NCBI GenBank assembly: GCA_902800055.1
Contig: CADCCW010000003.1
Location: forward strand, 3,376-67,375
Source of the DNA: an uncultured bacterium
Lineage (GTDB): Bacteria; Verrucomicrobiota; Kiritimatiellia; RFP12; UBA1067
Direction of reading: 5' to 3'
Length of the DNA: 64,000 bases
In this document: in pieces, positions 1-64,000 of the stretch
Position numbering within the stretch: the first letter of the stretch is position 1
Layout: every line of letters begins with the position of its first letter
Made by a program: the position numbers and the translations under genes
Notes under the pieces: model-generated
Seen by the model: the letters and a program-made list of their open reading frames with translations, nothing else
What the model was told of the DNA's origin: nothing
The model's database searches: none

Positions 1-157
1 ATTCTTTCACTGCGAATTCCAACTTGATGGGTAATATTAAATCGTCGTCGGCCTATCGAAACGCAGTTCGCGATGGAGTTGTTCGGTTGGAATATTCCAC
101 TGTCAATAATTAGGATGCCCGCATAGCGAGGAAAGGATTTGGTAAGACAACTATCCG

Positions 158-481
158 ATGGCGAAGAACAGACAGATTGCAGAGAACCTGGTGCTGCTGC
201 GGATGGCGGTTGGCGCCGCAGGCGAGGACAAGAACCTCGCCTGGTGGCGCAGCGCGTTCTGCGGCGGCATGTCGGGGGCGTGCCTGGCGCCCGTCTTCCC
301 CAAGACCGTCGCGCTTGCGGCGCTGACAGGCGTCAATCCAACGGCCTGCCGCAAGGATCACGCCACGGCGATCGCGCACGACCTGGAGGATGCGCTTGGG
401 GAGGAGGTCGAGGTGGTCCTGGCGCCCAACCAGGTCGCGCGCAAGGTCATCGGCGTGGTGGGGAGCCTGCTCAAGGCATGA
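158..481 (+). CDS. BrxE-like small protein
   Basis: A 107-residue protein. The pattern around residues 14-75 (short hydrophobic helix, paired Trp, then L-A-P-V-F-P-K-T, then a His-Asp-rich helix) resembles my memory of the BrxE family, small accessory proteins of some BREX phage-defence loci whose function is unknown. No other BREX component is in the window, but the upstream side is cut off by the window edge. The start at 158 has a weak -10-like TAAGAC 9 nt upstream (143-148), so it may be leaderless. Its stop overlaps the next start by 4 nt (ATGA), implying translational coupling with the pseudouridine synthase. Family assignment is from pattern only. Confidence 0.5.
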   Translation: MAKNRQIAENLVLLRMAVGAAGEDKNLAWWRSAFCGGMSGACLAPVFPKTVALAALTGVNPTACRKDHATAIAHDLEDALGEEVEVVLAPNQVARKVIGVVGSLLKA

Positions 482-1365
482 GGGTCGGTCCCGGAGACCC
501 CCGGCGGCTGCAGGACTTTCTCGCGGCGAAGCTGAAGCTTTCGCGCCGCGCGGCGAAGGACCTGGTGGACCGCCGCCTCGTCTGGGTCAACCGCAAGTGC
601 GTCTGGATAGCAGGCTACGCGTTGAACGGCGGCGACGAGGTTGAGACCGCGAAGGCGGTCCCCAAGGCGCCGGTCAAGTTCCACGTGCGCGTTTTGTGGT
701 CCGACGCGAACTACCTCGTCTGCGACAAGCCGGCGGGCGTCCTCACCTGCGGCGACGAGCGGTCGGCGGAGGCGATCCTGCGCGCCCAGGAGTCGCTCCC
801 CGGCCTCGCGGCGGTGCACCGGCTCGACCGCGACACCACCGGCTGCGTGCTTTTCGCCAAGACCGAGGCGGCGCGCGAGGCGGCGGTGGAGGTATTCAGG
901 ACGCGGCGGGTCTCCAAGACCTACCACGCGATCGGCGCGGGCGAGTTCCGCTACGCGCACCAGAAGATCGACGCGGAGCTGGACGGCGAGAGCGCCGTCT
1001 CCTACGTGACCCGCGAAATGCAGGGCGACGGCGCCTGCTTCCTCAGGGTGCGCATCGAGACCGGGCGCACCAACCAGATCCGGCGCCACCTAGCCTCGGT
1101 GCGCTGCCCGGTGGTTGGCGACCGGGTCTTCGGGCTCAAGCGCGCGCGCGACCCGCGCCTCATGCAGGTGCCGCGCCAGATGCTGCACGCCTCCACGCTT
1201 TCGCTGCCGAACCCGCTCGACCCGCACGCCGAGATCAGCGTCCATTCGCCGCTGCCGGCCGACTTCCGCGCCGCGCTCGCGCTGTTCGGGATGGGTAGGG
1301 GCAAGGCGGCCCAGAAGCCAAGGAAAAAGAAGCCGGCCGCGTCCGGCGGAAAGGGGAGAAGATGA
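478..1365 (+). CDS. RluA-family rRNA/tRNA pseudouridine synthase
   Basis: A 295-residue enzyme that would isomerise uridine to pseudouridine in rRNA or tRNA. An S4-like RNA-binding domain occupies about residues 8-58. The catalytic domain follows, with the RluA signature HRLDRDTTG at 114-122; D117 is the expected catalytic aspartate. The later segment GRTNQIRRHL is the conserved RluA substrate-loop motif. The C-terminal 25 residues are Lys/Arg-rich and probably disordered. The start at 478 is chosen because it overlaps the upstream stop (ATGA) and falls just before the S4 domain. The stop overlaps the fucosidase start by 4 nt. The exact target uridine cannot be told from sequence. Confidence 0.9.
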   Translation: MRVGPGDPRRLQDFLAAKLKLSRRAAKDLVDRRLVWVNRKCVWIAGYALNGGDEVETAKAVPKAPVKFHVRVLWSDANYLVCDKPAGVLTCGDERSAEAILRAQESLPGLAAVHRLDRDTTGCVLFAKTEAAREAAVEVFRTRRVSKTYHAIGAGEFRYAHQKIDAELDGESAVSYVTREMQGDGACFLRVRIETGRTNQIRRHLASVRCPVVGDRVFGLKRARDPRLMQVPRQMLHASTLSLPNPLDPHAEISVHSPLPADFRAALALFGMGRGKAAQKPRKKKPAASGGKGRR

Positions 1366-2750
1366 GGAAACTGGTGTTTGCCGTGGCGGCTGCCGCGTGT
1401 GCGTCCATGGCGTTCGCCGAGTACGAGGCGAAGTGGGAGTCGCTCGACTCCCGTCCGGTGCCGCAGTGGTGGCAGGACGCGAAGTTCGGCATCTTCATCC
1501 ACTGGGGCCCCTACGCGGTGCCGGCGTTCGGCAACATCACCAAGGACGGCAAGTTCGCGTGGGACTGCTACGCCGAGTGGTACCAGGGCTTCATGCTCAA
1601 GGGCAAGAAGCCGTACCTCGAACACCACGAGAAGTTCTACCACAACGCGCCATACGGCAACTTCGCCGCGCAGTTCAAGGCGGAGCACTTCGACCCCGCC
1701 GAGTGGGCGCGGCTGTTCAAGCAGGCCGGCGCGAAGTACGTCGTCCTCACCTCGAAGCACCACGACGGCTATGCGCTCTGGCCGAGCCCGGAGTCTCCCT
1801 ACTACAACGCCGTCGCCATGGGCTCGGGCCGCGACCTCGCGGGCGAGTTCTGCAAGGCGATGCGCGAAGCCGGCCTCAAGCGCGGCTTCTACTTCTCGAT
1901 GCTCGAGTACGCGAACCCGCTCTATCCCGGCATCCGCGACGGCCAGCCCTCGCCGACCGCGCTCACGCCGGAGGAGTGGAACCGCCGCGTCAACCTGCCG
2001 CAGCTCAAGGAGCTCGCCGAGAACTACGAGGCGGACATCATCTGGCCTGACGGCGAGTGGGACTACCCGTCCGACCGCCACTGCTCGAAGGAGTACCTCG
2101 CCTGGCTCTTCAACGAGTCGAAGGTGAAGGACACCGTCGTCGTCAACGACCGCTGGGGCAAGGAGTGCCGCGGCCACCACGGCGGCCACTACACCACCGA
2201 GTACGTCCTCGAGGGCGGCGACGCCTCTGGCGACAGCGCGGCGCATCCGTGGGAGGAGTGCCGCGGCATCGGCAACTCGTTCGGCTACTCGAAGTTCGAG
2301 ACACCGAAGGACTACATGTCGCGCGAGCGCTGCGTGGAGACTTTGGTCAACTGCGTCTCGCGCGGCGGCAACCTGCTGCTCAACGTGGGGCCGACGGCGG
2401 ACGGGCGCATCCCGGCGATCATGCAGGACCGCCTGCTCGCGATCGGCCGCTGGCTCGACGTGAACGGCGAGGCGATCTACGCATCGGCGAAGTGGGACGA
2501 GGCGCCGAAGGGCCTCAAGGGCGTCTACTTCACCCGCAAGGGGAACGACCTCTACCTCATCTCCTTCGCCTCCGGCCGTACGCCGATCACGGCGAAGACG
2601 GGCGAGGTGAAGTCGGTCGCGGTGCTCGGCGCGCCGTCGGCCAAGGTCGACTGGTCGGTGAAGGACGGCGTCCTTACCGTCGTTCTGCCTGCGTTCGCCG
2701 CCGGCGAGATGCCGTGCGAGTTCGCGCCGGTTCTGAAGATTTCGCGTTGA
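1362..2750 (+). CDS. secreted alpha-L-fucosidase, GH29
   Basis: A 462-residue exported glycoside hydrolase expected to release terminal L-fucose from host or plant glycans by a retaining mechanism. A Sec signal peptide spans residues 1-19, ending in AFA. Family motifs are the active-site HHDG at 133-136 and the nucleophile context WPDGEW at 228-233, with D230 the likely nucleophile. A beta-sandwich-like tail follows from about residue 375. Length fits GH29 with one C-terminal domain. It is coupled by a 4-nt overlap to the RNA-modification gene, an odd functional pairing that may only reflect shared transcription. Export to the periplasm or outside is inferred from the signal peptide. Confidence 0.92.
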   Translation: MRKLVFAVAAAACASMAFAEYEAKWESLDSRPVPQWWQDAKFGIFIHWGPYAVPAFGNITKDGKFAWDCYAEWYQGFMLKGKKPYLEHHEKFYHNAPYGNFAAQFKAEHFDPAEWARLFKQAGAKYVVLTSKHHDGYALWPSPESPYYNAVAMGSGRDLAGEFCKAMREAGLKRGFYFSMLEYANPLYPGIRDGQPSPTALTPEEWNRRVNLPQLKELAENYEADIIWPDGEWDYPSDRHCSKEYLAWLFNESKVKDTVVVNDRWGKECRGHHGGHYTTEYVLEGGDASGDSAAHPWEECRGIGNSFGYSKFETPKDYMSRERCVETLVNCVSRGGNLLLNVGPTADGRIPAIMQDRLLAIGRWLDVNGEAIYASAKWDEAPKGLKGVYFTRKGNDLYLISFASGRTPITAKTGEVKSVAVLGAPSAKVDWSVKDGVLTVVLPAFAAGEMPCEFAPVLKISR

Positions 2751-2756
2751 AAAGCT

Positions 2757-2800
2757 GCGGAAGGAGTTCCGCCGACGCTCAGTCGCACGCGGCGTTTTTT
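2757..2800 (+). terminator. possible terminator after the fucosidase gene
   Basis: A stem GCGGAA/TTCCGC (2757-2772) is followed by CGCCG (2770-2774) that can pair with CGGCG (2790-2794), directly before six T residues (2795-2800). The T run also forms the upstream flank of the hisB promoter. The two stems compete for the same bases and the second loop is long, so this is only a moderate candidate. Confidence 0.4.
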
Positions 2801-2808
2801 GGTATAAT
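2801..2808 (+). promoter_or_regulatory. extended -10 promoter of hisB
   Basis: TATAAT at 2803-2808 is preceded by TGG, giving an extended -10. Six bases separate it from the hisB ATG at 2815, so transcription should start at or next to the A of ATG. No TTGACA-like -35 is seen at the expected distance. Confidence 0.8.
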
Positions 2809-2814
2809 ACGCGC

Positions 2815-3399
2815 ATGAGAACGGCAAAGATTGAACGCAGCACCAAGGAGACGAAGGTCTCCGTGGAGCTGAACCTTGATGGAACCGGAGCGGGCTCGAT
2901 CGAGACCGGCATCGGGTTCTTCGACCACATGCTGGAGCTCTTGAAGAAGCATGCGCTCATCGACCTGACGGTCAAGGCGGAGGGCGACCTGAAGGTCGAC
3001 TACCACCACACGGTGGAGGACGTGGGGCTCGTTTTTGGCAAGGCGCTCGACCAGGCGCTCGGCGACCGCGTCGGCCTCGTGCGCTACGGCTTCGCCTCGA
3101 TTCCGATGGACGAGGCGCTCTGCGAGACTTCGCTTGATCTCGGCGGGCGTCCGTTCCTGGTGATGCAGTGTGCGATGAAGCACATGTTCGTGAAGGACTT
3201 CGAGGTGAAGCTGGTCGAGGAGTTCTTCCGCGCCGTCTCGGTCGAGGCGCGCGCCAACATTCATCTTCGCCAGATCTACGGCGACGAGGCCCACCACGTC
3301 TGCGAAGGACTGTTCAAGAGCTTCGCGCGCGCGCTCAGGGCGGCAAAGGCGATTGATCTGCTCGAAAAGGGCGTCCCGTCCTCAAAGGGCGTTATTTAG
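2815..3399 (+). CDS. hisB: imidazoleglycerol-phosphate dehydratase
   Basis: A 194-residue single-domain HisB, catalysing the dehydration of imidazole glycerol phosphate in histidine biosynthesis. Metal-binding motifs are present: FFDHM near residue 40, DYHHTVEDVG near 62-71 and the C-terminal DEAHH. Length is normal for monofunctional HisB (about 195). It stands alone, not in a his operon; hisA is 11.4 kb downstream. It appears leaderless. Its last 18 nt overlap the convergent regulator frame, and its last 72 nt are copied at 6602-6673 as part of a duplicated segment. Confidence 0.96.
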   Translation: MRTAKIERSTKETKVSVELNLDGTGAGSIETGIGFFDHMLELLKKHALIDLTVKAEGDLKVDYHHTVEDVGLVFGKALDQALGDRVGLVRYGFASIPMDEALCETSLDLGGRPFLVMQCAMKHMFVKDFEVKLVEEFFRAVSVEARANIHLRQIYGDEAHHVCEGLFKSFARALRAAKAIDLLEKGVPSSKGVI

Positions 3400-3458
3400 C
3401 CAGTAGACCCTAGCCGCGGGCGCGCGCCCAGGCGCGGGGTGAGAGCCCGACGTGCCGT
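3328..3458. repeat. 131-bp duplicated segment, copy 1
   Basis: This segment spans the last 72 bp of hisB and the 3' end of the facing regulator gene. It matches 6602-6732 with a single difference (T at 3359, C at 6633). Identity stops abruptly at 3458, inside the regulator's helix-turn-helix coding region, although the regulator genes continue to be homologous beyond it at lower identity. Confidence 0.95.
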
Positions 3459-4509
3459 TTCCGCAGTCTGCGGCGATTTCGTCGAGGGACATCTGGGTTG
3501 TTTTCAGGAGCTTCTGCGCGTGCCTGATGCGCGCCTCGGCGATTGACGCGCCGATTGTGGTCCCCCTGACCTGACGGAACCTCAGCTCCGCCAGCCGCCG
3601 CGAGACTCGCATCGCGCGGACGACGGATGTCACAGTAATCCCCTTGGCGAAATTGCCGCAGATGAAGTCCATGCCAGCCTGGACGATGGCCTCGGCGGAG
3701 TAGACCGGACGCGTCGATGCCCGTACGACCATGCTGCTTCCGCTGACGAGCGGAATGCGGTGCGGTGGCTTGCCCGGCCCTGACAGCAGCCGGTCGAGCT
3801 CCTTGGCGGCCTCGTAGCCCTCGCGCTCGAAGTCCGGCTCGATGCTGGTGAGCGTCGGGTCGCTGTGGTTGCACAGCAGCGTGTCGTTGTCCACGCCGAT
3901 GACGGCGACCTCGGCGGGAACCCTCACTCCGGCGCTTTTGCAGGCGCTGAGAACGTTCGAGGCGCAGCGGTCGTTCGCGCAGAAGACGAAGACTGGCCCG
4001 GACTGTCCGGACAGCGTGTCCAGCAGCTGGTGGAAAGAGCCTTTCGCCGGGTGCGGCAGCGCCGCGTATTTCACGCCGGTTCCTGCGACGAGTTTCCGGA
4101 AATTCCGTTCGCGGAGGACCGACCATTCGGATCTGTCGGGATCGTGCACATAGACGTAGCTCTTGAACCGGCCGAGCTCGCGGATGTGCGCGGCAGCGAG
4201 CCGCGCGATTTCGCGGTTGTCGATCTTCACGGTCGAGATTGACGCGGCGGATTTCGGCAGCAGCCTCCTCTCGACGCCGAGCGCGACAATCGGAACCCGC
4301 GCACTCGCGATGCGGGCGAATTCCCCGGCATGTTTTCCGTCCACGATATAGCCTGCCGCCGGAATGGAGCTGCTGTTGAACGGATCTACGACTGTTGTCC
4401 AGTTTAGCGCGTGCTCATGGATGTAGCGGAAGATGCCGGACAGCTGGAGTCTTCCGCTCCCGCCGATGCAGTCGAGCAGCAGTGATATCGTGACGGGTGA
4501 TTTCGACAT
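3382..4509 (-). CDS. XylR-like LacI-fold/AraC regulator with damaged HTH
   Basis: A 375-residue regulator. Residues about 5-260 form a LacI-type periplasmic-binding fold for a sugar-like effector; the DPTLTSIEPDFEREG segment near 230 is typical of XylR-like AraC regulators. An AraC-type first helix-turn-helix covers about 285-345. The frame is then wrong: after LDEIAADCG it runs into an unrelated tail, whereas the expected AraC C-terminus (RHVGLSPRAWARARG then stop at 3410) lies in another frame. About 13 residues of the second HTH are also missing, so DNA binding is probably impaired. The start at 4509 is chosen because TATAAT lies 7 nt upstream. It diverges from a LamG-like secreted protein, its likely target. 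Confidence 0.8.
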   Translation of the reverse strand: MSKSPVTISLLLDCIGGSGRLQLSGIFRYIHEHALNWTTVVDPFNSSSIPAAGYIVDGKHAGEFARIASARVPIVALGVERRLLPKSAASISTVKIDNREIARLAAAHIRELGRFKSYVYVHDPDRSEWSVLRERNFRKLVAGTGVKYAALPHPAKGSFHQLLDTLSGQSGPVFVFCANDRCASNVLSACKSAGVRVPAEVAVIGVDNDTLLCNHSDPTLTSIEPDFEREGYEAAKELDRLLSGPGKPPHRIPLVSGSSMVVRASTRPVYSAEAIVQAGMDFICGNFAKGITVTSVVRAMRVSRRLAELRFRQVRGTTIGASIAEARIRHAQKLLKTTQMSLDEIAADCGNGTSGSHPAPGRAPAARVYWLNNAL

Positions 4510-4516
4510 ATCCGGA

Positions 4517-4525
4517 ATTATACCA
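4517..4525 (-). promoter_or_regulatory. extended -10 promoter of regulator 1
   Basis: Read on the minus strand this is TGGTATAAT. Seven bases separate the -10 from the regulator ATG at 4509, predicting a leaderless transcript. It lies back-to-back with the promoter at 4570. Confidence 0.75.
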
Positions 4526-4567
4526 TAAATAATACGGCAGTTGCGCAAATGTGCTAAAAAATTTTGC

Positions 4568-4575
4568 GGTATAAT
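4568..4575 (+). promoter_or_regulatory. -10 promoter of the secreted LamG-like gene
   Basis: GGTATAAT with the -10 at 4570-4575; the TG of the extended motif is replaced by CG. The start codon is 80 nt away, giving a leader of roughly 75 nt. The 146-bp divergent region is where the facing regulator would be expected to bind. Confidence 0.65.
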
Positions 4576-4655
4576 ATAGTTAGGATTTGTTATCATATGC
4601 ATGATTTTAACAAGCAGATTCGTCTGCATACTCAGAATCCAACAGGAGCTACGAA

Positions 4656-6548
4656 ATGGACAGGATGAGAAAACTCGCATACGTTTTTGTCTTTGCGCTC
4701 GCCGCGTTGCCGCAGGCGACATTCGGAGAGCCCTCGCAGCGCACGGTGCGGATCGCCGCCGTGAATTCCGAGGACGGCAAGGTGACCTCGGTTGATTTGG
4801 CGGTGTCGGCCGGCGCGGACGCGCTCACGCTATACGCCGTGCATGGTGCCGCAGACCATGGCGCGGACATGACCGCCTGGGATTCCATTGATTCCGTGGC
4901 CACGGTTCCGGCGAGCGAGAGCGAAGAGACTTTCAACTACCCCATAAGCCGACCGCACGGCGCCGTCTATCGCTTTATGCTGGCCTCGGTTAACGCCCCT
5001 TTCAAGAAGCAGCTCGCCTTCCTCCAGTCAACGGGCTCGCAGCATTTCATCCTCGGGGATAAATGCCCCGACCAGAACTGGCGCGTCGCGGCCGATGTCA
5101 AATTCACCCTTGGCGGCACCTACGGATACTGGGGTGCCAGAAAGGCGGCGGGTAGCTTGTCTTTCGTCTGCCTGTGCGAGGGCGTCACCACGCTTCGCTT
5201 TGATACAGCAAACGGAAAGCCAACCTATAACGCCACAGACAATCGACGCTATCAAATCGACCAGTCGAACCAGGGCGCTTCCCTTGTCTGGGATGGCGGA
5301 GCCGACAATGTCATCGTCAGCACTGCCGATTTTACGTCGCCCTGCCCGATGGGGCTTTTCGCCGTCAACTCCAACGGATCGCCCACCGCGCTGAATCGCG
5401 GAAGGATGACTCTCTACAGCTTCAAGGTGTGGACGAACCGGACGGACGAGGCCTCGCTCATCTACGATCTTGTTCCCTGCGTCAAGAACGACGACACGGT
5501 GACGCTCTACAACCGCGTGGACGGGAGCTTTTTGTCGCCTGTTGGAACATTCAAATACGACGAGGCCGACGTTGTGGAGCCGACGGTCGGCGACTTGACG
5601 ATTGTCGCCTGCTCCGACCTTTTGACGGCGGACAAGCAAATCCTCTCCTCGTCCATTGCGCGGCGCAACGGCGTGCTGACGGGCAGGGCCGTCGTCACGA
5701 CTGGATTTGACACGAATACCGTGATAGTCGCGTATGGTTCCGCGGATGGCGGGGACGACCCGGCGCGCTGGGAAAACTGCGAGATTCTGGGATCGGCCGC
5801 CTTCGATGCGACTACATTCTCCGCTGCGCTGCCTTTCGAATGGAGCGATTCGGTTCGTTACGCCCGCTTCTTCACAGTTCCGCAATCTGATTCGCTCGGC
5901 GACAAGTTGCTCAAGTCCTCGGGGACGCAGTATATCGTGACGGACTACACGGCAACCAGCAATACAATGGTCGAGGCAAGAGTGGCATTTCTGGACACTT
6001 CGTCTACTGCTGCGCTTTGGTCTGGCCGTGAGAGCGCCAACTCCAGCACCTTCGGCATGATGCTTTACCAAGGCGGGATTAGAGTTGACTATGGAAGCGA
6101 GGTGCATCAAATGACAGGCCCAATCGCCGCCGGCGGCACTCTGCACACGGTCTCGATGGGCGGTCTTCAGTTCAGCTATGATGGAGCAACTTCATCGTTT
6201 AGCGCCTCAAGCAAGCCTTTGACCGTCGCCGGCGCACCGCTGACATTCTTCGCCGTGAACAACGCCGGGACAATCTCCTACAACTCGCGCGTCACGTTCG
6301 CCGAGGTGAAGGTGTGGTCGGAATATGCGGATGAGACCTCGCTTGTCCTGCATCTCAAGCCGGCGATCAAGGACGGGCGCTGCGGCTTCCGCAACATCCT
6401 TGAGGGCGGCAAGTTCTACCCCAACAGCGCAACGAGCGGCGACGACTTCGACGTCGCCTATTACCCCGACCTCAGAGTTCTCAGCGTCTCAGACGTCATG
6501 AGCGACAGTGGTTCGGACGGAACCGGCACCGTAATCCGCCTCATCTAG
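4656..6548 (+). CDS. secreted protein with two LamG-like domains
   Basis: A 630-residue exported protein of unknown function. A signal peptide lies at about residues 1-24. Two concanavalin A/LamG-like units follow, at about 115-300 and 420-600, each starting with a phrase of the type LxSTGSQHFI or LKSSGTQYIV and ending with a V-K-V-W strand. Such jelly-roll domains often bind or sit on glycans, but no catalytic residues are recognisable. The start at 4656 has an SD (AGGAG, 8 nt spacing); a second ATG at 4665 would give a cleaner signal peptide. It is divergent from regulator 1, suggesting regulation by that protein, and resembles in layout the 7858 protein beside regulator 2. Confidence 0.75.
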   Translation: MDRMRKLAYVFVFALAALPQATFGEPSQRTVRIAAVNSEDGKVTSVDLAVSAGADALTLYAVHGAADHGADMTAWDSIDSVATVPASESEETFNYPISRPHGAVYRFMLASVNAPFKKQLAFLQSTGSQHFILGDKCPDQNWRVAADVKFTLGGTYGYWGARKAAGSLSFVCLCEGVTTLRFDTANGKPTYNATDNRRYQIDQSNQGASLVWDGGADNVIVSTADFTSPCPMGLFAVNSNGSPTALNRGRMTLYSFKVWTNRTDEASLIYDLVPCVKNDDTVTLYNRVDGSFLSPVGTFKYDEADVVEPTVGDLTIVACSDLLTADKQILSSSIARRNGVLTGRAVVTTGFDTNTVIVAYGSADGGDDPARWENCEILGSAAFDATTFSAALPFEWSDSVRYARFFTVPQSDSLGDKLLKSSGTQYIVTDYTATSNTMVEARVAFLDTSSTAALWSGRESANSSTFGMMLYQGGIRVDYGSEVHQMTGPIAAGGTLHTVSMGGLQFSYDGATSSFSASSKPLTVAGAPLTFFAVNNAGTISYNSRVTFAEVKVWSEYADETSLVLHLKPAIKDGRCGFRNILEGGKFYPNSATSGDDFDVAYYPDLRVLSVSDVMSDSGSDGTGTVIRLI

Positions 6549-6601
6549 TCCAGAAACCGGCGACTGCGCCCTGATGGCAGACGCCGCGCGCGGCACTTGC
6601 A

Positions 6602-6673
6602 CGCGCGCTCAGGGCGGCAAAGGCGATTGATCCGCTCGAAAAGGGCGTCCCGTCCTCAAAGGGCGTTATTTAG
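6602..6673 (+). pseudogene. hisB 3'-end fragment
   Basis: These 72 bases reproduce the end of hisB including its TAG stop at 6671-6673, with one Leu-to-Pro change. There is no start or preceding hisB sequence; the bases before 6602 are unrelated. It came with the duplicated regulator tail and is not expected to be translated. Confidence 0.85.
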
Positions 6674-6732
6674 CCAGTAGACCCTAGCCGCGGGCGCGCG
6701 CCCAGGCGCGGGGTGAGAGCCCGACGTGCCGT
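6602..6732. repeat. 131-bp duplicated segment, copy 2
   Basis: A second copy of 3328-3458 with one substitution. Its first 72 bp (6602-6673) are an orphan fragment of the hisB 3' end with no upstream hisB; the rest is the 3' end of regulator 2. Beyond 6732 the sequence no longer matches at the same offset, because regulator 2 lacks about 24 bp present in regulator 1. Confidence 0.95.
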
Positions 6733-7761
6733 GGCGAGGGACATATTCGTCGTCTTCAGGAGCTTCTGGGCGTGCTTGACGCGCGCCGCGGCGATTTCCG
6801 CGCCGATGGTTGTCCCCTTGACCTGGTGGAACCTCAGCTCCGCCAGCCGACGCGAGACCCGCATGGCGCGGGTGACGGATGTCACCGTGATTCCCTGGGC
6901 GAAATTGCCGCGGATAAATTCCATGCCAGCCTGGACGATTGCCTCGGCAGTGTAGACCGGGCGCGTCGACGACCGCACGACCACGCCGCTGCCGCGGACG
7001 AGCGGCATACGGTGCGCCGCCTTGCCCGGGCGCGACAACAGCCGGTCGAGCTCCTTCGCGGCCTCGTATCCCTCTCGCTCGAAGTCCGGCTCGATGCTGG
7101 TGAGAGTCGGGTCGCTGTAGTTGCAGAGGAGCGTGTCGTTGTCCACGCCGACGACGGCGACATCGGCGGGCACCTTCAGTCCGGCGCTCTTGCAGGCGCT
7201 GAGGACGTTCGAGGCGCAGCGGTCGTTCGCGCAGAAGACGGCGACTGGTTTGGGCTGTCCGGCCAGGGTGTCCAGCAGCCGCATGAACGAATCGTTCGCC
7301 GGGTGCGGGAGCGCCGCGTATGCCGCGCCGCCATCGGCCACGAGTTTCCGGAAGCGGCGCTCGCGGATGGTCGACCACTCGGACATGTCGGGGTCGTGTA
7401 CGTAGACATAGCCATTGAATCGTCCGAGCTCCCTAAAGTGCGCTGCGGCGAGTCGGGCGATCTCCCCGTTGTCGATTTTCACGTCCGAGACAGGCGCGGA
7501 GAATCGCGGCAGCAGCTTCTTCTCGACGTCGAGCGTGACGACCGGAACGCGCTCGCGCGCTATGCTGGCGAACTCGCCGGCGTGCAGTCCGTCCACGATG
7601 TAGCCGGCCGCCGGAAGCGCGCTGCTGTCGAACGGCCTTACGACCGTCGTCCAGTTCGGCGCGCGCTCGTGGATGTAGCGGAAAATGCCGGAGAGCCGAA
7701 GCCTTCCGCTCCCGCCGGTGCAGGCGAGCAGCAGCGATACCGTGAGGGGAGATTTCGTCAT
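6670..7761 (-). CDS. XylR-like regulator, paralogue 2, truncated HTH
   Basis: A 363-residue paralogue of the regulator at 3382-4509, roughly 80% identical by eye through the effector-binding fold (about 5-260) and the first AraC helix-turn-helix. It diverges after KLLKTTNMSLA. Here the DEIA helix and the second HTH are gone and the frame runs off into an unrelated tail. The expected AraC C-terminus survives out of frame in the duplicated 131-bp segment. The start at 7761 is supported by TATAAT 7 nt upstream; the longer frame to 7809 would include the promoter. It diverges from the LamG-like gene at 7858. It may be a decaying gene or an effector-binding protein without full DNA binding. Confidence 0.78.
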   Translation of the reverse strand: MTKSPLTVSLLLACTGGSGRLRLSGIFRYIHERAPNWTTVVRPFDSSALPAAGYIVDGLHAGEFASIARERVPVVTLDVEKKLLPRFSAPVSDVKIDNGEIARLAAAHFRELGRFNGYVYVHDPDMSEWSTIRERRFRKLVADGGAAYAALPHPANDSFMRLLDTLAGQPKPVAVFCANDRCASNVLSACKSAGLKVPADVAVVGVDNDTLLCNYSDPTLTSIEPDFEREGYEAAKELDRLLSRPGKAAHRMPLVRGSGVVVRSSTRPVYTAEAIVQAGMEFIRGNFAQGITVTSVTRAMRVSRRLAELRFHQVKGTTIGAEIAAARVKHAQKLLKTTNMSLATARRALTPRLGARPRLGSTG

Positions 7762-7768
7762 GGCACGT

Positions 7769-7777
7769 ATTATACCA
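7769..7777 (-). promoter_or_regulatory. extended -10 promoter of regulator 2
   Basis: TGGTATAAT on the minus strand, 7 nt from the regulator ATG at 7761. It faces the 7842-7850 promoter across a 96-bp divergent gap, the same arrangement as at 4510-4655. Confidence 0.75.
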
Positions 7778-7841
7778 CAAACCAAAGACTCTGTTGCGAG
7801 AAAATCCAATTTTTTTGTGCGCCATAGTCCAATGAAGGTAT

Positions 7842-7850
7842 TGGTATAAT
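7842..7850 (+). promoter_or_regulatory. extended -10 promoter of the 7858 gene
   Basis: TGGTATAAT with a 7-nt gap to the ATG at 7858. No Shine-Dalgarno can fit in the predicted transcript, so the mRNA is expected to be leaderless even though the product is exported. Confidence 0.78.
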
Positions 7851-7857
7851 ATACAGC

Positions 7858-9462
7858 ATGAAAACTTCAAAGACCTCTACGCTTGTGTGTATGTGCGCAG
7901 TTGCCGCGCTCGCGGCGGTGGCGCAGGGCGCGGTGAGCGGCTACGTGCAGAACGGCCTCATCGCCCACTGGGACGCAATTGACAACGTTGGCACCGGTGT
8001 CCACGACGCGAGCGCGACGACCTGGAAGGATATAACCGGTCTCCATGCCGACATGGTTTTCCCGAACGGCACTTTGATCGGCGAGAACTACTACGACATG
8101 AAGAAGGACGGCGTTTCGGGCGGCACCGGCGGCTACGTCACCAACATCGCCGACATCGCGACCGCCATCATGAACAAGGCCTGCACCGTCGAGATCGTCT
8201 GCGACTTCCGCTCCCAGGTCGAGGACGGCACGCTGTTCTGCTGCTATGAATCAACAGCATCCAAGCGCATCCTCTGGGTCCGATCGAGCAAAGGTGGTTA
8301 TACCGTGGATGCGAATGGCTGCATTGGCGCGGCCGAGTATTGCTGGAACGGCGGCATTGGCAACAACTTCAAGATTGACAATGGCTGCCTGAACGAGCCT
8401 CGCATTTACGCCATCAGGTGCAATGGCAGCGCTGCCAAGATCTACAGGAACGGCATTGATACGTCAAAGTCGATATCCAGCAGCGGTCTTGCCAGCGTCG
8501 ATGCGTCGAAGGCGTGGTTCTGCATTGGCCGGCGGTATGCGGCGTCGTCGCCAAGTTCTGCCGTCGCGGACATGAAGGTCTATGCCGTGCGCGTCTACAA
8601 TCGCGTCCTTTCGCCAGCCGAGATCATGATCAACGCCAAGACGGACGACAGCCGCTTTGGACTTCATGTTGTTTTCCCCAGTCCTAAGTCGTCGCGGGAC
8701 TACGTGCAGAGCGGTCTGATCGCCCAGTGGGACGGCGTCGAAAACGCCGGGCGCGGAGCTCGCAGGGACAATGTAAAGACATGGAAGGACTTGGTCGGTT
8801 CCAGCGACTTCATCTTCCCGGACGGCGCGAATGTCGGCGCAACCTTCTTCGACATGCTGCATACGAACGGGACGTCCGCCGCCGGCTACGTCACGAACGT
8901 CGCCGCCGCCGCGACCGCCATCGGCATCGACAACAACGCTACGGTCGAGGTTGTCTGCGACTTCCGGTCGCTGGTTGACGACGGTACGCTGCTCTCTTTC
9001 TGCGATGGCAACAAACGTGTGCTTTGGACACGCTCCGCCGACAACAACACCCTGAAGGGTTGTGTGTTTTGCTGCGAATACATGCAGTCTGGTTATGTGC
9101 CTGCGGCGGCGGTAAACCTCGACCCATCGTTTTTCAATGTAGTCCGCACCTATGACTTCGTCTGCTACAGTGACGTCTGCGCCGTCAGCAAGAACGGTAT
9201 CTTCTTCAAAAACTGCAGCAAAGGCGAGGTGACGATCGATGCTGCCGGCGCCACTAACACCTGGCTATCCATCGGCTGCCGCAGGTCAACGACTGCCGTA
9301 GCTTCAAAAATCGCCGACGTCAAGATCCATGCCGTCCGCATCTACAACCGCCAGCTGTCCGACGCAGAACTCGCGGCAAACGCGGAGATTGACTCGCTGC
9401 GTTTCGCCGTGGGGTTGTATGTTGCGCCGAACAGGTCTGGTTCCGTCTATTTCCTGCGCTGA
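7858..9462 (+). CDS. secreted protein with two LamG-like domains
   Basis: A 534-residue exported protein of unknown function. The signal peptide covers residues 1-25. Two homologous halves follow (about 27-265 and 280-525). Each opens with a YVQxGLIAxWDxxxNxG phrase and ends with a strand plus an A(V)RIYNRxLSxAE phrase, the usual signature of LamG/concanavalin A-like jelly-roll domains in PVC and Bacteroidetes secreted proteins. The internal duplication is plain from the sequence. A binding rather than catalytic role is inferred. It is divergent from regulator 2. Confidence 0.75.
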   Translation: MKTSKTSTLVCMCAVAALAAVAQGAVSGYVQNGLIAHWDAIDNVGTGVHDASATTWKDITGLHADMVFPNGTLIGENYYDMKKDGVSGGTGGYVTNIADIATAIMNKACTVEIVCDFRSQVEDGTLFCCYESTASKRILWVRSSKGGYTVDANGCIGAAEYCWNGGIGNNFKIDNGCLNEPRIYAIRCNGSAAKIYRNGIDTSKSISSSGLASVDASKAWFCIGRRYAASSPSSAVADMKVYAVRVYNRVLSPAEIMINAKTDDSRFGLHVVFPSPKSSRDYVQSGLIAQWDGVENAGRGARRDNVKTWKDLVGSSDFIFPDGANVGATFFDMLHTNGTSAAGYVTNVAAAATAIGIDNNATVEVVCDFRSLVDDGTLLSFCDGNKRVLWTRSADNNTLKGCVFCCEYMQSGYVPAAAVNLDPSFFNVVRTYDFVCYSDVCAVSKNGIFFKNCSKGEVTIDAAGATNTWLSIGCRRSTTAVASKIADVKIHAVRIYNRQLSDAELAANAEIDSLRFAVGLYVAPNRSGSVYFLR

Positions 9463-9537
9463 CGCGGTTGACCTGCGAGAGCAATATTCCGGGCTGTTCA
9501 GACAGGGTGAACCCCTTGCGGGGGGCCTGCCGAAAAT

Positions 9538-9545
9538 AGTATAAT
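9538..9545 (+). promoter_or_regulatory. -10 promoter of the esterase/GH28-like gene
   Basis: TATAAT at 9540-9545 (context TAGTATAAT). It leaves a leader of about 35-40 nt before the ATG at 9590, which carries an AAAGGA Shine-Dalgarno at 9575-9580. Just upstream, CCCC-TTGC-GGGG at about 9511-9522 could form a small hairpin, but no T tract follows. Confidence 0.6.
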
Positions 9546-9589
9546 ATCGGTGCCTTATTTCTCGGTTGTGAGTGAAAGGACAACCAGCT

Positions 9590-12370
9590 ATGAATACCTC
9601 TCGCATAAAAGTCATTGCCGCGAAAAAAATGTTTATGTGCGCGGTCGTGTTTACGGCGGCCGTTCTTGCCGTTCCGGCGCTGGCGTCGACCTACCAGGTC
9701 GAGACTGACAAGCCCGAAGGGGTCTACCGTTGCGGCGAGACCGCGACCTTCACCGTGACCGTGCTCGACACGGCGAACCTGCGGAACGGCGACGCGAAGC
9801 AGGAGGCGCGGCTCGACAACTTCGGGACGCAACTCGTCGCGAAGGCGTCGTTCGACATGGCGAAGGGGGCGAAGTTCTCGATTTCGGGAACTCTCGAGCG
9901 CCCGGGCTTCCTGCGGCTGACGCTTCCCGAGACGAAGGGCCACTCCGAGGTCGATGCGTTTGTCTTCAGCGCTGGCTTCGAGCCGGAGAAAATCCACAAG
10001 GGCAGTCCGTCGCCCGCCGACTTCGACGAGTTCTGGGCGGAGGCGCGAAAGAAGCTCGTCCGCGAAGTGCCGCTCGATCCGCGCATGGAGCGCGTGGCCG
10101 AGCGCTCGACCGACGAGTTCGACTTCTACCGCACCTCGTTCGCCACGTTCGGCCGCCGTATCTACGGTTTCCTCTCGGTGCCGAAGGACAAGGCAAAGGC
10201 GCCGTTCCCCGTTCGCATCGGCGTCAACGCCGCCGGCTTCGGCGACTGGTCTAACAATATGCAGGGCAGCCCCGACGCGATCTGCGCGCAGTTCGCCGTC
10301 TACGACTGGCCGATGGACTGGAAGTGGCGGGCGAGCGGGCTGGAGCGCAAGTACGACGCGTTGAACGACGAATGCAACGCGAAGTATTCCTGCGACCGAT
10401 ACTGCGTGGCCGGCATCACGGAGTCGCGCGAGGCGTATTTCTTCTATCCCGTTCTCCTTGGCATCGACCGCGCAGTCGACTGGATCGCGGCGTCTTTCCC
10501 GGTGGACGCGTCCAGCTTTTCCTACCAGGGCACTTCGCAGGGCGGCGGATTTGGCTTCTACCTCTGCGGCCTCAGCCGCCGTTTCACCCGCGCGGCGTTC
10601 TACGTCCCGGCGATCACCGACACCATGGGCTATCTCGCCGGCCGCAGGAGCGGCTGGCCGTATATCGTCGAGGGCAACTCGTCCACGCCGGAGCTCCGCG
10701 CGGCGGCGGAGCGGTGGGCCCCCTACTTTGACGGCGCGAACTTCGCCTCGCGCATCGAGTGTCCGGTCAGGGTTGCCGTCGGATTTTCCGACAGTGTCTG
10801 CCCGCCGTGCGCCGTTTACGCCGCGTACAACGAGATCAAGGTGGCGGACAAGGCCATCGTCCACGGCATCGGCATGACGCACGATTGCTTCAGAAGGTTC
10901 TACGACGAGCTTGGCCGTTGGGCCACGCAGCGCGTCGCGGCGGCGGCCGAGTTGCCGCCGGAGGTCAAGGTTGGAGACGCGGCGCTGCGCGTCGAGGTGG
11001 CGCGCTGCTCGGCGATGCCGGTCAACATCCGCTGGCCCGGCCACCAGCGCGAGCTGGACCAGACGGAAATCTGCTCCTTCGCGCGGTTCGACTTCAGGGG
11101 CGCGGCGGAAGTGCGCGTGACGCCGCGCCGCGCTTTCACGAACGTCGTGGTGCGACCGGTTTCCGCGAAGGTCGCCGTGCGGCGCGAAGGCGACTCAGTG
11201 CGCTTCACCATCACGAAGGCGGGCGCGTATTCGGTCGAGTTCGACGGTCGCCACCGGAACCTTATGCTCTTCGCCGATCCGCCACATGACTGGTCGGATG
11301 TAGACCGCTCCGCGGCGAATGTGCGCTACTTCGGACCCGGTGAGCACGATGCGGGGCTCATCACGCTCAAGACGGGCGAGACGCTTTTCATCGACGAGGG
11401 TGCGGTCGTCTATGGGCGAGTGTTCGCGAAAGACGCGCCGGGGATACGCATCTGCGGAAAGGGCATCCTCGATTCAAGCCGCGTCCTCGCCGTGCCGCGC
11501 GCCATAGACCCAGCGCTTGCTGAGGAACAGCGCCGGAAGGGCTGGGCGATTACCAACGTGAAGCGCTTTGATGCGGTTCGCTTCGAGTTTTGCGACGACG
11601 TGCGAATCGAGGGCATTACGATCCGCGATTCCCCGCTCTACACCATCCGCCCAATCTGCTGCGACAACCTGCTCGTCGACAACGTCAAGATCGTCGGCAA
11701 CTGGCGCTACAACTCGGACGGCATCGACATGCACAACTGCCGCAAGGTGCGCATCCGCGACTCGTTCCTCCGCACCTTCGACGACTCGATCTGCGTGAAG
11801 GGGTTCGACTACGTCCTGCCCGAGTCGGAAATGCTGCACAACGGCGTCATGCACGACGTATTCGAGGACGTCGTCGTCGAGCGCTGCACGATCTGGAACG
11901 ACTGGGGCCGCGCCCTCGAGATCGGCGCGGAGACGCGGGCGCGGGAGATCCGGAACGTGGTCTTCCGCGACTGCGACGTGATTGCGCTGCACGAGGCCCC
12001 CCTGGACGTGCAGAACTGCGATCAGGCCTATGTCCACGACATCGTCTACGAGAACATCCGCATTGAATACGACCCCGACGCGACCTGGACCGTCTATTCC
12101 GCCTCGGCGAAGGACTTCGATCCCAAGAACCGCCGCACTCCGCAGGTCTTTGCCGCGGTCGTCATCTGGTTCATCGCGGAGTACTCCAAGCCCGGTGCAG
12201 AAAACCGCGGGCAGGTGAGCGACATCGTCTTCCGCGACATCGACATCTTTGCGCCGACCATGCCACCCACCCGCATCAAGGACTTTGACGAGAACCACCG
12301 CGTCGAGCGCGTCAGCTTCGAGCGCATCCGGCTCAACGGCAAGGACGTCACGGCGGAGTGCCGGCGGTAA
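9590..12370 (+). CDS. secreted acetyl-esterase / GH28-like fusion
   Basis: A 926-residue exported two-domain protein. The signal peptide ends near residue 33 (ALA). Residues about 60-460 form an alpha/beta hydrolase of the acetyl xylan esterase (AXE1) type: nucleophile motif GTSQGGG, an Asp in GFSDSVCPP and the His in GMTHD complete a plausible triad. Residues about 590-920 form a right-handed beta-helix resembling polygalacturonases, with NSDGID and FDDSICVKG matching two GH28 acidic motifs. The usual GHG loop is absent (EIGAE instead), so activity is uncertain. Deacetylation plus depolymerisation of pectin-like glycans is a reasonable inference. The start at 9590 is preferred over 9572 because of its SD. 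Confidence 0.82.
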   Translation: MNTSRIKVIAAKKMFMCAVVFTAAVLAVPALASTYQVETDKPEGVYRCGETATFTVTVLDTANLRNGDAKQEARLDNFGTQLVAKASFDMAKGAKFSISGTLERPGFLRLTLPETKGHSEVDAFVFSAGFEPEKIHKGSPSPADFDEFWAEARKKLVREVPLDPRMERVAERSTDEFDFYRTSFATFGRRIYGFLSVPKDKAKAPFPVRIGVNAAGFGDWSNNMQGSPDAICAQFAVYDWPMDWKWRASGLERKYDALNDECNAKYSCDRYCVAGITESREAYFFYPVLLGIDRAVDWIAASFPVDASSFSYQGTSQGGGFGFYLCGLSRRFTRAAFYVPAITDTMGYLAGRRSGWPYIVEGNSSTPELRAAAERWAPYFDGANFASRIECPVRVAVGFSDSVCPPCAVYAAYNEIKVADKAIVHGIGMTHDCFRRFYDELGRWATQRVAAAAELPPEVKVGDAALRVEVARCSAMPVNIRWPGHQRELDQTEICSFARFDFRGAAEVRVTPRRAFTNVVVRPVSAKVAVRREGDSVRFTITKAGAYSVEFDGRHRNLMLFADPPHDWSDVDRSAANVRYFGPGEHDAGLITLKTGETLFIDEGAVVYGRVFAKDAPGIRICGKGILDSSRVLAVPRAIDPALAEEQRRKGWAITNVKRFDAVRFEFCDDVRIEGITIRDSPLYTIRPICCDNLLVDNVKIVGNWRYNSDGIDMHNCRKVRIRDSFLRTFDDSICVKGFDYVLPESEMLHNGVMHDVFEDVVVERCTIWNDWGRALEIGAETRAREIRNVVFRDCDVIALHEAPLDVQNCDQAYVHDIVYENIRIEYDPDATWTVYSASAKDFDPKNRRTPQVFAAVVIWFIAEYSKPGAENRGQVSDIVFRDIDIFAPTMPPTRIKDFDENHRVERVSFERIRLNGKDVTAECRR

Positions 12371-12446
12371 CCTGTAATAGTACGCAGAGATGCCGGGCTG
12401 CCCACCCCAAAAGTAGCCGTAGGAGTGCCACTTTAGAGGGGAATTA

Positions 12447-12455
12447 TGATATAAT
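12447..12455 (+). promoter_or_regulatory. extended -10 promoter of the Tat TIM-barrel operon
   Basis: TGATATAAT (-10 at 12450-12455). The predicted leader of about 21 nt carries an AAAAGGAG Shine-Dalgarno at 12465-12472, 10 nt before the ATG at 12483. Confidence 0.7.
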
Positions 12456-12482
12456 ACGCCTATCAAAAGGAGACTGGCTATT

Positions 12483-13424
12483 ATGGCATTGGCAAAATCG
12501 TCTGGTTCTGAGCCGCATGGGGGGATGAATCGCCGCGAATTTATCGTCGGCGCGGTTGCTGGCGCCGCAGCTGGTGCTGCGCCTGCGGCAGCTGCGCCTG
12601 CGCAGGACGGGCGCATCCTCTTCGGCGCGTGCCGCGATTCCGTCGCTGACGTCACGGTGATGCGCGATCTCGGCTACGACTTCTGGGAGTGGAGCGCCGG
12701 CGCGGCGTTCGACCCGTCGAAGGACGACGCGTGGTGGCAGACCCAGAAGGAGGAGATCGCGAAGCGTCCGCTGCCTTTGAGGAGCTGCAACGGCTTCATC
12801 CCCGGTTCGTTCCGGCTCACCGGGCCGAAGGCCGACCACGGCCCCGCGCTCGACTACGCCGAGAAGATCCTCCGCCGCGCGGACGAGATCGGCGTCAAGA
12901 CGGTCGTCTTCGGCTCCGGCGGCGCGCGCAACGTGCCCGGCGACTTCACGCAGGGCAAGCCGCCGGACCTCGAGGCCGGCACGCGCCAGTACGCCGACTT
13001 CTGCCGCGCGCTGGTGAAGCGCGTCGCCGACCTCAAGACCGTGCAGGTGGTGATCGAGCCGCTGCGTCCCAACGAGTCGAACATCCTGAACTACGTCTTC
13101 CAGGGGCTCGCAATCTGCCGCGACGTCGCCTCGCCGCGCCTCGCGCAGCTGGCGGACATTTTCCACATGATGATGGGCGGGGATCCGGCGTCGGCGATCG
13201 TCGAAGCGGGTCCGCTCCTCGCCCACTGCCATGTCGCGGACTACGAGACGCGCCAATTCCCCGGCTTTGACCCTGCCGTGACCGACAGGCTGCGTCCATA
13301 TTTCGCCGCGCTTAAGTCCATCGGCTACACCGGCGGCGTGAGCTGCGAGTGCAGCTGGGGCGACTGGACGAACTTCGCCAGGGACGCCGCCACGGCTTTG
13401 AAAACAATGAAAGGACTCCTCTGA
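12483..13424 (+). CDS. Tat-exported sugar isomerase/epimerase-like TIM barrel
   Basis: A 313-residue protein. The N-terminus has a Tat motif (NRREFIVG at about 15-22) followed by an Ala-rich hydrophobic stretch, so it should be exported folded. The rest is a xylose-isomerase/AP-endonuclease-2-type TIM barrel. Candidate metal ligands are the Glu of VIEPL, the Asp/His of ADIFHMM, the His of AHCHVAD and the Glu of SCECS. Related proteins isomerise or epimerise sugars and inositols, or form keto-sugar lyases; the substrate here is unknown. The stop overlaps the next start by 1 nt (TGATG), tying it to the Gfo/Idh oxidoreductase. An alternative start at 12525 lies just before the Tat motif. Confidence 0.82.
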   Translation: MALAKSSGSEPHGGMNRREFIVGAVAGAAAGAAPAAAAPAQDGRILFGACRDSVADVTVMRDLGYDFWEWSAGAAFDPSKDDAWWQTQKEEIAKRPLPLRSCNGFIPGSFRLTGPKADHGPALDYAEKILRRADEIGVKTVVFGSGGARNVPGDFTQGKPPDLEAGTRQYADFCRALVKRVADLKTVQVVIEPLRPNESNILNYVFQGLAICRDVASPRLAQLADIFHMMMGGDPASAIVEAGPLLAHCHVADYETRQFPGFDPAVTDRLRPYFAALKSIGYTGGVSCECSWGDWTNFARDAATALKTMKGLL

Positions 13425-14845
13425 TGGAAAAGATCGACCGTCGTGAATTCTGCAAGGGCGCCGCGGGCCTCGCGGGCATAATCGCCGCCGGCTACGGGCC
13501 TTCGCTCTACGCCGCGGGCGCGAACGCCAAGGTGCGCGTCGCCTGCGTGGGCTACTCTGACCGCTTCCGCCAGTCGCTCCTGCCCTGCTTCCTGCACCAC
13601 AACCAGGAGCTTGGCTTCGACATGGTGGCCGTGGCCGACCTCTGGAAGAAGCGCCTTTTCGAGGACGCCAAGCCGGGGATCGAGAAGGCGATCGGCCACG
13701 AGGTGGAGGCGTTCGGCAGCGACGTCGCGCTCTACGAGGCGAAGGACAGGCTCGGGCTCGATGCGGTGATCATCTCCACCGCCGACTTCCAGCACGCCCA
13801 GCACGCGGTTCACGCGGTCGAGGCCGGCTGCGACGTCTACTGCGAGAAGCCGATCGCCGAGGACATGTACTCGGCGAACATGCTCCTGGACGCGGTGAAC
13901 TCTAAGCGCGCGCTGGGCGCGATGAAGCCCGGCGCGGTGCTGCAGGTCGGCTCGCAGCGGCGCTCCGGCCGGAAGTACCAGGCCGCGAAGGAATACCTCA
14001 ACTCCGGCAAGTTCGGCGACGTCAGCTACGTGCACCTCACCTGGAACGTCAACCAGCCGCGGCGCTGGCGGCGGGACGAGAAGCTGATCGCCTCGCTCAA
14101 GCAGGAGGACGTGGACTGGAACCTGTGGCTCCTCGACCGCGACCCAAAGTCCTATCCGTTCGATCCGCGCAAGTACCTTGAGTTCCGGCTCTTCTGGCCG
14201 TTCTCGTCCGGCATCCCCGGCCAGTGGATGTGCCACCAGATCGACACCGTGGCGTGGTTCCTCGGCCAGCCGTACCCGAAGACCGCGGTCTCGTCGGGCG
14301 GGCTGTACCAGTGGGTCGACGGCCGCCAGAGCTACGACACCTTCACCACGCTGATGGAATACGGCGAGTCGGGCGTGAAGGGCAAGGGCTTCCAGGTGAT
14401 GTTCCAGTCCCACCAGACCAACTGCGCGGGCGGCTCCAACCCCAACGGCGAGTCGCCGACGGAGAAGTACTTCGGTCCCTCCGGCTGCCTCGACCTCGGG
14501 TCCGGCTGCGTGACCAATGAGGGCGTTGAGGGCGCCAAGCCCGTCAGCGAGCCGCTGCCGGCGCCTCAGGAGCAGGTGGTGACGTCCGCCAACACCGGCG
14601 GCGACGCGCTCACCTCGGCGCACATGCGCAACTGGATGGAGTGCGTGCTGCAGCGCAAGGACCCGGCGGCGCCGGTCGAGGCCGGCTACAGCCACTCGAT
14701 CGCGCTCATCATGTCCAACGCCGCGCTCCGCACCGGCATGCGGGCGACGTTCGACGAGAAGTCGCGCCAGGTGCTCGCCGGCGGCAAGCCGTGGGTCGGC
14801 TACGACTCCACCGCCGGCGGCAACTGGTTCACCAACTTGTTCTGA
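13424..14845 (+). CDS. Tat-exported Gfo/Idh/MocA oxidoreductase
   Basis: A 473-residue NAD(P)-dependent oxidoreductase-family protein. The Tat signal is DRREFCKGAAG at about residues 5-15. A Rossmann domain follows; the conserved Gfo/Idh motif CEKPIAED sits near 143-150, with a C-terminal alpha/beta substrate domain. Exported Gfo/Idh proteins with Tat signals typically hold their cofactor before export, and several family members are non-classical glycosidases. The start at 13424 is fixed by a 1-nt overlap with the isomerase-like gene and by the position of the Tat motif. The pair probably processes an exported sugar or inositol derivative. Confidence 0.87.
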   Translation: MEKIDRREFCKGAAGLAGIIAAGYGPSLYAAGANAKVRVACVGYSDRFRQSLLPCFLHHNQELGFDMVAVADLWKKRLFEDAKPGIEKAIGHEVEAFGSDVALYEAKDRLGLDAVIISTADFQHAQHAVHAVEAGCDVYCEKPIAEDMYSANMLLDAVNSKRALGAMKPGAVLQVGSQRRSGRKYQAAKEYLNSGKFGDVSYVHLTWNVNQPRRWRRDEKLIASLKQEDVDWNLWLLDRDPKSYPFDPRKYLEFRLFWPFSSGIPGQWMCHQIDTVAWFLGQPYPKTAVSSGGLYQWVDGRQSYDTFTTLMEYGESGVKGKGFQVMFQSHQTNCAGGSNPNGESPTEKYFGPSGCLDLGSGCVTNEGVEGAKPVSEPLPAPQEQVVTSANTGGDALTSAHMRNWMECVLQRKDPAAPVEAGYSHSIALIMSNAALRTGMRATFDEKSRQVLAGGKPWVGYDSTAGGNWFTNLF

Positions 14846-14850
14846 AGCCA

Positions 14851-15576
14851 GTGACTATACTTCCGGCGATCGACCTCAAGGGAGGCAGGTGCGTGCGGCT
14901 CAGGCAGGGCCGCGCGGACGACGTGACCGTCTACGGCGACGACCCTGCGGCGCAGGCGCGCGACTGGCGCGAGCAGGGCGGGCGCGAACTGCACGTCGTG
15001 GACCTCGACGGCGCCTTCGCGGGCGAGCCGCGGCACGCCGAGGTCATCGCGAAGGTAATCGAGGCGTTCGGCGGCCCGGTGGAGGTCGGCGGCGGCATCC
15101 GCTCGATGGACTCGCTGCGCGCCGTCCTGGAGGCCGGGGCAGCGCGCGCGATCATCGGGTCGTCGGCGCTCGAGGACCCTGCGTTCCTTTCGGACGCGCT
15201 GGAGCTCTACGGCGACAGGATCGCCGTGGGCATCGACGCGCGCGACGGCTTTGTGCAGACCAGGGGCTGGGTGGAGACGACGAAGGTGAAGGCGACAGAG
15301 CTCGCTGTGGCGGTGGCGAAGGCGGGGGTGAAGTCCATCATCTACACTGACACCGCCACCGACGGCATGCTGGGAGGCCCCAACCTCACCCAGATGGCGG
15401 CCATCTGCGACGCCGCGCCTGGCTGCGCGGTCACGGCCTCGGGCGGGGTGAGCTCGCCCTACGACGTCAAGAACCTCATGGCGCTCGGCCGCGCGAACCT
15501 CGTCGCGGCGATCGTGGGCAAGGCGCTCTACGACGGGCGCACGACACTGAGGGAGCTTAACCTCGCCGGGATCTGA
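14851..15576 (+). CDS. hisA: phosphoribosylformimino-AICAR ribotide isomerase
   Basis: A 241-residue TIM-barrel enzyme that opens the ribose ring of ProFAR to PRFAR in histidine biosynthesis. Motifs: LPAIDLKGGRCVRL at the start (catalytic Asp), VEVGGGIR in the middle, YTDTATDGMLGG with the second catalytic Asp, and SGGVSS in the phosphate site. The GTG at 14851 is the natural start, 5 nt after the previous stop, and puts the conserved AIDL at the expected position. It is separated from hisB by 11 kb, so the pathway is dispersed in this genome. Confidence 0.95.
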   Translation: MTILPAIDLKGGRCVRLRQGRADDVTVYGDDPAAQARDWREQGGRELHVVDLDGAFAGEPRHAEVIAKVIEAFGGPVEVGGGIRSMDSLRAVLEAGAARAIIGSSALEDPAFLSDALELYGDRIAVGIDARDGFVQTRGWVETTKVKATELAVAVAKAGVKSIIYTDTATDGMLGGPNLTQMAAICDAAPGCAVTASGGVSSPYDVKNLMALGRANLVAAIVGKALYDGRTTLRELNLAGI

Positions 15577-15609
15577 GCCCGGCGGACAAGGACGATTCAG
15601 GAGGAAGCG

Positions 15610-16106
15610 ATGAAAAGCGAGAGGAAGGCGGTCTACCCCGGCACGTTCGACCCGATGACGCTCGGGCACTTCGACCTCATCCAGCGCGCGGCCAAGCTCT
15701 ACGACCGGCTGGTCGTGGCGGTGGCGGCGACGAGCAAGAAGCAGGGTGCGCTCTTCGACGCCAGGACGCGCATGGCGATGATCCGCGAGGACGTCCGCCG
15801 CGCCGGGCTCGCGAACGTGGAGGTGAAGCTCCTCGACTGCCTGCTCGTCGACTTCTGCCGCCGCGAGAAGGTGAAGGTGGTGATCCGCGGCGTGCGCGTC
15901 TACAGCGACTTCGAGTACGAGTTCCAGATGGCGCTCACCAACCGGCGGATGGCGCCGGAGATCGAGACGATGTTCATGATGCCGAGCGAGAGCCTCGCCT
16001 ACGTGACCGCCTCCACCGTGCGCGAGATCGCCAGCTACGGCGGCGACACCGCGCCGTTCGTCACCGAAGCCGTGCAGAAGCGCCTGAAGCGCGCCAGCCT
16101 CGGCTG

Positions 16107-16107
<1 letters not shown>
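15610..16107 (+). CDS. coaD: phosphopantetheine adenylyltransferase
   Basis: A 165-residue nucleotidyltransferase transferring AMP from ATP to 4'-phosphopantetheine, the penultimate step of coenzyme A synthesis. The N-terminal YPGTFDPMTLGH carries the family T/HxGH ATP site. The segment MMPSESLAYVTASTVREIA is the conserved C-terminal motif. Length is typical (about 160). A strong SD (AGGAGG) precedes the ATG. The stop overlaps the recD2 start by 1 nt. Confidence 0.96.
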
Positions 16108-18292
<2,185 letters not shown>

Positions 18293-18296
<4 letters not shown>

Positions 18297-19153
18297 TCCT
18301 CGCTCCGCTGAGAGGCGTAACATTGAGGTGCTTCCGCGAGGTCTTCGCGGACGCCATCCGCGAGGCCGGCTTCACCGAGGCGGTGACGCCGTTCGTCTCC
18401 GCCATGCCCGGCGTCGACCCGCTCGCCGGCCGCGAGCTCGCCGGCGGTGCCGCGGAGGGCGCGATTGTGGTGACGCCGCAGTTCATCGGCAAGGACCCGG
18501 AGTCGCTCCGCCGCTGCCTCCGGCGCGTGCGCGAGGCTGGCTTCGCCACCGCCGACCTCAACTGCGGCTGCCCGTTCCCGATGGTGCGCCGCAAAGGGCG
18601 CGGCAGCGGCATCCTGCGCACGCCCGACGTCCTGCGGCGGATGCTGGAGGTCGGCTGCGAGGAGATGGGCGAAGGTCGGTTCTCGGTCAAGGCGCGGCTC
18701 GGCGTCGACGCGCCGGATGAGCTGGAGCGGCTCATGCCGATCCTCAACGAGTTCCCGCTCCGTCGTCTCGCGGTGCACGCGCGCACGGCGCGGCAGATGT
18801 ACGCGGGCGAGTGCGACTGGGCAGCGTTCGAGCTGGTGGCGTCCGCGGCGAAGATGCCCGTCGTCGCCAACGGCGACCTGCCGGTCGCACCGGTCGACGT
18901 CATCGGGCGCGAGGCGATGGTCGGGCGCGCGTTCATCCGCTCGCTCGGGGAGCGTGAGGACGCCGGCGAGTTGCTCGCGCGCTATGCGGAGGCTTCGCGG
19001 CGCGAGCTTTCCGGTGACCGCGCGGTCCTCGGACGGCTCAAGGAGCTCGTCGCCTACTGGCGTCCGCTCCCGGCCTGGTCGCGCCGCTGGAACGCAATCA
19101 AGATCTGCCGCTTGCTGGAAGAATTTCTCTCCGTTGCCATTGGCGCGCCGTAA
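18293..19153 (+). CDS. dus: tRNA-dihydrouridine synthase
   Basis: A 286-residue flavoenzyme reducing uridine to dihydrouridine in tRNA. The N-terminus APLRGVTLRCFR is the FMN-binding start of the TIM barrel. NCGCPFPMVRRKGRGSGI contains the catalytic Cys loop of the Dus family, and VHARTARQMY and VVANGDL are FMN/phosphate motifs. It is slightly shorter than typical Dus proteins (about 310-330), mainly at the C-terminal helical domain. Start 18293 overlaps the recD2 stop by 4 nt. Confidence 0.9.
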
Positions 19154-19155
19154 TA

Positions 19156-19164
19156 TGGTATAAT
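19156..19164 (+). promoter_or_regulatory. extended -10 promoter of the beta-helix gene
   Basis: TGGTATAAT with 8 bases to the ATG at 19173. A second ATG at 19191 has a weak GAGG 7 nt upstream, so both a leaderless and a leadered start are possible here. Confidence 0.7.
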
Positions 19165-19172
19165 TCGCGGTA

Positions 19173-21413
19173 ATGAGAACGAGGAACAGGATGAAATCGG
19201 CGGTCGCCGGTCTGGTGGCGGCGACGGCGGCGGTGACGATGGCGGCCGGGTCGGTGGCCGTTGGCACGGCGGACGAGCTTGAGCAGGCGCTCGCGGCGGC
19301 GGCGAAGGATCCGTCCGCGCCGCGCGAGATCGTGGTCAGGGCTGGACGCTATCTTCTGGAACGTCCGCTCGAAGTTGCCGCGGTGACGGGGCTCGTCCTC
19401 CGTGCCGAGCGTCCCGGCGCGGTCGAGCTCTGCGGCGGCGTCAGGGTGACGGGCTGGAGCAAGGTCGAGGGCACGCCGTTCTGGGCGGCCGATGCGAAGG
19501 ATGCGGACGGCAAGCCGGCTTTCTTCCGCGCGCTCGCGAAGAACGGCGAGTGGGTGGAGACGGCGGTCGTCCCCGGCGGCACTAACCGCTTCGAGCATTC
19601 CGCGCGCTTCGGCGCGTTCCTCCTCCCCAACCTGGCGGGCCACTGGTCGCGTCCACCGACGGACGACGAAAACCGCGTCATGCCCTACGACGCGAAGGAC
19701 ATCCCCGACGCGATGGACATCGCGAGCGCCGACATCCACCTCCTGCACATGTGGTCCGACTCGCTCTGCACCGTGGAGAGCATCGACCGCGCGGCGAAGA
19801 TCGTCAAGGTGAAGGAGCCCCCCGACTGGCCGATGGGCGCGCAGGGCAAGTACGAGTACGAGATCTTCAACGTCCGCGAGGGCATGGCGCCGGGCCGCTG
19901 GTTCCTCGACCGCCGCGCCGGGCGTGTCTACTACCAGCCGCTGTCGGGCGAGGAGGTGGAGAAGCTCGACTTCATCCGTCCGGCGCTGCGCCACGTCCTG
20001 GTGCTGAACGGCAGCCGCGGCGTGAGGATCGAGGGAATCGTGTTCTCCGGCGCGACGCCCGCGTACGGCGCCGGCGCCGGCTTCGGCGGCATCTCCGCGC
20101 CGGCGGCGGTGGTCGTCCGCAAGGTGGACCGCATCGAGCTCCTCGGAGTCGGGATAAGGAACACCGCCGGCGTGGGGCTGAACATCAGCGGCAGCCGCGA
20201 CGTCCTGGTCGACGGCTGCTCAATAACTTCCTGTGGCGCCTGCGCGGCGTTCGTCTCGGGCGCGAATGTCGTCGTCCGGAGGACTCTGGTCAGTGGTGCC
20301 GGACTGGTGCACCGCGCCTCGTGCGGGGTGTTCGCGAGCGGGTCGGACATCGTCATCGCCGGGAACGAAGTCAAGAACGTCCCCTACAGCGGACTCATCG
20401 TCTTCGGCGACCGCAATCGCGTCGAGGACAACTTCATCCACCATGTAATGCAGGTGCTGCACGACGGCGCGGCGGTCTACGGGCTGTTCGTGGACGGCGC
20501 GATGCGCGGCAACGTGGTCAAGGACGTCGTTGCCTGCGGCGCCGGCTTCGGCGTCCACGCCTACTATGCCGACGAGAACTCGCGCAACACGGTGGTGGAG
20601 GGCAACTACGCTGAGGGGATGCCGGTGCCGATCCACAACCACATGTCGGCGGGGATCGTGGTGCGGAACAACACCCTCGTCAACGAAGGCGGCGACATGG
20701 TGGTTTCGTTCGAGCGCAGCGTCGGCTGCACGTTCGTCGGCAACCGCATCTTCTGCGGCGGCAAGTTGGACACCGTCTGGCTCGACGGCATCGCCGACTG
20801 GCGCGGTAACGTGGTCTTGAACGGACGCGACGCGCCGTTCGAGTGGAATCCACCGCGCGAGCCGCAACCGCGGCGTGGTCCGGTGGAAGTCGCCCGCGCG
20901 CCGAAGGTTCCGACGGTGGACGGCAAGTTCGAGGACGGCGAGTGGGAAGGGGACTTCTTCCACATCGACCGCCGCGGCGACGGGCACCAGACCGGGTTCT
21001 CGTCCGCGCTGGTGCGCTTCGCCTGGGACGACGACAGTCTCTACGCCTCCTTCCTCGCCGCCAACTTCGCAAACGGCAAGATGTCCTTCGGATCCCGCTG
21101 GGGCGTGGACGACGGCGTCGAGCTGGACTTGGGCGAAGGGCGGAAGATCCGCGCGTTCCACGACGGCTCGACCGAAGTGTTGCCGGAAGCGTTCGCCGGC
21201 GCCGTCAAGGTCGTCGCGTTCGGCAAGGGCAAGAGCGGACACCACAACCCCAACCTGGTGAGGGTGGAGATGTCGGTTCCCTGGAAGGCGCTCGGCGTCG
21301 AGCCGAAGGCTGGGGTGAAGGTGCCGTTCGCGGTGCGTGCCTACCAGAGCGAATTCGACCAGATGAAGGCCTACGACTCCGACGCGGAGCCGTGCGAGCT
21401 GCTGCTGAAATAG
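19173..21413 (+). CDS. secreted beta-helix glycosidase-like protein with CBM9-like tail
   Basis: A 746-residue exported protein. A signal peptide (about residues 7-30) is followed by a right-handed parallel beta-helix through about 570. The segment GRWFLDRRAGRVYYQP near 245-260, together with the helix, resembles GH141-type enzymes, but I cannot confirm the family. Residues about 575-746 resemble a family 9 carbohydrate-binding/DOMON-like sandwich (VDGKFEDGEW, WDDDSLYASF, WKALG). Such architecture fits degradation of complex plant or host glycans. The start is 19173 (leaderless) or 19191; both keep the signal peptide. DedA follows 12 nt downstream. Confidence 0.75.
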   Translation: MRTRNRMKSAVAGLVAATAAVTMAAGSVAVGTADELEQALAAAAKDPSAPREIVVRAGRYLLERPLEVAAVTGLVLRAERPGAVELCGGVRVTGWSKVEGTPFWAADAKDADGKPAFFRALAKNGEWVETAVVPGGTNRFEHSARFGAFLLPNLAGHWSRPPTDDENRVMPYDAKDIPDAMDIASADIHLLHMWSDSLCTVESIDRAAKIVKVKEPPDWPMGAQGKYEYEIFNVREGMAPGRWFLDRRAGRVYYQPLSGEEVEKLDFIRPALRHVLVLNGSRGVRIEGIVFSGATPAYGAGAGFGGISAPAAVVVRKVDRIELLGVGIRNTAGVGLNISGSRDVLVDGCSITSCGACAAFVSGANVVVRRTLVSGAGLVHRASCGVFASGSDIVIAGNEVKNVPYSGLIVFGDRNRVEDNFIHHVMQVLHDGAAVYGLFVDGAMRGNVVKDVVACGAGFGVHAYYADENSRNTVVEGNYAEGMPVPIHNHMSAGIVVRNNTLVNEGGDMVVSFERSVGCTFVGNRIFCGGKLDTVWLDGIADWRGNVVLNGRDAPFEWNPPREPQPRRGPVEVARAPKVPTVDGKFEDGEWEGDFFHIDRRGDGHQTGFSSALVRFAWDDDSLYASFLAANFANGKMSFGSRWGVDDGVELDLGEGRKIRAFHDGSTEVLPEAFAGAVKVVAFGKGKSGHHNPNLVRVEMSVPWKALGVEPKAGVKVPFAVRAYQSEFDQMKAYDSDAEPCELLLK

Positions 21414-21425
21414 GGGGTCGGGGAA

Positions 21426-22109
21426 ATGCTCGAGACCATCGCCTCGCATCTGGACTCCATCGCCGCGCTGGCGCCGACGTGGGGACTCGTGTTCGTGTTC
21501 GTATTCATGGCGATCGAGTCGAGTTTCGTGCCGTTCCCGAGCGAGGTGGTGATGATTCCGGCAGGGTTCCTCGCCGCGCGCGGCGAGCTGGGGCTTGGTT
21601 CGCCGCTGGCGGCGGCGTCCGTTGCCGTGGTGATCGGCGTGGCCGGTTCGCTCGCAGGCGCGTACGTCAACTACTTCCTGGCGCTCAAGGTCGGCAAGCC
21701 GTTCCTCGAGCGCTACGGGCGCTGGTTCTTCCTCAAGCCGGCCGCGCTGGAGCGCGCCTGCGAGGTCTTCAACCGCTACGGCGCGGCGACGACCTTCGTC
21801 TGCCGCATGCTGCCGGCGATCCGCCAGCTCATCTCCATCCCAGCCGGCATCGCCCGGATGCCGCTTGGCGAGTTTACGCTCTTCACCGCGCTTGGCGCGG
21901 GGGTCTGGACCGCCATCCTCGCTGCGGTCGGCTACGCGATCGGACGCTCCACCGCCGACATCGGCTACCTTGAGCTCTGCACCCGCGGCAAGGAGATGGC
22001 GACCGCCCACCTGCCGCTCGTCGTCGCCGCGGCGGTTGTGCTTGCGGCTGGGTACATTCTTGTATCGAAGCTGGTGATGCGTGGCGGCAAGCGCGATAAA
22101 ATGGTATAA
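21426..22109 (+). CDS. DedA-family membrane protein
   Basis: A 227-residue polytopic inner-membrane protein of the DedA/SNARE-associated (VTT) family. Members flip or carry lipids such as undecaprenyl phosphate and support envelope homeostasis. Hallmarks are the re-entrant segment around ESSFVPFPSEVVMIPAG (about 35-51) and the second motif RMLPAIRQLISIPAG with its essential Arg residues. Four to five hydrophobic segments are visible. The stop codon TAA at 22107-22109 lies inside the -10 box of the next gene. Confidence 0.9.
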   Translation: MLETIASHLDSIAALAPTWGLVFVFVFMAIESSFVPFPSEVVMIPAGFLAARGELGLGSPLAAASVAVVIGVAGSLAGAYVNYFLALKVGKPFLERYGRWFFLKPAALERACEVFNRYGAATTFVCRMLPAIRQLISIPAGIARMPLGEFTLFTALGAGVWTAILAAVGYAIGRSTADIGYLELCTRGKEMATAHLPLVVAAAVVLAAGYILVSKLVMRGGKRDKMV

Positions 22110-22110
22110 T
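22102..22110 (+). promoter_or_regulatory. extended -10 promoter overlapping the dedA stop
   Basis: TGGTATAAT whose central TAA is the stop codon of the upstream gene. Nine bases separate it from the ATG at 22120, so the transcript would have a leader of at most 2-3 nt. Confidence 0.72.
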
Positions 22111-22119
22111 ATATCACCA

Positions 22120-22917
22120 ATGAACGGGGCTTTAGACAAAAGGGTCAACATCCTCACGCTGAAGTGGGGCACGCTGTACTCCTCCGAGTACGTCAACCGC
22201 CTCTACCGCGGGGTGAAGGCGCACCTGGCGCGCCCGTTCCGATTCGTCTGCGTGACCGACGACCCCGCGGGTCTCGCCGAGGGCGTGGACGCGGTGGCGT
22301 TCCCAGAGAAGCCGGAGTGGTTCCACCCCAACGCCCGCTACCCCGAGTGGCCGGGCATCTACGTGAAGCTGCTTGTTTTCGAGCCCGGGTTCGCCGGACT
22401 CGAGGGGCCAACGCTCTTCCTCGACATCGACCAGATCGTCACCGGCCCGCTCGACTGCTTCTTCAACTACCTGCCAGGGAAGTTCTGCATCATCCACAAC
22501 TGGGTGGCGCTCAGGAAGCGGCTCTTCCGCAAGGTGCCGTTCTGCGGCAACTCGAGCTGCTTCCGCTTCGACGCCGGCGAGGGCTGCCGCTACATCTACG
22601 ACACCTTCCGTTCCGAGGCCGACGTGGCGATGGACCCAGAGGTCTACGGCACCGAGCAGGAGTACATGACCCACGCCGTCGGCTTCGACAAGGTGAACTT
22701 CTGGCCGGACAATTTCGTCCGTTCCTTCAAGCGCAGCTGCACCTGGCCCTGGCCGCTCAACCACTTCCTGATGCCGCGGATGAAGAAGGACACCCGCATC
22801 CTCTGCTTCCACGGCACGCCCACGCCGCAGCAGGCGATCGAGGGCTTCCGCGGCTCGAAGCACATCGACGGCTGGACGCTGCCGTGCCCGTGGGTCAAGG
22901 AGCTCTGGGAGAAATGA
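22120..22917 (+). CDS. putative GT8-like glycosyltransferase
   Basis: A 265-residue cytoplasmic protein with a GT-A-like layout. A nucleotide-sugar-binding beta-strand region (VTDDP near 45-49) and a DxD motif in LFLDIDQIVTG (D102, D104) probably bind Mn2+ and the sugar nucleotide. Family assignment to a specific GT number is uncertain. The start at 22120 is chosen by the promoter; a longer frame from 22081 would lie within the upstream gene. The stop overlaps the next start by 4 nt, linking it to the DUF1796 gene and the second glycosyltransferase. Confidence 0.72.
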   Translation: MNGALDKRVNILTLKWGTLYSSEYVNRLYRGVKAHLARPFRFVCVTDDPAGLAEGVDAVAFPEKPEWFHPNARYPEWPGIYVKLLVFEPGFAGLEGPTLFLDIDQIVTGPLDCFFNYLPGKFCIIHNWVALRKRLFRKVPFCGNSSCFRFDAGEGCRYIYDTFRSEADVAMDPEVYGTEQEYMTHAVGFDKVNFWPDNFVRSFKRSCTWPWPLNHFLMPRMKKDTRILCFHGTPTPQQAIEGFRGSKHIDGWTLPCPWVKELWEK

Positions 22918-23768
22918 AGAACTACGACTTCTGCTTCGGCTGCGGCTTTTCCTGCGGAGTGACCCAGGCGCTGCGCTCGGCGAATCTCCAATTCGCCTCG
23001 CTGCCGTTCGACTGGACCGCGACGCCGAGCTTCCCGCGGGCGGCGCGGATCGCCGCCGCCGACTTCGCGCACTGGCTCGACCGCGAGGACCTCGAGCTCA
23101 TCGACGTGAGGCACAGCGGCATCAACCGCCGCATCTACTTCAACCGCAGGACCGGCTTCGGGTTCGTCCACGACTTTTCGCTTTTCAAGTCGCCAGACGA
23201 CGCCTACGCCGAAGTCGCCGCGAAATACGAGCGTCGCGCCGAGCGCTTCCGCAAGTGCGTGGAGGCGTCGCGCAAGGTGCTGGCAGTCTGCGTGGAGTGG
23301 CCCATCCTCGGTCGGCTCCGGGACGAGACACTGGACGAGACCAGGCGCGTATTCGAGACACGCTTCCCCGGGGTCGCGTTCGACCTCCTCTACTTCCACG
23401 TCGCGGAGGGCGCGAAGGCGGCGAAGGTGGAGTCGGAACGTCCCGGCGTCACCGTGGTCGGCTGCGAATACCGCAAGTACTTCGAGAACGGCGAGCTGCA
23501 TCACGAGATCGACAACTCGCAGATACTCGACTTCCTCAAGGACAACTATTCCGCGCCAGATCCGCGCAGCGAAGAGGAGAAAAGCAGGTACGCCGCCGAG
23601 TGGCGGCGGCAGGACCGCGAGCGCTGGCACGGGAAGGGCGCCTTCGATACCATGGTCAACCGCTCCGCCTTCCGGCTCTACCGGAAGCTCGAGCGGTTCC
23701 TCGCGCGCAAGGGGCTGGCGCCGCAGGAGCACGCGATGTGGTTTGGGCTGGAGAACGAGCCGAGGTGA
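22914..23768 (+). CDS. DUF1796 papain-like cysteine peptidase family protein
   Basis: A 284-residue protein. The N-terminal phrase with clustered Cys (C7, C10, C14) followed by LPFDWT, and later FVHDFS, match DUF1796. That family is annotated as putative papain-like cysteine peptidases and is frequent in polysaccharide gene clusters. Function is not established. No signal peptide or membrane segment is visible. It lies between two glycosyltransferases with a 4-nt overlap upstream and 4 nt of spacing downstream, suggesting a role in modifying a surface glycan. Confidence 0.7.
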   Translation: MKNYDFCFGCGFSCGVTQALRSANLQFASLPFDWTATPSFPRAARIAAADFAHWLDREDLELIDVRHSGINRRIYFNRRTGFGFVHDFSLFKSPDDAYAEVAAKYERRAERFRKCVEASRKVLAVCVEWPILGRLRDETLDETRRVFETRFPGVAFDLLYFHVAEGAKAAKVESERPGVTVVGCEYRKYFENGELHHEIDNSQILDFLKDNYSAPDPRSEEEKSRYAAEWRRQDRERWHGKGAFDTMVNRSAFRLYRKLERFLARKGLAPQEHAMWFGLENEPR

Positions 23769-23772
23769 CGCA

Positions 23773-24591
23773 ATGAAAAGGGTGTTTACATTCTGGGAGC
23801 CGAAGGAGCGCGTGCCGGGGTACGTGCGCCTCTGCATGGAGACGTGGAAGGACCGCCTGCCCGGGTACGAGACGACGGTGCTCGACTACGGGACGCTCGG
23901 CGACTGGCTCACCGAGGCGGAGCAGCGCGAGGTGCTCAGCCGCAGGATGACGCTTGCGATGCAGTCCGACTGCATCCGCTGCGCCGTCCTCAAGAAGCAC
24001 GGCGGCGTATGGCTGGACGCCGACTCGGTGCTCACGAAGCCGCTGGACGAAAGGTTCTCGGCGGCGGACTGCACCATCGTAGCGCGCCGGCAGGACGGCG
24101 GGCTCGTCCACTACGCCGCCTACATCAACGCGACGAAGCCGGAGGCGAAGTTCCTCTGCGACTGGCACCGCGAGCTCGGGCCGCGCGTCGCGAAGGCGGA
24201 GCGCTTCCGCTCGAGCCGGCTCACGCGGCTCCTCCACCGCGGCGAATGGAAGCTCATCCGGCGCTGGAACTACTGCGTCAACGCGATCATCGACCCGCTC
24301 GCGGCGACGGCCGACCCGAAGGACTACGCCTGGATCGACAAGGACGCGATCTTCGCGGTGCCGGAGGAGGAACTGATGGCGACGGGGCTCGACGCAGTGG
24401 CCGCCTACCAGAAGTACTGGTTCGAGCCGGGCGAAATCGACGACGTGCTCGTGCGCTGCGCGGGGCTCATAATGCTCCACAACTCCTTCACCCCCGAGCG
24501 CTTCCGCGCGATGTCGGCAAAGGAATTCATCGCCACCGACACGCGTCTTGCGCGGCTGTTGCGCACGCTGGGCGCAGGCGCCGCGGAGTAG
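23773..24591 (+). CDS. GT32-like glycosyltransferase with DxD
   Basis: A 272-residue protein resembling the Gly_transf_sug / capsular polysaccharide synthesis family. The pattern QSDCIRCAVLKKHGGVWLDAD (about 64-84) is the typical helix-DxD of these enzymes, with D82 and D84 as likely metal ligands. The start at 23773 follows the DUF1796 stop by 4 nt; the longer frame to 23743 would overlap that gene. It probably acts with the two preceding genes in making a cell-surface glycan. It ends 6 nt from the convergent CBS-HATPase gene. Confidence 0.78.
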   Translation: MKRVFTFWEPKERVPGYVRLCMETWKDRLPGYETTVLDYGTLGDWLTEAEQREVLSRRMTLAMQSDCIRCAVLKKHGGVWLDADSVLTKPLDERFSAADCTIVARRQDGGLVHYAAYINATKPEAKFLCDWHRELGPRVAKAERFRSSRLTRLLHRGEWKLIRRWNYCVNAIIDPLAATADPKDYAWIDKDAIFAVPEEELMATGLDAVAAYQKYWFEPGEIDDVLVRCAGLIMLHNSFTPERFRAMSAKEFIATDTRLARLLRTLGAGAAE

Positions 24592-24597
24592 ACTCCG

Positions 24598-25659
24598 CTA
24601 TCCTTGCGTCTTCGCCTCGCCGTCCTTGGGCGGACGGCAGTTGAAGGTGCACATCACCGTGGTGCCGGTGGGGATCTTCGAGGTGATCTCGAAGGTGTCG
24701 GCGACGCGCTTCGAGTTGGCGAGTCCCATGCCCGCGCCGAAGCCCATCGAGCGGATCCAGTCGTTGGCGGTCGAGGTGCCGTCGCGGCAGGCCCACTCGA
24801 CGTCCTTGATGCCGGGGCCGGAGTCCTTGGCGACGATCGTCGCCTTTTCGGTGTCAAGGATGAAGGTGATCGTGCCGCCGACGGAGTGGATGCAGATGTT
24901 GATCTCGAGCTCGTATGCGGCCACCGCCACGCGCCGGATGATCTTCTTGTCGACGCCGGCTTCCTTGAGCATCCGCTTGATCTCGTTGGCGGCCTTGCCG
25001 GCGTTGGTGAGGTCGTTGTGCACGACTGCGAACTGGCGCATGGAGTAGTAGGGGAGCGCGCCTTCGCCTTTCGCAGCGGCCGCCGCGCCCGGCGGCGGCG
25101 TGCGCCCCTCGAGGCGGGCGAGCTCGTCGGTGAGCTCTTTCATGATGGCGCGCATCACGTCGCGCTGGGAGACGATCCCGACGAGATCGCGCTCCTTGTT
25201 CAGCACCGGGAACCGCCCAAAGGTGTAGTTCTCGAAGTACTTGATCGCGAACGCGAGCGGCATGTCCTCCTCGAGCACCACCAGATTCGTCGCCATGTGC
25301 TGCTGGCAGGTGTCGTGGATCCAGCCGCCTTCGAGCGCGCGGATGATGTCGTTCACCGAGACGATGCCGAAGAGCCGCCGGTTTTCGACCACGGGGACGC
25401 CCGAGATGTTGTTGCGCTTCATCAGGTTCTGGGCGAAGCGCAGCGAGTCGGAGCGGATGACCGAGATGATGTCGCGCGCGCGCATGACGTCACGCACCCG
25501 CAGCCGCTGCAGGAGCTCCATGATGACGAGCGGGGAGTCCTCGGCCCCCGGCAGCCCCGAGCCGGAGACGCGCCGCGCGGCGCGTCCGTGGGCCTCCATG
25601 ATCTGGTCGTCGCTGCGGGTGTCGCCGCCGGTGAGGATCGTCGGGCTGTAGTCCATCAT
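24598..25659 (-). CDS. CBS-pair plus anti-sigma-type HATPase
   Basis: A 353-residue cytoplasmic signalling protein. Two CBS domains occupy about 53-112 and 118-175 and would sense adenine nucleotides or similar ligands. A short Pro/Ala linker leads to a GHKL ATPase of the RsbT/anti-sigma type (about 205-340): N-box ELEINICIH, G1 DSGPGI (279-284), G2 GFGAGMGL (306-313). No His-phosphotransfer domain is present, so it is more likely a Ser kinase or switch than a sensor kinase. Its start overlaps the DRTGG gene stop. HATPase, DRTGG and PHP genes are known to cluster around FeFe-hydrogenase operons; none is visible here. Confidence 0.82.
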   Translation of the reverse strand: MMDYSPTILTGGDTRSDDQIMEAHGRAARRVSGSGLPGAEDSPLVIMELLQRLRVRDVMRARDIISVIRSDSLRFAQNLMKRNNISGVPVVENRRLFGIVSVNDIIRALEGGWIHDTCQQHMATNLVVLEEDMPLAFAIKYFENYTFGRFPVLNKERDLVGIVSQRDVMRAIMKELTDELARLEGRTPPPGAAAAAKGEGALPYYSMRQFAVVHNDLTNAGKAANEIKRMLKEAGVDKKIIRRVAVAAYELEINICIHSVGGTITFILDTEKATIVAKDSGPGIKDVEWACRDGTSTANDWIRSMGFGAGMGLANSKRVADTFEITSKIPTGTTVMCTFNCRPPKDGEAKTQG

Positions 25660-25991
25660 TCCTTCGCGAGGAAGTCGTGGACGCGCACGCAGCTTTCGTA
25701 CTTGGAGAGCGGCGAGGAGACGAGCGGGATGCCGAGCGTGTCGGCGGTCTGGCACATCGTCTGCGGCAGGGGCTTGGCGTTGTGCACCACCACGCACATC
25801 GCGCCGACGATGTTCGCCGTCCTGATCGCCTGGTCGGAGGCGAGCGAGGTCAGCAGAAGGATGTCGTCGGCGTCGTTGAGCAGCACGTCGCTCATGAGGT
25901 CGTTGGCCACTACCGCCCCGACTGTCCGCCCGTTGTCACCGCCGGCGACGAGCTTGCCGTCCAGCGTCTTTACAATATCTTCGATGTTCAT
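25656..25991 (-). CDS. DRTGG-domain protein
   Basis: A 111-residue single-domain protein resembling DRTGG domains, a regulatory alpha/beta module also found in phosphotransacetylases and CBS proteins. The core runs from VVANDLMSDVLL to the C-terminal IPLVSSPLSKYES. It is the same length as the DRTGG-like protein at 26770 but clearly diverged from it. It probably partners the CBS-HATPase encoded immediately downstream (overlapping ATGATGA). Leaderless expression is predicted from a -10 only 7 nt away. Confidence 0.72.
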   Translation of the reverse strand: MNIEDIVKTLDGKLVAGGDNGRTVGAVVANDLMSDVLLNDADDILLLTSLASDQAIRTANIVGAMCVVVHNAKPLPQTMCQTADTLGIPLVSSPLSKYESCVRVHDFLAKE

Positions 25992-25998
25992 GGCGGAT

Positions 25999-26007
25999 AT
26001 TATAGCA
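25999..26007 (-). promoter_or_regulatory. extended -10 promoter of the DRTGG-HATPase unit
   Basis: TGCTATAAT on the minus strand, 7 nt from the ATG at 25991. It sits 9 bp from the oppositely oriented -10 at 26017. Confidence 0.75.
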
Positions 26008-26013
26008 TAAATT

Positions 26014-26022
26014 TGGTATAAT
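26014..26022 (+). promoter_or_regulatory. extended -10 promoter of the PHP gene
   Basis: TGGTATAAT with 7 nt to a GTG start at 26030. Both divergent promoters fit in a 38-bp intergenic gap. Confidence 0.75.
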
Positions 26023-26029
26023 TAGCACC

Positions 26030-26755
26030 GTGAAGTTCGACCTGCACATACATTCCTGTCTTTCGCCGTGTGCGAACCTCGAGATGTCGCCATCCGCCAT
26101 CGTCGAGCGAGCCGTCGCCGCGGGCATGGACGGCATTGCCCTGACCGACCACCAGTCAGCCCGCAACACGCCTGCGTTGGCGGAGTGTGCGCGCCGCGCA
26201 GGCCTCGCTTTCCTGCCCGGGCTCGAGGTGCAGACGGCCGAGGAGGTCCACACCGTATGCCTCTTCGACACGGTCGACGCGGCACTGGCGATGACTGACT
26301 GGGTCTACGCCGCCCTGCCCAAGCGCGTCAACGACCCCGACACCTTCGGCGACCAGCCGGTCGTCACCTGGGACGACGATATTGTCGAGCTCGAGTGGCG
26401 CATCCTCGCCATGGGCTGCCGCCGCACCATCCCCGAGGCCGCCGCGAAGGTGCACGAGCTCGGCGGCCTCTACATTGCCGCGCACATTGATCGGCCGAAC
26501 TTCTCGGTGCTGAGCGGCCTCGGCGCCGTGCCCGAGGGATGCTTCGACGCGGTGGAGCTCTCCCGCACTGCCGACGCCGCGCAATGGCTGCCGCGCGCGG
26601 AAGGGCTCGCGGCGGTGCGCTCGTCTGACGCGCACAACCTGGACGACGTCGCGCGGGTCTGGACCGAGGCGGAGTGCGAGTTCTCCGTCGCCGGCCTGCG
26701 CGCGGCGTTCGCGGCCCGGGCGACCAGGCTCTCGCCGCCGCTTACCAGTTTCTGA
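26030..26755 (+). CDS. PHP-domain metal-dependent phosphoesterase
   Basis: A 241-residue phosphoesterase of the polymerase-and-histidinol-phosphatase superfamily. Metal-binding motifs: DLHIHS at 4-9, TDHQS near 40, the Glu of GLEVQT near 66, AAHIDRP near 145 and SDAHNLDD near the C-terminus. Substrate unknown; related proteins sit in hydrogenase-associated signalling clusters. It starts with GTG directly after a -10 (leaderless). The DRTGG-like gene follows 14 nt downstream. Confidence 0.85.
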   Translation: MKFDLHIHSCLSPCANLEMSPSAIVERAVAAGMDGIALTDHQSARNTPALAECARRAGLAFLPGLEVQTAEEVHTVCLFDTVDAALAMTDWVYAALPKRVNDPDTFGDQPVVTWDDDIVELEWRILAMGCRRTIPEAAAKVHELGGLYIAAHIDRPNFSVLSGLGAVPEGCFDAVELSRTADAAQWLPRAEGLAAVRSSDAHNLDDVARVWTEAECEFSVAGLRAAFAARATRLSPPLTSF

Positions 26756-26769
26756 GAAAGGACAACAGG

Positions 26770-27105
26770 ATGAAATTCAGCGAAGTCGTGGACAAGGTAC
26801 ATGGGACCGTGGTGGTGGACAACCCGGAGGCGGAGGTCGACTCGGCCTACTGCGGCGACTTGCTCTCGGACGTGATGGGGCACTGCGGCGACTCGTCGGT
26901 GCTGATCACCGTCCAGAACCACCTCAACGCCATTGCCGTCTGCTCGCTCGCGGGCATCGAAGTGGTGCTGATCTGCCACGGCCGCCCGGTGCCGGACGAC
27001 ATGAAGGCCGCCGCGGAGCGCGAAGAGGTGGGAATAGTGGTGACCGACCTCTCCCAGTTCGCCGCCGCCGTCGCCCTTGCCGAACTCGCGCCTTCGTCGA
27101 AGTAG
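26770..27105 (+). CDS. second DRTGG-like regulatory protein
   Basis: A 111-residue protein with the same length and general layout as the DRTGG protein at 25656-25991: an N-terminal helix, a central AYCGDLLSDVMG segment and a C-terminal alpha/beta half ending after VVTDLSQF. It has a plain SD (AACAGG). It is probably co-transcribed with the PHP gene. The mirror-image arrangement (DRTGG+HATPase on one strand, PHP+DRTGG on the other) suggests a single signalling unit. Confidence 0.68.
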   Translation: MKFSEVVDKVHGTVVVDNPEAEVDSAYCGDLLSDVMGHCGDSSVLITVQNHLNAIAVCSLAGIEVVLICHGRPVPDDMKAAAEREEVGIVVTDLSQFAAAVALAELAPSSK

Positions 27106-27115
27106 CTTTGTACGG

Positions 27116-27133
27116 CCAACGCATATGCGTTGG
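27116..27133. repeat. 18-bp perfect palindrome
   Basis: CCAACGCATATGCGTTGG, perfectly self-complementary, 11 nt after the DRTGG gene stop. It has no T tract. It could be an operator or a transcript-end hairpin. Confidence 0.7.
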
Positions 27134-27242
27134 AAGTGTCTCAGCAGCGCAGCAGCCAGCAGCGCAGCAACCAGTAAGGAGGTCTTCCTGTCCGCTTCAC
27201 ACTGTCCGCTGACAGTTGGTTGCTGTCTGCTGAAACACTTCC
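27132..27242. repeat. 111-bp imperfect inverted repeat
   Basis: Outer arms of 16 bp at 27132-27147 and 27227-27242 pair with one mismatch. Inside, GGTTGCTG near 27218-27225 can pair with CAGCAACC near 27166-27173. Repeated CAGCAGC units fill the left side. The whole could fold as one long hairpin in RNA. No reading frame or known ncRNA is recognised. It may be a small mobile (MITE-like) element or a structured leader. Confidence 0.65.
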
Positions 27243-27257
27243 GACGCGACGCGTCGG
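27241..27257. repeat. 17-bp palindrome CCGACGCG-A-CGCGTCGG
   Basis: Perfect 8-bp arms around one base, abutting the large inverted repeat. Together with the palindrome at 27116 it brackets the structure on both sides. Confidence 0.65.
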
Positions 27258-27302
27258 CTGTAAGTAGCCTTGGCGGTGGGGTTGACTTGCGAGGTCAGAA
27301 TT

Positions 27303-27311
27303 TGGTAATAT
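27303..27311 (+). promoter_or_regulatory. extended -10 promoter of the tRNA-tRNA-recN unit
   Basis: TGGTAATAT, with the -10 at 27306-27311, 12 nt before the tRNA-Ser 5' end. A TTGACT at 27281-27286 is the only -35-like hexamer seen near a promoter in this window, at a 19-bp spacing. Confidence 0.6.
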
Positions 27312-27323
27312 ACGCACTGGTTT

Positions 27324-27415
27324 GGAGAGATGGCAGAGCCTGGTTGAATGCACATGACTCGAAATCATGCATACCCGCAAGGGTATCGGGGGTTCGAATC
27401 CCTCTCTCTCCGCCA
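27324..27415 (+). tRNA. tRNA-Ser(CGA)
   Basis: A 92-nt class II tRNA including encoded CCA. The acceptor stem GGAGAGA pairs with TCTCTCC, and the anticodon loop is CTCGAAA with anticodon CGA, reading UCG serine codons. A long variable arm (ATACCCGCAAGGGTAT) and T-loop GGTTCGAATCC fit tRNA-Ser. Confidence 0.95.
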
Positions 27416-27429
27416 AAGACTTTGCACAC

Positions 27430-27503
27430 GCGGGCGTAATTCAATGGCAGAATAGGAGCTTCCCAAGCTTCTTACGTGGGTTCGATTCCCATCGCCCGCT
27501 CCA
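27430..27503 (+). tRNA. tRNA-Gly(CCC)
   Basis: A 74-nt tRNA with encoded CCA. Acceptor GCGGGCG pairs with CGCCCGC. The anticodon stem is GGAGC/GCTTC with loop TTCCCAA, anticodon CCC (reads GGG glycine). It lies 14 nt after tRNA-Ser and 9 nt before recN. Confidence 0.95.
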
Positions 27504-27512
27504 ACTTTTCGA

Positions 27513-29126
27513 ATGCTGGAGACACTTACAGTCAAGAACCTCGCTGTCGTCGAAGCGGCCCACATCGTTTTTGGCCCCGGCCTCAACGTTATCACCGGCG
27601 AGACTGGCGCTGGCAAGAGCGTGCTTATGGGTGCGCTCGACCTTGCACTCGGAGCCCGCGCCGACGCCGAGATCGTGCGCGAGGGCGCGAAGGAGGCGGA
27701 GGTAGAGGCCGTGCTCGACGGCCACACGGTGCGGCGCACGGTGACGCGCGAGGGGCGCTCCCGCGCGTGGATCGACGACGAGTCGGTCTCGGTCGCCGAG
27801 CTGAAGGCGTTCGGCGCCGGGCTTGTCGACGTCAATGGCCCGCGCGCCAGCCAGGAGCTGCTGGGCGAAAGCTTCCAGCGCGAGGCGATCGACAGCTGGG
27901 GCGGCATCAATCTCGCCGCCTACCGCGGCGCCTACGGCCGCCTCGTCTCGCTGCGAGAGCGCCGCGAACGTCTGCTTGCCGACGGCGGCGAGGACGAGCT
28001 TGACATGCTGCGCTTCCAGGTCGACGAGCTTTCCGCCGCCGACATCACTGCCGAGGACGACGACATCGCCGAGCGCCATGCCGCCGCCGCGCACGCCGGC
28101 GAAATCGTCGAGAACGCCAATGCCGTCATGGAGACGCTGGGCGGCGAGAACTCGGTGGCCCAGTTGCTGGCGTCGACCCGTCCATCGCTTGCGGCGATAG
28201 CCCGCCACCTGCCTGCCGCGGCGGAATGGTCGGCTGCGATGGACGACATCGCTGCGAGGGTGGAGGACCTTTCGCGCACAATCGCCGACGCGGTTTCAGA
28301 TCTTGACCTCCCGGAAGAGGGGCTGGAGGCGCTAGACAGCCGGCTGACGCTTTTGAACCGCCTTGAGCGCAAGTATCTGCGCGGCGCGAACAACGGCGTG
28401 GCGACGCGCTCGGAGCGGCTGCTCGCGGCGCTGGAGCAGAAGCGCACGCGCCTGGAGGAGCTTGAGAACCGCGACGCCACGCTTGCTGCGCTCGAGCGCG
28501 ACATTGCCGCCGCGGAGGCCGATGCCCGCAAGGAGGGCGAGAAGGTCTCCGCCGCGAGAGCCGCGGCAGGACGCCGCTTTGCGAAGGCGGTGGTGGCGGA
28601 GCTGAAGGACCTGGGTTTTCTGAAGGCCGATTTCTCAGTTGCCGTCGAGCCTGGGGAGATGGGCGAGAGCGGGCTTGACCGCGTGGTCTACATGTTCGGC
28701 CCCAACCCCGGCGAGCCGGCGCGTCCGCTTGCTGACATCGCCAGTTCCGGCGAAATCGCGCGCGTGATGCTGGCGATCAAGACCGTGCAGTCGTCCCGCG
28801 CCGCCGGCGACGCCCGCCCGGTGCTTGTCTTCGACGAGATCGACGCCAACATCGGCGGCGAGACGGGGAGCGCGGTGGGCGAGAAGCTCCGCCGCGTCGC
28901 CGCGCACGGGCAGGTGATCGCCATCACCCACCTGCCGCAGAGCGCGGCCTGGGGCGACCGCCACTTCGCGGTGTCGAAGAAAGTTTCCGCGGGACGAACC
29001 CGCACCGAGATAAACGAAGTCAAAGGAGAGGCGCGCGTCGACGAACTCGCCCGGATGATGGGCGGGGAGGGGCCGACCGACGCCGTGAGAAGGCATGCGC
29101 AGGAACTTGCTCAAATATCGCGCTGA
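27513..29126 (+). CDS. recN: DNA repair protein RecN
   Basis: A 537-residue SMC-like ATPase that organises DNA ends during double-strand-break repair. The N-terminal P-loop GETGAGKS is at 29-36. A central helical coiled-coil region runs about 150-370, the signature-type SSGE lies near 412, and the Walker B segment is LVFDEIDANIGGETG near 440, followed by the H-loop AITHLPQSAA. It is slightly shorter than average RecN (about 550). It begins 9 nt after the CCA of tRNA-Gly with no promoter between, so it should share the tRNA transcript. It overlaps the next gene by 32 nt. Confidence 0.95.
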   Translation: MLETLTVKNLAVVEAAHIVFGPGLNVITGETGAGKSVLMGALDLALGARADAEIVREGAKEAEVEAVLDGHTVRRTVTREGRSRAWIDDESVSVAELKAFGAGLVDVNGPRASQELLGESFQREAIDSWGGINLAAYRGAYGRLVSLRERRERLLADGGEDELDMLRFQVDELSAADITAEDDDIAERHAAAAHAGEIVENANAVMETLGGENSVAQLLASTRPSLAAIARHLPAAAEWSAAMDDIAARVEDLSRTIADAVSDLDLPEEGLEALDSRLTLLNRLERKYLRGANNGVATRSERLLAALEQKRTRLEELENRDATLAALERDIAAAEADARKEGEKVSAARAAAGRRFAKAVVAELKDLGFLKADFSVAVEPGEMGESGLDRVVYMFGPNPGEPARPLADIASSGEIARVMLAIKTVQSSRAAGDARPVLVFDEIDANIGGETGSAVGEKLRRVAAHGQVIAITHLPQSAAWGDRHFAVSKKVSAGRTRTEINEVKGEARVDELARMMGGEGPTDAVRRHAQELAQISR

Positions 29127-30105
29127 AGTGGTAAAGGGAGTCTTCGGCGAGTCGGACGCGCTGGCCGAGACGCTGGCCGAGACGCTGGGGGAGGGCGGCA
29201 GGGTGCTGCTCGCCGCGGACACGAATGTGGTTTCGCACACCAATGGACTGGGGGCGATGATCGGCCGCTACGTGACCGCGCACGACATCAAGCTCACGGG
29301 GCGTCCGGTGGTGGTTCAGGGCGGCGAGAAGGCCAAGCACGAAGACCTTGCGAACGTGTTTGCCATCGTGGACGCTGGGGTGAAGGCGCATCTTGGCGCC
29401 GGTGACTGCATTCTCGCGCTCGGCGGCGGAACGATGTTTGACCTCGCCGGCTGGGCGGCGGCGCAGCTGGGCGGCGTCAAGGTGGTGAGGATGCCGACCA
29501 CTCCGGCCGCGATGACCGGCGCCGCGTTTTCCGACAATGCCGCGATCGACCGGTGTGGCCACAAGGACGCGGTGAAGGTCGAGTCCTTGCCTGCGGCGGT
29601 GTTGGTTGACGTCGATTTCCTCGGCACGGTGTTGGAAGGGGTATGGCGCGCCGGTGTGGGCGAGATCGCCTGTCTGGCCGCGCAGGACGACAAGTTCCGT
29701 GCCGAGTTCGTCGATTTTGCCCCGCGTTACGCGCGGAGGGACTACGATGCGTTCGCCAAGATGGTCGCGCGCGTGATTGAGCTGCGTCAGAGCCGTCGCG
29801 ACGAGCGCATTGCCGAGCCGATCGCAGCCCGGCTGGAGGAGATGAGCTCGTTCCGGCTGCCGCACGGCTACGCGATTCCGCTTGCGTTGCTGATCGAGAT
29901 GGGCGCGAGAACCGCCAAGGGCGAGATGTCCGCCGAGGCGGCGAAGGAAATCCGCGCCGCGCTCGAGACCTGCGGTTCGCTGGAAGGACTGTACCACTCG
30001 CACCACCTGCTGCTGCGCCGCGAGGCGCTTTTCGACGCGAAGATGGAAGGCAGAGAACACTACATCGCCGCGGTCGACGCGCTTCTCGCCGAAACTTCGC
30101 GGTAG
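29095..30105 (+). CDS. 3-dehydroquinate-synthase-like protein
   Basis: A 336-residue member of the dehydroquinate-synthase-like fold. LALGGGTMFDLAGWAAA (about 102-118) matches the NAD-binding GGG..D.AG.AA motif. Candidate metal ligands are the Glu of GVGEIA, the His of RLPHGYA and the His of LYHSHH. The typical AroB HGEAV sequence is altered, so it may be a specialised sedoheptulose- or DHQ-synthase-like enzyme rather than shikimate-pathway AroB. The ATG at 29095 is kept because the following residues resemble the family N-terminus; a GTG at 29128 would remove the 32-nt overlap with recN. Confidence 0.72.
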   Translation: MRRNLLKYRAEVVKGVFGESDALAETLAETLGEGGRVLLAADTNVVSHTNGLGAMIGRYVTAHDIKLTGRPVVVQGGEKAKHEDLANVFAIVDAGVKAHLGAGDCILALGGGTMFDLAGWAAAQLGGVKVVRMPTTPAAMTGAAFSDNAAIDRCGHKDAVKVESLPAAVLVDVDFLGTVLEGVWRAGVGEIACLAAQDDKFRAEFVDFAPRYARRDYDAFAKMVARVIELRQSRRDERIAEPIAARLEEMSSFRLPHGYAIPLALLIEMGARTAKGEMSAEAAKEIRAALETCGSLEGLYHSHHLLLRREALFDAKMEGREHYIAAVDALLAETSR

Positions 30106-30122
30106 ATGTTGACGCGCAGCGC

Positions 30123-31628
30123 TTACTTCAAGTTGTCCTTGATGTAGCGGCGGTCGGCTTCGGAGAACTTGTGCAGGACCGCCCGGATGCGGCGGCCTTT
30201 CTCCGTCTCAAGAGTGATCGACTTGCCGTCTTTCGCGGTGTCTATCCATTTCGCCTTGATGACACCGCCTTTGTGGTCGTGCCAGAGGCGGAACTGCGGC
30301 TCAGGTTTTGTCGTCGCTGGCGCTGGCACTGCCACTGTCGTTAGCGTTGTATTGGTGGCTGGCACGACGGTTTCAGCTGCCTTTGCAGGGGTGGCATTGG
30401 TCGTCACGGCAACTGGTGCTGCGTTGGTGGCGGGCGTTGGCAGCGGAATTGGCAAGTCATTCTTGCTGAAGGTTGCCAGTTTTGAGATCATGCGCATGCA
30501 GGATGCGCTGATGCATCCTTGAGGTAGATATTCGTTGGCGAAGGCGATGGTGAGCGCGAGCAGCAGCGCGAGCAGGAAAACGCGGCGGACAACTGGCGTG
30601 CCTCTGCGCTTCGCCGATTTGCGGCGCTTGGCGCCGGCGTACTTTTTGCCGCGGCGCTGCTTTGACTCTGCTTCGTGGCGGTCGAGGGCGGCCTCCAGCA
30701 CGCCGATGTCGCGCGAGCGGTCCTCGCCGGTGATGGCAGTGGCGCGGACGACGTCGGCGAGCAGGCGGGAGAACCTGCGCACACGCGACGAGTAGGCGCT
30801 GTCGCCGGAGATGGGGGCGTGGACGGCTTCGCGTCCGTCGGCGTAGGCGTCGAGGTCCTCGCGGAGCGCGGAGAGCTCCTTGACGAGCTCGTCCGCGTCG
30901 CCGTAGGTCTGGCGCGCGAACTCGCGCATGGCCGGCAAGATGCCGTCGGTCTTGAAGCCTTCGGCGGGGCGTCCGTCCGCATCGGTGGCGCTCACGGACG
31001 CAATCTCCACCACGGGAATACCAGGGGCGACGGCGCGGATGCGCGGCCAGTGCGCGGCGAAGACTGCTGCTGGTCCGCCTCCGGCGGCGAGCGCGTCGCG
31101 GTAGCGGTCGGCCTGGGTGAGTCCGATGACGACGCCGGCGCCGGGCAGGCGCTCGCGGATGAACTCGATGAGTCCGCGCGTGACCCAGAGCGCCTCGGTG
31201 CTGCGCTCGAACTCGGCGTCGGCCACGGCCACGTCGTCGCGCAGCAGTTCCTTGAGGCTGACGAGGAGGATGACGAAGTCCGCGGCGGCGAGGTAGTCCA
31301 TCAGCTCCTTTACCGCGGCCTGGCGTCGGGACGAGCCCTCTTCCTCGCGGAAGGCGGCGCGGAAGGTTTCGCCGCCGAACTCGAGCATGGAGATGTCGGC
31401 TAGGGTCTCGCCTTTGGAATCGCGCAGCGACCATTCCAGCGCGATGGTGCGCCCTGGGTTGGTGGCGGGAGGCCATTGGCGGAGCGTGCGCAGCTGGCGG
31501 TGCGCGAAGGCCGCAAAGCGGTTGGAAGCGGAGTTTTCGGGGACGAGATTGGGGTAGAAGTCGGTCAGGGCGGACATGAAGACCGTCTTGCCGCTGGCTT
31601 CGCAGCCGACTATCGCGATTCGCGCCAT
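30123..31628 (-). CDS. membrane-anchored P-loop GTPase with SHD1 domain
   Basis: A 501-residue protein, last gene of the pil-LRR operon. Residues 1-240 form a GTPase-like domain: P-loop GCEASGKT (8-15), a G3-like LEFGGE near 82-87 in which Glu replaces the usual Asp, G4 TQAD (171-174) and a G5-like SVSA (211-214). A basic stretch (about 325-345) precedes a single transmembrane segment at about 349-365. A Pro/Thr/Ala-rich linker follows (about 393-444). The C-terminal 55 residues (RLWHDHKGG to the end) match SHD1, a small module common in PVC proteins. The GTPase would be cytoplasmic and SHD1 periplasmic. The client is unknown; genetic linkage points to the partner, the LRR protein or the pilus machine. 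Confidence 0.75.
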   Translation of the reverse strand: MARIAIVGCEASGKTVFMSALTDFYPNLVPENSASNRFAAFAHRQLRTLRQWPPATNPGRTIALEWSLRDSKGETLADISMLEFGGETFRAAFREEEGSSRRQAAVKELMDYLAAADFVILLVSLKELLRDDVAVADAEFERSTEALWVTRGLIEFIRERLPGAGVVIGLTQADRYRDALAAGGGPAAVFAAHWPRIRAVAPGIPVVEIASVSATDADGRPAEGFKTDGILPAMREFARQTYGDADELVKELSALREDLDAYADGREAVHAPISGDSAYSSRVRRFSRLLADVVRATAITGEDRSRDIGVLEAALDRHEAESKQRRGKKYAGAKRRKSAKRRGTPVVRRVFLLALLLALTIAFANEYLPQGCISASCMRMISKLATFSKNDLPIPLPTPATNAAPVAVTTNATPAKAAETVVPATNTTLTTVAVPAPATTKPEPQFRLWHDHKGGVIKAKWIDTAKDGKSITLETEKGRRIRAVLHKFSEADRRYIKDNLK

Positions 31629-31636
31629 GGTGGTTT

Positions 31637-32206
31637 TCAGGAGTTGCCGCCGGGCTTGTGCCAGGGGGAGGTGGTTACTTTGGCCGCGCCATTGTCCTTC
31701 ACGAGGAAGAGCCAGCGGTCGGCGAGGTGCGCGTGGCGGGCGAGGAGGTCGCCGGCGGAGTGGAGGTCGAAGTCGTCGAGCTCGTTGCGGCAGAGGAGGC
31801 GTCCCGGGGCGTCGATGGCGACCGCGGCGGACTCAGGTCCGGCGTAGGCGATGCTCGTCGGCGGCTCGTGGTTTGGGACGCGGAAGAAATCGTCCGCGAG
31901 CAGCGCGGCGAAGTCGATGTGGGAGGCGTCGGTGCAGGGGACGAAGGCGAAGGCGGCGTAGTCGGCGTCGCGTCCTTCGGAGTCCCAGGCGCGGGCGCGC
32001 ATGAGCGAGAACGCGGCGGCGGTCTTGCCGTCCGAGGCGATGCCAATCGCCGGCGCGCCGTCATCCGCGAACGCGTCGCGTCCGGCGGTGGCGATGCGAT
32101 ATAGCCCGTCCAGAGTCTCCCGTCCGATCCCCGCAGGCTCCGTCGACCAGTCGTAGCCGCGGCCGGCGGTGAACACTGAGACGGGGATGTGGACCGGAGC
32201 TGCCAT
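31637..32206 (-). CDS. GTPase-linked partner protein, GAP1-like?
   Basis: A 189-residue protein without signal peptide or membrane segment. The opening VHIPVSVFTAGRGYDWSTEPAG, together with a following FSLMRARAWDSEGRDADYAAFAFV region, is faintly reminiscent of GTPase-associated (GAP1-like) proteins paired with bacterial conflict-system GTPases; this is a weak resemblance. It lies 9 nt after the LRR gene and 8 nt before the GTPase, so co-translation and physical partnership with the GTPase are plausible. Otherwise unrecognised. Confidence 0.45.
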   Translation of the reverse strand: MAAPVHIPVSVFTAGRGYDWSTEPAGIGRETLDGLYRIATAGRDAFADDGAPAIGIASDGKTAAAFSLMRARAWDSEGRDADYAAFAFVPCTDASHIDFAALLADDFFRVPNHEPPTSIAYAGPESAAVAIDAPGRLLCRNELDDFDLHSAGDLLARHAHLADRWLFLVKDNGAAKVTTSPWHKPGGNS

Positions 32207-32215
32207 CGTCTTAGG

Positions 32216-35200
32216 CTACCAGAGTTGGAAGAGCTGGCACCAGCCGCCGACAAGGTTGGCTTTGGGCGGAATGTACACAAGCGCGGAAGGGCCGCTGAGC
32301 AATTGCGTGGAGCCGGAGACGGAAATTGTGCGGCCGTTGTCGCCTTCGACGCTGCCAGACCATTTCACCTTGCCGTTCGCCGCAAGCTTGAACGTGAATC
32401 CGTCGACTTTGATTGTGGAGTTGGCCGCGATGTCGCCGCGTTTCCAGGTGTTTTGTTCCAGCATGGCGGTCATCCCCGGCAGCTCGAGGCTCAGCTGCCC
32501 GGCGCCGTCGTACGCGGAGAGCGCGAAGGGGACATCGACCGTCTGCCTGTTGACGCGCATGGTCGCGGTGCCGTAGAAGGTGTTCGATTCCTCGTCGAAG
32601 TCGGAGAATCCCTTGGCGGTGTAGCTCAGCTTCAGCGACTTCTTGCCGTCGTCGGACGGAACCATGATCTTGCCCGAGAGCTTGCCGGCGGCGGAGATGG
32701 TCGCAGTGGCGGAGCCGATTTCCGTGGTGCCGTCGAAGCAGACGCCATTGTACTTTCCGCCGACCCAGCTGGGCATGGCAAGCACCTTGATGGCGAACGA
32801 GACGGATTCGTTCAGCTTGTTCTTCTTGTTGGTGACCTTGAGGACGACGGTCTTTGCGCTTTGGGCGCGAGAAGGGGTGCCCTCGATTGCGTAGATGTAC
32901 TTGACGACCTTCCTGCCTTCCTTTACTGCCGTCTTCACCAGTTTTACGCCGGCGGGAAGTCCCTTGGCGGTCACGGTGCTGAGCGAGCCGTCAGGAGCAT
33001 TTCCGACGCTTAGCGGAATTGACAGCTTGATTCCGACATGGGCTTCGACCACGTCGCCTTCCTCAATAGCGGATAGGTTGCCATTGGCGTCCACTAGATA
33101 TGGCCTGACGCCAAATCCGTCGTCGGTGTCATCCAAGGCGTCGTCAGGCTCGTCGACCGGTGGATTGACCACGACCACTGGTGGAGCCTGCACGGTCGTG
33201 TTCTTTGAGGTGAAGTGGCTGTTGTAGAAGGCGAGATTGCTGTAGGAGATGCCAGTGGGAATGCTAATGGGTATTGCGTACGAGATGGTTTTGTCGCTGT
33301 CGCTGGCGGTGTGGTAGAGGCAGACGGAGCCTTTGTAGAATCCAGCCTGGGAGTAGATGTACGAATAGGAGTGGCCGCCGGTCGAGTCGGTGCCAACCGG
33401 AAGTGTGAACGTACCCGTCTTGCGCTCTGTCTCCTTGCCGTCAACTTTTACGACCAGCGTTCCCGTGACGGTTGATCCCTCCGGCATCAGTCCGCAGTCG
33501 GTGAAAGCGTAGTCGGAGATGGCGGTTACGCCGCTGAGAATCATGTCAATGGAAAGCGACGGGGAGAATTCAGTCGCTGTGGTGGAAGTGCTGGTGCCGT
33601 AGGATTTTAGCTCGATGATCTGGTTCGGCTCTGTGGTCATGGTGTCGGGGTCGGTGCTGCCGATAACCTCCACGATTTCCTTTTTTGCGGCGGTTTCCTT
33701 TTCGGTGAAGGTCGCGGCAAAGCTGGTTTTCGCCGGCACCTTGACGAGCGTCCTGCCGTCCTTTGAGTACAGAATGCCGTTGCGTGAGGAGTAGGCCGGG
33801 TTTTTGGCGTCCACGCTGAAGGATTCGAGCGAAGTGCACCCGTTGAATGCGTCTGCGGCGATGGTGGTGATCGACGCGGGAATGTTGATGGCCGTAATCT
33901 CGCTGCAGCCCTCGAACGCGCCGTCGGGGATTGAGGTTATGGTATAGGTATTTCCGTCAATCGTGATTTCGCCTGGCACCGTCACCTCGCCGCTAGTCGA
34001 GGCGGGAATGATCGGCGTTGCGCCGTTGGCTCCCAGTTCGGCCTTGTTGTCGTAGACGGTAACGTCCCAGACAGTTCCGTCGCTGTCGGTATATTTGTCA
34101 GCCTCACCAGGCGCAAGTTCAATTTTTCGGTTGCGCCAGAGGCCTGAGGCTGGAAGGGCGCTGGACGTGGGGTCGCCGTCCCAGCCGAGCGAGCCGTCCA
34201 GGACGGTGATCACAAGCGTTGCCGGCGTGTCGGCGAGGATGCCGTCCGCTGCGGCGGGCGCGTTGCCGAGGAACTTGACGTTTGCGAGCGCCATGCAGTC
34301 CGCGAATGCATCGTCATTGATTGTTGTCGTCGTCTCTGGGACTGTGAGCGTCTCCGATGACATCGGCACTGCGTAGAGAGTCTTGAAGCCTTTGTCGTAG
34401 AGTGCGCCGTCGTCGGAGAGCGAGAAGTGCTGGCTGTCGCTGGATACGGAAACCGTCGCCGCCGGGCCGCAGCCGTAGAGGACATTGCCGTCGATGGACG
34501 AGACCGAGGCGGGAATGGAGACTGCACCGACGTTGGTCCCATTGAATGGATGGCGGCCGATAGTCCTGAGGCTGTTCCCGAGCGTGACGGACGCGAGCGA
34601 GGTGCAGTTGGAGAAAGCGCCGTCTCCGATCCACTCGTAGGTGGCGGGTATTGACACTCCAGTTATGCCACGTTGGTTGGCGATCGCGCCGTTGCCGACG
34701 CCCTTGACGGTCAGTGCGCCGATGGTTGCCGGGAAGGAGAGGGCGGTGATGGCGTTTTCCGAAGACACGGATAAAATCTCGGCAACGCCATCCTCGACGA
34801 CGCGATATTTCCAGACCACGCCAGCGGCATCGGTGTAGGTAAGGGGTTTGTCGCCAGGATCGACGTCGAAGTTTATGGTTCTGTTCTTCCAGGTTGGTTC
34901 GGTGAAGCCCTCGGCTTCGCTTGACGCATAGCTGGTAAGTGCTTCAGGCGTGCCGATGTATAGGTCGTCCGGCGCCGTTGGTGCGTTGCCGGCGTAAGTC
35001 ACCGAGAGCAGAGAGTTGCAACCTGTAAACGCGTCGGAGCCAATTTCGGTCACGGTGGCGGGGATGGTTAGCGCCGAGATGCTGGCGCATTTGGCGAATG
35101 CGTTTGTCCCTATGTATTCAAGTGATTCGGGCAAGAGGACAGACTCAAGGTTTTTGCAGCCGGCAAACGCCTCGTTTCTTATTGCGGTAACAGTTGAGGG

Positions 35201-38200
35201 AACGGCAATGCTTGATTCCTCGAGATTGGCCGGCGCACCGACAAGAATTTTACCTTGTTTGTCATAGAGAATGTTTCCAGCCACAGAGAAATTGGGACAT
35301 GATCCGTCGATTGAGACTGTTGTTAGGAAATCGCATCCGGCAAGTGGGTTGCCGTCTGTCTCCAGAAGAGTATAAGGCAGGGTTATTGTCGATGCTGGCA
35401 CTCCCTCAAATGGGTGTTTGCCGAGTCTCGTTATTCCACTGGGCAATTCGATAACCCCTTTGTCTTGAGTAGTTGTCAAGAATCCCAGCCCGCAGATGTC
35501 AATGATGGCTGTGCAGTTCGAGAATGCAAAATCGCCGATTTCCTGAATAGACGACGGAATGCCAACATAGGTGAGGGAAGTGCAGCCAGAAAATGCAGAG
35601 GAACCGATTGAAGTGACCGTGAACCCTCTGATAATCGTGGGAATCTCCAGAGTATACCGAACGTCGTTGGCGTCTACATCAACATTTGGTACTCCTCTGG
35701 TTGATTTCGGTTCAATGCCAGTAATGGTGACATTGTTGTTGATGATTTTGAATTTCCATGTAATGCCGTTCGCGTCGGTGTAGTCCAGAACAGGCGGATC
35801 TTCTCCGGAGATCACCATGACTTTACGGTCTTTCCAGATCTCTCCGTCTGTCCATCCGTTTGTTGTGAGCGCATAGCTGACGAGTGGGTCTGGAGTACCG
35901 GCGTAGATGTTGTCTGCTGCGTTGGGCTTGGTGCTGTTGTAGAAGATTGATTCGAGATGGGGCGTGGATTCCGGCGCGGAGAGCCCGGGCCAGATGCCGG
36001 CGACATTGAACGCGCCATCGCCGATTGTTGTTACGGAGGCTGGGATGTTGAGATAAGTCAGACGGTGGCAGCCGAAGAACGCATCCGCGGCGATGTTCGT
36101 CACGGTGTTTGGAATCGTGACCGTTCCCTCTGCGCGCGTCGGACAGACGTAAAGCTTCGTCATGTCGCGGTTGTAGAGGACACCGTCGTCGGAATACTTG
36201 AAATGTGAGCTGTCGTCGATGGAGATTGTCGAAGTGAAAAGCGTTCCTGCCGAAATGTTGCCTCCCATGTCGAGGAGTGAGTCGGGAACTTTGATTTCGC
36301 GGATAATTGTGTTGACAAAGGCGCGGGCTCCAATGTAGCGAACGCCGTATGGGATATCAATGCTGGCAAGCGAGGTGCAGTTGGAGAACGCATTGTCGCC
36401 GATCCACTCGTAAGTGTCGGGAATTGAGATTGATGTGATGCCGCGCAGGTTGGCGAGTGCCCCGTCGCCGACCCCCTTGACGATATAGCCCCCAAGAGTT
36501 TGTGGAAGTGAGATGGATAGGATTGGCGAATTAGGATCGTCGCTAACCACCGCAGGATTTCCGTCATCACGGTAGATCTCGGCAACATCGTCGTTTACGC
36601 GGAAGTACCATGTAATGGCTCCGTCGTCGTAATGGAGGATAGTGCTGTCGGGCGAGGTGGATATCACAACAATTGGCCGATCCTCCCAGAGGACAGGTGA
36701 GAAGCCTGTTGCAGTGTCCAACACAAAGCTTGTGAGGTTGGTTTGTGTGCCGGCATAGAGTGTGTTGTCCGTTGCCGGTGCATCGCCGTCATACGTAATC
36801 TTAAGAAGAGCCGTGCAGTTTGTGAATGGGGAATGCCCAATTTCTATCACGGAGGCGGGGATGGTTAGCGCCGATATGCCGGTGCACTTGGTGAATGCGT
36901 TTGTTCCAATGTATTCAAGAGAGTCGGGCAGGAGGATCGACCTAAGGTTTTCGCAACCATACAGCGCCTCGGAATTGATTTTTCGCGCTGAGTTCAGGAA
37001 GTGGATTGAAGAGCTGCTGTAGTTTGCCGGGACTGCGACGACTTCAGTTGACTGCTTGTTGTAGATAACGTTGTCGGATGAAACAAACTTAGGGTTGTTT
37101 TCGTCGACTTCAACAGCGGCGATGAATGGCATCCCGGCTAATGGATTGCCTTCGATTTCGATTGTTGTGCGAGGAATAATCACCGCGACTGACTTTAGAT
37201 CTTCAAATGGATGGTATCCAAGCGTAGTTATGTTGTCGGGGATTTCAATTGTAGCATCCTCGCCAAAAGAATCAGTTCCGCGAATTCTGCTAATGGCCGC
37301 GCAGCCTTTGAAGGCATAATCTCCGATTGTAGTAATCGATGGCGGAATGTCGATTCGAGAGAGGTTCTTGCAGTTTAAAAACGCGTAGTCGCCGATTTTG
37401 GTCACGACATAGCCGTTAATTGATGAGGGCAATAATAGGTTATCCCCACGAGTTACCGAACTGCGATTGCTGTCGGTGTATGTCGGGTCAATTACAGCCT
37501 CTCCATCATTGTAAAGCTCGGCTTCGCCATTGACGATTCTGTAATACCAGGTGAGACCATAGCTGTCTTTGAATTTCAGCACCGGCGGATTTGTGGCGGT
37601 GATTTTTGTGACCTTGCGACCTTTCCATGGATCGATCCAGTCTTCGGAAAACACATAGCTGACTAGGCCAGTTGGGGCTCCGTCGTAGATGTCGTCGGCT
37701 GCGTCAGGAACTGACCCGTTATAGAACACGGACAGAAGTTTTGGCGTGGATTCTGGCGCGGAGAGCCCTGGCCAGATGCCGGCGACATTGAATGCGCCCT
37801 CGCCGATCGTTGTGACGGAGGCGGGGATATTGAGGTAGGTCAGGCGATGGCAGCCGAAGAATGCGTCTGTGCAGATGTTGGTAAGCGTTTCCGGGAGAAC
37901 AATCGTCCCTTCTGCGCGTGTTGGGCAGGCGTAGAGCTTGGTCATGTCGCGGTTGTAGAGGACGCCGTCATCGAAGTAGACGAAGTGCGAGCTGTCGCCG
38001 ATGTTGAGCGACATGGCGAAGATTGAACCAGCGGAGATGTTGCCGCGCATGTCAAGGAGGGAGTCGGGCACGGCGAGCTCTCGAACGATTGTGTTGAGAA
38101 ACACCCGCGCGCCAATGTAGCGGATGCCATAGGTAAGGGTCACGTTCTCAAGTGAAGTGCAGTTTCTGAACGCCTCGTCGCCAATTTCAAGTATGGTGTT

Positions 38201-41200
38201 GGGAACAGTAGCCGAAAGCAGTGCCGGGTTGTCCGCAATGGCGCCCGCCGCAATGTTCGTGACCGTATACAGATTGCCGTCGACGAATACGATGTTCTTG
38301 ATGGTGACATCCCCGACTGCGTTTTCGAGCTTTTTGAGTGTGGCTGTCAGAGGCGTGCTGTTTGTGTGCAGCTCATAAGTCCAAAACATTTCATAGTCGA
38401 TGTCCCCGACGGTATTTGTTTCGGAGATTATGATATTTGCGATGTCAATGCCGCCGACGATGACTATCGGGCGTCCCTTCCAGGTGCCGCTTGTGAAGCC
38501 CGCGTTCTCCTTGGCGTAACTTGTCATCGCCGCGGGCGTGTCGGCGAATATCGTATCCGCCGCAGCCGGCGCGTCGCCGAGGAACGTGGTCTTCTTCAGG
38601 ATCGCGCATCCGGCGAACGCGTCGCCGGCAATCGAGGTTACCGTCGCCGGGACAGTGATTTCCGCCGAGCGCGGCGGAACTGCGAGAAGTGTGGTCTTCG
38701 AGTGGTCGTAGAGGCAGCCGGCCTCGTCGGCCGAGAAGTTGATGTTTCCTTCGTCGACTGTGAAGCCGGTGAAGCGCGAACATCCGGCTGCGGGATTGCC
38801 GTCGATCGCCTCGACGTAGGCCGGGACCGCGAGCGTCGGCACCTTTGTTCCCGCGAAAGGCTCCACGCCGATGGTTTCGATCGTGGACGGCAGTGTCACG
38901 GCGGTGACATACCTGCAGCCGTATAGGGCTCGGTCGCCGAGTCCGACGACGGTGTATTGCTTGCCGCTGCCGGAGTCGGTGACCTGGGCCGGGACGTCGA
39001 CTGCGCCGATGTGGTTCGTGTCGAGAAGGGCGCTGTCGCCGCCGTTGTAGAGGATGGCGACGTCGCCGTTGAGAATCCACTTCCAGGTGCCGTCGGTGTT
39101 GGTGTCGACGACGACCTCCGCGGGGATGATGACTATTTGGCGTCCCTTCCAGGTGCCGCTTGTGAAGCCCGCGTTCTCCTTGGCGTAACTTGTCATCGCG
39201 GCGGGCGTGTCGGCGAAGACGTCGTCCGCCGCGGTCGGCGCGTTGCCGAGGAAGGTCGCCTTCTTGAGCCTGATGCACCCGGCGAAGCACTCGTCGGCGA
39301 GCTCGGCGACGGTCGCCGGGAGCTCGATCTCCTCAGCGGTCATCGGGTAGGCGAAGAGGGTGGTGAAGTCCTTGTCGTAGAGCGCGCCATCGGCGGACAC
39401 CGCGAAGCGCGGGTTGTCGTCGCCGATGGAGAGCGACACCGACGGGTCGCAGCCGTAGAGGATGTTGCCGTTGATCGAGGAGACGGTGTCGGGAATGGCG
39501 ATGGTCTCGATTGCGGTGCCGGCAAAGGGGTGCCGCCCGATGCTGCGCAGGCCGTGGTTGAGCTTCACGTCCATGAGGACGTTGCAGTCGGCGAACGCCT
39601 CGTTGCCGAGGTTGGTGATGGCGTTGGGGATCTCAACGGAGAGAAGTCCGGTTGAGTTCGCGAAGAGGCGGTCCCCAAGTGACTTTACGGTGAGCGTGCC
39701 GAGAGAGCTGATGAAATCTGACGGCACGGTGTAGTTGCCGATCGGCTTGGGCGAGATCTCGAGAATTTCGACGCCTCTTTGGGCGAGAACCTTTAGCGTG
39801 TGGGCGTACTGCGTTGTCCCATTGGTCGTTATGCAGACGAAGATGTCACCTTCCTTAAGTTCTGCCTCGGCCGAGACGTCGAGGTTCGCGATGCTGCGCC
39901 CGTACTCGTCGTCGGACGGCCATTTGCCTGATGTGGGGAGGGCTGTAGAACTGGGGTCGCCGTTCCAGCCCTTTGTTCCTTGGGCAACGTAGATCTGCAG
40001 CCCTACCGGCGCGCCGCGGAAGAGCTGCGGGTCCTTGCCTGGAGCATTGCCGGAGAACCCGATGAACTCCAGCGACCCGCAGCCCTCGAAGAGCCCTGCT
40101 CCCTCAAGCGCGGTGACAGACGTCGGAAATACGAGAGATGCGAGCCTCGGCATATCGCTGAACGCGCATTCTCCGACGCTGGCAATATTGCTGGGCAGCA
40201 GCAGCGCGCGCAGGCGGAAGCAGCCGTCAAATGCCTCGGGTCCGATTCGCTCCGTAGTCGTGGCGATAGAGGCAGACTCTTTCCTCGCAGGGCAGCCGAC
40301 GAGCGTGCGGACGTCCTTGTCGTAGAGAATGCCGTTGACGACGGTATAGTAGGAGTTGTCGAGCGAAATCGAGACGGTGAGGAGCGTGTCGCATCTTGCA
40401 AGCGGATTTCCGGCCAGAGAGCGGAGCGAATCCGGCAGGGCAAGCGCCGTGATCGAAGAGCCGACGAAGGGGCGATAGCCGATTTCCTTTGTTCCTGTCG
40501 GAAGCGTAACGGAGCTTAGGCTTGAGCAGTTCGCGAAGGCGTAGTCGCCGATTCTGCGGAGTGTCTTGGGCATCTCGACTTCCGAGATTCCCGAGCATCC
40601 GCTGAAGGCGTAGTCGCCGATGAGTGTGACTGGGTAGCCGCCAAGGGAGGACGGGACGACGAGCTTGCCGTCCGAAGTCCATTCGAAGGTTGCCGGGTTG
40701 TAGGTGTATGTTTCCGAAGTCGAAGTCGGGATCGCGGCGATGCCGCCGTTGTAGATCTCTGCTTCGCCGTTGATGACGCGATAGAACCAGGTCACGTTTC
40801 CGGCCTTGTCGGAGACGATTCCGGACGGCTGCTCCGCGGCGGATTCGACTACATTGAAGACGTCCCATGGAGCGGCGTCCCAGCCAGTCGTGCCTGGTTT
40901 CTTGTAGAAGCAGAGGTTGGCGTTGGCGCCGTCGATGATGGAGGCGTCGGCGGCCGGGGCATTTCCTTCGAACGAAACGGAAGTCAGGCGCGTGCAGCCG
41001 AGAAACGCCTGTGCGCCAATGGTCTCGACGGTGGCGGGGACGGCCAGCGCGGCGAGACGGTGGCAGCTTGCGAATGCCTTGATGCCAATTTCTTTCAGCG
41101 TTGCGGGAAACTGGATGGTTTCGATGCGCGGCGGGCAGGCGAGAAGTCGCGTGTGGTCCTTGTCGTAGAGTGCGCCGGCGGATGATGCTAACCAGGGGTT

Positions 41201-41611
41201 GTTTTCGTCGACAGAAATCTGTGAAAGGATTGTGCAACCGGTGAACAGTCCTGTCCCGAGCGTCTCGACCGTTTCGGGGATGGAGATGGATGTGATGCCG
41301 ATCTGGTTTGCGAATGTGCCATCGGCGATTTTCTTGACGATGAGAGGAGTTCCGTCTGAACAGACGAGCGACAGCGGGACGGAAATGTCCCCGATGAGGT
41401 ACTTGCCATCTGTCGTTGTGTCGTTTTTTATCGTGACGCCGGTGATGACGGCGTAGGTTATGCCGTCGCTGGTCTCCCGTTCGAATTCCCAGACGAGGTT
41501 GAATCCTGGTGCCGGGGTGTCGGCTTGTCCATAGTTCACATTGGAAGTTTCCTCGGCCAGGACTGGGATAGCGAGGATTGCGGCGAGAAAGCAGGCGATG
41601 AATTTTTCCAT
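32216..41611 (-). CDS. giant secreted BspA-like leucine-rich-repeat protein
   Basis: A 3131-residue exported protein. Signal peptide at residues 1-19. About nine modules of LRR_5/BspA-type repeats follow, with the recurring pattern IPxxVxxIGxxAFxGCxxLxxV. Each module closes with a GNAPxAxDxIYxGTPxxLxSY.....W(K/R)xR segment and several open with an ITWYYRIVNGEAEIYxDG phrase. Near residues 2850-2945 is an Ig-like putative-Ig stretch, and the C-terminal 180 residues form a beta-rich domain (GKYNGVCFDG, GKLSGKI). No sortase, PEP-CTERM or T9SS tail is evident. It is encoded 18 nt after the secretin, SD AAAGGAG, implying it may be a client of that machine. BspA-like proteins usually mediate adhesion. 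Confidence 0.85.
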   Translation of the reverse strand: MEKFIACFLAAILAIPVLAEETSNVNYGQADTPAPGFNLVWEFERETSDGITYAVITGVTIKNDTTTDGKYLIGDISVPLSLVCSDGTPLIVKKIADGTFANQIGITSISIPETVETLGTGLFTGCTILSQISVDENNPWLASSAGALYDKDHTRLLACPPRIETIQFPATLKEIGIKAFASCHRLAALAVPATVETIGAQAFLGCTRLTSVSFEGNAPAADASIIDGANANLCFYKKPGTTGWDAAPWDVFNVVESAAEQPSGIVSDKAGNVTWFYRVINGEAEIYNGGIAAIPTSTSETYTYNPATFEWTSDGKLVVPSSLGGYPVTLIGDYAFSGCSGISEVEMPKTLRRIGDYAFANCSSLSSVTLPTGTKEIGYRPFVGSSITALALPDSLRSLAGNPLARCDTLLTVSISLDNSYYTVVNGILYDKDVRTLVGCPARKESASIATTTERIGPEAFDGCFRLRALLLPSNIASVGECAFSDMPRLASLVFPTSVTALEGAGLFEGCGSLEFIGFSGNAPGKDPQLFRGAPVGLQIYVAQGTKGWNGDPSSTALPTSGKWPSDDEYGRSIANLDVSAEAELKEGDIFVCITTNGTTQYAHTLKVLAQRGVEILEISPKPIGNYTVPSDFISSLGTLTVKSLGDRLFANSTGLLSVEIPNAITNLGNEAFADCNVLMDVKLNHGLRSIGRHPFAGTAIETIAIPDTVSSINGNILYGCDPSVSLSIGDDNPRFAVSADGALYDKDFTTLFAYPMTAEEIELPATVAELADECFAGCIRLKKATFLGNAPTAADDVFADTPAAMTSYAKENAGFTSGTWKGRQIVIIPAEVVVDTNTDGTWKWILNGDVAILYNGGDSALLDTNHIGAVDVPAQVTDSGSGKQYTVVGLGDRALYGCRYVTAVTLPSTIETIGVEPFAGTKVPTLAVPAYVEAIDGNPAAGCSRFTGFTVDEGNINFSADEAGCLYDHSKTTLLAVPPRSAEITVPATVTSIAGDAFAGCAILKKTTFLGDAPAAADTIFADTPAAMTSYAKENAGFTSGTWKGRPIVIVGGIDIANIIISETNTVGDIDYEMFWTYELHTNSTPLTATLKKLENAVGDVTIKNIVFVDGNLYTVTNIAAGAIADNPALLSATVPNTILEIGDEAFRNCTSLENVTLTYGIRYIGARVFLNTIVRELAVPDSLLDMRGNISAGSIFAMSLNIGDSSHFVYFDDGVLYNRDMTKLYACPTRAEGTIVLPETLTNICTDAFFGCHRLTYLNIPASVTTIGEGAFNVAGIWPGLSAPESTPKLLSVFYNGSVPDAADDIYDGAPTGLVSYVFSEDWIDPWKGRKVTKITATNPPVLKFKDSYGLTWYYRIVNGEAELYNDGEAVIDPTYTDSNRSSVTRGDNLLLPSSINGYVVTKIGDYAFLNCKNLSRIDIPPSITTIGDYAFKGCAAISRIRGTDSFGEDATIEIPDNITTLGYHPFEDLKSVAVIIPRTTIEIEGNPLAGMPFIAAVEVDENNPKFVSSDNVIYNKQSTEVVAVPANYSSSSIHFLNSARKINSEALYGCENLRSILLPDSLEYIGTNAFTKCTGISALTIPASVIEIGHSPFTNCTALLKITYDGDAPATDNTLYAGTQTNLTSFVLDTATGFSPVLWEDRPIVVISTSPDSTILHYDDGAITWYFRVNDDVAEIYRDDGNPAVVSDDPNSPILSISLPQTLGGYIVKGVGDGALANLRGITSISIPDTYEWIGDNAFSNCTSLASIDIPYGVRYIGARAFVNTIIREIKVPDSLLDMGGNISAGTLFTSTISIDDSSHFKYSDDGVLYNRDMTKLYVCPTRAEGTVTIPNTVTNIAADAFFGCHRLTYLNIPASVTTIGDGAFNVAGIWPGLSAPESTPHLESIFYNSTKPNAADNIYAGTPDPLVSYALTTNGWTDGEIWKDRKVMVISGEDPPVLDYTDANGITWKFKIINNNVTITGIEPKSTRGVPNVDVDANDVRYTLEIPTIIRGFTVTSIGSSAFSGCTSLTYVGIPSSIQEIGDFAFSNCTAIIDICGLGFLTTTQDKGVIELPSGITRLGKHPFEGVPASTITLPYTLLETDGNPLAGCDFLTTVSIDGSCPNFSVAGNILYDKQGKILVGAPANLEESSIAVPSTVTAIRNEAFAGCKNLESVLLPESLEYIGTNAFAKCASISALTIPATVTEIGSDAFTGCNSLLSVTYAGNAPTAPDDLYIGTPEALTSYASSEAEGFTEPTWKNRTINFDVDPGDKPLTYTDAAGVVWKYRVVEDGVAEILSVSSENAITALSFPATIGALTVKGVGNGAIANQRGITGVSIPATYEWIGDGAFSNCTSLASVTLGNSLRTIGRHPFNGTNVGAVSIPASVSSIDGNVLYGCGPAATVSVSSDSQHFSLSDDGALYDKGFKTLYAVPMSSETLTVPETTTTINDDAFADCMALANVKFLGNAPAAADGILADTPATLVITVLDGSLGWDGDPTSSALPASGLWRNRKIELAPGEADKYTDSDGTVWDVTVYDNKAELGANGATPIIPASTSGEVTVPGEITIDGNTYTITSIPDGAFEGCSEITAINIPASITTIAADAFNGCTSLESFSVDAKNPAYSSRNGILYSKDGRTLVKVPAKTSFAATFTEKETAAKKEIVEVIGSTDPDTMTTEPNQIIELKSYGTSTSTTATEFSPSLSIDMILSGVTAISDYAFTDCGLMPEGSTVTGTLVVKVDGKETERKTGTFTLPVGTDSTGGHSYSYIYSQAGFYKGSVCLYHTASDSDKTISYAIPISIPTGISYSNLAFYNSHFTSKNTTVQAPPVVVVNPPVDEPDDALDDTDDGFGVRPYLVDANGNLSAIEEGDVVEAHVGIKLSIPLSVGNAPDGSLSTVTAKGLPAGVKLVKTAVKEGRKVVKYIYAIEGTPSRAQSAKTVVLKVTNKKNKLNESVSFAIKVLAMPSWVGGKYNGVCFDGTTEIGSATATISAAGKLSGKIMVPSDDGKKSLKLSYTAKGFSDFDEESNTFYGTATMRVNRQTVDVPFALSAYDGAGQLSLELPGMTAMLEQNTWKRGDIAANSTIKVDGFTFKLAANGKVKWSGSVEGDNGRTISVSGSTQLLSGPSALVYIPPKANLVGGWCQLFQLW
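35961..36230. repeat. LRR-gene internal duplication A, copy 1
   Basis: A block strongly similar at DNA level to 37743-38012, offset 1782 bp (594 codons, in frame). It covers the SAPESTPxLxS through DGVLYNRDMTKLY segment of two modules. Confidence 0.8.
37743..38012. repeat. LRR-gene internal duplication A, copy 2
   Basis: Partner of 35961-36230. Long exact runs are interrupted mainly at codon third positions, suggesting an older duplication than pair B. Confidence 0.8.
38461..38548. repeat. LRR-gene internal duplication B, copy 1
   Basis: Matches 39130-39217 with about three differences; offset 669 bp (223 codons). Encodes the DTPAAMTSYAKENAGFTSG module end. Confidence 0.88.
39130..39217. 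repeat. LRR-gene internal duplication B, copy 2
   Basis: Partner of 38461-38548. The near identity indicates recent duplication or gene conversion within the repeat array. Confidence 0.88.
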
Positions 41612-41629
41612 TGCTTAACTCCTTTCTGC

Positions 41630-43612
41630 TTACTGGTTGGCGGAGGGCGTGACTGTGACACTGCCGTAGTTAGTGTCGTTCTTGGCGGCGGCCTTCTTGG
41701 CGTCGTGGTTGCGCCGGTCGAATGAGCGCAGATCGAGCGAGAGCAGGTCGGCGGCGCCGTCGGGGCGGTCGCCCGGCTCGAGGCGGCGGCCCTCGACGTA
41801 TTCGCGGCCGATGACGGCGTTCTTGGGCAGCCCGATGTCCTTCGGCAGGGCGTCGGGTCTGGCAATGCCGACGGTGACGCAGATGATGATCTCGTACTGC
41901 ACTTTCTGGCGGCTCTTGCTGCCGAAGAGCTTTTGCCCAATCCACGGCAGACGGCGCAGATAGGGGATGCCGTCGTCGACGTCCTCCTCCTCGGTCTTGG
42001 AGAGGCCGCCGATGACTGCGGTCGAGCCGTCCTTCATCGTGAACTGGGTGGAGATGCTCTTCATCTTGATGATGGGGAACTTGCCGTAGGAGCTGTCGGC
42101 CCCCATGTTGCTGCCGTTGGCGACGCTGTAGTACTCGTCAACGTAGGAGATCGACGGGATGATTTCGACGGAGATGAGCCCGTCCGGCGAAATGCGCGGC
42201 TTGACGGTGAGCTCGATGCCGTAGGAGAAGAACGCGGAGCCGGCGAAGAGGCCGCGGTCTTTGTCGCCGGGGATCTGCTGGAGCTTGGCGGAGTAGTCGA
42301 GGTAGGAGTTCTCGGAGCTGGTGTTGCGCTGGGAGGTGAGCTCGATGTAGGGGTATTTGGTGGTCATGTCGACCTTGGCTTCCTTGCCGTTGGAGACGAT
42401 GACCTTGGGGTTGGAGAATATCTTTGCGTCCTCGAGGCTCTCGAACGCGCTGATCGCGAGCCGGAAGTCGTCCACCGAAAGCGTGCCCGAGAAGGTGCGG
42501 TCGGCGCTGGCGGTGCGGGTGGACGTGCGCGAGTTGCCGGAGGAGCCGTTGTGCCCGCGCGTCCGCTCGGACGACGAGGAGCTCGACAGGCCGTCGGACT
42601 TGTCTGCGCTCGAGCTGTAGGAGGAGCCGGACTCGCTTGCCTTGGATCCAGTCGCGGAGTCGGTCGAGCCGTTGCGGGAGGAACTGGAACTGGACGAGCC
42701 GCTGTCGGTCACGGAGAGCGAGCCGTCCTTGGACATGGTTACGGACTTGTTGACGCCGAAGTCGACCTTGGCGGCGACGTCCTTGGTGGAGACGCCCCAG
42801 CTCTTGAGCTGGCTCCAGTCAAAGCCGAGGCTGTGCATCGCCTCGCTGGAGAGCTCGATGAACCTGGCCTCGATGTAGATCTGGTCGACGGCCTTGTCGA
42901 CCGAGCGGATGATCGACTCGCAGTCGGAGATGACCTTCTCCGGGGCGGTGACTACCACCACGTTGGCGCCGGGGAAGGCGTTGGCGATCTTCTGGACGGT
43001 CTTGCCGTCCTTGCCCTTGACGGCGTAGTTTTCGTTGAAGAGCGCGGCGAGTTCTTCGGCGGAGGCGTGGTTGAGCTGGAAGCTCTTGGTGACGATCGGG
43101 ATCGCCATCTTGTCCTCGTTTACGAAGTAGATGTTGTCGCGGCGCTCGAGGCGGAAGCCGCGTGCGTTGAGGATCGACTGGAGGGCGTCGAGCCACCTGA
43201 CGTGCTTGAGCTCGGCGCTGACGCGGCGCTGGAGGTTGGTGGAGTCATCGGAGATGATGTTGGCCCGCGTGGTCTTGCGGAACTGCCTGAGGACGTCGGC
43301 GAGGGTGGCTTCGTCGCAGGAGATGTCGACGAACTCGACGTCCTCGTTGTTGGTGCGGATCTGCGGGCGCTTCGCGGCTTCCGCGGTATCGTCGATTTCC
43401 TCGAGGTCGATTTCGTCCACGTCTTCCTCGCGCAGCGCGGCGGACGGTTCCTCCGCCGGCACGGCGTTGGTGGGCGCCGCGGCGGACTCTGCCGCGATGA
43501 CGGCGTTGGTGGATTCGTCGGCCGTGTCGCCGGCGATCTGGGCGAGCGCGATCATGGCTGCGGACGCGGAGGCGATCGTTGCCGCCGTGATTGCGAGGTG
43601 TTGTCTGGTCAT
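41630..43612 (-). CDS. pilQ: secretin, PilQ/GspD family
   Basis: A 660-residue outer-membrane secretin subunit. A signal-like N-terminus (1-27) precedes an acidic region (40-80), N-domains (about 90-250) and the secretin core to about 610. The core signature VIGGLSKTEEEDVDDGIPYLRRLPWIG is present. An unusual Ser-rich insert of about 75 residues sits at 298-372, between the last N-domain and the beta-barrel. The start overlaps the pilP-like stop by 4 nt. It would form the gate through which the pilus or secreted client passes. PilQ naming is by operon context; GspD is an alternative. Confidence 0.9.
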   Translation of the reverse strand: MTRQHLAITAATIASASAAMIALAQIAGDTADESTNAVIAAESAAAPTNAVPAEEPSAALREEDVDEIDLEEIDDTAEAAKRPQIRTNNEDVEFVDISCDEATLADVLRQFRKTTRANIISDDSTNLQRRVSAELKHVRWLDALQSILNARGFRLERRDNIYFVNEDKMAIPIVTKSFQLNHASAEELAALFNENYAVKGKDGKTVQKIANAFPGANVVVVTAPEKVISDCESIIRSVDKAVDQIYIEARFIELSSEAMHSLGFDWSQLKSWGVSTKDVAAKVDFGVNKSVTMSKDGSLSVTDSGSSSSSSSRNGSTDSATGSKASESGSSYSSSADKSDGLSSSSSSERTRGHNGSSGNSRTSTRTASADRTFSGTLSVDDFRLAISAFESLEDAKIFSNPKVIVSNGKEAKVDMTTKYPYIELTSQRNTSSENSYLDYSAKLQQIPGDKDRGLFAGSAFFSYGIELTVKPRISPDGLISVEIIPSISYVDEYYSVANGSNMGADSSYGKFPIIKMKSISTQFTMKDGSTAVIGGLSKTEEEDVDDGIPYLRRLPWIGQKLFGSKSRQKVQYEIIICVTVGIARPDALPKDIGLPKNAVIGREYVEGRRLEPGDRPDGAADLLSLDLRSFDRRNHDAKKAAAKNDTNYGSVTVTPSANQ

Positions 43613-44097
43613 TTGGTTTCTCCTTTGTCCTCGGAGGGTTCTTCAAGTTCACGCATTCTGATTCGCTGCAGCCTGAGCGTGCCGGTCTCGGTGAGGCCCT
43701 TGACGCGCCAGGTGAAGCGCAGTCCGTCGACGTTGGCCGAGACGAGGTCGCCGTCGGCGTAGATGTTGCCGTTGATGGTGACGGCCTGCCGCGAGTTGGC
43801 GCCGGAGCCGACGCGGAGGGTGCCGCCGATCTTCAGCGACTTGCGCGCGGCGATCCAGAGGCGGCCTTCGCCCTTGTCGTTGGACGCGGCCTCGGCGGCC
43901 TCGGCTGCGGCGATCGCCTCGGGGTTGACGCTGGTTTCGGCGTCCTTGCGCGTCTCCTCCTCGGTGGGCGCGCTCACTTCGAAACGCGGATCGGCGGAGA
44001 TCGGTTCGCGCTCGCCGTTGTAGCCGACGGGCCAGAAGGGGTTGCGCAGGGGAATGGTCGCCGCCAGGGCGGCCGCAATCAGAAGGGGAGTCGTCAT
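43609..44097 (-). CDS. PilP/GspC-like periplasmic protein
   Basis: A 162-residue protein with an N-terminal signal/anchor segment (1-20), an acidic Glu/Ala-rich middle and a small beta domain (about 85-150) with the pattern AVTINGNIYADGDLVSAN, as in pilotin-like PilP or GspB/GspC homology regions. Its place between pilO and the secretin, with 4-nt overlaps on both sides, supports a role coupling the inner-membrane platform to the secretin. Similarity is weak; the position carries most of the inference. Confidence 0.6.
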   Translation of the reverse strand: MTTPLLIAAALAATIPLRNPFWPVGYNGEREPISADPRFEVSAPTEEETRKDAETSVNPEAIAAAEAAEAASNDKGEGRLWIAARKSLKIGGTLRVGSGANSRQAVTINGNIYADGDLVSANVDGLRFTWRVKGLTETGTLRLQRIRMRELEEPSEDKGETK

Positions 44098-44684
44098 TTC
44101 TTCGTCCTCCCTCCCTTGACCGGCCACTCGAAGACGAATTCGACGCGTTGTGCGAGCGGGTCCTGCTGGGCGGTCACCGACATCGCCTCAAGCGCGACGA
44201 GCGGGAACTCCTTTTCCACTCGCAGCAGGAACGAGACGGCGGCCTGGTAGCTGCCGCGGCAGACGAGGCGGATTGGCCGCCGCGCGAAGAGCTGGACTGG
44301 CAGGCGCTTCGGCACCGGCAGCGCGACGAGCGGCAGTTCCTCGTATACGGTCTCGGAAAGGCCGGCGCCGGCGGCGAGCGGGTCGAGCAGTTTCTTCGCG
44401 CCCATGGCGTAGGACTCGAGCGAGGGCTGGAGGATCGCTGCGCGGAACTCGTCCAGCCCGGCATTGATTTTTTCGAGCCGCTCCTTGACCTTGTCGGCGT
44501 CGGAGAGGTTGTGCATCATAATCTCGTGGCGCGTGCGCACCTCCTCGAGCTCTTTCTTGGCGCGGACGAGATCCGCCTCCGACGGCTCGACGGCAAAGAG
44601 GTAGATGCACGCCGCGGCGGCGCCGAAGACGGCGGTGATGAGTAGCGAGCGCTTCGCGTTGGGGGCCATGTTCTGGAGATTCAT
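44094..44684 (-). CDS. pilO: PilO-like pilus assembly protein
   Basis: A 196-residue bitopic inner-membrane protein: a transmembrane helix at about 13-33, a coiled coil at about 38-80 and a ferredoxin-like periplasmic domain to the end. This is the PilO/GspM-type layout. In type IV pili PilN and PilO form a heterodimer connecting PilM to the secretin. It overlaps both neighbours by 4 nt. Confidence 0.78.
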   Translation of the reverse strand: MNLQNMAPNAKRSLLITAVFGAAAACIYLFAVEPSEADLVRAKKELEEVRTRHEIMMHNLSDADKVKERLEKINAGLDEFRAAILQPSLESYAMGAKKLLDPLAAGAGLSETVYEELPLVALPVPKRLPVQLFARRPIRLVCRGSYQAAVSFLLRVEKEFPLVALEAMSVTAQQDPLAQRVEFVFEWPVKGGRTKK

Positions 44685-45379
44685 TTCGCGAACCTCCTGT
44701 CCTTGAGCCGGTATTCGATCTCGAACGCGAGCATTCGCGAGCCTTCGCCGCGGCGCGAAGTGTCCTGGCGGATGGAACGCACCTTGGGACTCTGGTCGCT
44801 TCGCCGCGGATCCTTGACGATGGAGATGAAGTTGGTGAAGGTGTCGGACTCAAGCGACTCCATCAGCGAGACGATCGGCGTCTCCTTTGGCGTCCGCCCG
44901 GCGAGGACGAGCGAAACCGACTCGACGTTGCCCGTCGGCCCCCAAAGCGGGATGTACGGCCGCCCGGGCAGCACGCCGGGTGGAACGAGCGACTGCGGCG
45001 GCGGCGGCGGAATCTCAAGCCGCGTGAGCTGGATCTTGAGCGGCATCACCTCGGCGAGCGCGGTGAAGACGTCGCCGTAGCTGCGGCAGCCGCCGCGGTA
45101 GTACTCGAGTTGCTCAAGTCCAGACTCGAGTTCGTTGGCGAGGTTCATCTTCTCCATCACGTCGGCGTAGGCGGCCTTGCGTGAGTCAATCTCGGATTGG
45201 AGCGTCTGGATGGACGACCTTGCAATCAGCACACGCCCGAGCAGCGAACCCCACCACACGACGGCCCCGGCGACCGCGAACATCGCGAGCACCGGCAGCA
45301 TCACCCGGATGCGCACCGGCGAGGAGCTGACCCGCTCGGAGGTTTTCAGCAGGTTGAGGTGATAGGCCTTGGCGCTCAT
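44681..45379 (-). CDS. pilN: PilN-like pilus assembly protein
   Basis: A 232-residue protein. The short cytoplasmic N-terminus HLNLLKTSE (about 7-15) resembles the PilN peptide that docks in PilM. A transmembrane helix at about 26-46 and a coiled coil (50-90) follow, then a periplasmic domain containing a Pro run near 125-140. The start at 45379 overlaps the pilM stop (ATGA); the longer frame upstream lies inside pilM and is rejected. Confidence 0.78.
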   Translation of the reverse strand: MSAKAYHLNLLKTSERVSSSPVRIRVMLPVLAMFAVAGAVVWWGSLLGRVLIARSSIQTLQSEIDSRKAAYADVMEKMNLANELESGLEQLEYYRGGCRSYGDVFTALAEVMPLKIQLTRLEIPPPPPQSLVPPGVLPGRPYIPLWGPTGNVESVSLVLAGRTPKETPIVSLMESLESDTFTNFISIVKDPRRSDQSPKVRSIRQDTSRRGEGSRMLAFEIEYRLKDRRFAK

Positions 45380-46569
45380 GCGTCGGCCTCCTCTCCCATC
45401 AGCGCCAGCGCCGCCCCGAGCGCGCCGGCGTAGGTCACGGCCTCCGCGCCCTTTGGCGCCTCGCCCTCGATGCCGTCGAAAACCTCCGGCGCCGCGAGCT
45501 TCATGTGCGCGCGCTCCTCGGCGATTGCCGAAAAGTAGCCGGCGCCGGCCGGAAGCCCGAAGACGAAGGCGGCGGGCGACTCGAGGCGTAGCTTGTCCGC
45601 CAGGTAGTCGCGCGAGACGGCGAGTTCGTCCACGATCGGCGCTACGATCGGCTCCAGCACCGGGCGGGGGTCGATGAGCGCGTCGTTGAGCACGCTCTCC
45701 ACCATCTCCGCGTCCAGCCCTAGTCCTTTGCGCACCGCGTCGAAGATGCCGATGCGCCCGGGCGCGCCGCGGCAGGTGCGCCAGAGGACGAGGTCGCCGC
45801 CGCGGTAGCCGGCGATGTGCACGAGGCTGTCCTCCACGAAAAGCGCAATTGCGTTGCCGCCAGCCGCGGCGAAGGCGCTTTGGCGCAGAATCGACGCCGC
45901 CAGCGCCGAGGTACGCGGCTGGATTGACGCGGCAGTGGGACGGCGGCCTTCCGGCAGCAGGCGCGAAAGCCACAAGAGTTGGTACTCGGGGATTGTCGCT
46001 TCCATAACGAAGTCGCCGTCGATGGGCATCTTCTTCATCACGAAGCGGGTGCCGCCGTTGGAAATCGGCACACCCGGCTCGATTGCGGCGGTGGACGCAG
46101 TTGGTTGCGCGGCGGTGGCGGTCTGCGCCGGCGCGGACTCGGCGGCGGGCTTGTTTGTGCGGCGGATGCCGATGCGCTTCGACTTCGAGGCATCGGCAGT
46201 TCCGCCGCCAGCTTCGTCCTGGCGGTGCGAGCCGGCGGAGAAGTCGGCCTTGAACGCCTCCAGCGTGGTCTGGCCGACGAAGAGCGCGGCGGACGAGACG
46301 GCGAGCGCGGCATGCGGCGACTGGAAGTGCTGCGGCAGCGACCAGGTGCAGCTCTTCGACGCCTGTTCCCACGACTCCGGCAACGCGTTCGCCGGCGGTG
46401 GCACGAGCCCTGCGGCGATGACGTGGAGCGCGCCTTTCTTCTCCGCGAGGCGCACGGCGGGACAGCCGCCATCGACGCCGGAGAAGAGGTCGACGCCGAC
46501 CACGTCTGAAAGGCGACGGCGCCCGCCGCCGATCTCGATCGTCTTTGTTTTAGTCAACTGCAACTTCAT
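45376..46569 (-). CDS. pilM: PilM-like actin-fold ATPase
   Basis: A 397-residue cytoplasmic protein heading the operon. The ASKHA-like (FtsA/PilM) organisation is suggested by paired beta-strand/glycine motifs (VVGVDLFSG near 24-32, NAIALFVEDSLVHIAGYRGG around 245-265 and TYAGALGAALAL at the end). A low-complexity Ala/Thr/Gln stretch at about 120-165 interrupts the fold. Sequence similarity is weak, but position before pilN-pilO-secretin is decisive. Leaderless expression is predicted. Confidence 0.72.
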   Translation of the reverse strand: MKLQLTKTKTIEIGGGRRRLSDVVGVDLFSGVDGGCPAVRLAEKKGALHVIAAGLVPPPANALPESWEQASKSCTWSLPQHFQSPHAALAVSSAALFVGQTTLEAFKADFSAGSHRQDEAGGGTADASKSKRIGIRRTNKPAAESAPAQTATAAQPTASTAAIEPGVPISNGGTRFVMKKMPIDGDFVMEATIPEYQLLWLSRLLPEGRRPTAASIQPRTSALAASILRQSAFAAAGGNAIALFVEDSLVHIAGYRGGDLVLWRTCRGAPGRIGIFDAVRKGLGLDAEMVESVLNDALIDPRPVLEPIVAPIVDELAVSRDYLADKLRLESPAAFVFGLPAGAGYFSAIAEERAHMKLAAPEVFDGIEGEAPKGAEAVTYAGALGAALALMGEEADA

Positions 46570-46577
46570 TGGTGAGT

Positions 46578-46586
46578 ATTATAGCA
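46578..46586 (-). promoter_or_regulatory. extended -10 promoter of the pil-LRR-GTPase operon
   Basis: TGCTATAAT on the minus strand, 8 nt from the pilM ATG at 46569. It is the only promoter-like element found upstream of the eight-gene, 16.4-kb unit ending at 30123. Confidence 0.75.
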
Positions 46587-46639
46587 GATTTTGTGCCGTT
46601 TGTATCACGCCAATATTTTGCCCGACGCGAAGAGATTTA

Positions 46640-46648
46640 TGGTATAAT
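46640..46648 (+). promoter_or_regulatory. extended -10 promoter of the NtrC-class regulator
   Basis: TGGTATAAT with 14 nt to the ATG at 46663, so a leader of only about 7 nt. It is divergent from the pil operon promoter, 54 bp apart. Confidence 0.72.
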
Positions 46649-46662
46649 ACTCTCCCAAAGCC

Positions 46663-48018
46663 ATGCTTAGGATTCTCATAGTCGACGACGAACCGCGCAT
46701 TCTGCTGCTCATGAAGGGGCTGCTGAAGGCGAACGGGTATGAAGTCGAGACCGCGAAAGACGGCGCCGCGGCGCTTGACGCCGTCAAGGCCGGTGGCATT
46801 GACATCGTCATCACCGACCTGCGCATGCAGCCGATGGACGGGATGGCGCTCTTCCGCGAAGTACGCGCGATAAGCCCCGACATCCCAGTCATTCTGCTTA
46901 CCGCCTACGCGAGCGTGGAGACGGCGATCGACGCGATGAAGAGCGGCATCTTCGACTACCTCACCAAGCCGTTCAAGGTGGAGGACATGCTCGCGTGCCT
47001 TAAACGCGCTGAGGACAAGATCCGCCGCTCGGCGGCGGTTGCGGCCGACTCTGGCCCGCTGCGCTACCGCTTCGAGAACTTCATCGCCAACTCGCCGGCG
47101 ATGAAAGAGGTGTGCGAGACCATCCAGAAGGTGGCGCCGACGGCGGCGACGGTGCTCATCAACGGCGAGAGCGGCACTGGCAAGGAAGTGGTCGCGCGCG
47201 CGATTCACCTTTCCTCCACGCGCGCGAAGCGCCCGTGGGTGGCGGTGAACTGCGCGGCGATTCCGTCGGAGCTGCTTGAAAGCGAGATGTTCGGCCACGT
47301 CAAGGGTGCTTTCACCGGCGCGGTGGCGGACAAGGAAGGGCTCTTTGAGACGGCCTCCGGCGGCACGCTCTTTCTTGACGAGATCGCCTCGATGCCGCTC
47401 ATCCTGCAGGGCAAGCTCCTGCGCGCGCTGCAGGAGAAGGAGATCCGCCGCGTCGGCGGCACCAAGGCGATCCCCGTCGACGTGCGCGTCATCGCCGCGT
47501 CCAACTCTAACCTTGAGGAGGCGGTGGTGAAGGGCACGTTCCGCAGCGACCTCTTCTACCGTTTTGCCGTCATCACCATCGACATCCCGCCGCTCCGCAA
47601 ACGGCCCGAGGACATTATGCCGCTCGTCAAGCACTTCATCGCCGGCGAGACTGCGGAAGGCGCGACGCAGCCGACCGTGAGCGACGCGGCGGCCAAGGCG
47701 CTTCTGGCCTATAGCTGGCCTGGGAACGTGCGCGAGCTCGAAAACGCCATCAAGCACGCGCTCACTTTCATGCGCGGCGGCGAAATCACCCCCGGCGACC
47801 TGCCGACCAGAATCACCGAAAACAAAGAAGGGTCGGCTGAGTCGGGCGACGCCTCGGTTGCCTCTGGGCAGAGCGCCTCGCTCAAGTCCTTCCTCAAGCA
47901 GAAGGAACGCGAATACATCGGCCAGATCCTCAGTTCCGTCGGCGGAGACAAGGAAAAGGCTGCGGAAACGCTGAAAGTGAATCTTTCGACGCTTTATCGC
48001 AAGCTTTCTGACGAATAA
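46663..48018 (+). CDS. NtrC-class sigma-54 response regulator (PilR-like)
   Basis: A 451-residue response regulator. Receiver domain 1-120 with the acidic pair D8-D9, phospho-acceptor D52 and K102. The AAA+ domain (about 138-380) has Walker A GESGTGKE at 168-175 and the sigma-54-contacting GAFTGA at 215-220. A Fis-type helix-turn-helix ends the protein (KAAETLKVNLSTLYRKL). It activates sigma-54 promoters after phosphorylation. A matching sigma-54 promoter lies 127 nt downstream in front of the pilin, so a PilR-like role is well supported. No partner histidine kinase is in the window. Confidence 0.94.
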   Translation: MLRILIVDDEPRILLLMKGLLKANGYEVETAKDGAAALDAVKAGGIDIVITDLRMQPMDGMALFREVRAISPDIPVILLTAYASVETAIDAMKSGIFDYLTKPFKVEDMLACLKRAEDKIRRSAAVAADSGPLRYRFENFIANSPAMKEVCETIQKVAPTAATVLINGESGTGKEVVARAIHLSSTRAKRPWVAVNCAAIPSELLESEMFGHVKGAFTGAVADKEGLFETASGGTLFLDEIASMPLILQGKLLRALQEKEIRRVGGTKAIPVDVRVIAASNSNLEEAVVKGTFRSDLFYRFAVITIDIPPLRKRPEDIMPLVKHFIAGETAEGATQPTVSDAAAKALLAYSWPGNVRELENAIKHALTFMRGGEITPGDLPTRITENKEGSAESGDASVASGQSASLKSFLKQKEREYIGQILSSVGGDKEKAAETLKVNLSTLYRKLSDE

Positions 48019-48144
48019 CGTTATTTTTCAAGAATGGATAGTTACCAAAATGGATTTCGCAAAAGCGAGAAAATGCCAGGGGCCATTTGCAGAATTGAGA
48101 AGGATGCGGCGGTTTAAAGAGGTGCTTGAAGGGGAAAAAGGTGC

Positions 48145-48160
48145 TTGGCATGGTATATGC
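48145..48160 (+). promoter_or_regulatory. sigma-54 promoter of the pilin gene
   Basis: TTGGCATGGTATATGC: the invariant GG and GC are separated by exactly 10 nt, as required for sigma-54 holoenzyme (-24/-12). The predicted start near 48172 leaves a leader of about 58 nt with an AAGGA Shine-Dalgarno before the ATG at 48230. Confidence 0.75.
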
Positions 48161-48229
48161 TAAATAAATTTTTGCTGTCGGCATGGTGCCGGCGGTAAAT
48201 AAAAACAAAACAAAAAAAGGAACACAACC

Positions 48230-48610
48230 ATGAAAAGAATGCTGAAGGGTTTTACCCTCGTTGAAATCATGATCGTGGTCGCCATCATCGCCATTCTGGC
48301 TGCTGTTGCGATCCCGAACTTCATTAAATACCGCAATGAGTCGCAGAAGAGCTCATGCATCAGCAACATGAAGCAGCTTCAGACTGCGGGCGAGCAGTGG
48401 TGCATGATCAATGGCGCCACGGCCACTCCTCCGCTTACGGATCTCTGCGGTTCCGACAAATACATCAAGACCACTCCGGTTTGCCCGTATGCCAAGGAGT
48501 CCTACACCATTGCAAATGACTCTGGCGTCATCAAGGTCACGTGCCCGCAGGAGTCGGCGCTGGGACATATCATTCCTGGGCAGTCTACGACTACGGCGTC
48601 CGGCACTTGA
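48230..48610 (+). CDS. type IV pilin / pseudopilin
   Basis: A 126-residue prepilin. A short leader MKRMLKG is followed by FTLVEIMIVVAIIAILAAVAIP, the class III cleavage and N-methylation site with Glu at +5 and the hydrophobic alpha-1 stem. The small C-terminal domain carries four Cys (residues about 43, 58, 72 and 84) plus one near the end, enough for disulphides. It ends in a Thr/Ser-rich tail that could be glycosylated. It is probably the major subunit for the machine encoded on the other strand. Confidence 0.92.
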   Translation: MKRMLKGFTLVEIMIVVAIIAILAAVAIPNFIKYRNESQKSSCISNMKQLQTAGEQWCMINGATATPPLTDLCGSDKYIKTTPVCPYAKESYTIANDSGVIKVTCPQESALGHIIPGQSTTTASGT

Positions 48611-48612
48611 TA

Positions 48613-50685
48613 ATGTATCGTGATGCTCGTAAAACTGCGGCGTTCGAAAGGGCGCCGCTGTTTTTGTTGCCTCTCCTAATAGGAGTGGTGCAGATCGTGG
48701 GCTATTACCTGTCCGCGATGTTTGCATCGACGGATGGCGTTGTTCCTGTTGCACAGCCTGACACGCTTCTCTACTGCCAGGCTGCCCGTCGTATCTGCGA
48801 GGGCGCGCCATTTTCGTTTTCCGCAGGTACCGCTGTGTCGACGGGGACAACTTCGGTGTTGTATCCGTTTTTCCTTGCTGTTCCATACGCCCTTGGCTTC
48901 AACGGGGACTCCCTTCTCGTTGCTGGCTTTTGGCTTAATGCCGGCTGTTATCTTGTCTTTCTCCTTGGGTGGTCGATAGCTGCGGCAAGATGGATCGAGA
49001 ATCCCTGGGCGAGGCTGCTTGCGGTTGTCTTTGTCGCTCTGATGGGGCAGCCAGCCTATTGCGCGATGGCGCAGAGCGACATAGGCTTGTGGCTTGCCGT
49101 CTCGGCGATGGTTGTGGCGACGCTTCCAGACGATTCGCGCTCTTCGCGTTGGCGTGATGCCGCTTTCGTGACGTTGCTTTCGATCTCGCCGTGGGTGCGC
49201 CCTGAAGGCATGATGCTGGTCTTTGCGCTGTGCGTCGTCTATGGCGTCCGCTTCCTCGTTGACCGCAAGTCGAGTTCCTTGGTGTTCGCACTTTCCAGAT
49301 TTTCCCTTCCGGTTCTGTCTGTGCTTGGTGTGTTCGCCTTGAACTACTGCCTTACCGGGCAATTCCAGTTTTCGTCTGTCGCCAACAAAGGATATCTCAA
49401 GAATCTTCCCTTTGCGACAGCAGTTATGCGGATTTTTCACGATGGATGGACGATGTTCAAGGGGCTGGGCCTGTCGTTGCCTGATTCCTTGCCGCGGAGC
49501 CTCGTCACTATTCCCCTTGCCGGTGGCATCATGGTGTTGATTGGCGTAGCCGTTCATGCTTGGAGACGGCAGCAGGTCGCCCTGATGATTGCCGTGCTAA
49601 TGGGTTTTGCGTCCGTTGCGGATTCGCAGTTCCAGGGGACGAACATGGATCGATACCTTGCATGGGCTATGCCGCTTGTGGCCATCTTTACCGCAGAGGG
49701 CGTCGTCTGGCTTCGTGACAAGTTGGATAGGTATTCCGCGGCGGCCGCAATGCCGCTTGCCTTTGTGCTCTTCTTCGTCGCGACCTCGGTTGTGTATTGC
49801 TGCGTATTCCACAGCACATGCCGCCAGTCGGATCAACTGCGCGACTTCGCGAAGCAATGCGAACAGCTGATGCCGAAAGGGGCTTCGGTCGCGTCCTTGG
49901 GTGAATGCGGCGTTGCCTATTTCATGTCGCCGCGCCGCGTAGCCCAGCTATCCGGCCTTTATTCGCCGGAGTTTGAGTACATGACTATGGACGAGCGCAT
50001 GGACGACCTCAAGCGCAATCCGGAGAAGCGCTTCGACTATTGGATTTTCGGTGACGAGTTTGTCGGGCAGCGCAAGGCCGAACTCGCAGAAAAGACGTTT
50101 GGGCCGCGTATCCTCGCAGGACCGGCTGCGCGTGCAATCAACAAGGCGGACTGGTCTGCATTTGACAATGCCGCTAGGTCTCCGCTGGCGCAAGACGGCG
50201 AGTCGCTCGTGGCGCGTGTGGACGTCGGGTATCGCCCCGACGAGCGAGAGGCCGAGTACGAAGTCGTCGACCGCTGGTCGCGCAGCCCCGCTGCGCCGTT
50301 CTACATCTGCTGCAAGAATGCCGCAGGTGAGTATCTGGTCGATGTCGGGCGCGTGCTGATCGGGGGCGACGCAATGACAGTCAGGCTGACTCCGGGACGC
50401 GATGTCCGCGTGGTGATGCGTCAGCTCTCCTTCGGCGGCGCGACGATCAACGACGGCGTTGCCGCCGAGACGATCCAGGGATCCATGCCGGAGAGGTATT
50501 CGCTCAACATTGCGGTTGACGGGAGCCTGGTTTCCAGAGTCGAGCTGGACTGCGACCAGAAGTGGTTCTCCGAGGTGTCGTTTGTTGTTCCAGGGTCTGC
50601 CGTCAAGAACGAGGTCTCGCGGCTGGCGTTCCTCGGCGACCACATTCCGTTTGGCTATTGGTTCTATCAGAAGTCTGATCGATGA
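48613..50685 (+). CDS. polytopic GT-C-like membrane protein
   Basis: A 690-residue protein with about ten hydrophobic segments in the first 410 residues and a soluble C-terminal domain of about 280 residues. The first extracytoplasmic loop contains VAQPDTLLYCQAAR, resembling the acidic loop of GT-C lipid-linked glycosyltransferases. It starts 2 nt after the pilin stop and overlaps the second GT-C-like gene by 4 nt. Role as pilin or surface-protein glycosyltransferase is an inference from position. The start at 48613 is chosen since the longer frame overlaps the pilin. Confidence 0.7.
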   Translation: MYRDARKTAAFERAPLFLLPLLIGVVQIVGYYLSAMFASTDGVVPVAQPDTLLYCQAARRICEGAPFSFSAGTAVSTGTTSVLYPFFLAVPYALGFNGDSLLVAGFWLNAGCYLVFLLGWSIAAARWIENPWARLLAVVFVALMGQPAYCAMAQSDIGLWLAVSAMVVATLPDDSRSSRWRDAAFVTLLSISPWVRPEGMMLVFALCVVYGVRFLVDRKSSSLVFALSRFSLPVLSVLGVFALNYCLTGQFQFSSVANKGYLKNLPFATAVMRIFHDGWTMFKGLGLSLPDSLPRSLVTIPLAGGIMVLIGVAVHAWRRQQVALMIAVLMGFASVADSQFQGTNMDRYLAWAMPLVAIFTAEGVVWLRDKLDRYSAAAAMPLAFVLFFVATSVVYCCVFHSTCRQSDQLRDFAKQCEQLMPKGASVASLGECGVAYFMSPRRVAQLSGLYSPEFEYMTMDERMDDLKRNPEKRFDYWIFGDEFVGQRKAELAEKTFGPRILAGPAARAINKADWSAFDNAARSPLAQDGESLVARVDVGYRPDEREAEYEVVDRWSRSPAAPFYICCKNAAGEYLVDVGRVLIGGDAMTVRLTPGRDVRVVMRQLSFGGATINDGVAAETIQGSMPERYSLNIAVDGSLVSRVELDCDQKWFSEVSFVVPGSAVKNEVSRLAFLGDHIPFGYWFYQKSDR

Positions 50686-52241
50686 GGAAGTTCGCCTTTG
50701 CAGTCGCCGCTTTCGCGGTCGTCTTGTCGGCGTCGGAATGGCTGCTCGGCATGTATCTCGCGGATGGTGCTTTCACTTATCCGCTTGACGACGCCTATAT
50801 CCACCTGGCGATTGCGCGCAACATCGCCGAGAACGGGACATGGGGCATCGAGAAGGGCGTTCCGGTCTTTGCGAGCTCGTCGCCGCTCTGGACGCTGCTG
50901 CTCGCGTTGTCGATCAAGGTCGTAGGATGCCGCGAATGGCTGCCGTTCGTGTTTTCATACATTTTTTCGTTCTGCGTGCCGCTTATGGCGTTCAGGCTTT
51001 GGGGGAAGGCCGGGCTCCCTCCGCATCGTGCACTGGCCGCCGGCATCGTGCTTGTCTTTGTGATGCCGATAACTACGCTTGCCAACCTTGGCATGGAGCA
51101 CGCGCTCCATGTGTTCTGCATTGGCTGGTTTCTCTGTTCGGCGTGGACTGCGCTTGAATCCGATGGCGTTTCCCGCGGCACATTCGCCGCGCTCGTCGCC
51201 TCTGCGATTCTGGCGGCGGGTGCGCGCTACGAGTCTCTCTTCGTGATAACTCCGGTCGCAGTGCTGATGCTGTGCCGCCGGCGCGTCGCCGCGGGGCTTG
51301 CCGTGATGGTCGCGCAGTTTGTCCCCGTTGTCCTGATGGGGCTTTACGCCGTTCACGAATCGCGGCCGTTTCTGCCGGTTTCACTGCTGCTGAAGGCGAA
51401 CGTCGGGGCGGGTTCCATTGTGGAGGGGGTTTTCTCGCTTTACTGCGGGATCGCCCCTGAAAGCATCCACTTCCACCTCACTGTCCTGCTCCTTCTTACG
51501 GCTGTGCTCCTGCCGCGCACGCCGGTCGTTGTCCGAGCGCTTTCCTTTGCGCTTGTCGTTGCCGTGTGCGGACACGGAGTCTTTGCGCAGCTGGGATGGC
51601 TCTATCGCTACGAAGTCTATCTGCTTGCGCTTGCCTTTACGGTGTTGCCTCTCGCGTTCGCCGGGGGAGTCGGCGCGGAGTCGGATTTTTTCAGGCGTTA
51701 TGCGCGGCTGCTTCTGGCGATTGGGCTCGCCTGGCCGTTTGCGGCCAGGTCGTTCAAGGCCCAGTATGATACGGTGATAGCTCAGCGCGAGATCAACGCG
51801 CAGCAGAAGCAGATGGGACGCGTCTTCGCCACGCTTCCGTCGCAGCAACGAGGCGCTATTGCGCTGACGGATCTTGGCTGCGTCGCCTTCTATTCTGGCG
51901 TCCACATCCTCGACCTCTGGGGACTGGGCTCGCCAGAGGTTGCGGAGATAATCCGCAGCGGCAGAAGTCCATCCGGTGGATACGGCGATTTGTTTACGCA
52001 CAACGGGGTCAGGTATTTTGCGTTCTACGACGGTTGGTGCGACATGTCCAAGGTGTCTGGCGATGCCCGCGCTGTGGCATTGCTGACCTTGAGGCACAAG
52101 CCGGTGATCTGCGCTGGCGGCCGTGTTCTCCTTGGTGTTATGCACTCGTCAGATGCGCCGGCATTCGCTGCGCACATCAGGAATATTGCACCGACGATGC
52201 CGAGCGAATGCGAACTTACGGTGCTTGAAGACTGCAAATGA
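50682..52241 (+). CDS. second polytopic GT-C-like membrane protein
   Basis: A 519-residue protein with about ten transmembrane segments. After the first helix, the loop YPLDDAYIHLAIARNIAENG is the typical DD/DxD loop of GT-C mannosyl- or arabinosyltransferase-like proteins. A soluble C-terminal domain of about 140 residues follows. It shares the organisation of the preceding gene and overlaps it (ATGA). The two may act as a pair in decorating pilin or the LRR protein. Confidence 0.75.
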   Translation: MRKFAFAVAAFAVVLSASEWLLGMYLADGAFTYPLDDAYIHLAIARNIAENGTWGIEKGVPVFASSSPLWTLLLALSIKVVGCREWLPFVFSYIFSFCVPLMAFRLWGKAGLPPHRALAAGIVLVFVMPITTLANLGMEHALHVFCIGWFLCSAWTALESDGVSRGTFAALVASAILAAGARYESLFVITPVAVLMLCRRRVAAGLAVMVAQFVPVVLMGLYAVHESRPFLPVSLLLKANVGAGSIVEGVFSLYCGIAPESIHFHLTVLLLLTAVLLPRTPVVVRALSFALVVAVCGHGVFAQLGWLYRYEVYLLALAFTVLPLAFAGGVGAESDFFRRYARLLLAIGLAWPFAARSFKAQYDTVIAQREINAQQKQMGRVFATLPSQQRGAIALTDLGCVAFYSGVHILDLWGLGSPEVAEIIRSGRSPSGGYGDLFTHNGVRYFAFYDGWCDMSKVSGDARAVALLTLRHKPVICAGGRVLLGVMHSSDAPAFAAHIRNIAPTMPSECELTVLEDCK

Positions 52242-52315
52242 CTTCAGGTAGCATAGATCTGTCGCTGCAATCCGTTTGTGGCTGCTGGCGTTTTGCGCTT
52301 TCATAAGGAGAAATC

Positions 52316-53047
52316 ATGAGCGAGTGTTTGGATATTGTTCAACTTGAAGGCGTCGTCCGTGCGTTTGCCGGCGCAAAGGCGGTCGACGGGCTCTCTTTGA
52401 AGTTGAAAGCTGGGGAGGTCATGGGCTTTCTCGGCACCAACGGCGCCGGCAAGACGACGACCATAAAGATGATGCTCGGGCTTCTTGCCCCCACGTCCGG
52501 CACAGTCAAGGTTCTTGGCGGCGATCCCTCCGATCCGCGCATCCGCGCGCACATTGGCTACATGCCTGAGGTCGCGACCTACTATCCCTACCTCAATGCG
52601 CGCGAACTTCTCGCGTTCTACGGCGGCATCTGCGGACTTGACGCGAAGACCGTCCGTTCGCGCACCGACTCGCTGCTCGAGTCCGTCGGTCTTGCCGACA
52701 CCGCGAAGCGACCGCTTAGGACATACTCGAAGGGAATGCTTCAGCGCGCAGGCATCGCGCAGGCGCTCCTAAACGATCCCGATCTCCTCGTTCTCGACGA
52801 GCCGTTCACGGGGCTTGATCCGCTTGCGCGAATCCATTTCCGCGAGCTTCTGCGCGGTCTCAAGGAGCGCGGCAAGACGATTTTCTTCTCTTCGCACGAA
52901 CTTGGCGAGACCGAACTTCTCTGCGACCGCGTCGCGATAATGAAGAAGGGCCATTGTGTCTACCAGGGCCCTGTGAAGGACATCGCCGGCGACGGCGCGA
53001 CAAATCTTGAGCGTCTTTTCCTCAAGACGCTGGAGGAGGCGAAATGA
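52316..53047 (+). CDS. ABC transporter ATPase, ABC-2 type
   Basis: A 243-residue ATP-binding subunit. Walker A GTNGAGKTT (about 40-48), ABC signature YSKGMLQR, Walker B LLVLDEPFTGLD and the switch His of SSHELGE are all present. It resembles CcmA/GldA/NosF-type exporters. SD AAGGAG precedes the ATG. No TATAAT is visible in the 74-bp gap upstream, so it may be transcribed from the pilin unit. It overlaps the permease gene by 4 nt. Confidence 0.92.
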   Translation: MSECLDIVQLEGVVRAFAGAKAVDGLSLKLKAGEVMGFLGTNGAGKTTTIKMMLGLLAPTSGTVKVLGGDPSDPRIRAHIGYMPEVATYYPYLNARELLAFYGGICGLDAKTVRSRTDSLLESVGLADTAKRPLRTYSKGMLQRAGIAQALLNDPDLLVLDEPFTGLDPLARIHFRELLRGLKERGKTIFFSSHELGETELLCDRVAIMKKGHCVYQGPVKDIAGDGATNLERLFLKTLEEAK

Positions 53048-53823
53048 AACTCTTTGCAAGACAGACATGCGCTCTCGTAAAGCTTTCGTTCATCGAGCTT
53101 TGGCGTCGCAACGATGTTTTTGCGCTTGTCCTTCTCGGCCTCGCGCTGATGGTGCCGCTTTCTATGGCGACTCCATTTGGCGCGGCAGGCGCGTCGCGCT
53201 ACCTTGACGAGATGGCGCTCCTTCTCGTGTGGGGATTCTCCCTCTTCGTCGCGCTTGGCGCGGGGCAGCGGCTTTTCCCGCCGGAATTCGAGTCGCGCAC
53301 GATCTATCCACTGCTCGCAAAGCCGATTTCGCGCGGGCGTCTTCTCGTCGGCAAGTACATCGGCGCGGTTGCGGCGTCCTGGTCGGCGCTTGCGTTCTTC
53401 TATGTCCTCTTCGTCGCAAGCGTTCTCTTGCGCGGCGGTGCATTTTCCGCGGAACTGCCGCAGGCCGTCGTGCTGCATTTTGCGTTTGTCGCGCTTGCCG
53501 TCGCAGTATCGCTTCTCGGCTCGCTGCTCGTGACGGCGTCCGCGAACCTGTCGCTTTCCGCAATCGTCCTTGTCGGGATGTTCTTCTTCGGGCGTCGCAT
53601 CCCTGAATACGCCGAAGGGCTCAATCCCGCGCTTGCGTGGATACTCAAGGGCATCTATGCAGTCGCGCCGCACGCCGAGTTCTTCGACATGCGCCAGCGG
53701 TTGATACACGGCTGGGGCGCAGTCGACGGAATCGTATTTGTGACGGTGCTTGTGTATGCGGCAGTCTATGTATCCGTTCTGCTCCTGCTTGCTTCGCTTG
53801 CGCTGGGGAGGAAACGCCTGTGA
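53044..53823 (+). CDS. ABC-2 type permease
   Basis: A 259-residue membrane protein with six hydrophobic segments, including the ERLFPPEFESRTIYPLLAKP-like loop (here QRLFPPEFESRTIYPLL), typical of NosY/GldF-type ABC-2 permeases. Partner of the preceding ATPase. Substrate unknown. The final TGA overlaps the GTG start of the His-rich protein. Confidence 0.85.
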   Translation: MKLFARQTCALVKLSFIELWRRNDVFALVLLGLALMVPLSMATPFGAAGASRYLDEMALLLVWGFSLFVALGAGQRLFPPEFESRTIYPLLAKPISRGRLLVGKYIGAVAASWSALAFFYVLFVASVLLRGGAFSAELPQAVVLHFAFVALAVAVSLLGSLLVTASANLSLSAIVLVGMFFFGRRIPEYAEGLNPALAWILKGIYAVAPHAEFFDMRQRLIHGWGAVDGIVFVTVLVYAAVYVSVLLLLASLALGRKRL

Positions 53824-54608
53824 GTGCAGCCGGCAGGGTCTTTGCTGCTCTCGGTGGCATTGCGCTCGCGTGGTGCCTGGCCGGTCTCTGCGGCCGCGAC
53901 ATCGGGCGCATGCCGCAGGTCGTGCGCGGCGAGGGAGCGCTCGCCGTCGCGTTCGGCGATGCCCGCGAGACGATAAGTCGGGCGTTTGTTGGCAAAGCCG
54001 ACTCTTATTTCCACGGCGGCATCGACATGGATTGCGGCCATCTTGGCCACCATCGCCATGACGAGCATTGCGAGGACGAATGCCATGAGCACGATCATGG
54101 GCACGCCCATGGCCATGATCATGAGGCAGAACACGAGACGGCGAATGAATCTTTGGATCTGTGGCGTTGGATCAACGTGCACGTCTGCGCCCCCCAGGAG
54201 CACAGGCACCTCGACGGGGAGAAGTCCGTCGAACTGATGCCGTGGCTCTGGGCTTCCGTCAAGGCCAACCCCCACAACATCGAGGCATGGACGACGACGT
54301 GGTACATTGCGAACAACATGCTGAAGGACAAGGAGCTTGCACTACGTGTCGTTGCCGAGGGGCTTGAGAAGAACCCTGACAATCCTGAACTGCTCATTTG
54401 CCGCGGTCGGACGATTTACGATCGTGGACATGGAGACTTGGCGGCGGCGCATGCGGCGTTTGTAGCGGCAGTCGCGTCGGCTGACGGCATGCTGCAGCGT
54501 GGCGGCGATGAGACTGACGAGCGAATTCTGCGGGCTCGTGATTTCGCGCAGGCGTATATAGACGAGATAGCGAAGAAGCGTGGGCCGCCCCCAGACGCCA
54601 AGGAATAG
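53820..54608 (+). CDS. membrane-anchored His-rich, TPR-like protein
   Basis: A 262-residue protein starting with GTG in a 4-nt overlap (GTGA). An N-terminal hydrophobic helix (about 7-24) is followed by a strikingly His/Asp/Glu/Cys-rich stretch at about 73-105 (13 His, 2 Cys) and a TPR-like helical region (about 145-245). The His cluster is likely to bind divalent metals such as Zn, Ni or Cu. With the ABC-2 transporter it may form a metal-linked export or maturation unit. No named family recognised. Confidence 0.6.
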   Translation: MSAAGRVFAALGGIALAWCLAGLCGRDIGRMPQVVRGEGALAVAFGDARETISRAFVGKADSYFHGGIDMDCGHLGHHRHDEHCEDECHEHDHGHAHGHDHEAEHETANESLDLWRWINVHVCAPQEHRHLDGEKSVELMPWLWASVKANPHNIEAWTTTWYIANNMLKDKELALRVVAEGLEKNPDNPELLICRGRTIYDRGHGDLAAAHAAFVAAVASADGMLQRGGDETDERILRARDFAQAYIDEIAKKRGPPPDAKE

Positions 54609-54671
54609 ACTTGCCGCGTTTTATGGTAACCGGAGATTCCGGAAACTCCGGAAAACCAGCGGGCGGCAATA

Positions 54672-54680
54672 TGGTATAAT
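54672..54680 (+). promoter_or_regulatory. extended -10 promoter of the TMEM43-rodA unit
   Basis: TGGTATAAT (-10 at 54675-54680). The leader of about 35 nt carries AAAGGA before the ATG at 54722. A short inverted repeat CCGGAG/CTCCGG (54630-54651) lies upstream without a T tract. Confidence 0.7.
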
Positions 54681-54721
54681 ACGCGTAGATTTCACTCACC
54701 TACAACGAAAGGATGGCAGAG

Positions 54722-55891
54722 ATGGCGGTTACCGAGACGACGACGCAGTCGTGGACTTCGAGGATGGGCGACGCCGCAAAGGGCGTGATCGTGGGGCTGG
54801 TGCTCTTTCTCATCGGCTTCCCGGTGCTCTTCTGGAACGAGGGCAACAGCGTGAAGACCGCCAAGGCGCTCGACGAGGGCGAGAGCGTCTGCGTGCCGGT
54901 GGAGTCGATCGCCAAGATCGACCCGGAGATGGAGGGCCAGCTCGTCCACATGACCGGCAGGGCCGACACCAAGGACGTCCTTTCCGACGACGAGTTCGGC
55001 ATTTCGGCGACGGCGATCGCGCTTAAGCGCACGACCGAGATGTACCAGTGGGTCGAGCACTCCAAGACGACCGAGAAGAAGAACCTCGGCGGCAGCGTCA
55101 CCAAGACCACCACCTACACCTACTCCAAGGAGTGGGTGGGCGAGGCGATCGACTCGAGCTCCTTCCACGAGCCCGGCCACGACAACCCGGGCGGCATCGA
55201 GTTTCCGTCCCAGGAGACGCGTGCGGCGAACGTGACCTTCGGCGCGTTCCGGCTCAGCGAGCGCCAGATCGAGCGCATCGGCCGCTTCCAGAGCTACGCG
55301 TTCCCGTCTGGCTACGTGTGCCGGGTGGCGCGCGCGAAGGTGCAGGGTCCGACGATCTTCATCCCCAACGCCGAGACGCGCGAGAACGAGAAGAACGTGC
55401 GCGACGTCATGGCGCAGCCGCGCGTCGGCGACATGCGCGTGAACTTCACGGTGGTGCTGCCGCACGACATCTCGATCGTCGCCAAGCAGCGCGGCGACAC
55501 GTTCGTCGGCTACCTCGCGAAGTCGAAGAAGAAGGTGGACCTGCTCAACGACGGCGTGCGCGACATGGCGGAGATGTTCGAGTCGGCGCGCTCGGCGAAC
55601 ACGGTGATGACCTGGCTCGTCCGCATCGGCGGATTCCTGCTGATGTTCATCGGCCTTGGCATGGTCCTGAAGCCGATTTCGGTGCTGGCGGATGTGCTGC
55701 CGATCCTCGGCGACATCGTCGAAATCGGCACCGGCATCGTGGCGTTCGCGTTCGCGCTCGTCTGCTCGCTGGTGACGATTGCGGTGGCGTGGATCTTCTA
55801 CCGGCCGCTGTTGGCAGTGGTGCTGCTGGCGATTGCCGGCGGGATCGTGTTCCTCGTCTGGAAGAAGCGCCGCGCGGCGAAGCAGGCGTGA
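54722..55891 (+). CDS. TMEM43-family membrane protein
   Basis: A 389-residue protein. One N-terminal transmembrane helix (about 21-39), a large extracytoplasmic domain (about 45-285) and three or four C-terminal helices match the TMEM43/LUMA family, conserved from bacteria to animals with poorly defined function. The start at 54722 is preferred over 54713, where the SD would abut the ATG. It overlaps rodA by 4 nt (GTGA). Confidence 0.82.
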   Translation: MAVTETTTQSWTSRMGDAAKGVIVGLVLFLIGFPVLFWNEGNSVKTAKALDEGESVCVPVESIAKIDPEMEGQLVHMTGRADTKDVLSDDEFGISATAIALKRTTEMYQWVEHSKTTEKKNLGGSVTKTTTYTYSKEWVGEAIDSSSFHEPGHDNPGGIEFPSQETRAANVTFGAFRLSERQIERIGRFQSYAFPSGYVCRVARAKVQGPTIFIPNAETRENEKNVRDVMAQPRVGDMRVNFTVVLPHDISIVAKQRGDTFVGYLAKSKKKVDLLNDGVRDMAEMFESARSANTVMTWLVRIGGFLLMFIGLGMVLKPISVLADVLPILGDIVEIGTGIVAFAFALVCSLVTIAVAWIFYRPLLAVVLLAIAGGIVFLVWKKRRAAKQA

Positions 55892-57072
55892 GCTGGTCCG
55901 AGAGGCTCAGGAACTTCAACTACCTCGCGTTCGCCGCGATGCTCGCGCTGGTGGCGGTGGGCACGGTGGCGATTTGGTCCTCCGGCAACGCGCGGGCCGA
56001 GGCGGTGTTCCACGGCAAGTGGGTGGCCAACCTGACGGCGGCGGGCGTGGGGCTCGTCCTCTACTTCGTGCTTGCCTTTGCCGACTATCGCAAGACGCTC
56101 TCGTTCTTTGCGCTGCCGGCGTATGTGGTTTCGCTGGCGTTGCTGGTGGCGGTGCTCGTCTTCGGCTCGACGGTGCTTGGCGGCAGGCGGTGGCTATGGT
56201 TCTTCCAGCCAAGCGAAGTCGCCAAGCTCTGCGTGGTCGCACTCGTCGCATCGGTGTTCGGCGCGGCGGAAGGTCGCATTGCCGCGTTCAAGGACTCCTT
56301 CCGTGGTTTTCTCCTCGCGGCAGTCATGGTCGGCGTCCCGTGTGCGCTGATCCTCGCCGAGCCCGACCTGGGCACGGCGCTCACGCTGGTGCCGGCGACG
56401 GCGCTGATGCTCTTCGTCGCCCGGGTCTGGCGGCGCGGGCTGGTAATCACGGCGGCGGTGGCGGCGGTGGCGGCGCTGGCGGTGCTGGGCGCGGTCTACG
56501 AGGCGGAGAAGCCCGGGGTTGCGCCTGAACGCCGCGAGCGCATCTTGAAGATGCTGCCGCTCAGGCCGCACCAGGTGAAGCGCGTCAGGGTGTTCCTCTT
56601 CCCCGAGCAGGATCCGCGCGGGGCCGGCTACAACCTGATGCAGGCTAAGATCTCGATTGGCTCCGGCGGATTGACGGGGAAGGGAATCGGGAAGGGCGAG
56701 ACGAGCCGGCTCAAGTACCTGCCGCCGGCGATTTCGATGAACGACTTCATCTTCTGCGTCTGGGCGGAGGAGACCGGGTTCGTCGGCTCCGCCGCGCTGC
56801 TCGTTCTCTTTGCGCTCTTGCTGGTGCCGTGCTGCTGGATCGCCTTCGTCTGCGAGGACGGACGCGGGCGGCTCTTCGCACTGGGCTTCGCGACGCTCGT
56901 CTTCGCCCACGTGTACATCAACCTCGCGATGTCGATCGGCCTCGTGCCCATCACCGGGCTGCCGCTGCCGTTCGTCTCCTCGGGGCGCACGTTCCTGGTG
57001 GTGGTGATGTGCGGGCTCGGGCTGGTGCAGAGCGTCTCCATCCACCGCCGTTCCCCCGTCCACACGTTCTGA
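55888..57072 (+). CDS. rodA: SEDS peptidoglycan polymerase RodA
   Basis: A 394-residue polytopic glycosyltransferase polymerising lipid II during cell elongation. SEDS motifs: FQPSEVAKL, AEPDLGTALT with the catalytic Asp, QAKISIGSGGLTGKG, ETGFVGS and the C-terminal GLVPITGLPLPFVSSG. Start is GTG at 55888. No mreBCD or pbp2 gene is adjacent. Co-translation with a TMEM43-type protein is unusual. Confidence 0.93.
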   Translation: MSWSERLRNFNYLAFAAMLALVAVGTVAIWSSGNARAEAVFHGKWVANLTAAGVGLVLYFVLAFADYRKTLSFFALPAYVVSLALLVAVLVFGSTVLGGRRWLWFFQPSEVAKLCVVALVASVFGAAEGRIAAFKDSFRGFLLAAVMVGVPCALILAEPDLGTALTLVPATALMLFVARVWRRGLVITAAVAAVAALAVLGAVYEAEKPGVAPERRERILKMLPLRPHQVKRVRVFLFPEQDPRGAGYNLMQAKISIGSGGLTGKGIGKGETSRLKYLPPAISMNDFIFCVWAEETGFVGSAALLVLFALLLVPCCWIAFVCEDGRGRLFALGFATLVFAHVYINLAMSIGLVPITGLPLPFVSSGRTFLVVVMCGLGLVQSVSIHRRSPVHTF

Positions 57073-57097
57073 GCGGTTGCAAAGTGGCGCCACGATT

Positions 57098-57106
57098 TGG
57101 TATAAT
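57098..57106 (+). promoter_or_regulatory. extended -10 promoter of the Tat-lipoprotein Gfo/Idh gene
   Basis: TGGTATAAT (-10 at 57101-57106), leading to a leader of about 70 nt with an AAGGAAAGG Shine-Dalgarno region before the ATG at 57183. Confidence 0.7.
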
Positions 57107-57182
57107 TACGGGAAATCCGGCGGCGGAATATGGCGCGGCCGGCGAAAACTTTCAAAACCAGAAACAAGGAAAGGCAGAGACA

Positions 57183-58724
57183 ATGAAGATCAACCGCAGA
57201 AACTTTCTGTTCGGATCGACGGCGGCGGCCGCGCTTGCCGGATGCGCGACGAACAAGGTCGGGCTCAGGGACCTCAAGCCGGGAGAGAAGCTCCGCGCCG
57301 CAATCATCGGCTACGGCATCCAGGCCCGCACGGCGCTCGTGCCTCAGTTCCTCGGCCAGGACAAGGCCGCCGGCGTGGAGAAGATGCTTGACATCGTCGC
57401 CGTCTGCGACTGCGACAGGGTCCGCGCCCAGGCTGGCGCCAAGCAGGTGAACGACGCGCGCGGCAACAATGCGTGCAAGGCGGTCTACGACTTCCGCGAA
57501 ATCCTCAGGGACCCGTTGATCGACGTCGTCTGCATCGGCACGCCCGACCACTGGCACGCCTACATGTCCGTCGAGGCGATGAAGCACGGCAAGGACGTCT
57601 ACTGCGAGAAGCCGCTCACGTTCTCGATCGACGAGGCGAAGAAGGTCATGGCCGCGCAGGAGAAGTACGGCCGCGTCTTCCAGACGGGCTCCATGCAGCG
57701 CAGCTGGAACAAGGTCTCCGAGTTCTACACCGCGGTCATGATCGTCCGCAACGGGCTCATCGGCGACCTCGTGTACGTGGACGCGAACTACGGCCGCGGC
57801 GGACAGAAGCTCGGAGGCCCTTCGCACCCGGTCCGCTTCTGGGACGACCCCAAGAATGCGGAAAAGGAGTCCGCCCCGAACCCAGACGTCGACTGGAAGA
57901 TGTGGCTCGGCCCGGCGAAGTGGCGGCCTTACTCCGACCAGCTCGCGCCGCGCGGCGTGAACGCGTTCTATCCGATGTTCTGGCGTTTCGACGACGACAT
58001 CGGCTCGGGCTACAACGGCGACTGGGGCGCCCACCACCTCGACATCGCGCAGTGGGGCATGGACATGGACAAGTCTGGCCCGTACAGGATCATCCGCTCC
58101 GACGAGCCCTATTCGGACAACCTCTACCACGGCGGCCGCCGCCAGTTCGGCATGAGGATGCTCTTCAGGAAGCCCGACGGCTCCGACATCGAGCTCTACC
58201 ACGGTCCGTTCGGCGTGTGGGGCACGGTCTTCTACGGCACTGACGGCATCGTCGCCGTGAATCGCGGCAAGATCGCGGTGTGGAAGGGCACCGGCCTCGT
58301 GAAGCCCACTTCCGAGATCCGCCAGCAGCTGCAGGACATGACGTTCATGCCCGACAAGGTCGTCGCGGCGTCGGTCGGCAAGGACTACGGCACCGATGCG
58401 GCGGCGAAGGAGGACGACGCTCTTGACGCGGCGATCAAGAAGCTCGAGTCGACCTTCGACCTCGCCAACGCCAAGGTCAAGCTCTACAAGAGCGACAACC
58501 AGGTGCTCAACTTCGTCGAGTGCGTGCTTTCGCGCAAGCCGACGATCTCGCCTGCCGAGGTCGGCGGACGCAGCTGTGCGCTGTGCCTCCTGTGCAACAT
58601 GTCCTATGTGTACGACACCGGCTTCGACTGGGATCCGTTGAACATGACGTTCGCAAACGGCACCGGCGCCGGCCTTTCGCTCAGGCGCGAGGGAGGATGC
58701 AACGGCTGGGAGGTCGTGGTCTGA
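57183..58724 (+). CDS. Tat-exported Gfo/Idh/MocA lipoprotein
   Basis: A 513-residue oxidoreductase-family protein. The Tat motif NRRNFLFG (4-11) leads into LAGC, a lipobox with Cys near 22, suggesting a membrane-anchored exported enzyme. The Rossmann domain contains GYGIQAR, and the family motif CEKPL is near 140-144, followed by a long substrate domain including GDWGAHHLDIAQWG. Substrate unknown; probably a sugar or glycoside. It overlaps the coiled-coil gene by 1 nt. Confidence 0.86.
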   Translation: MKINRRNFLFGSTAAAALAGCATNKVGLRDLKPGEKLRAAIIGYGIQARTALVPQFLGQDKAAGVEKMLDIVAVCDCDRVRAQAGAKQVNDARGNNACKAVYDFREILRDPLIDVVCIGTPDHWHAYMSVEAMKHGKDVYCEKPLTFSIDEAKKVMAAQEKYGRVFQTGSMQRSWNKVSEFYTAVMIVRNGLIGDLVYVDANYGRGGQKLGGPSHPVRFWDDPKNAEKESAPNPDVDWKMWLGPAKWRPYSDQLAPRGVNAFYPMFWRFDDDIGSGYNGDWGAHHLDIAQWGMDMDKSGPYRIIRSDEPYSDNLYHGGRRQFGMRMLFRKPDGSDIELYHGPFGVWGTVFYGTDGIVAVNRGKIAVWKGTGLVKPTSEIRQQLQDMTFMPDKVVAASVGKDYGTDAAAKEDDALDAAIKKLESTFDLANAKVKLYKSDNQVLNFVECVLSRKPTISPAEVGGRSCALCLLCNMSYVYDTGFDWDPLNMTFANGTGAGLSLRREGGCNGWEVVV

Positions 58725-59680
58725 TGAAGGGGCTCACGGTCGTCGCCGTCTCGCTCGCCGTCATCGTCGCCGCGGTCTCCGTGGCGGTGGTGAGCGTGAG
58801 CCGCTCCTCCGCCGCGCGCTCCGCTGCGGAGGCAGAGTCCGCCGCGGCTGACAAGGCGGAGGCGGAGGCCCGCTCCGCGCGTTCTGCGGCCGAGGCTGAG
58901 GCGGACAAGCGCCGTGCGGCCGAGGCGAAGCAGAAGGCGGAGGAGGCCGCCCAGGCCAGGGCGGAGGCCGAGGCCGAGAAGGCCGAGTTCGACGCGAAGA
59001 CCGCCGAGGAGAATCGCCTCGCGGCCGAGGCCGCCGCGGACGAGGCGAGGAGTCGCGCCGACGAGGCGCGGAGCCGCGCCGCCGAGGCGAAGGCCGGGGC
59101 CGCCGCCGCGCGCGATGCGAAGGAGGCAGAGGTCGCCAAGGCCGCTGCCGAGGAGGCGAAGGCCAAGTCTGCCGCGGACAAGCTTGCCTCCGAGCAGCTC
59201 AAGGGCGAGAAGATTCTCGCTGAGGCGAAGCTCCTGGAGCTGAGGCGGATCGACTTCGAAACCCTCGAGCGCGAACTCGCCGAGTGGCGGCGCGACCTCG
59301 AGGAGCGCGAGCGTGCGCTGACGCCGGAGAAGACGATTGCCGACCTCGCCTGGGCCGGCGGGCAGGAGGATTCGGTGCTGGACGAGAACGGCAACGTCGC
59401 CAAGAAGACGAAGGAGCCATATCTTGCCGAGAACGACCGCACTTTGCCTCGCCCTTCCCGCGAGCTTGCGAAGGTCGAGCGCGAGATGCGCGAGGGCCTG
59501 TCGGCGGAGACGGAGAAGTCGCGCGACCGGCTCGTCGCGACGCTGGAGCGGCTATATGTCACTGCCATCAAGGACGATCGCGTTACCGACGCCGACTTCT
59601 ACCGCCGCTCGATCCTCTCGCTCTCCCCGGGCTGGAAGCTTTCTTCCGAGTCAGCCGAGGGCGCGGCCGGCAATCCATAG
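58724..59680 (+). CDS. membrane-anchored Ala/Glu-rich coiled-coil protein
   Basis: A 318-residue protein: a transmembrane helix at about 4-24, then a near-continuous Ala/Glu/Lys/Arg coiled coil (about 30-210) built of AEA/AAEEA-like units, and a short C-terminal helical domain (about 225-318) with conserved-looking W and P residues. It resembles TolA-like or stalk-forming envelope proteins in composition only. It is coupled by 1 nt to the Gfo/Idh lipoprotein gene. Function unknown. Confidence 0.6.
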   Translation: MKGLTVVAVSLAVIVAAVSVAVVSVSRSSAARSAAEAESAAADKAEAEARSARSAAEAEADKRRAAEAKQKAEEAAQARAEAEAEKAEFDAKTAEENRLAAEAAADEARSRADEARSRAAEAKAGAAAARDAKEAEVAKAAAEEAKAKSAADKLASEQLKGEKILAEAKLLELRRIDFETLERELAEWRRDLEERERALTPEKTIADLAWAGGQEDSVLDENGNVAKKTKEPYLAENDRTLPRPSRELAKVEREMREGLSAETEKSRDRLVATLERLYVTAIKDDRVTDADFYRRSILSLSPGWKLSSESAEGAAGNP

Positions 59681-59708
59681 ATTGCTTCCACACTTCAGCC
59701 CCGAATTA

Positions 59709-59717
59709 TGGTATAAT
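59709..59717 (+). promoter_or_regulatory. extended -10 promoter of pcnB
   Basis: TGGTATAAT (-10 at 59712-59717), nine bases before the ATG at 59727; leader of 2-3 nt at most. Confidence 0.72.
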
Positions 59718-59726
59718 ACACAGTTA

Positions 59727-60926
59727 ATGTTCGGGTTTTTGAAGAAGCAAAGCAAGGGACCGGTCGTCTACGAGCGGTCCAAGCACTGCATTTCCAGGAA
59801 GAACATCGACCCGGACGCGCTGAAGGTGCTTTATCGACTCGATTCGCTTGGCTACACCGCCTACCTCGTCGGCGGCGGCGTGCGCGACCTGCTGCTTGGC
59901 CGCAAGCCGAAGGACTTCGACGTCGGCACCAGCGCGACTCCCAACGAGGTGAAGCGTGCGTTCCGCAACTGCTTCCTCATCGGCCGCCGCTTCCGCCTCG
60001 CGCACATCCGCTTCGGCGAGAAGGTGATCGAGACGGCGACTTTCCGCCGCAATTCGCAAACGGTCGGCGAGATCATCGAGCATGCCGCCGAGGGCCCGTT
60101 CGAGGACAACACCTTCGGCACCCCGGAGACCGACGCCTATCGCCGCGACTTCACGGTGAACGGCCTCTTCTACAACATCAAGGACTTCTCGGTCATCGAC
60201 TGGGTGGGCGGGATGAAGGACCTCGAGGGCAAGGTGATCCGCTCCATCGGCGACCCTGAGATCCGCTTCCGCGAGGACCCGGTGCGGATGATGCGGGCGA
60301 TAAAGTTCTCGTCGCGGCTCGGCTTCAGGATTGAGCGCAAGACCGCCGCGGCGATGAAGAAGCTCCACGCCTGCATCCTCTCCGCTGCGGTGCCGCGCGT
60401 CTGCGAGGAGGTGTTCCGCCTCTTCCCCTACGGCTGCAGCGAGGAGGCGTTCCGCCAGATGTACGCCTGCGGGCTGCTCGGCGACCTGCTGCCAGACCTC
60501 GCGAAGTTCATCGACTCCGACGGCGGTAAGAAGTCCATCACCTTCAAGTACCTCCGGGTGCTCGACGAATATGAGCGGATGATGTCCGCCAAGGGTTTCG
60601 AGGTGTCGAACGGACTGCGCGCGGCGGTTTTGCTCACCGGCCTCTTCCGCCGCGAGCGCAAGGACGGCGCCGGGCGCAAGGTGATGCAGACCCTGCACGG
60701 CGCGCTGAAGACGCCGAAGTCGGTCTATTTCACCGGCGTGCTGTTGATGGAGTCGATGAAGCGTCTCTCGCAGCCGCCATCGAAGGGCAAGCAGCGCTTC
60801 GTCCACAACCGGGATTTCCTCGACGCGCTCGACTACAACCGCATAATCCTGCGCGCCGAGGGCAAGAGCGAGAAGACGCTCGACGAATGGGCCGACCTCT
60901 ACGAATCGAAAGGAACGAAAGAATGA
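59727..60926 (+). CDS. pcnB: poly(A) polymerase, PcnB-type
   Basis: A 399-residue class II nucleotidyltransferase. The head motif YLVGGGVRDLLLGRKPKDFDVGTSA (about 42-66) includes the metal-binding DxD. The following LIGRRFRLAHIRFG segment is characteristic of bacterial poly(A) polymerases rather than CCA-adding enzymes. The RNA-binding segment REDPVRMMRAIKFSSRLGF is present. Both tRNAs in this window already encode CCA, in keeping with a PAP. It likely adds A-tails that promote RNA decay. It overlaps the TPR gene by 4 nt. Confidence 0.88.
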   Translation: MFGFLKKQSKGPVVYERSKHCISRKNIDPDALKVLYRLDSLGYTAYLVGGGVRDLLLGRKPKDFDVGTSATPNEVKRAFRNCFLIGRRFRLAHIRFGEKVIETATFRRNSQTVGEIIEHAAEGPFEDNTFGTPETDAYRRDFTVNGLFYNIKDFSVIDWVGGMKDLEGKVIRSIGDPEIRFREDPVRMMRAIKFSSRLGFRIERKTAAAMKKLHACILSAAVPRVCEEVFRLFPYGCSEEAFRQMYACGLLGDLLPDLAKFIDSDGGKKSITFKYLRVLDEYERMMSAKGFEVSNGLRAAVLLTGLFRRERKDGAGRKVMQTLHGALKTPKSVYFTGVLLMESMKRLSQPPSKGKQRFVHNRDFLDALDYNRIILRAEGKSEKTLDEWADLYESKGTKE

Positions 60927-61555
60927 ACCTGATAGACCTCAAGAAGAACCCCGAACTCATCCCCGTCATCGAATGGTGGGAGAAGGACGGCAAGCAGACG
61001 GTGATTTGCCTCCTCGTGGCAGTTGCCGCGGTGGCCGGCTGGTACGGCTGGAAGCACCACCGCGCCTCGGAGCGCGCCGCGGCCTCCGCCGCGATCGCTG
61101 ACGCCACGGCCCCGGCCGACCTCGAAGAGGCAGTCGCCAAGTTCTCTGGCTCCGCCGCCGAGCCTGCGCTCGAGATCAAGCTCGCGAAGAGCTACTACGA
61201 CGACGGCCGCTACGAAGAGGCGCTCGCCCGCTACGAGGAGATGTCCGGCAAGGTGCCGCCCGAGTTCGCCGACATCCCGGTGGTCGGCAGGGCGATGTGC
61301 CTCGAGGCGCTGAAGAAGTTCCCCGAGGCGCTCGAGGCCTTCGACGGCTTCGTGGAAGCCAACCCCAAGAGCTACCTGGCGCTCACGGCGAAGCTGGGCG
61401 CGGCGCGGTGCGTCGCTGAGTCCGGCGACTCGGCGAAGGCGCTCGAGCGCATCGAGGCGCTCAAGAAGGAATGCGAGGGCGACGAGGTCTCCAAGAGCAG
61501 GGTGGAGGCCGCCGAGAACGCGGTCAAGCGGCTCGCCAAGGAGCCGAAGGGGTGA
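60923..61555 (+). CDS. TPR-containing membrane protein (YfgM-like)
   Basis: A 210-residue bitopic protein. A cytoplasmic N-terminus of about 35 residues, a transmembrane helix (about 27-46) and TPR-like helical repeats (about 85-200) resemble YfgM, a SecYEG-associated chaperone factor. secG lies just downstream, consistent with a secretion role. The start at 60923 has an AAAGGA SD and overlaps the pcnB stop. Confidence 0.68.
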   Translation: MNLIDLKKNPELIPVIEWWEKDGKQTVICLLVAVAAVAGWYGWKHHRASERAAASAAIADATAPADLEEAVAKFSGSAAEPALEIKLAKSYYDDGRYEEALARYEEMSGKVPPEFADIPVVGRAMCLEALKKFPEALEAFDGFVEANPKSYLALTAKLGAARCVAESGDSAKALERIEALKKECEGDEVSKSRVEAAENAVKRLAKEPKG

Positions 61556-61585
61556 CCGCGGCGGTTGAAACCGCAGGGCTGAATT

Positions 61586-61594
61586 TGGTATAAT
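61586..61594 (+). promoter_or_regulatory. extended -10 promoter of secG-pgpA
   Basis: TGGTATAAT (-10 at 61589-61594); leader of about 24 nt with an AAAAGGGA ribosome site before ATG 61625. A small hairpin GCGGT-TGAA-ACCGC at 61561-61574 lies just upstream. Confidence 0.72.
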
Positions 61595-61624
61595 CCGCAA
61601 AACTACGAAAGGTAAAAAGGGAAA

Positions 61625-62122
61625 ATGACTATCTTCATCGGCTTTCTCTATGTAATCGAAGTGCTGTCCTGTCTGCTGCTGGCGCTGGTGATCCTGCTCC
61701 AGAAGCCCAAGGAAGGCGGGCTTGGCGGCGCCATCGGCGGCGGCATGCTCGAGGCTTCGCTCGGCGCCGACGCCGGCAACGTGCTCATCAAGGCAACTGC
61801 CATCCTCGGCGCGATCTTCCTCGCCAACACGCTGGTGCTGGCGCGGCTCACCTCGACGGTGCATTCGCGCTCGATCATGGCTCGCGAAGTCGCTCCTGCG
61901 GCTCAAACAGCTCCCGAGTTGCCGCTTGGCGCTCCTGAGCTGCCTGCTCCTGCACCCGCGGCACCTGCGCCTGTGGCACCCGCGCCTGCGCCGGAGGCTC
62001 CGGCCGCCCCTGCGCCCGCGCCGGCACCGGTTGCGGCTCCGGCTGCTCCTGCTCCCGCGGCGCCTGCGCCGGCTGCTCCCGCTCCCGCCCCTGCGCCGGA
62101 GGCTCCGGCGCCGGCGAAGTGA
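61625..62122 (+). CDS. secG: SecG with a long Ala/Pro tail
   Basis: A 165-residue preprotein translocase subunit. Two transmembrane helices (about 3-22 and 55-75) flank a loop with LQKPKEGGLGGAIGGG, the SecG core; together this is about 85 residues. The remaining 75 residues are an almost pure Ala/Pro repeat (units such as APAPAAPAP) that would project from the membrane. SecG normally ends soon after TM2. It overlaps pgpA by 4 nt. Confidence 0.88.
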   Translation: MTIFIGFLYVIEVLSCLLLALVILLQKPKEGGLGGAIGGGMLEASLGADAGNVLIKATAILGAIFLANTLVLARLTSTVHSRSIMAREVAPAAQTAPELPLGAPELPAPAPAAPAPVAPAPAPEAPAAPAPAPAPVAAPAAPAPAAPAPAAPAPAPAPEAPAPAK

Positions 62123-62601
62123 AGAAGCTCGCGCTTTTCGTCGCAACGGGGTTCGGCTTGGGTCTCGTCGCGCCTGTTGCGCCCGGAACGATTGGATCGT
62201 TTCCGGGCGTTGCGCTTGCTTACCTGACCACGCAGCTGCCGGTCTGGATGCAGATCGTGGTCTGCGCGCTCTTTACTCTCGCGGCAATTCCCATCTGCGG
62301 CTCGGCGGAGCGCACGCTGGGGATCAAGGACGACGGTCGGATTTCGGCGGACGAGTGGATGCTCTTCCCGATTGCGCTCATCGGCATTCCGCTCGCGGAC
62401 CTGCCGTGGTGGTCGATGGCGGTCTTCTTCGTGATCGTGCGCTTCGTCGACATCGCAAAGCCATGGCCGTGCCGCGCCCTGCAGGCGATCCACGGCGGCC
62501 TCGGCATCGTGATCGACGACTTCTTCGCCAACCTCTACTCGCTCGGCTTGAACTGGCTGGTAGTCGTTTTCGTCATCCGTCCGGCGCTCGCGCCGGCGTA
62601 G
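62119..62601 (+). CDS. pgpA: phosphatidylglycerophosphatase A
   Basis: A 160-residue integral-membrane phosphatase making phosphatidylglycerol. The family pattern APGTIGSFPG near the N-terminus, the DExxF-type ADEWMLFPIAL, and RFVDIAKPWPCR followed by GLGIVIDDFFAN are present; acidic residues bind the catalytic metal. Start is GTG at 62119, overlapping the secG stop (GTGA). Confidence 0.92.
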   Translation: MKKLALFVATGFGLGLVAPVAPGTIGSFPGVALAYLTTQLPVWMQIVVCALFTLAAIPICGSAERTLGIKDDGRISADEWMLFPIALIGIPLADLPWWSMAVFFVIVRFVDIAKPWPCRALQAIHGGLGIVIDDFFANLYSLGLNWLVVVFVIRPALAPA

Positions 62602-62623
62602 CATTTTAGGGGAGGTTAAGGAT

Positions 62624-63640
62624 ATGAAGACTGCAAGGACACTCGTCGCGCTCGTGGTGGCCGCGTTCGCAGCATGCGCATTTGCCGCGGAGTCGCCGGT
62701 ACGCGAGCCGGCGAAGGTTATCTTCGACACCGACATGTTCACCGACTACGACGACATCGGCGCGATCGCCGTCCTGCACGCACTTGCGGACGCCGGCGAG
62801 TGCGAGATCCTCGCCACCGTGAGCTCGACGCGCGGCAATTCGTCCGTCGCCGTCTGCGAGGTGGTGAACGCCTGGTACGGACGGCCGGACATCCCCGTCG
62901 GCTGCGTCCGCGGCATCGGCATCGGCGGTTCGCCGGAGACCGGCGACGGCAACGGACACGGGAAGTTCCGGGAGATCGCCGCGAAGTACGCGCGGTTCGT
63001 GAAGCATCCCGACTCGTCCCAGGCGCCGGACGCGCTGGAGGTCTACCGTCAGGTCCTTTCGGCGCAGCCGGACGGCTCGGTGACCGTCTGCACGGTAGGC
63101 TTCACCAGCAACCTGCGGCGGCTCGTCGAGGCGTATCCGGAGCTGGTGGCGAAGAAGGTGAAGCTCTGGGTGGCGATGGCGTGCAAGTATCCGGACGGCG
63201 AGGAGTACAACTCGTCGATGGACGCGGAGTCGTCGCGCATAGCCTTCGAGAAGTGGCCGACTCCGATCGTCTTCAGCGACTTCGACTACGGCAGGTGGAT
63301 CTTCACCGGGCGTCGCATCGCCGAGGACGCGGACGCGTCGGGTCCGGTGAAGGACCTTTTCGCCGCCTGCCTGCCGGCGCGGAGCGAATGCAGCGAGACG
63401 ACCTACGACCGCAGGGAAGGGCATCCGAGCTGGGACGAGACGGCGGTTCTCTACGCGGTGCGCGGCGCGGGCGACGTCTTCGGGCTCGAGCGCGGCACCT
63501 ACCGGATGGCGCCGACTGGCGGGCGCAACGTCTGGAAGGCGGATCCGTCCGCGCGCGACGCGAGGATCGTGGAGAAGCTGCCGAAGGCGGAGGTCGGTCG
63601 GATCATCGACGAGCTCATGTGCAGTCGGCCACGGCGCTAG
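62624..63640 (+). CDS. secreted nucleoside-hydrolase-like protein
   Basis: A 338-residue exported protein of the inosine-uridine nucleoside hydrolase fold. A signal peptide covers residues 1-22. The hallmark calcium site is FDTDMFTDYDD (34-44), with further motifs SSTRGNSS and VTVCTVGFTSNL. Secreted members of PVC bacteria are common and may act on nucleosides or unrelated glycosides. An SD-like AAGGA precedes the ATG. Confidence 0.82.
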   Translation: MKTARTLVALVVAAFAACAFAAESPVREPAKVIFDTDMFTDYDDIGAIAVLHALADAGECEILATVSSTRGNSSVAVCEVVNAWYGRPDIPVGCVRGIGIGGSPETGDGNGHGKFREIAAKYARFVKHPDSSQAPDALEVYRQVLSAQPDGSVTVCTVGFTSNLRRLVEAYPELVAKKVKLWVAMACKYPDGEEYNSSMDAESSRIAFEKWPTPIVFSDFDYGRWIFTGRRIAEDADASGPVKDLFAACLPARSECSETTYDRREGHPSWDETAVLYAVRGAGDVFGLERGTYRMAPTGGRNVWKADPSARDARIVEKLPKAEVGRIIDELMCSRPRR

Positions 63641-63641
63641 A

Positions 63642-63819
63642 GTGCCCGGTGCGGTTCGTCGTGGGCTACAGCGACGTCACCTGCCCGCCGGCAGCGGTCT
63701 GGGCCGGCTACAACGCCTGCCCAGCGAAGGACAAGGCGATTGCCGCGCGGGTGAACATGACGCACGGCGTGGACGGGGCGTCATACTGGAAGTACGAGCG
63801 CTGGGTGCGCGGCAAGTAG
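63642..63819 (+). pseudogene. C-terminal remnant of an AXE1-type esterase
   Basis: An open stretch of about 58 codons reading LECPVRFVVGYSDVTCPPAAVW and ending after THGVDGASYWKYERWVRGK. It matches the catalytic Asp/His end of the esterase domain in the 9590-12370 protein (IECPVRVAVGFSDSVCPPCAVY..., GMTHD). The nucleophile half is absent and there is no start or ribosome site. It is most simply the tail of a decayed esterase gene left by deletion. Confidence 0.75.
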
Positions 63820-63830
63820 GGGAGCGGCTA

Positions 63831-64000
63831 CTAGCCGCGGTCGAACTTGCGGTCGAGTTCGCGGGTGGAGGTGAAGATCATCACCGGCTTCCCGCGCGGG
63901 CAGACATACGGCATCCGGCAGGAGCAGAGCTCCTCGACTAGCTTCGTCGCCGCCTTGGGCGTGAAGCGGATCGGCGCGCCGGCGAACGAGCGCGCGACCG
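63831..64000 (-). CDS. mutL: MutL mismatch-repair protein, C-terminal end (partial)
   Basis: The minus strand from the window end reads 56 codons to a TAG at 63831-63833. The segment ELCSCRMPYVCPRGKPVMIF, then ELDRKF, matches the end of the MutL dimerisation domain, where CPHGRP is the conserved motif; here it is CPRGKP, losing the His often involved in zinc binding. The gene continues beyond the window. Confidence 0.8.
   Translation of the reverse strand, partial: VARSFAGAPIRFTPKAATKLVEELCSCRMPYVCPRGKPVMIFTSTRELDRKFDRG

Follow-up and report, generated by a model that had tools for sequence, protein, structure and literature searches.

Back-to-back extended -10 promoters, probably leaderless, in a 38-bp gap between two halves of a gene module in Kiritimatiellia

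How are two divergent genes started when almost nothing lies between them? In the 64,000-nt stretch of DNA from an uncultured member of the Kiritimatiellia that we analysed (the window), only 38 bp (25992-26029) separate the ATG of a minus-strand gene (25991-25989) from the GTG of a plus-strand gene (26030-26032), and both start codons are common to relatives, tblastn alignments starting at residue 1. On the plus strand the gap reads GGCGGAT-ATTATA-GCA-TAAATT-TGG-TATAAT-TAGCACC (Table 1). Both hexamers are perfect TATAAT with a TGN triplet directly 5' (TGC and TGG), as in extended -10 promoters, and each lies 7 nt from its start codon, within the 6-10 nt that characterizes leaderless genes. 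The first-pass annotation had described two opposed elements at this distance from the start codons, and the sequence confirms them; the 9 bp that it placed between them fits neither the hexamers, which are 12 bp apart (26005-26016), nor the TG-extended elements, which are 6 bp apart. The 38-bp gap contains no Shine-Dalgarno sequence, the start codons being preceded by TCCGCC-ATG and AGCACC-GTG, and a consensus scan that demanded a -35 listed none for these two promoters. Since the distance from a -10 element to the transcription start is about 7 bp (PMC12825309, in its accessible text), transcription would begin on or immediately 5' of each start codon, and both mRNAs would therefore be leaderless, with predicted divergent starts ~39 bp apart.

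The genes on either side appear to belong to one module. The minus-strand DRTGG-like gene itself has no Pfam match at 1e-3, and its name was not taken from Pfam; it is 24-33% alike to relatives' copies of the DRTGG-like gene downstream of PHP. The window's own copy of that downstream gene (26770-27105) has a Shine-Dalgarno-like AAAGGA ahead of it. For the PHP protein, the best named relatives come from Kiritimatiellae and Verrucomicrobia genomes, many of them from ruminant and horse guts. We also note that in Acidaminobacter, a distant relative (locus L100, 1919-5280), the PHP gene sits among HATPase genes together with a gene for an iron-hydrogenase large-subunit-type protein, a neighbourhood that hints, as a lead only, at a link between the DRTGG/CBS-HATPase/PHP module and hydrogenase regulation.

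Table 1. Features in and around the divergent gap (window coordinates)
Feature	Position	Strand	Basis
CBS-pair + HATPase (anti-sigma-type) protein	24598..25659	-	Pfam CBS 1e-25, HATPase_c_2 5.7e-9; start overlaps DRTGG-like stop
DRTGG-like protein, 111 aa, first of minus-strand unit	25656..25991	-	ORF
7-nt discriminator, with transcription predicted to start at or beside ATG	25992..25998	-	sequence; genome-wide start-codon distance peak 6-10 nt
Extended -10 TGC-TATAAT, for DRTGG-like gene	25999..26007	-	sequence; -10 6-10 nt from start in 18/18 divergent loci
Spacer between TG-extended elements, 6 bp	26008..26013	.	sequence
Extended -10 TGG-TATAAT, for PHP gene	26014..26022	+	sequence; present in 17/17 divergent, 0/21 co-directional relatives
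7-nt discriminator, with transcription predicted to start at or beside GTG	26023..26029	+	sequence; distance peak of 7 nt for GTG starts
PHP-domain protein, 241 aa, GTG start	26030..26755	+	Pfam PHP 1.3e-9; start kept in relatives
Second DRTGG-like protein, PHP transcription unit	26770..27105	+	Pfam DRTGG 1.2e-4, 22.3 bits, under 25.2 cut-off

Relatives that carry the same genes in different arrangements show when the PHP-side element is present. Of 64 Kiritimatiellae-like loci, 62 were usable (L090 and L094, which are without a PHP start, and 16 distant matches, L095-L110, were excluded): 17 have the divergent DRTGG-like/PHP arrangement, 21 have PHP directly and co-directionally behind the second DRTGG-like gene, and 24 have other contexts. 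An extended -10 element with at most one hexamer mismatch lies 5-11 nt before PHP in all 17 divergent loci, in none of the 21 co-directional ones and in 13 of the 24 others. On the opposite side, the DRTGG-like gene has a -10 (TATAAT or TATACT) at 6-10 nt in each of the 17 divergent relatives, the TG being missing in one of them, L032. Counting the window, both elements are present in 18 of 18 divergent loci. The -10 element is found where a promoter is required, and selection maintains both elements.

The same signal recurs throughout the host genome, a draft of 2.29 Mb with about 65% GC. The window holds 15 copies of TGNTATAAT, where 0.2 are expected from composition, and the whole genome has 185 TGNTATAAT-N4-9-ATG sites, the reversed control giving 0. 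In a 464-kb sample made up of 20 stretches and the window, there are 67 copies of TGNTATAAT, 39 of which precede by 6-11 nt (mode 7) the first start codon in an open reading frame no shorter than 60 codons; permuted words in the same sample gave 4 sites for TGNTAATAT (2 in the 6-11 nt range), 5 for TGNATATTA (1), 2 for GTNTATAAT (0) and 0 for TGNTAAATT. Judged by eye, a Shine-Dalgarno-like stretch often comes after copies far from a start codon, and not after near ones. The element takes the form TTTGGTATAATAC, and the genome's other sites show T-rich sequence around -16 to -18; in a larger set of 265 distinct sites of the lineage, which were partly pattern-selected, the distance peaks at 6-10 nt for ATG and at 7 nt for GTG. 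In 11 of these 265 sites TTGA occurs at an 18-bp spacer, where it peaks, so some promoters of the lineage do have a -35. An 18-bp spacer is also seen in the window at 27282-27311, where TTGACT-N18-TAATAT with TG lies upstream of a tRNA pair (27324-27500); two tRNAs are the only Rfam matches in the window. A further feature of the window is a strong, sustained GC skew of 0.11-0.17 over 30001-44000, part of which has a GC content below that of the rest of the window.

How widely this start is used was estimated from crude gene calls in the sample, a set of 267 genes with a neighbour from which small genes were missed. A strict or near -10 lies 6-10 nt before a plausible start in 38 of the 267, and two permuted hexamers together reach 13 of 267; by context, the count is 17 of 78 for divergent genes and 4 of 90 for genes at most 25 nt behind a same-strand gene. 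Most genes are so not of the -10-adjacent kind. Among 194 genomes of the phylum that were scanned, those of the same genus are dense in sites (185, 118 and 145 per genome), two genomes from other genera of the family have 95 and 3, and seven from one other family of the order have 24 to 45; the remaining genomes are mostly near the reversed control, and exceptions such as G117 and G192 also have high controls. The -10-adjacent start thus characterizes one lineage and does not extend to the phylum at large. At several predicted leaderless promoters of this genome (L124 minus, L125 plus, L128 plus and L111 minus), CCGCGGC-type repeats, e.g. GCCGCGGCAC-TTTCCGCGGCGG, lie directly upstream of TTTGGTATAATACAC, as though a dispersed repeat or regulator site carried the promoter along.

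We consider it probable, at roughly 85%, that the gap holds two independent back-to-back leaderless promoters, which use a start mode common in the genus to express one module jointly. Each would be a separate sigma-70-type extended -10 promoter at which sigma touches the TG and the TATAAT, leaving a -35 dispensable, and each would start transcription at, or 1 nt before, its start codon. The left unit (DRTGG-like/CBS-HATPase) and the right unit (PHP/DRTGG-like) would then both begin as leaderless mRNAs and be translated as such; leaderless transcripts had already been proposed in the first-pass annotation, and with a predicted leader of 0-1 nt they are the most likely outcome, the genome-wide and comparative evidence agreeing. 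With footprints that would overlap fully, the two initiation events should compete in principle, and at ordinary promoter strength both genes would be co-expressed as parts of one module that is unidirectional in relatives. In our view the pair is an economical means of starting the two halves of that module.

The back-to-back layout is not unique to this gap. The 61 genomes of the genus that were scanned contain 247 ATTATANCA-N0-30-TGNTATAAT pairs, with 0 in the reversed control, and convergent pairs of equal size number 12 in 59 genomes. Among 51 distinct pairs that were fetched, start codons lie at 5-11 nt on both sides in 15 and on one side in 23 (at least one side in 38); the other 13 have no start codon at that distance on either side, so back-to-back -10 elements are not always leaderless. 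What two independent promoters do not account for is the clustering of the spacing between hexamers, at 11-13, 21-22 and 34-36 bp. The matches listed gave 155 pairs (75 of the 247, all 49 of another search and 31 further), which were similarity-reduced to 127, and among these the separation is 11-13 bp in 20, 14-19 bp in 4, 20-22 bp in 26 (16 pairs being at exactly 21 bp in this listed set) and 33-36 bp in 45. When the same data were smoothed to serve as a null, 5 of 5000 trials produced a bin reaching 16, and 0 of 5000 an equally deep trough. These clusters are suggestive, the pairs being those among the matches listed and their relatedness having been partly removed. An extended-range search, viewed by eye among the matches listed, has an apparent peak at 35-36 bp and further excess near 46-48 and 58-60 bp. 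Strict helical periodicity of 10.5 bp was not the best fit, the best period over the whole range being about 11.7. At a separation of 21 bp the opposing ATTATANCA could be aligned as a -35 (T, C and A of TTGACA, 18-bp spacer), a numerical fit only, which we do not claim; the enrichment of the T, C and A letters lends it no support, because the loci were chosen for that pattern.

The divergent orthologues give a smaller view of the same spacing. Their hexamer separations are 10, 12, 21, 34, 46 and 51 bp. Seven loci are at exactly 21 bp, namely L032 and six that carry TG on each side; the middle 15 bp of the seven have a mean identity of only 45%, the distance from the DRTGG-side hexamer to the ATG ranges from 7 to 10 among them, and the PHP protein tree, whose deep forks are weak, does not group them as one clade. 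The separation of 10 bp is found both in the L081 group and in L089, which are two clades, and the 22-bp core is near-identical in them. This divergent core, ATTATANCATATTTGGTAGAAT, is shared by L081, L084, L083, L086 and L089 across distant parts of the PHP tree, through either ancestral retention or exchange. We raise, tentatively and as something we would put at well short of even odds, the idea that back-to-back leaderless promoters form a geometrically tuned unit, with separations near 12, 21 and 35 bp preferred and 14-19 bp avoided; the opposing element might be kept off the -35 contact region of sigma, or held in a set helical phase. If so, polymerase geometry would by itself couple divergent pairs, and no regulator would be involved.

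The size of a polymerase footprint would exclude two polymerases together on 38 bp, and the earlier statement that both cannot occupy the site at once is supported as an inference, by way of overlapping footprints. A stronger form of this conflict would be a toggle, in which the firing of one promoter excludes the other and a cell expresses the DRTGG-like/CBS unit or the PHP/DRTGG unit but not both. Hexamers just 12 bp apart here, and 10-21 bp apart in 15 of the 18 divergent loci, make footprint overlap usual, and bidirectional promoters of E. coli interfere once one side is strongly activated; at basal activity, however, those promoters do not compete, competition setting in on substantial activation, and noise is lower when they are constrained (PMC12825309, in its accessible text). 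The same genes are moreover unidirectional in 21 relatives, which favours co-expression, the separations of 34, 46 and 51 bp in 3 of the 18 loci loosen the overlap, and no feedback element was seen. We therefore regard a toggle as unlikely, and the mutually exclusive firing predicted in the first-pass annotation as unsupported, given the co-directional order of these same-module genes and the basal non-competition in E. coli.

It is very improbable that the near-palindrome ATTATAGCA-N6-TGGTATAAT is the operator of a dimeric regulator and not two promoters. Its arms match at 8 of 9 positions and the genus shows clustered spacings, which speaks for an operator, but the distance between the arms runs from 10 to 51 bp in orthologues while each arm stays 6-10 nt from a start codon, and many other genes have just one such arm in front of them. 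We rejected a single operator on the ground that arm spacing varies and arm-to-codon distance hardly does, the arms thus being anchored to genes. That TATAAT-like words arose by chance in a short intergenic gap of a GC-rich genome, the gap being AT-rich within 65% GC, is scarcely credible against 15 copies in the window for 0.2 expected, the conservation in orthologues, the 0 of 21 in the co-directional control and reversed-pattern controls of 0. Lambda PRM/PR and some restriction-modification control regions have divergent promoters of which one or both give a leaderless transcript, with repressor operators at the promoters. The gap resembles these in being divergent and, by prediction, leaderless; unlike them, it has no evident operator. 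The earlier view that the gap leaves no room for operators is too strong, as one could overlap the -10 elements.

Two independent leaderless promoters would find their nearest parallels in known systems of two kinds. Deinococcus-Thermus and Actinobacteria are well-known for leaderless genes that have a -10 adjoining the ORF (PMC12340547, PMC3160421, in their accessible text), and the genes described here are like them in having a -10 close to the start codon, little or no predicted 5' leader and a dispensable -35. They differ in that the element is TG-extended and a near-perfect TTTGGTATAAT in place of TANNNT, in that the lineage is Kiritimatiellae, which the accessible text of those papers does not mention, and in that direct experiments back the Deinococcus genes and the Kiritimatiellae case is predicted from sequence. 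In E. coli, bidirectional promoters have starts most often 18, and also 10 and 23, bp apart (PMC12825309, in the portion available). The gap is like them in its opposed sigma-70 promoters, in the mutual exclusion of polymerase binding (here expected from the footprint) and in lying between functionally linked genes, as those promoters often do; it is unlike them in that they use one shared pseudo-symmetrical sequence, whereas here there are separate hexamers 12 bp apart with predicted leaderless starts ~39 bp apart, a distance outside the 10, 18 or 23 bp of that class. One paper, in its accessible part, puts Kiritimatiellae among anti-SD types. We found no report in the literature of a leaderless start in Verrucomicrobia, Kiritimatiellae or Kiritimatiellota, which is weak evidence of absence with subscription papers mostly uncovered, and within the same coverage no report of a preferred spacing for separate back-to-back leaderless promoters.

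The gap is a solid and conserved instance of what the lineage does habitually, and the interest lies in the lineage-wide pattern and its spacing, not in this gap. An uncultured gut lineage in which leaderless starts from a near-perfect extended -10 are common would lie outside the groups for which the literature covered documents such starts. The signal, TTTGGTATAATAC followed by a start codon 6-10 nt past the hexamer, would improve the annotation of start codons and operons in the lineage. The recurrent compact divergent pairs amount to many natural variants of one geometry, in which the relation between promoter closeness and interference could be tested with reporters.

Follow-up and report, generated by a model that had tools for sequence, protein, structure and literature searches.

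The window, a 64,000-nucleotide stretch of DNA from a rumen bacterium, carries on its minus strand a two-gene unit joined to an operon of the type IV pilus/type II secretion kind. The first gene of the unit encodes a small partner protein and the second a GTPase, the two open reading frames lying 8 bp apart and each beginning with ATG. The features of the locus are as follows.

30123..31628, minus strand: GTPase gene, 501 aa, with a G domain, helical segment, transmembrane (TM) helix, Pro/Thr-rich linker and SHD1
31584..31607, minus strand: G1/P-loop GCEASGKT, residues 8-15 (sequence, family alignment)
31368..31382, minus strand: G3 EFGGE, residues 83-87, Glu replacing the usual Asp (family alignment)
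31107..31118, minus strand: G4 TQAD, residues 171-174 (family alignment)
30987..30998, minus strand: G5 SVSA, residues 211-214, within ASVSAT (about 210-215; family alignment)
30528..30593, minus strand: TM helix, residues about 346-367, after a Lys/Arg-rich (KRR-rich) stretch
30135..30308, minus strand: SHD1 domain, residues 441-498, predicted periplasmic
31637..32206, minus strand: partner gene, 189 aa, TagF/longin-like predicted fold
31970..31984, minus strand: partner motif D75-S-E-G-R79
32216..41611, minus strand: 3131-aa giant with BspA-type leucine-rich repeats, separating pilQ from the pair
41630..43612, minus strand: secretin, PilQ/GspD type
43609..46569, minus strand: pilM-pilN-pilO-pilP-like genes, upstream of pilQ in one operon

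The original prediction had placed the GTPase and its adjacent partner at 30123-32206, where both open reading frames indeed lie, and had read GCEASGKT, Glu at G3, TQAD and an SxSA-type G5 in the GTPase, each of which we found in the sequence. It had missed that the pair forms the end of the pilMNOPQ operon, in which the junctions from pilP onward are gaps or overlaps ranging from a few bases to 18 bp.

The 501-aa protein combines a TRAFAC-type G domain with one TM helix and a C-terminal SHD1 domain, and is a divergent DO-GTPase (Pfam families DO-GTPase1, PF19975, and DO-GTPase2, PF19993). Its match to DO-GTPase1 (E 2e-5, 24.3 bits) falls under the Pfam cut-off of 27 and its match to DO-GTPase2 stands at 0.0066; the orthologs at loci L030 and L031 exceed the DO-GTPase1 cut-off, with 33.1 and 31.4 bits respectively. 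Searches with the GTPase gave chance matches only among PDB sequences and no match among plasmids. The presence of a G-domain fold had been set beforehand as a test of the original prediction, and the AlphaFold2 model of the protein (mean pLDDT 68, pTM 0.55) contains a predicted Rag/Ras-like G domain, nearest to the Rag/Gtr GTPases (Z 13.7 over 177 residues) and scoring Z 8 or more in 958 of 998 aligned chains.

In PMC7159879, DO-GTPases are presented as TRAFAC GTPases that belong to bacterial conflict systems and have GAP1 as their partner; they often lie near the membrane and in some cases carry extracellular domains after a TM segment, and some psp envelope-stress operons also include a DO-GTPase (PMC11237479). 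The pair shares with the family its TRAFAC-type G domain, a sequence match, membrane association, an extracellular domain past the TM segment and a co-encoded partner. It differs in having Glu rather than Asp at the first G3 position, in its single copy and in its SHD1 C-terminus, and it departs from the described systems in having no recognisable GAP1, no adjoining effector gene and, in some genomes, a pil-operon context, although the presence of GAP1 defines a described DO-GTPase system and not membership of the GTPase family.

A single TM helix followed by a periplasmic SHD1 module had been proposed for the GTPase. The helix and the module were both borne out: the protein has one strong hydrophobic helix, and SHD1, which in the 501-aa protein itself gives E 0.021, under the Pfam cut-off, scores 24.1 and 25.3 bits in the orthologs at L030 and L031, over the cut-off of 23.7. 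The C-terminus moreover matches the solved SHD1 of Sla1 (2hbp) with a TM-score by target of 0.71, at 1.3 Å and 31% identity. The side of the membrane is a different matter, the periplasmic placement of the SHD1 end being suggested by hydropathy and charge under positive-inside topology.

The sequence EFGGE at G3 is present in seven of seven close-clade members (window, L013, L014, L015, L030, L031 and L038), and Asp occupies the position in other family members and in four further DO-GTPase1 proteins of the phylum. The close clade has a support of 100/100 and a long stem in the tree, so that its clade-wide Glu is a fixed lineage feature and not an error or a one-off. A conserved glutamate in Walker B has been described for DO-GTPases in a passage of PMC7159879 that gives no position for it; in the family alignment E87 of xxGE is kept, and the close clade adds a second glutamate, E83, in place of Asp. 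G1, the G4 Asp and G5 are all kept in the clade, and G4 reads [TS]Q-x-D in most family members. The Asp-to-Glu change at G3 and the non-canonical G4 speak against taking GTP hydrolysis by the 501-aa protein for granted.

The partner had been called unrecognised, with a known unrelated enzyme named beforehand as the identity that would speak against the proposed pair. It has no Pfam (up to E 10), NCBIfam or PADLOC match and no match among phages, its profile retrieves nothing from PDB sequences, and it thus matches no such enzyme. The partner family has eight invariant columns over 13 members (A14, G17, W20, G55, D75, R79, Y83 and P111), and the D and R of the D75-R79 motif are invariant in 19 of 19. 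Co-occurrence was assessed by running G-domain and partner-domain profiles on six-frame translations of fetched regions. A partner-domain gene lies beside the GTPase, on the same strand and within 5 kb, at 19 of the 28 loci fetched with the GTPase (18 by profile and L039, which is cut by the contig end, by blastp), and these loci come from several families of the phylum. Of the loci that have no such neighbour, several stop at a contig edge. A GTPase is likewise present at three of five loci fetched for the partner alone. Partner and GTPase genes of the close clade are separated by gaps or overlaps of a few bases, and in distant relatives the partner domain is fused to TM segments.

Both genes are under purifying selection. 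Between the window and L013, the partner has a dN of 0.065 and a dS of 0.235 and the GTPase a dN of 0.070 and a dS of 0.310, and the G domain, which has the lowest dN within the GTPase protein, gives a dN of 0.013 and a dS of 0.27 between the window and L014. Since orthologs keep the genes adjacent and dN/dS is about 0.2-0.3, chance is excluded. Co-occurrence, selection, topology and fold all support a conserved two-gene G-protein module at the membrane. The claim that this module is new needs narrowing: the conserved membrane pair stands, but its GTPase is a divergent DO-GTPase, and the novelty is only partial because that family and its TM and extracellular domains have already been described (PMC7159879). 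What is new is a minimal DO-GTPase pair anchored in the membrane and marked by a G3 signature of its own, an SHD1 end and a pil-linked form, and a small DO-GTPase partner that is without known relatives by sequence.

A faint likeness of this partner to GAP1 had also been suggested. As a recognisable GAP1 the partner was rejected by Pfam profiles, with no match up to E 10 and no GAP1 match in 13 family members. In comparisons with GAP1-N2, hhalign gave a probability under 1% against 32 domains, the local score was equalled by 13 of 60 shuffles and an ungapped profile test did no better than shuffled columns. A short D-x3-R motif followed by a predicted strand does exist in 31 of 32 GAP1-N2 domains and 19 of 19 partners, but it has no statistical support. 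GAP1 (GAP1-N2, PF20013; GAP1-M, PF20014) is likewise encoded beside a DO-GTPase and shares this motif; it is built, however, of GAP1-N, -M and -C domains, whereas the partner is a single 189-aa unit matching none of GAP1-N1, -N2 or -M, and the order here is partner then GTPase. Members of GAP1-N1 (PF20012) and TagF_N (PF09867) were not found in 194 genomes of the phylum, and as neither family was found in control genomes either, that search does not establish their absence from the phylum.

Unforeseen by the original prediction was a likeness of the partner, in predicted fold, to TagF and to longin domains. The partner model is of modest confidence, with a mean pLDDT of 65.8 and a pTM of 0.69, and was built from an alignment of four sequences, the other four of five models being much worse. 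TagF 9t0n tops both the Foldseek search (E 1.4e-3, prob 1.00) and the Z ranking (7.2 over 165 residues at 4.5 Å), 6iz8 also being among the top-ranked TagF structures, and TagF is followed by the longin domains of the Lokiarchaeal Roadblock-Longin, Lst4, FLCN, GATOR1 and C9orf72-SMCR8 complexes. A Z below 8 may reflect simply a common arrangement, and we therefore treat this likeness as a lead only. With that reservation, the model points to the partner as a possible G-protein regulator, shaped like TagF or like components of eukaryotic GTPase-regulating complexes, and sequence searches (profile, hhalign and PDB sequences) yielded no link from it to any known regulator.

TagF, a T6SS repressor (9t0n, 6iz8, 2qnu), is the best structural match across the whole partner model. 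Its residues S79, D81 and R85 are conserved and required for Fha binding (PMC5995506), and the D81-R85 spacing is that of D75-R79 in the partner. It differs in that TagF_N (PF09867) is absent among the partner's Pfam matches up to E 10, in that its known target is Fha and not a GTPase, and in context, no T6SS genes having been seen in the operon of the pair. The longin-domain regulators (GATOR1, FLCN-FNIP, C9orf72-SMCR8, Lst4 and Lokiarchaeal Roadblock-Longin) rank second in fold likeness, and some of them act on Rag/Gtr GTPases, which the 501-aa GTPase resembles most closely in fold; these regulators differ from the partner in their middling Z, in belonging to eukaryotic or archaeal complexes with further domains and in showing no sequence similarity to it. 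Longin-domain GAPs put an arginine finger, Arg147 in SMCR8, into the GTPase active site (PMC8213707), and by analogy we hypothesize that R79 could serve the partner as such a finger. It is conceivable, if doubtful, that the partner, GAP1-N and TagF branch from a single longin-like superfamily of bacteria that regulates G domains and has an exposed D-x3-R loop in common. The pair would then be the bacterial equivalent of the switch formed by Rag GTPases and longin GAPs, and some lineages would have recruited it to the type IV pilus/type II secretion operon.

The attachment to the pil operon differs between genomes. At L013, L014 and L015 the partner directly follows pilQ with a 4-bp overlap and the BspA-type gene is missing there, which makes that gene most simply an addition in the lineage of the window. 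Among 14 operons with an orthologous PilQ, the pair is present in four (window, G012, G264 and G014), a BspA-like gene stands instead in three (G030, G572 and G571), and seven have neither within the DNA seen; at L030, L031, L034 and L038 there are no pil genes next to the pair. Since the slot after pilQ is variable, with the pair as an accessory found there in some cases, we discarded a fixed PilQ-pair system as a general rule. Several genomes of the genus have BspA-like leucine-rich-repeat proteins of very unequal lengths after pilQ (window 32216-41611; L142 9452-12700; L143 3423-7007; L149 35-3547), marking a variable cargo slot at the operon's end. The window also has a response regulator of the NtrC type and a gene for a type IV pilin (46663-48610) that run divergently from the pil operon, and this layout recurs in several genomes of the genus.

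More distant loci vary in architecture. GTPase relatives carry Sel1 repeats, FGE-sulfatase domains or DnaJ-type zinc motifs at their C-termini, the FGE-sulfatase fusions lying at L039 502-2763, L040 7702-9924 and L041 8410-10062; this domain has likewise been listed among the effectors of MoxR-vWA systems and of some GAP1-N2 systems. One genome (G298; L044-L046) has at least five GTPase paralogs, some in tandem and one with Sel1 repeats. At L043 (3-10992) a Ser/Thr kinase precedes a partner-like protein and two GTPases, and the locus also includes an AAA ATPase and a helicase-nuclease gene, the latter farther upstream; at L032 (5874-13030) a partner-like protein and then two GTPases come after a run of same-strand genes; these two loci possibly represent an undescribed multi-gene system. 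At L033 (12203-12721) a DUF805 membrane protein, a possible third component, directly follows the partner-like gene.

We propose that the pair is a GTPase switch with its dedicated regulator at the inner membrane, a reading whose chances we put at about even. By sequence and prediction, the cytoplasmic DO-GTPase-family G domain is joined through helices to the TM helix, with the flexible linker and SHD1 predicted to lie beyond the membrane. The small cytoplasmic partner would bind the G domain and set its nucleotide state. In this the partner would most likely resemble a GAP or read the state of the G domain, in the manner of longin/roadblock proteins, and its invariant loop G17/W20 together with D75-x3-R79 is the candidate contact. 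SHD1 would touch an envelope ligand or envelope protein, coupling the state of the envelope to that of the G domain. The likely client in pil-linked lineages would be the pilus/secretion machine, and control by the pair of the pilus or the secretin is plausible; stand-alone pairs would act on another client or in trans.

This switch overlaps with three other readings that we weighed against it. The pair could be dedicated to the pilMNOPQ machine, as a factor for its assembly or control, comparable with MglA/MglB at polar type IV pili or TagF in a secretion system, as its place in the same operon and the tight pilQ-partner junctions of L013-L015 would suggest. MglA and its roadblock GAP MglB, likewise a bacterial GTPase with a small regulator, control type IV pili in Myxococcus (PMC9481161). 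However, MglA is soluble and Ras-like, without TM helix or SHD1, and MglB is a roadblock protein, whereas the fold search for the partner was led by TagF and then longin. With ten of the 14 orthologous pil operons managing without the pair, and pairs elsewhere having no pil genes beside them, we think this dedicated role unlikely. Somewhat less improbable, though still unlikely, is a reduced DO-GTPase conflict (defence-type) system in which the G domain would be the sensor switch, the partner would replace GAP1 and the variable C-terminus would be effector or sensor. It draws on DO-GTPase membership, the family being described as conflict systems in PMC7159879, on the variety of C-termini among relatives (SHD1 included), and on the kinase, ATPase and helicase-nuclease gene, the last a few genes upstream, around the distant relative at L043.

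Against a defence role, PADLOC matched neither the window GTPase nor the partner, neither the distant partner-like proteins tested nor the L043 GTPase, and gave for the FGE-fused GTPase of L040 a marginal match only (mad8, E 0.0096). In the window no GAP1-N/M is recognised and the genes flanking the pair include no effector, and the close clade mostly retains SHD1 and in some genomes sits in a housekeeping-type pil operon. The fixed Glu at G3 and the TQAD at G4 would also suit a pseudo-GTPase that holds nucleotide or partner permanently as a membrane scaffold, but the retention of G1, the G4 Asp and G5 and the low dN of the G domain argue the other way, and we consider such a scaffold the most improbable of these readings.

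Taken as a GTPase-regulator switch, the pair bears on a family predicted from genome context, for which our literature search found no reported biochemistry. Its minimal two-gene form, with one small partner, would make the GTPase-partner step testable without the large GAP1 and effectors, and the pilMNOPQ link shows where a phenotype might be sought. Should the partner prove longin/TagF-like, bacterial regulator families would be connected through it with a fold by which archaea and eukaryotes control GTPases, and this would suggest a G-domain logic behind TagF.
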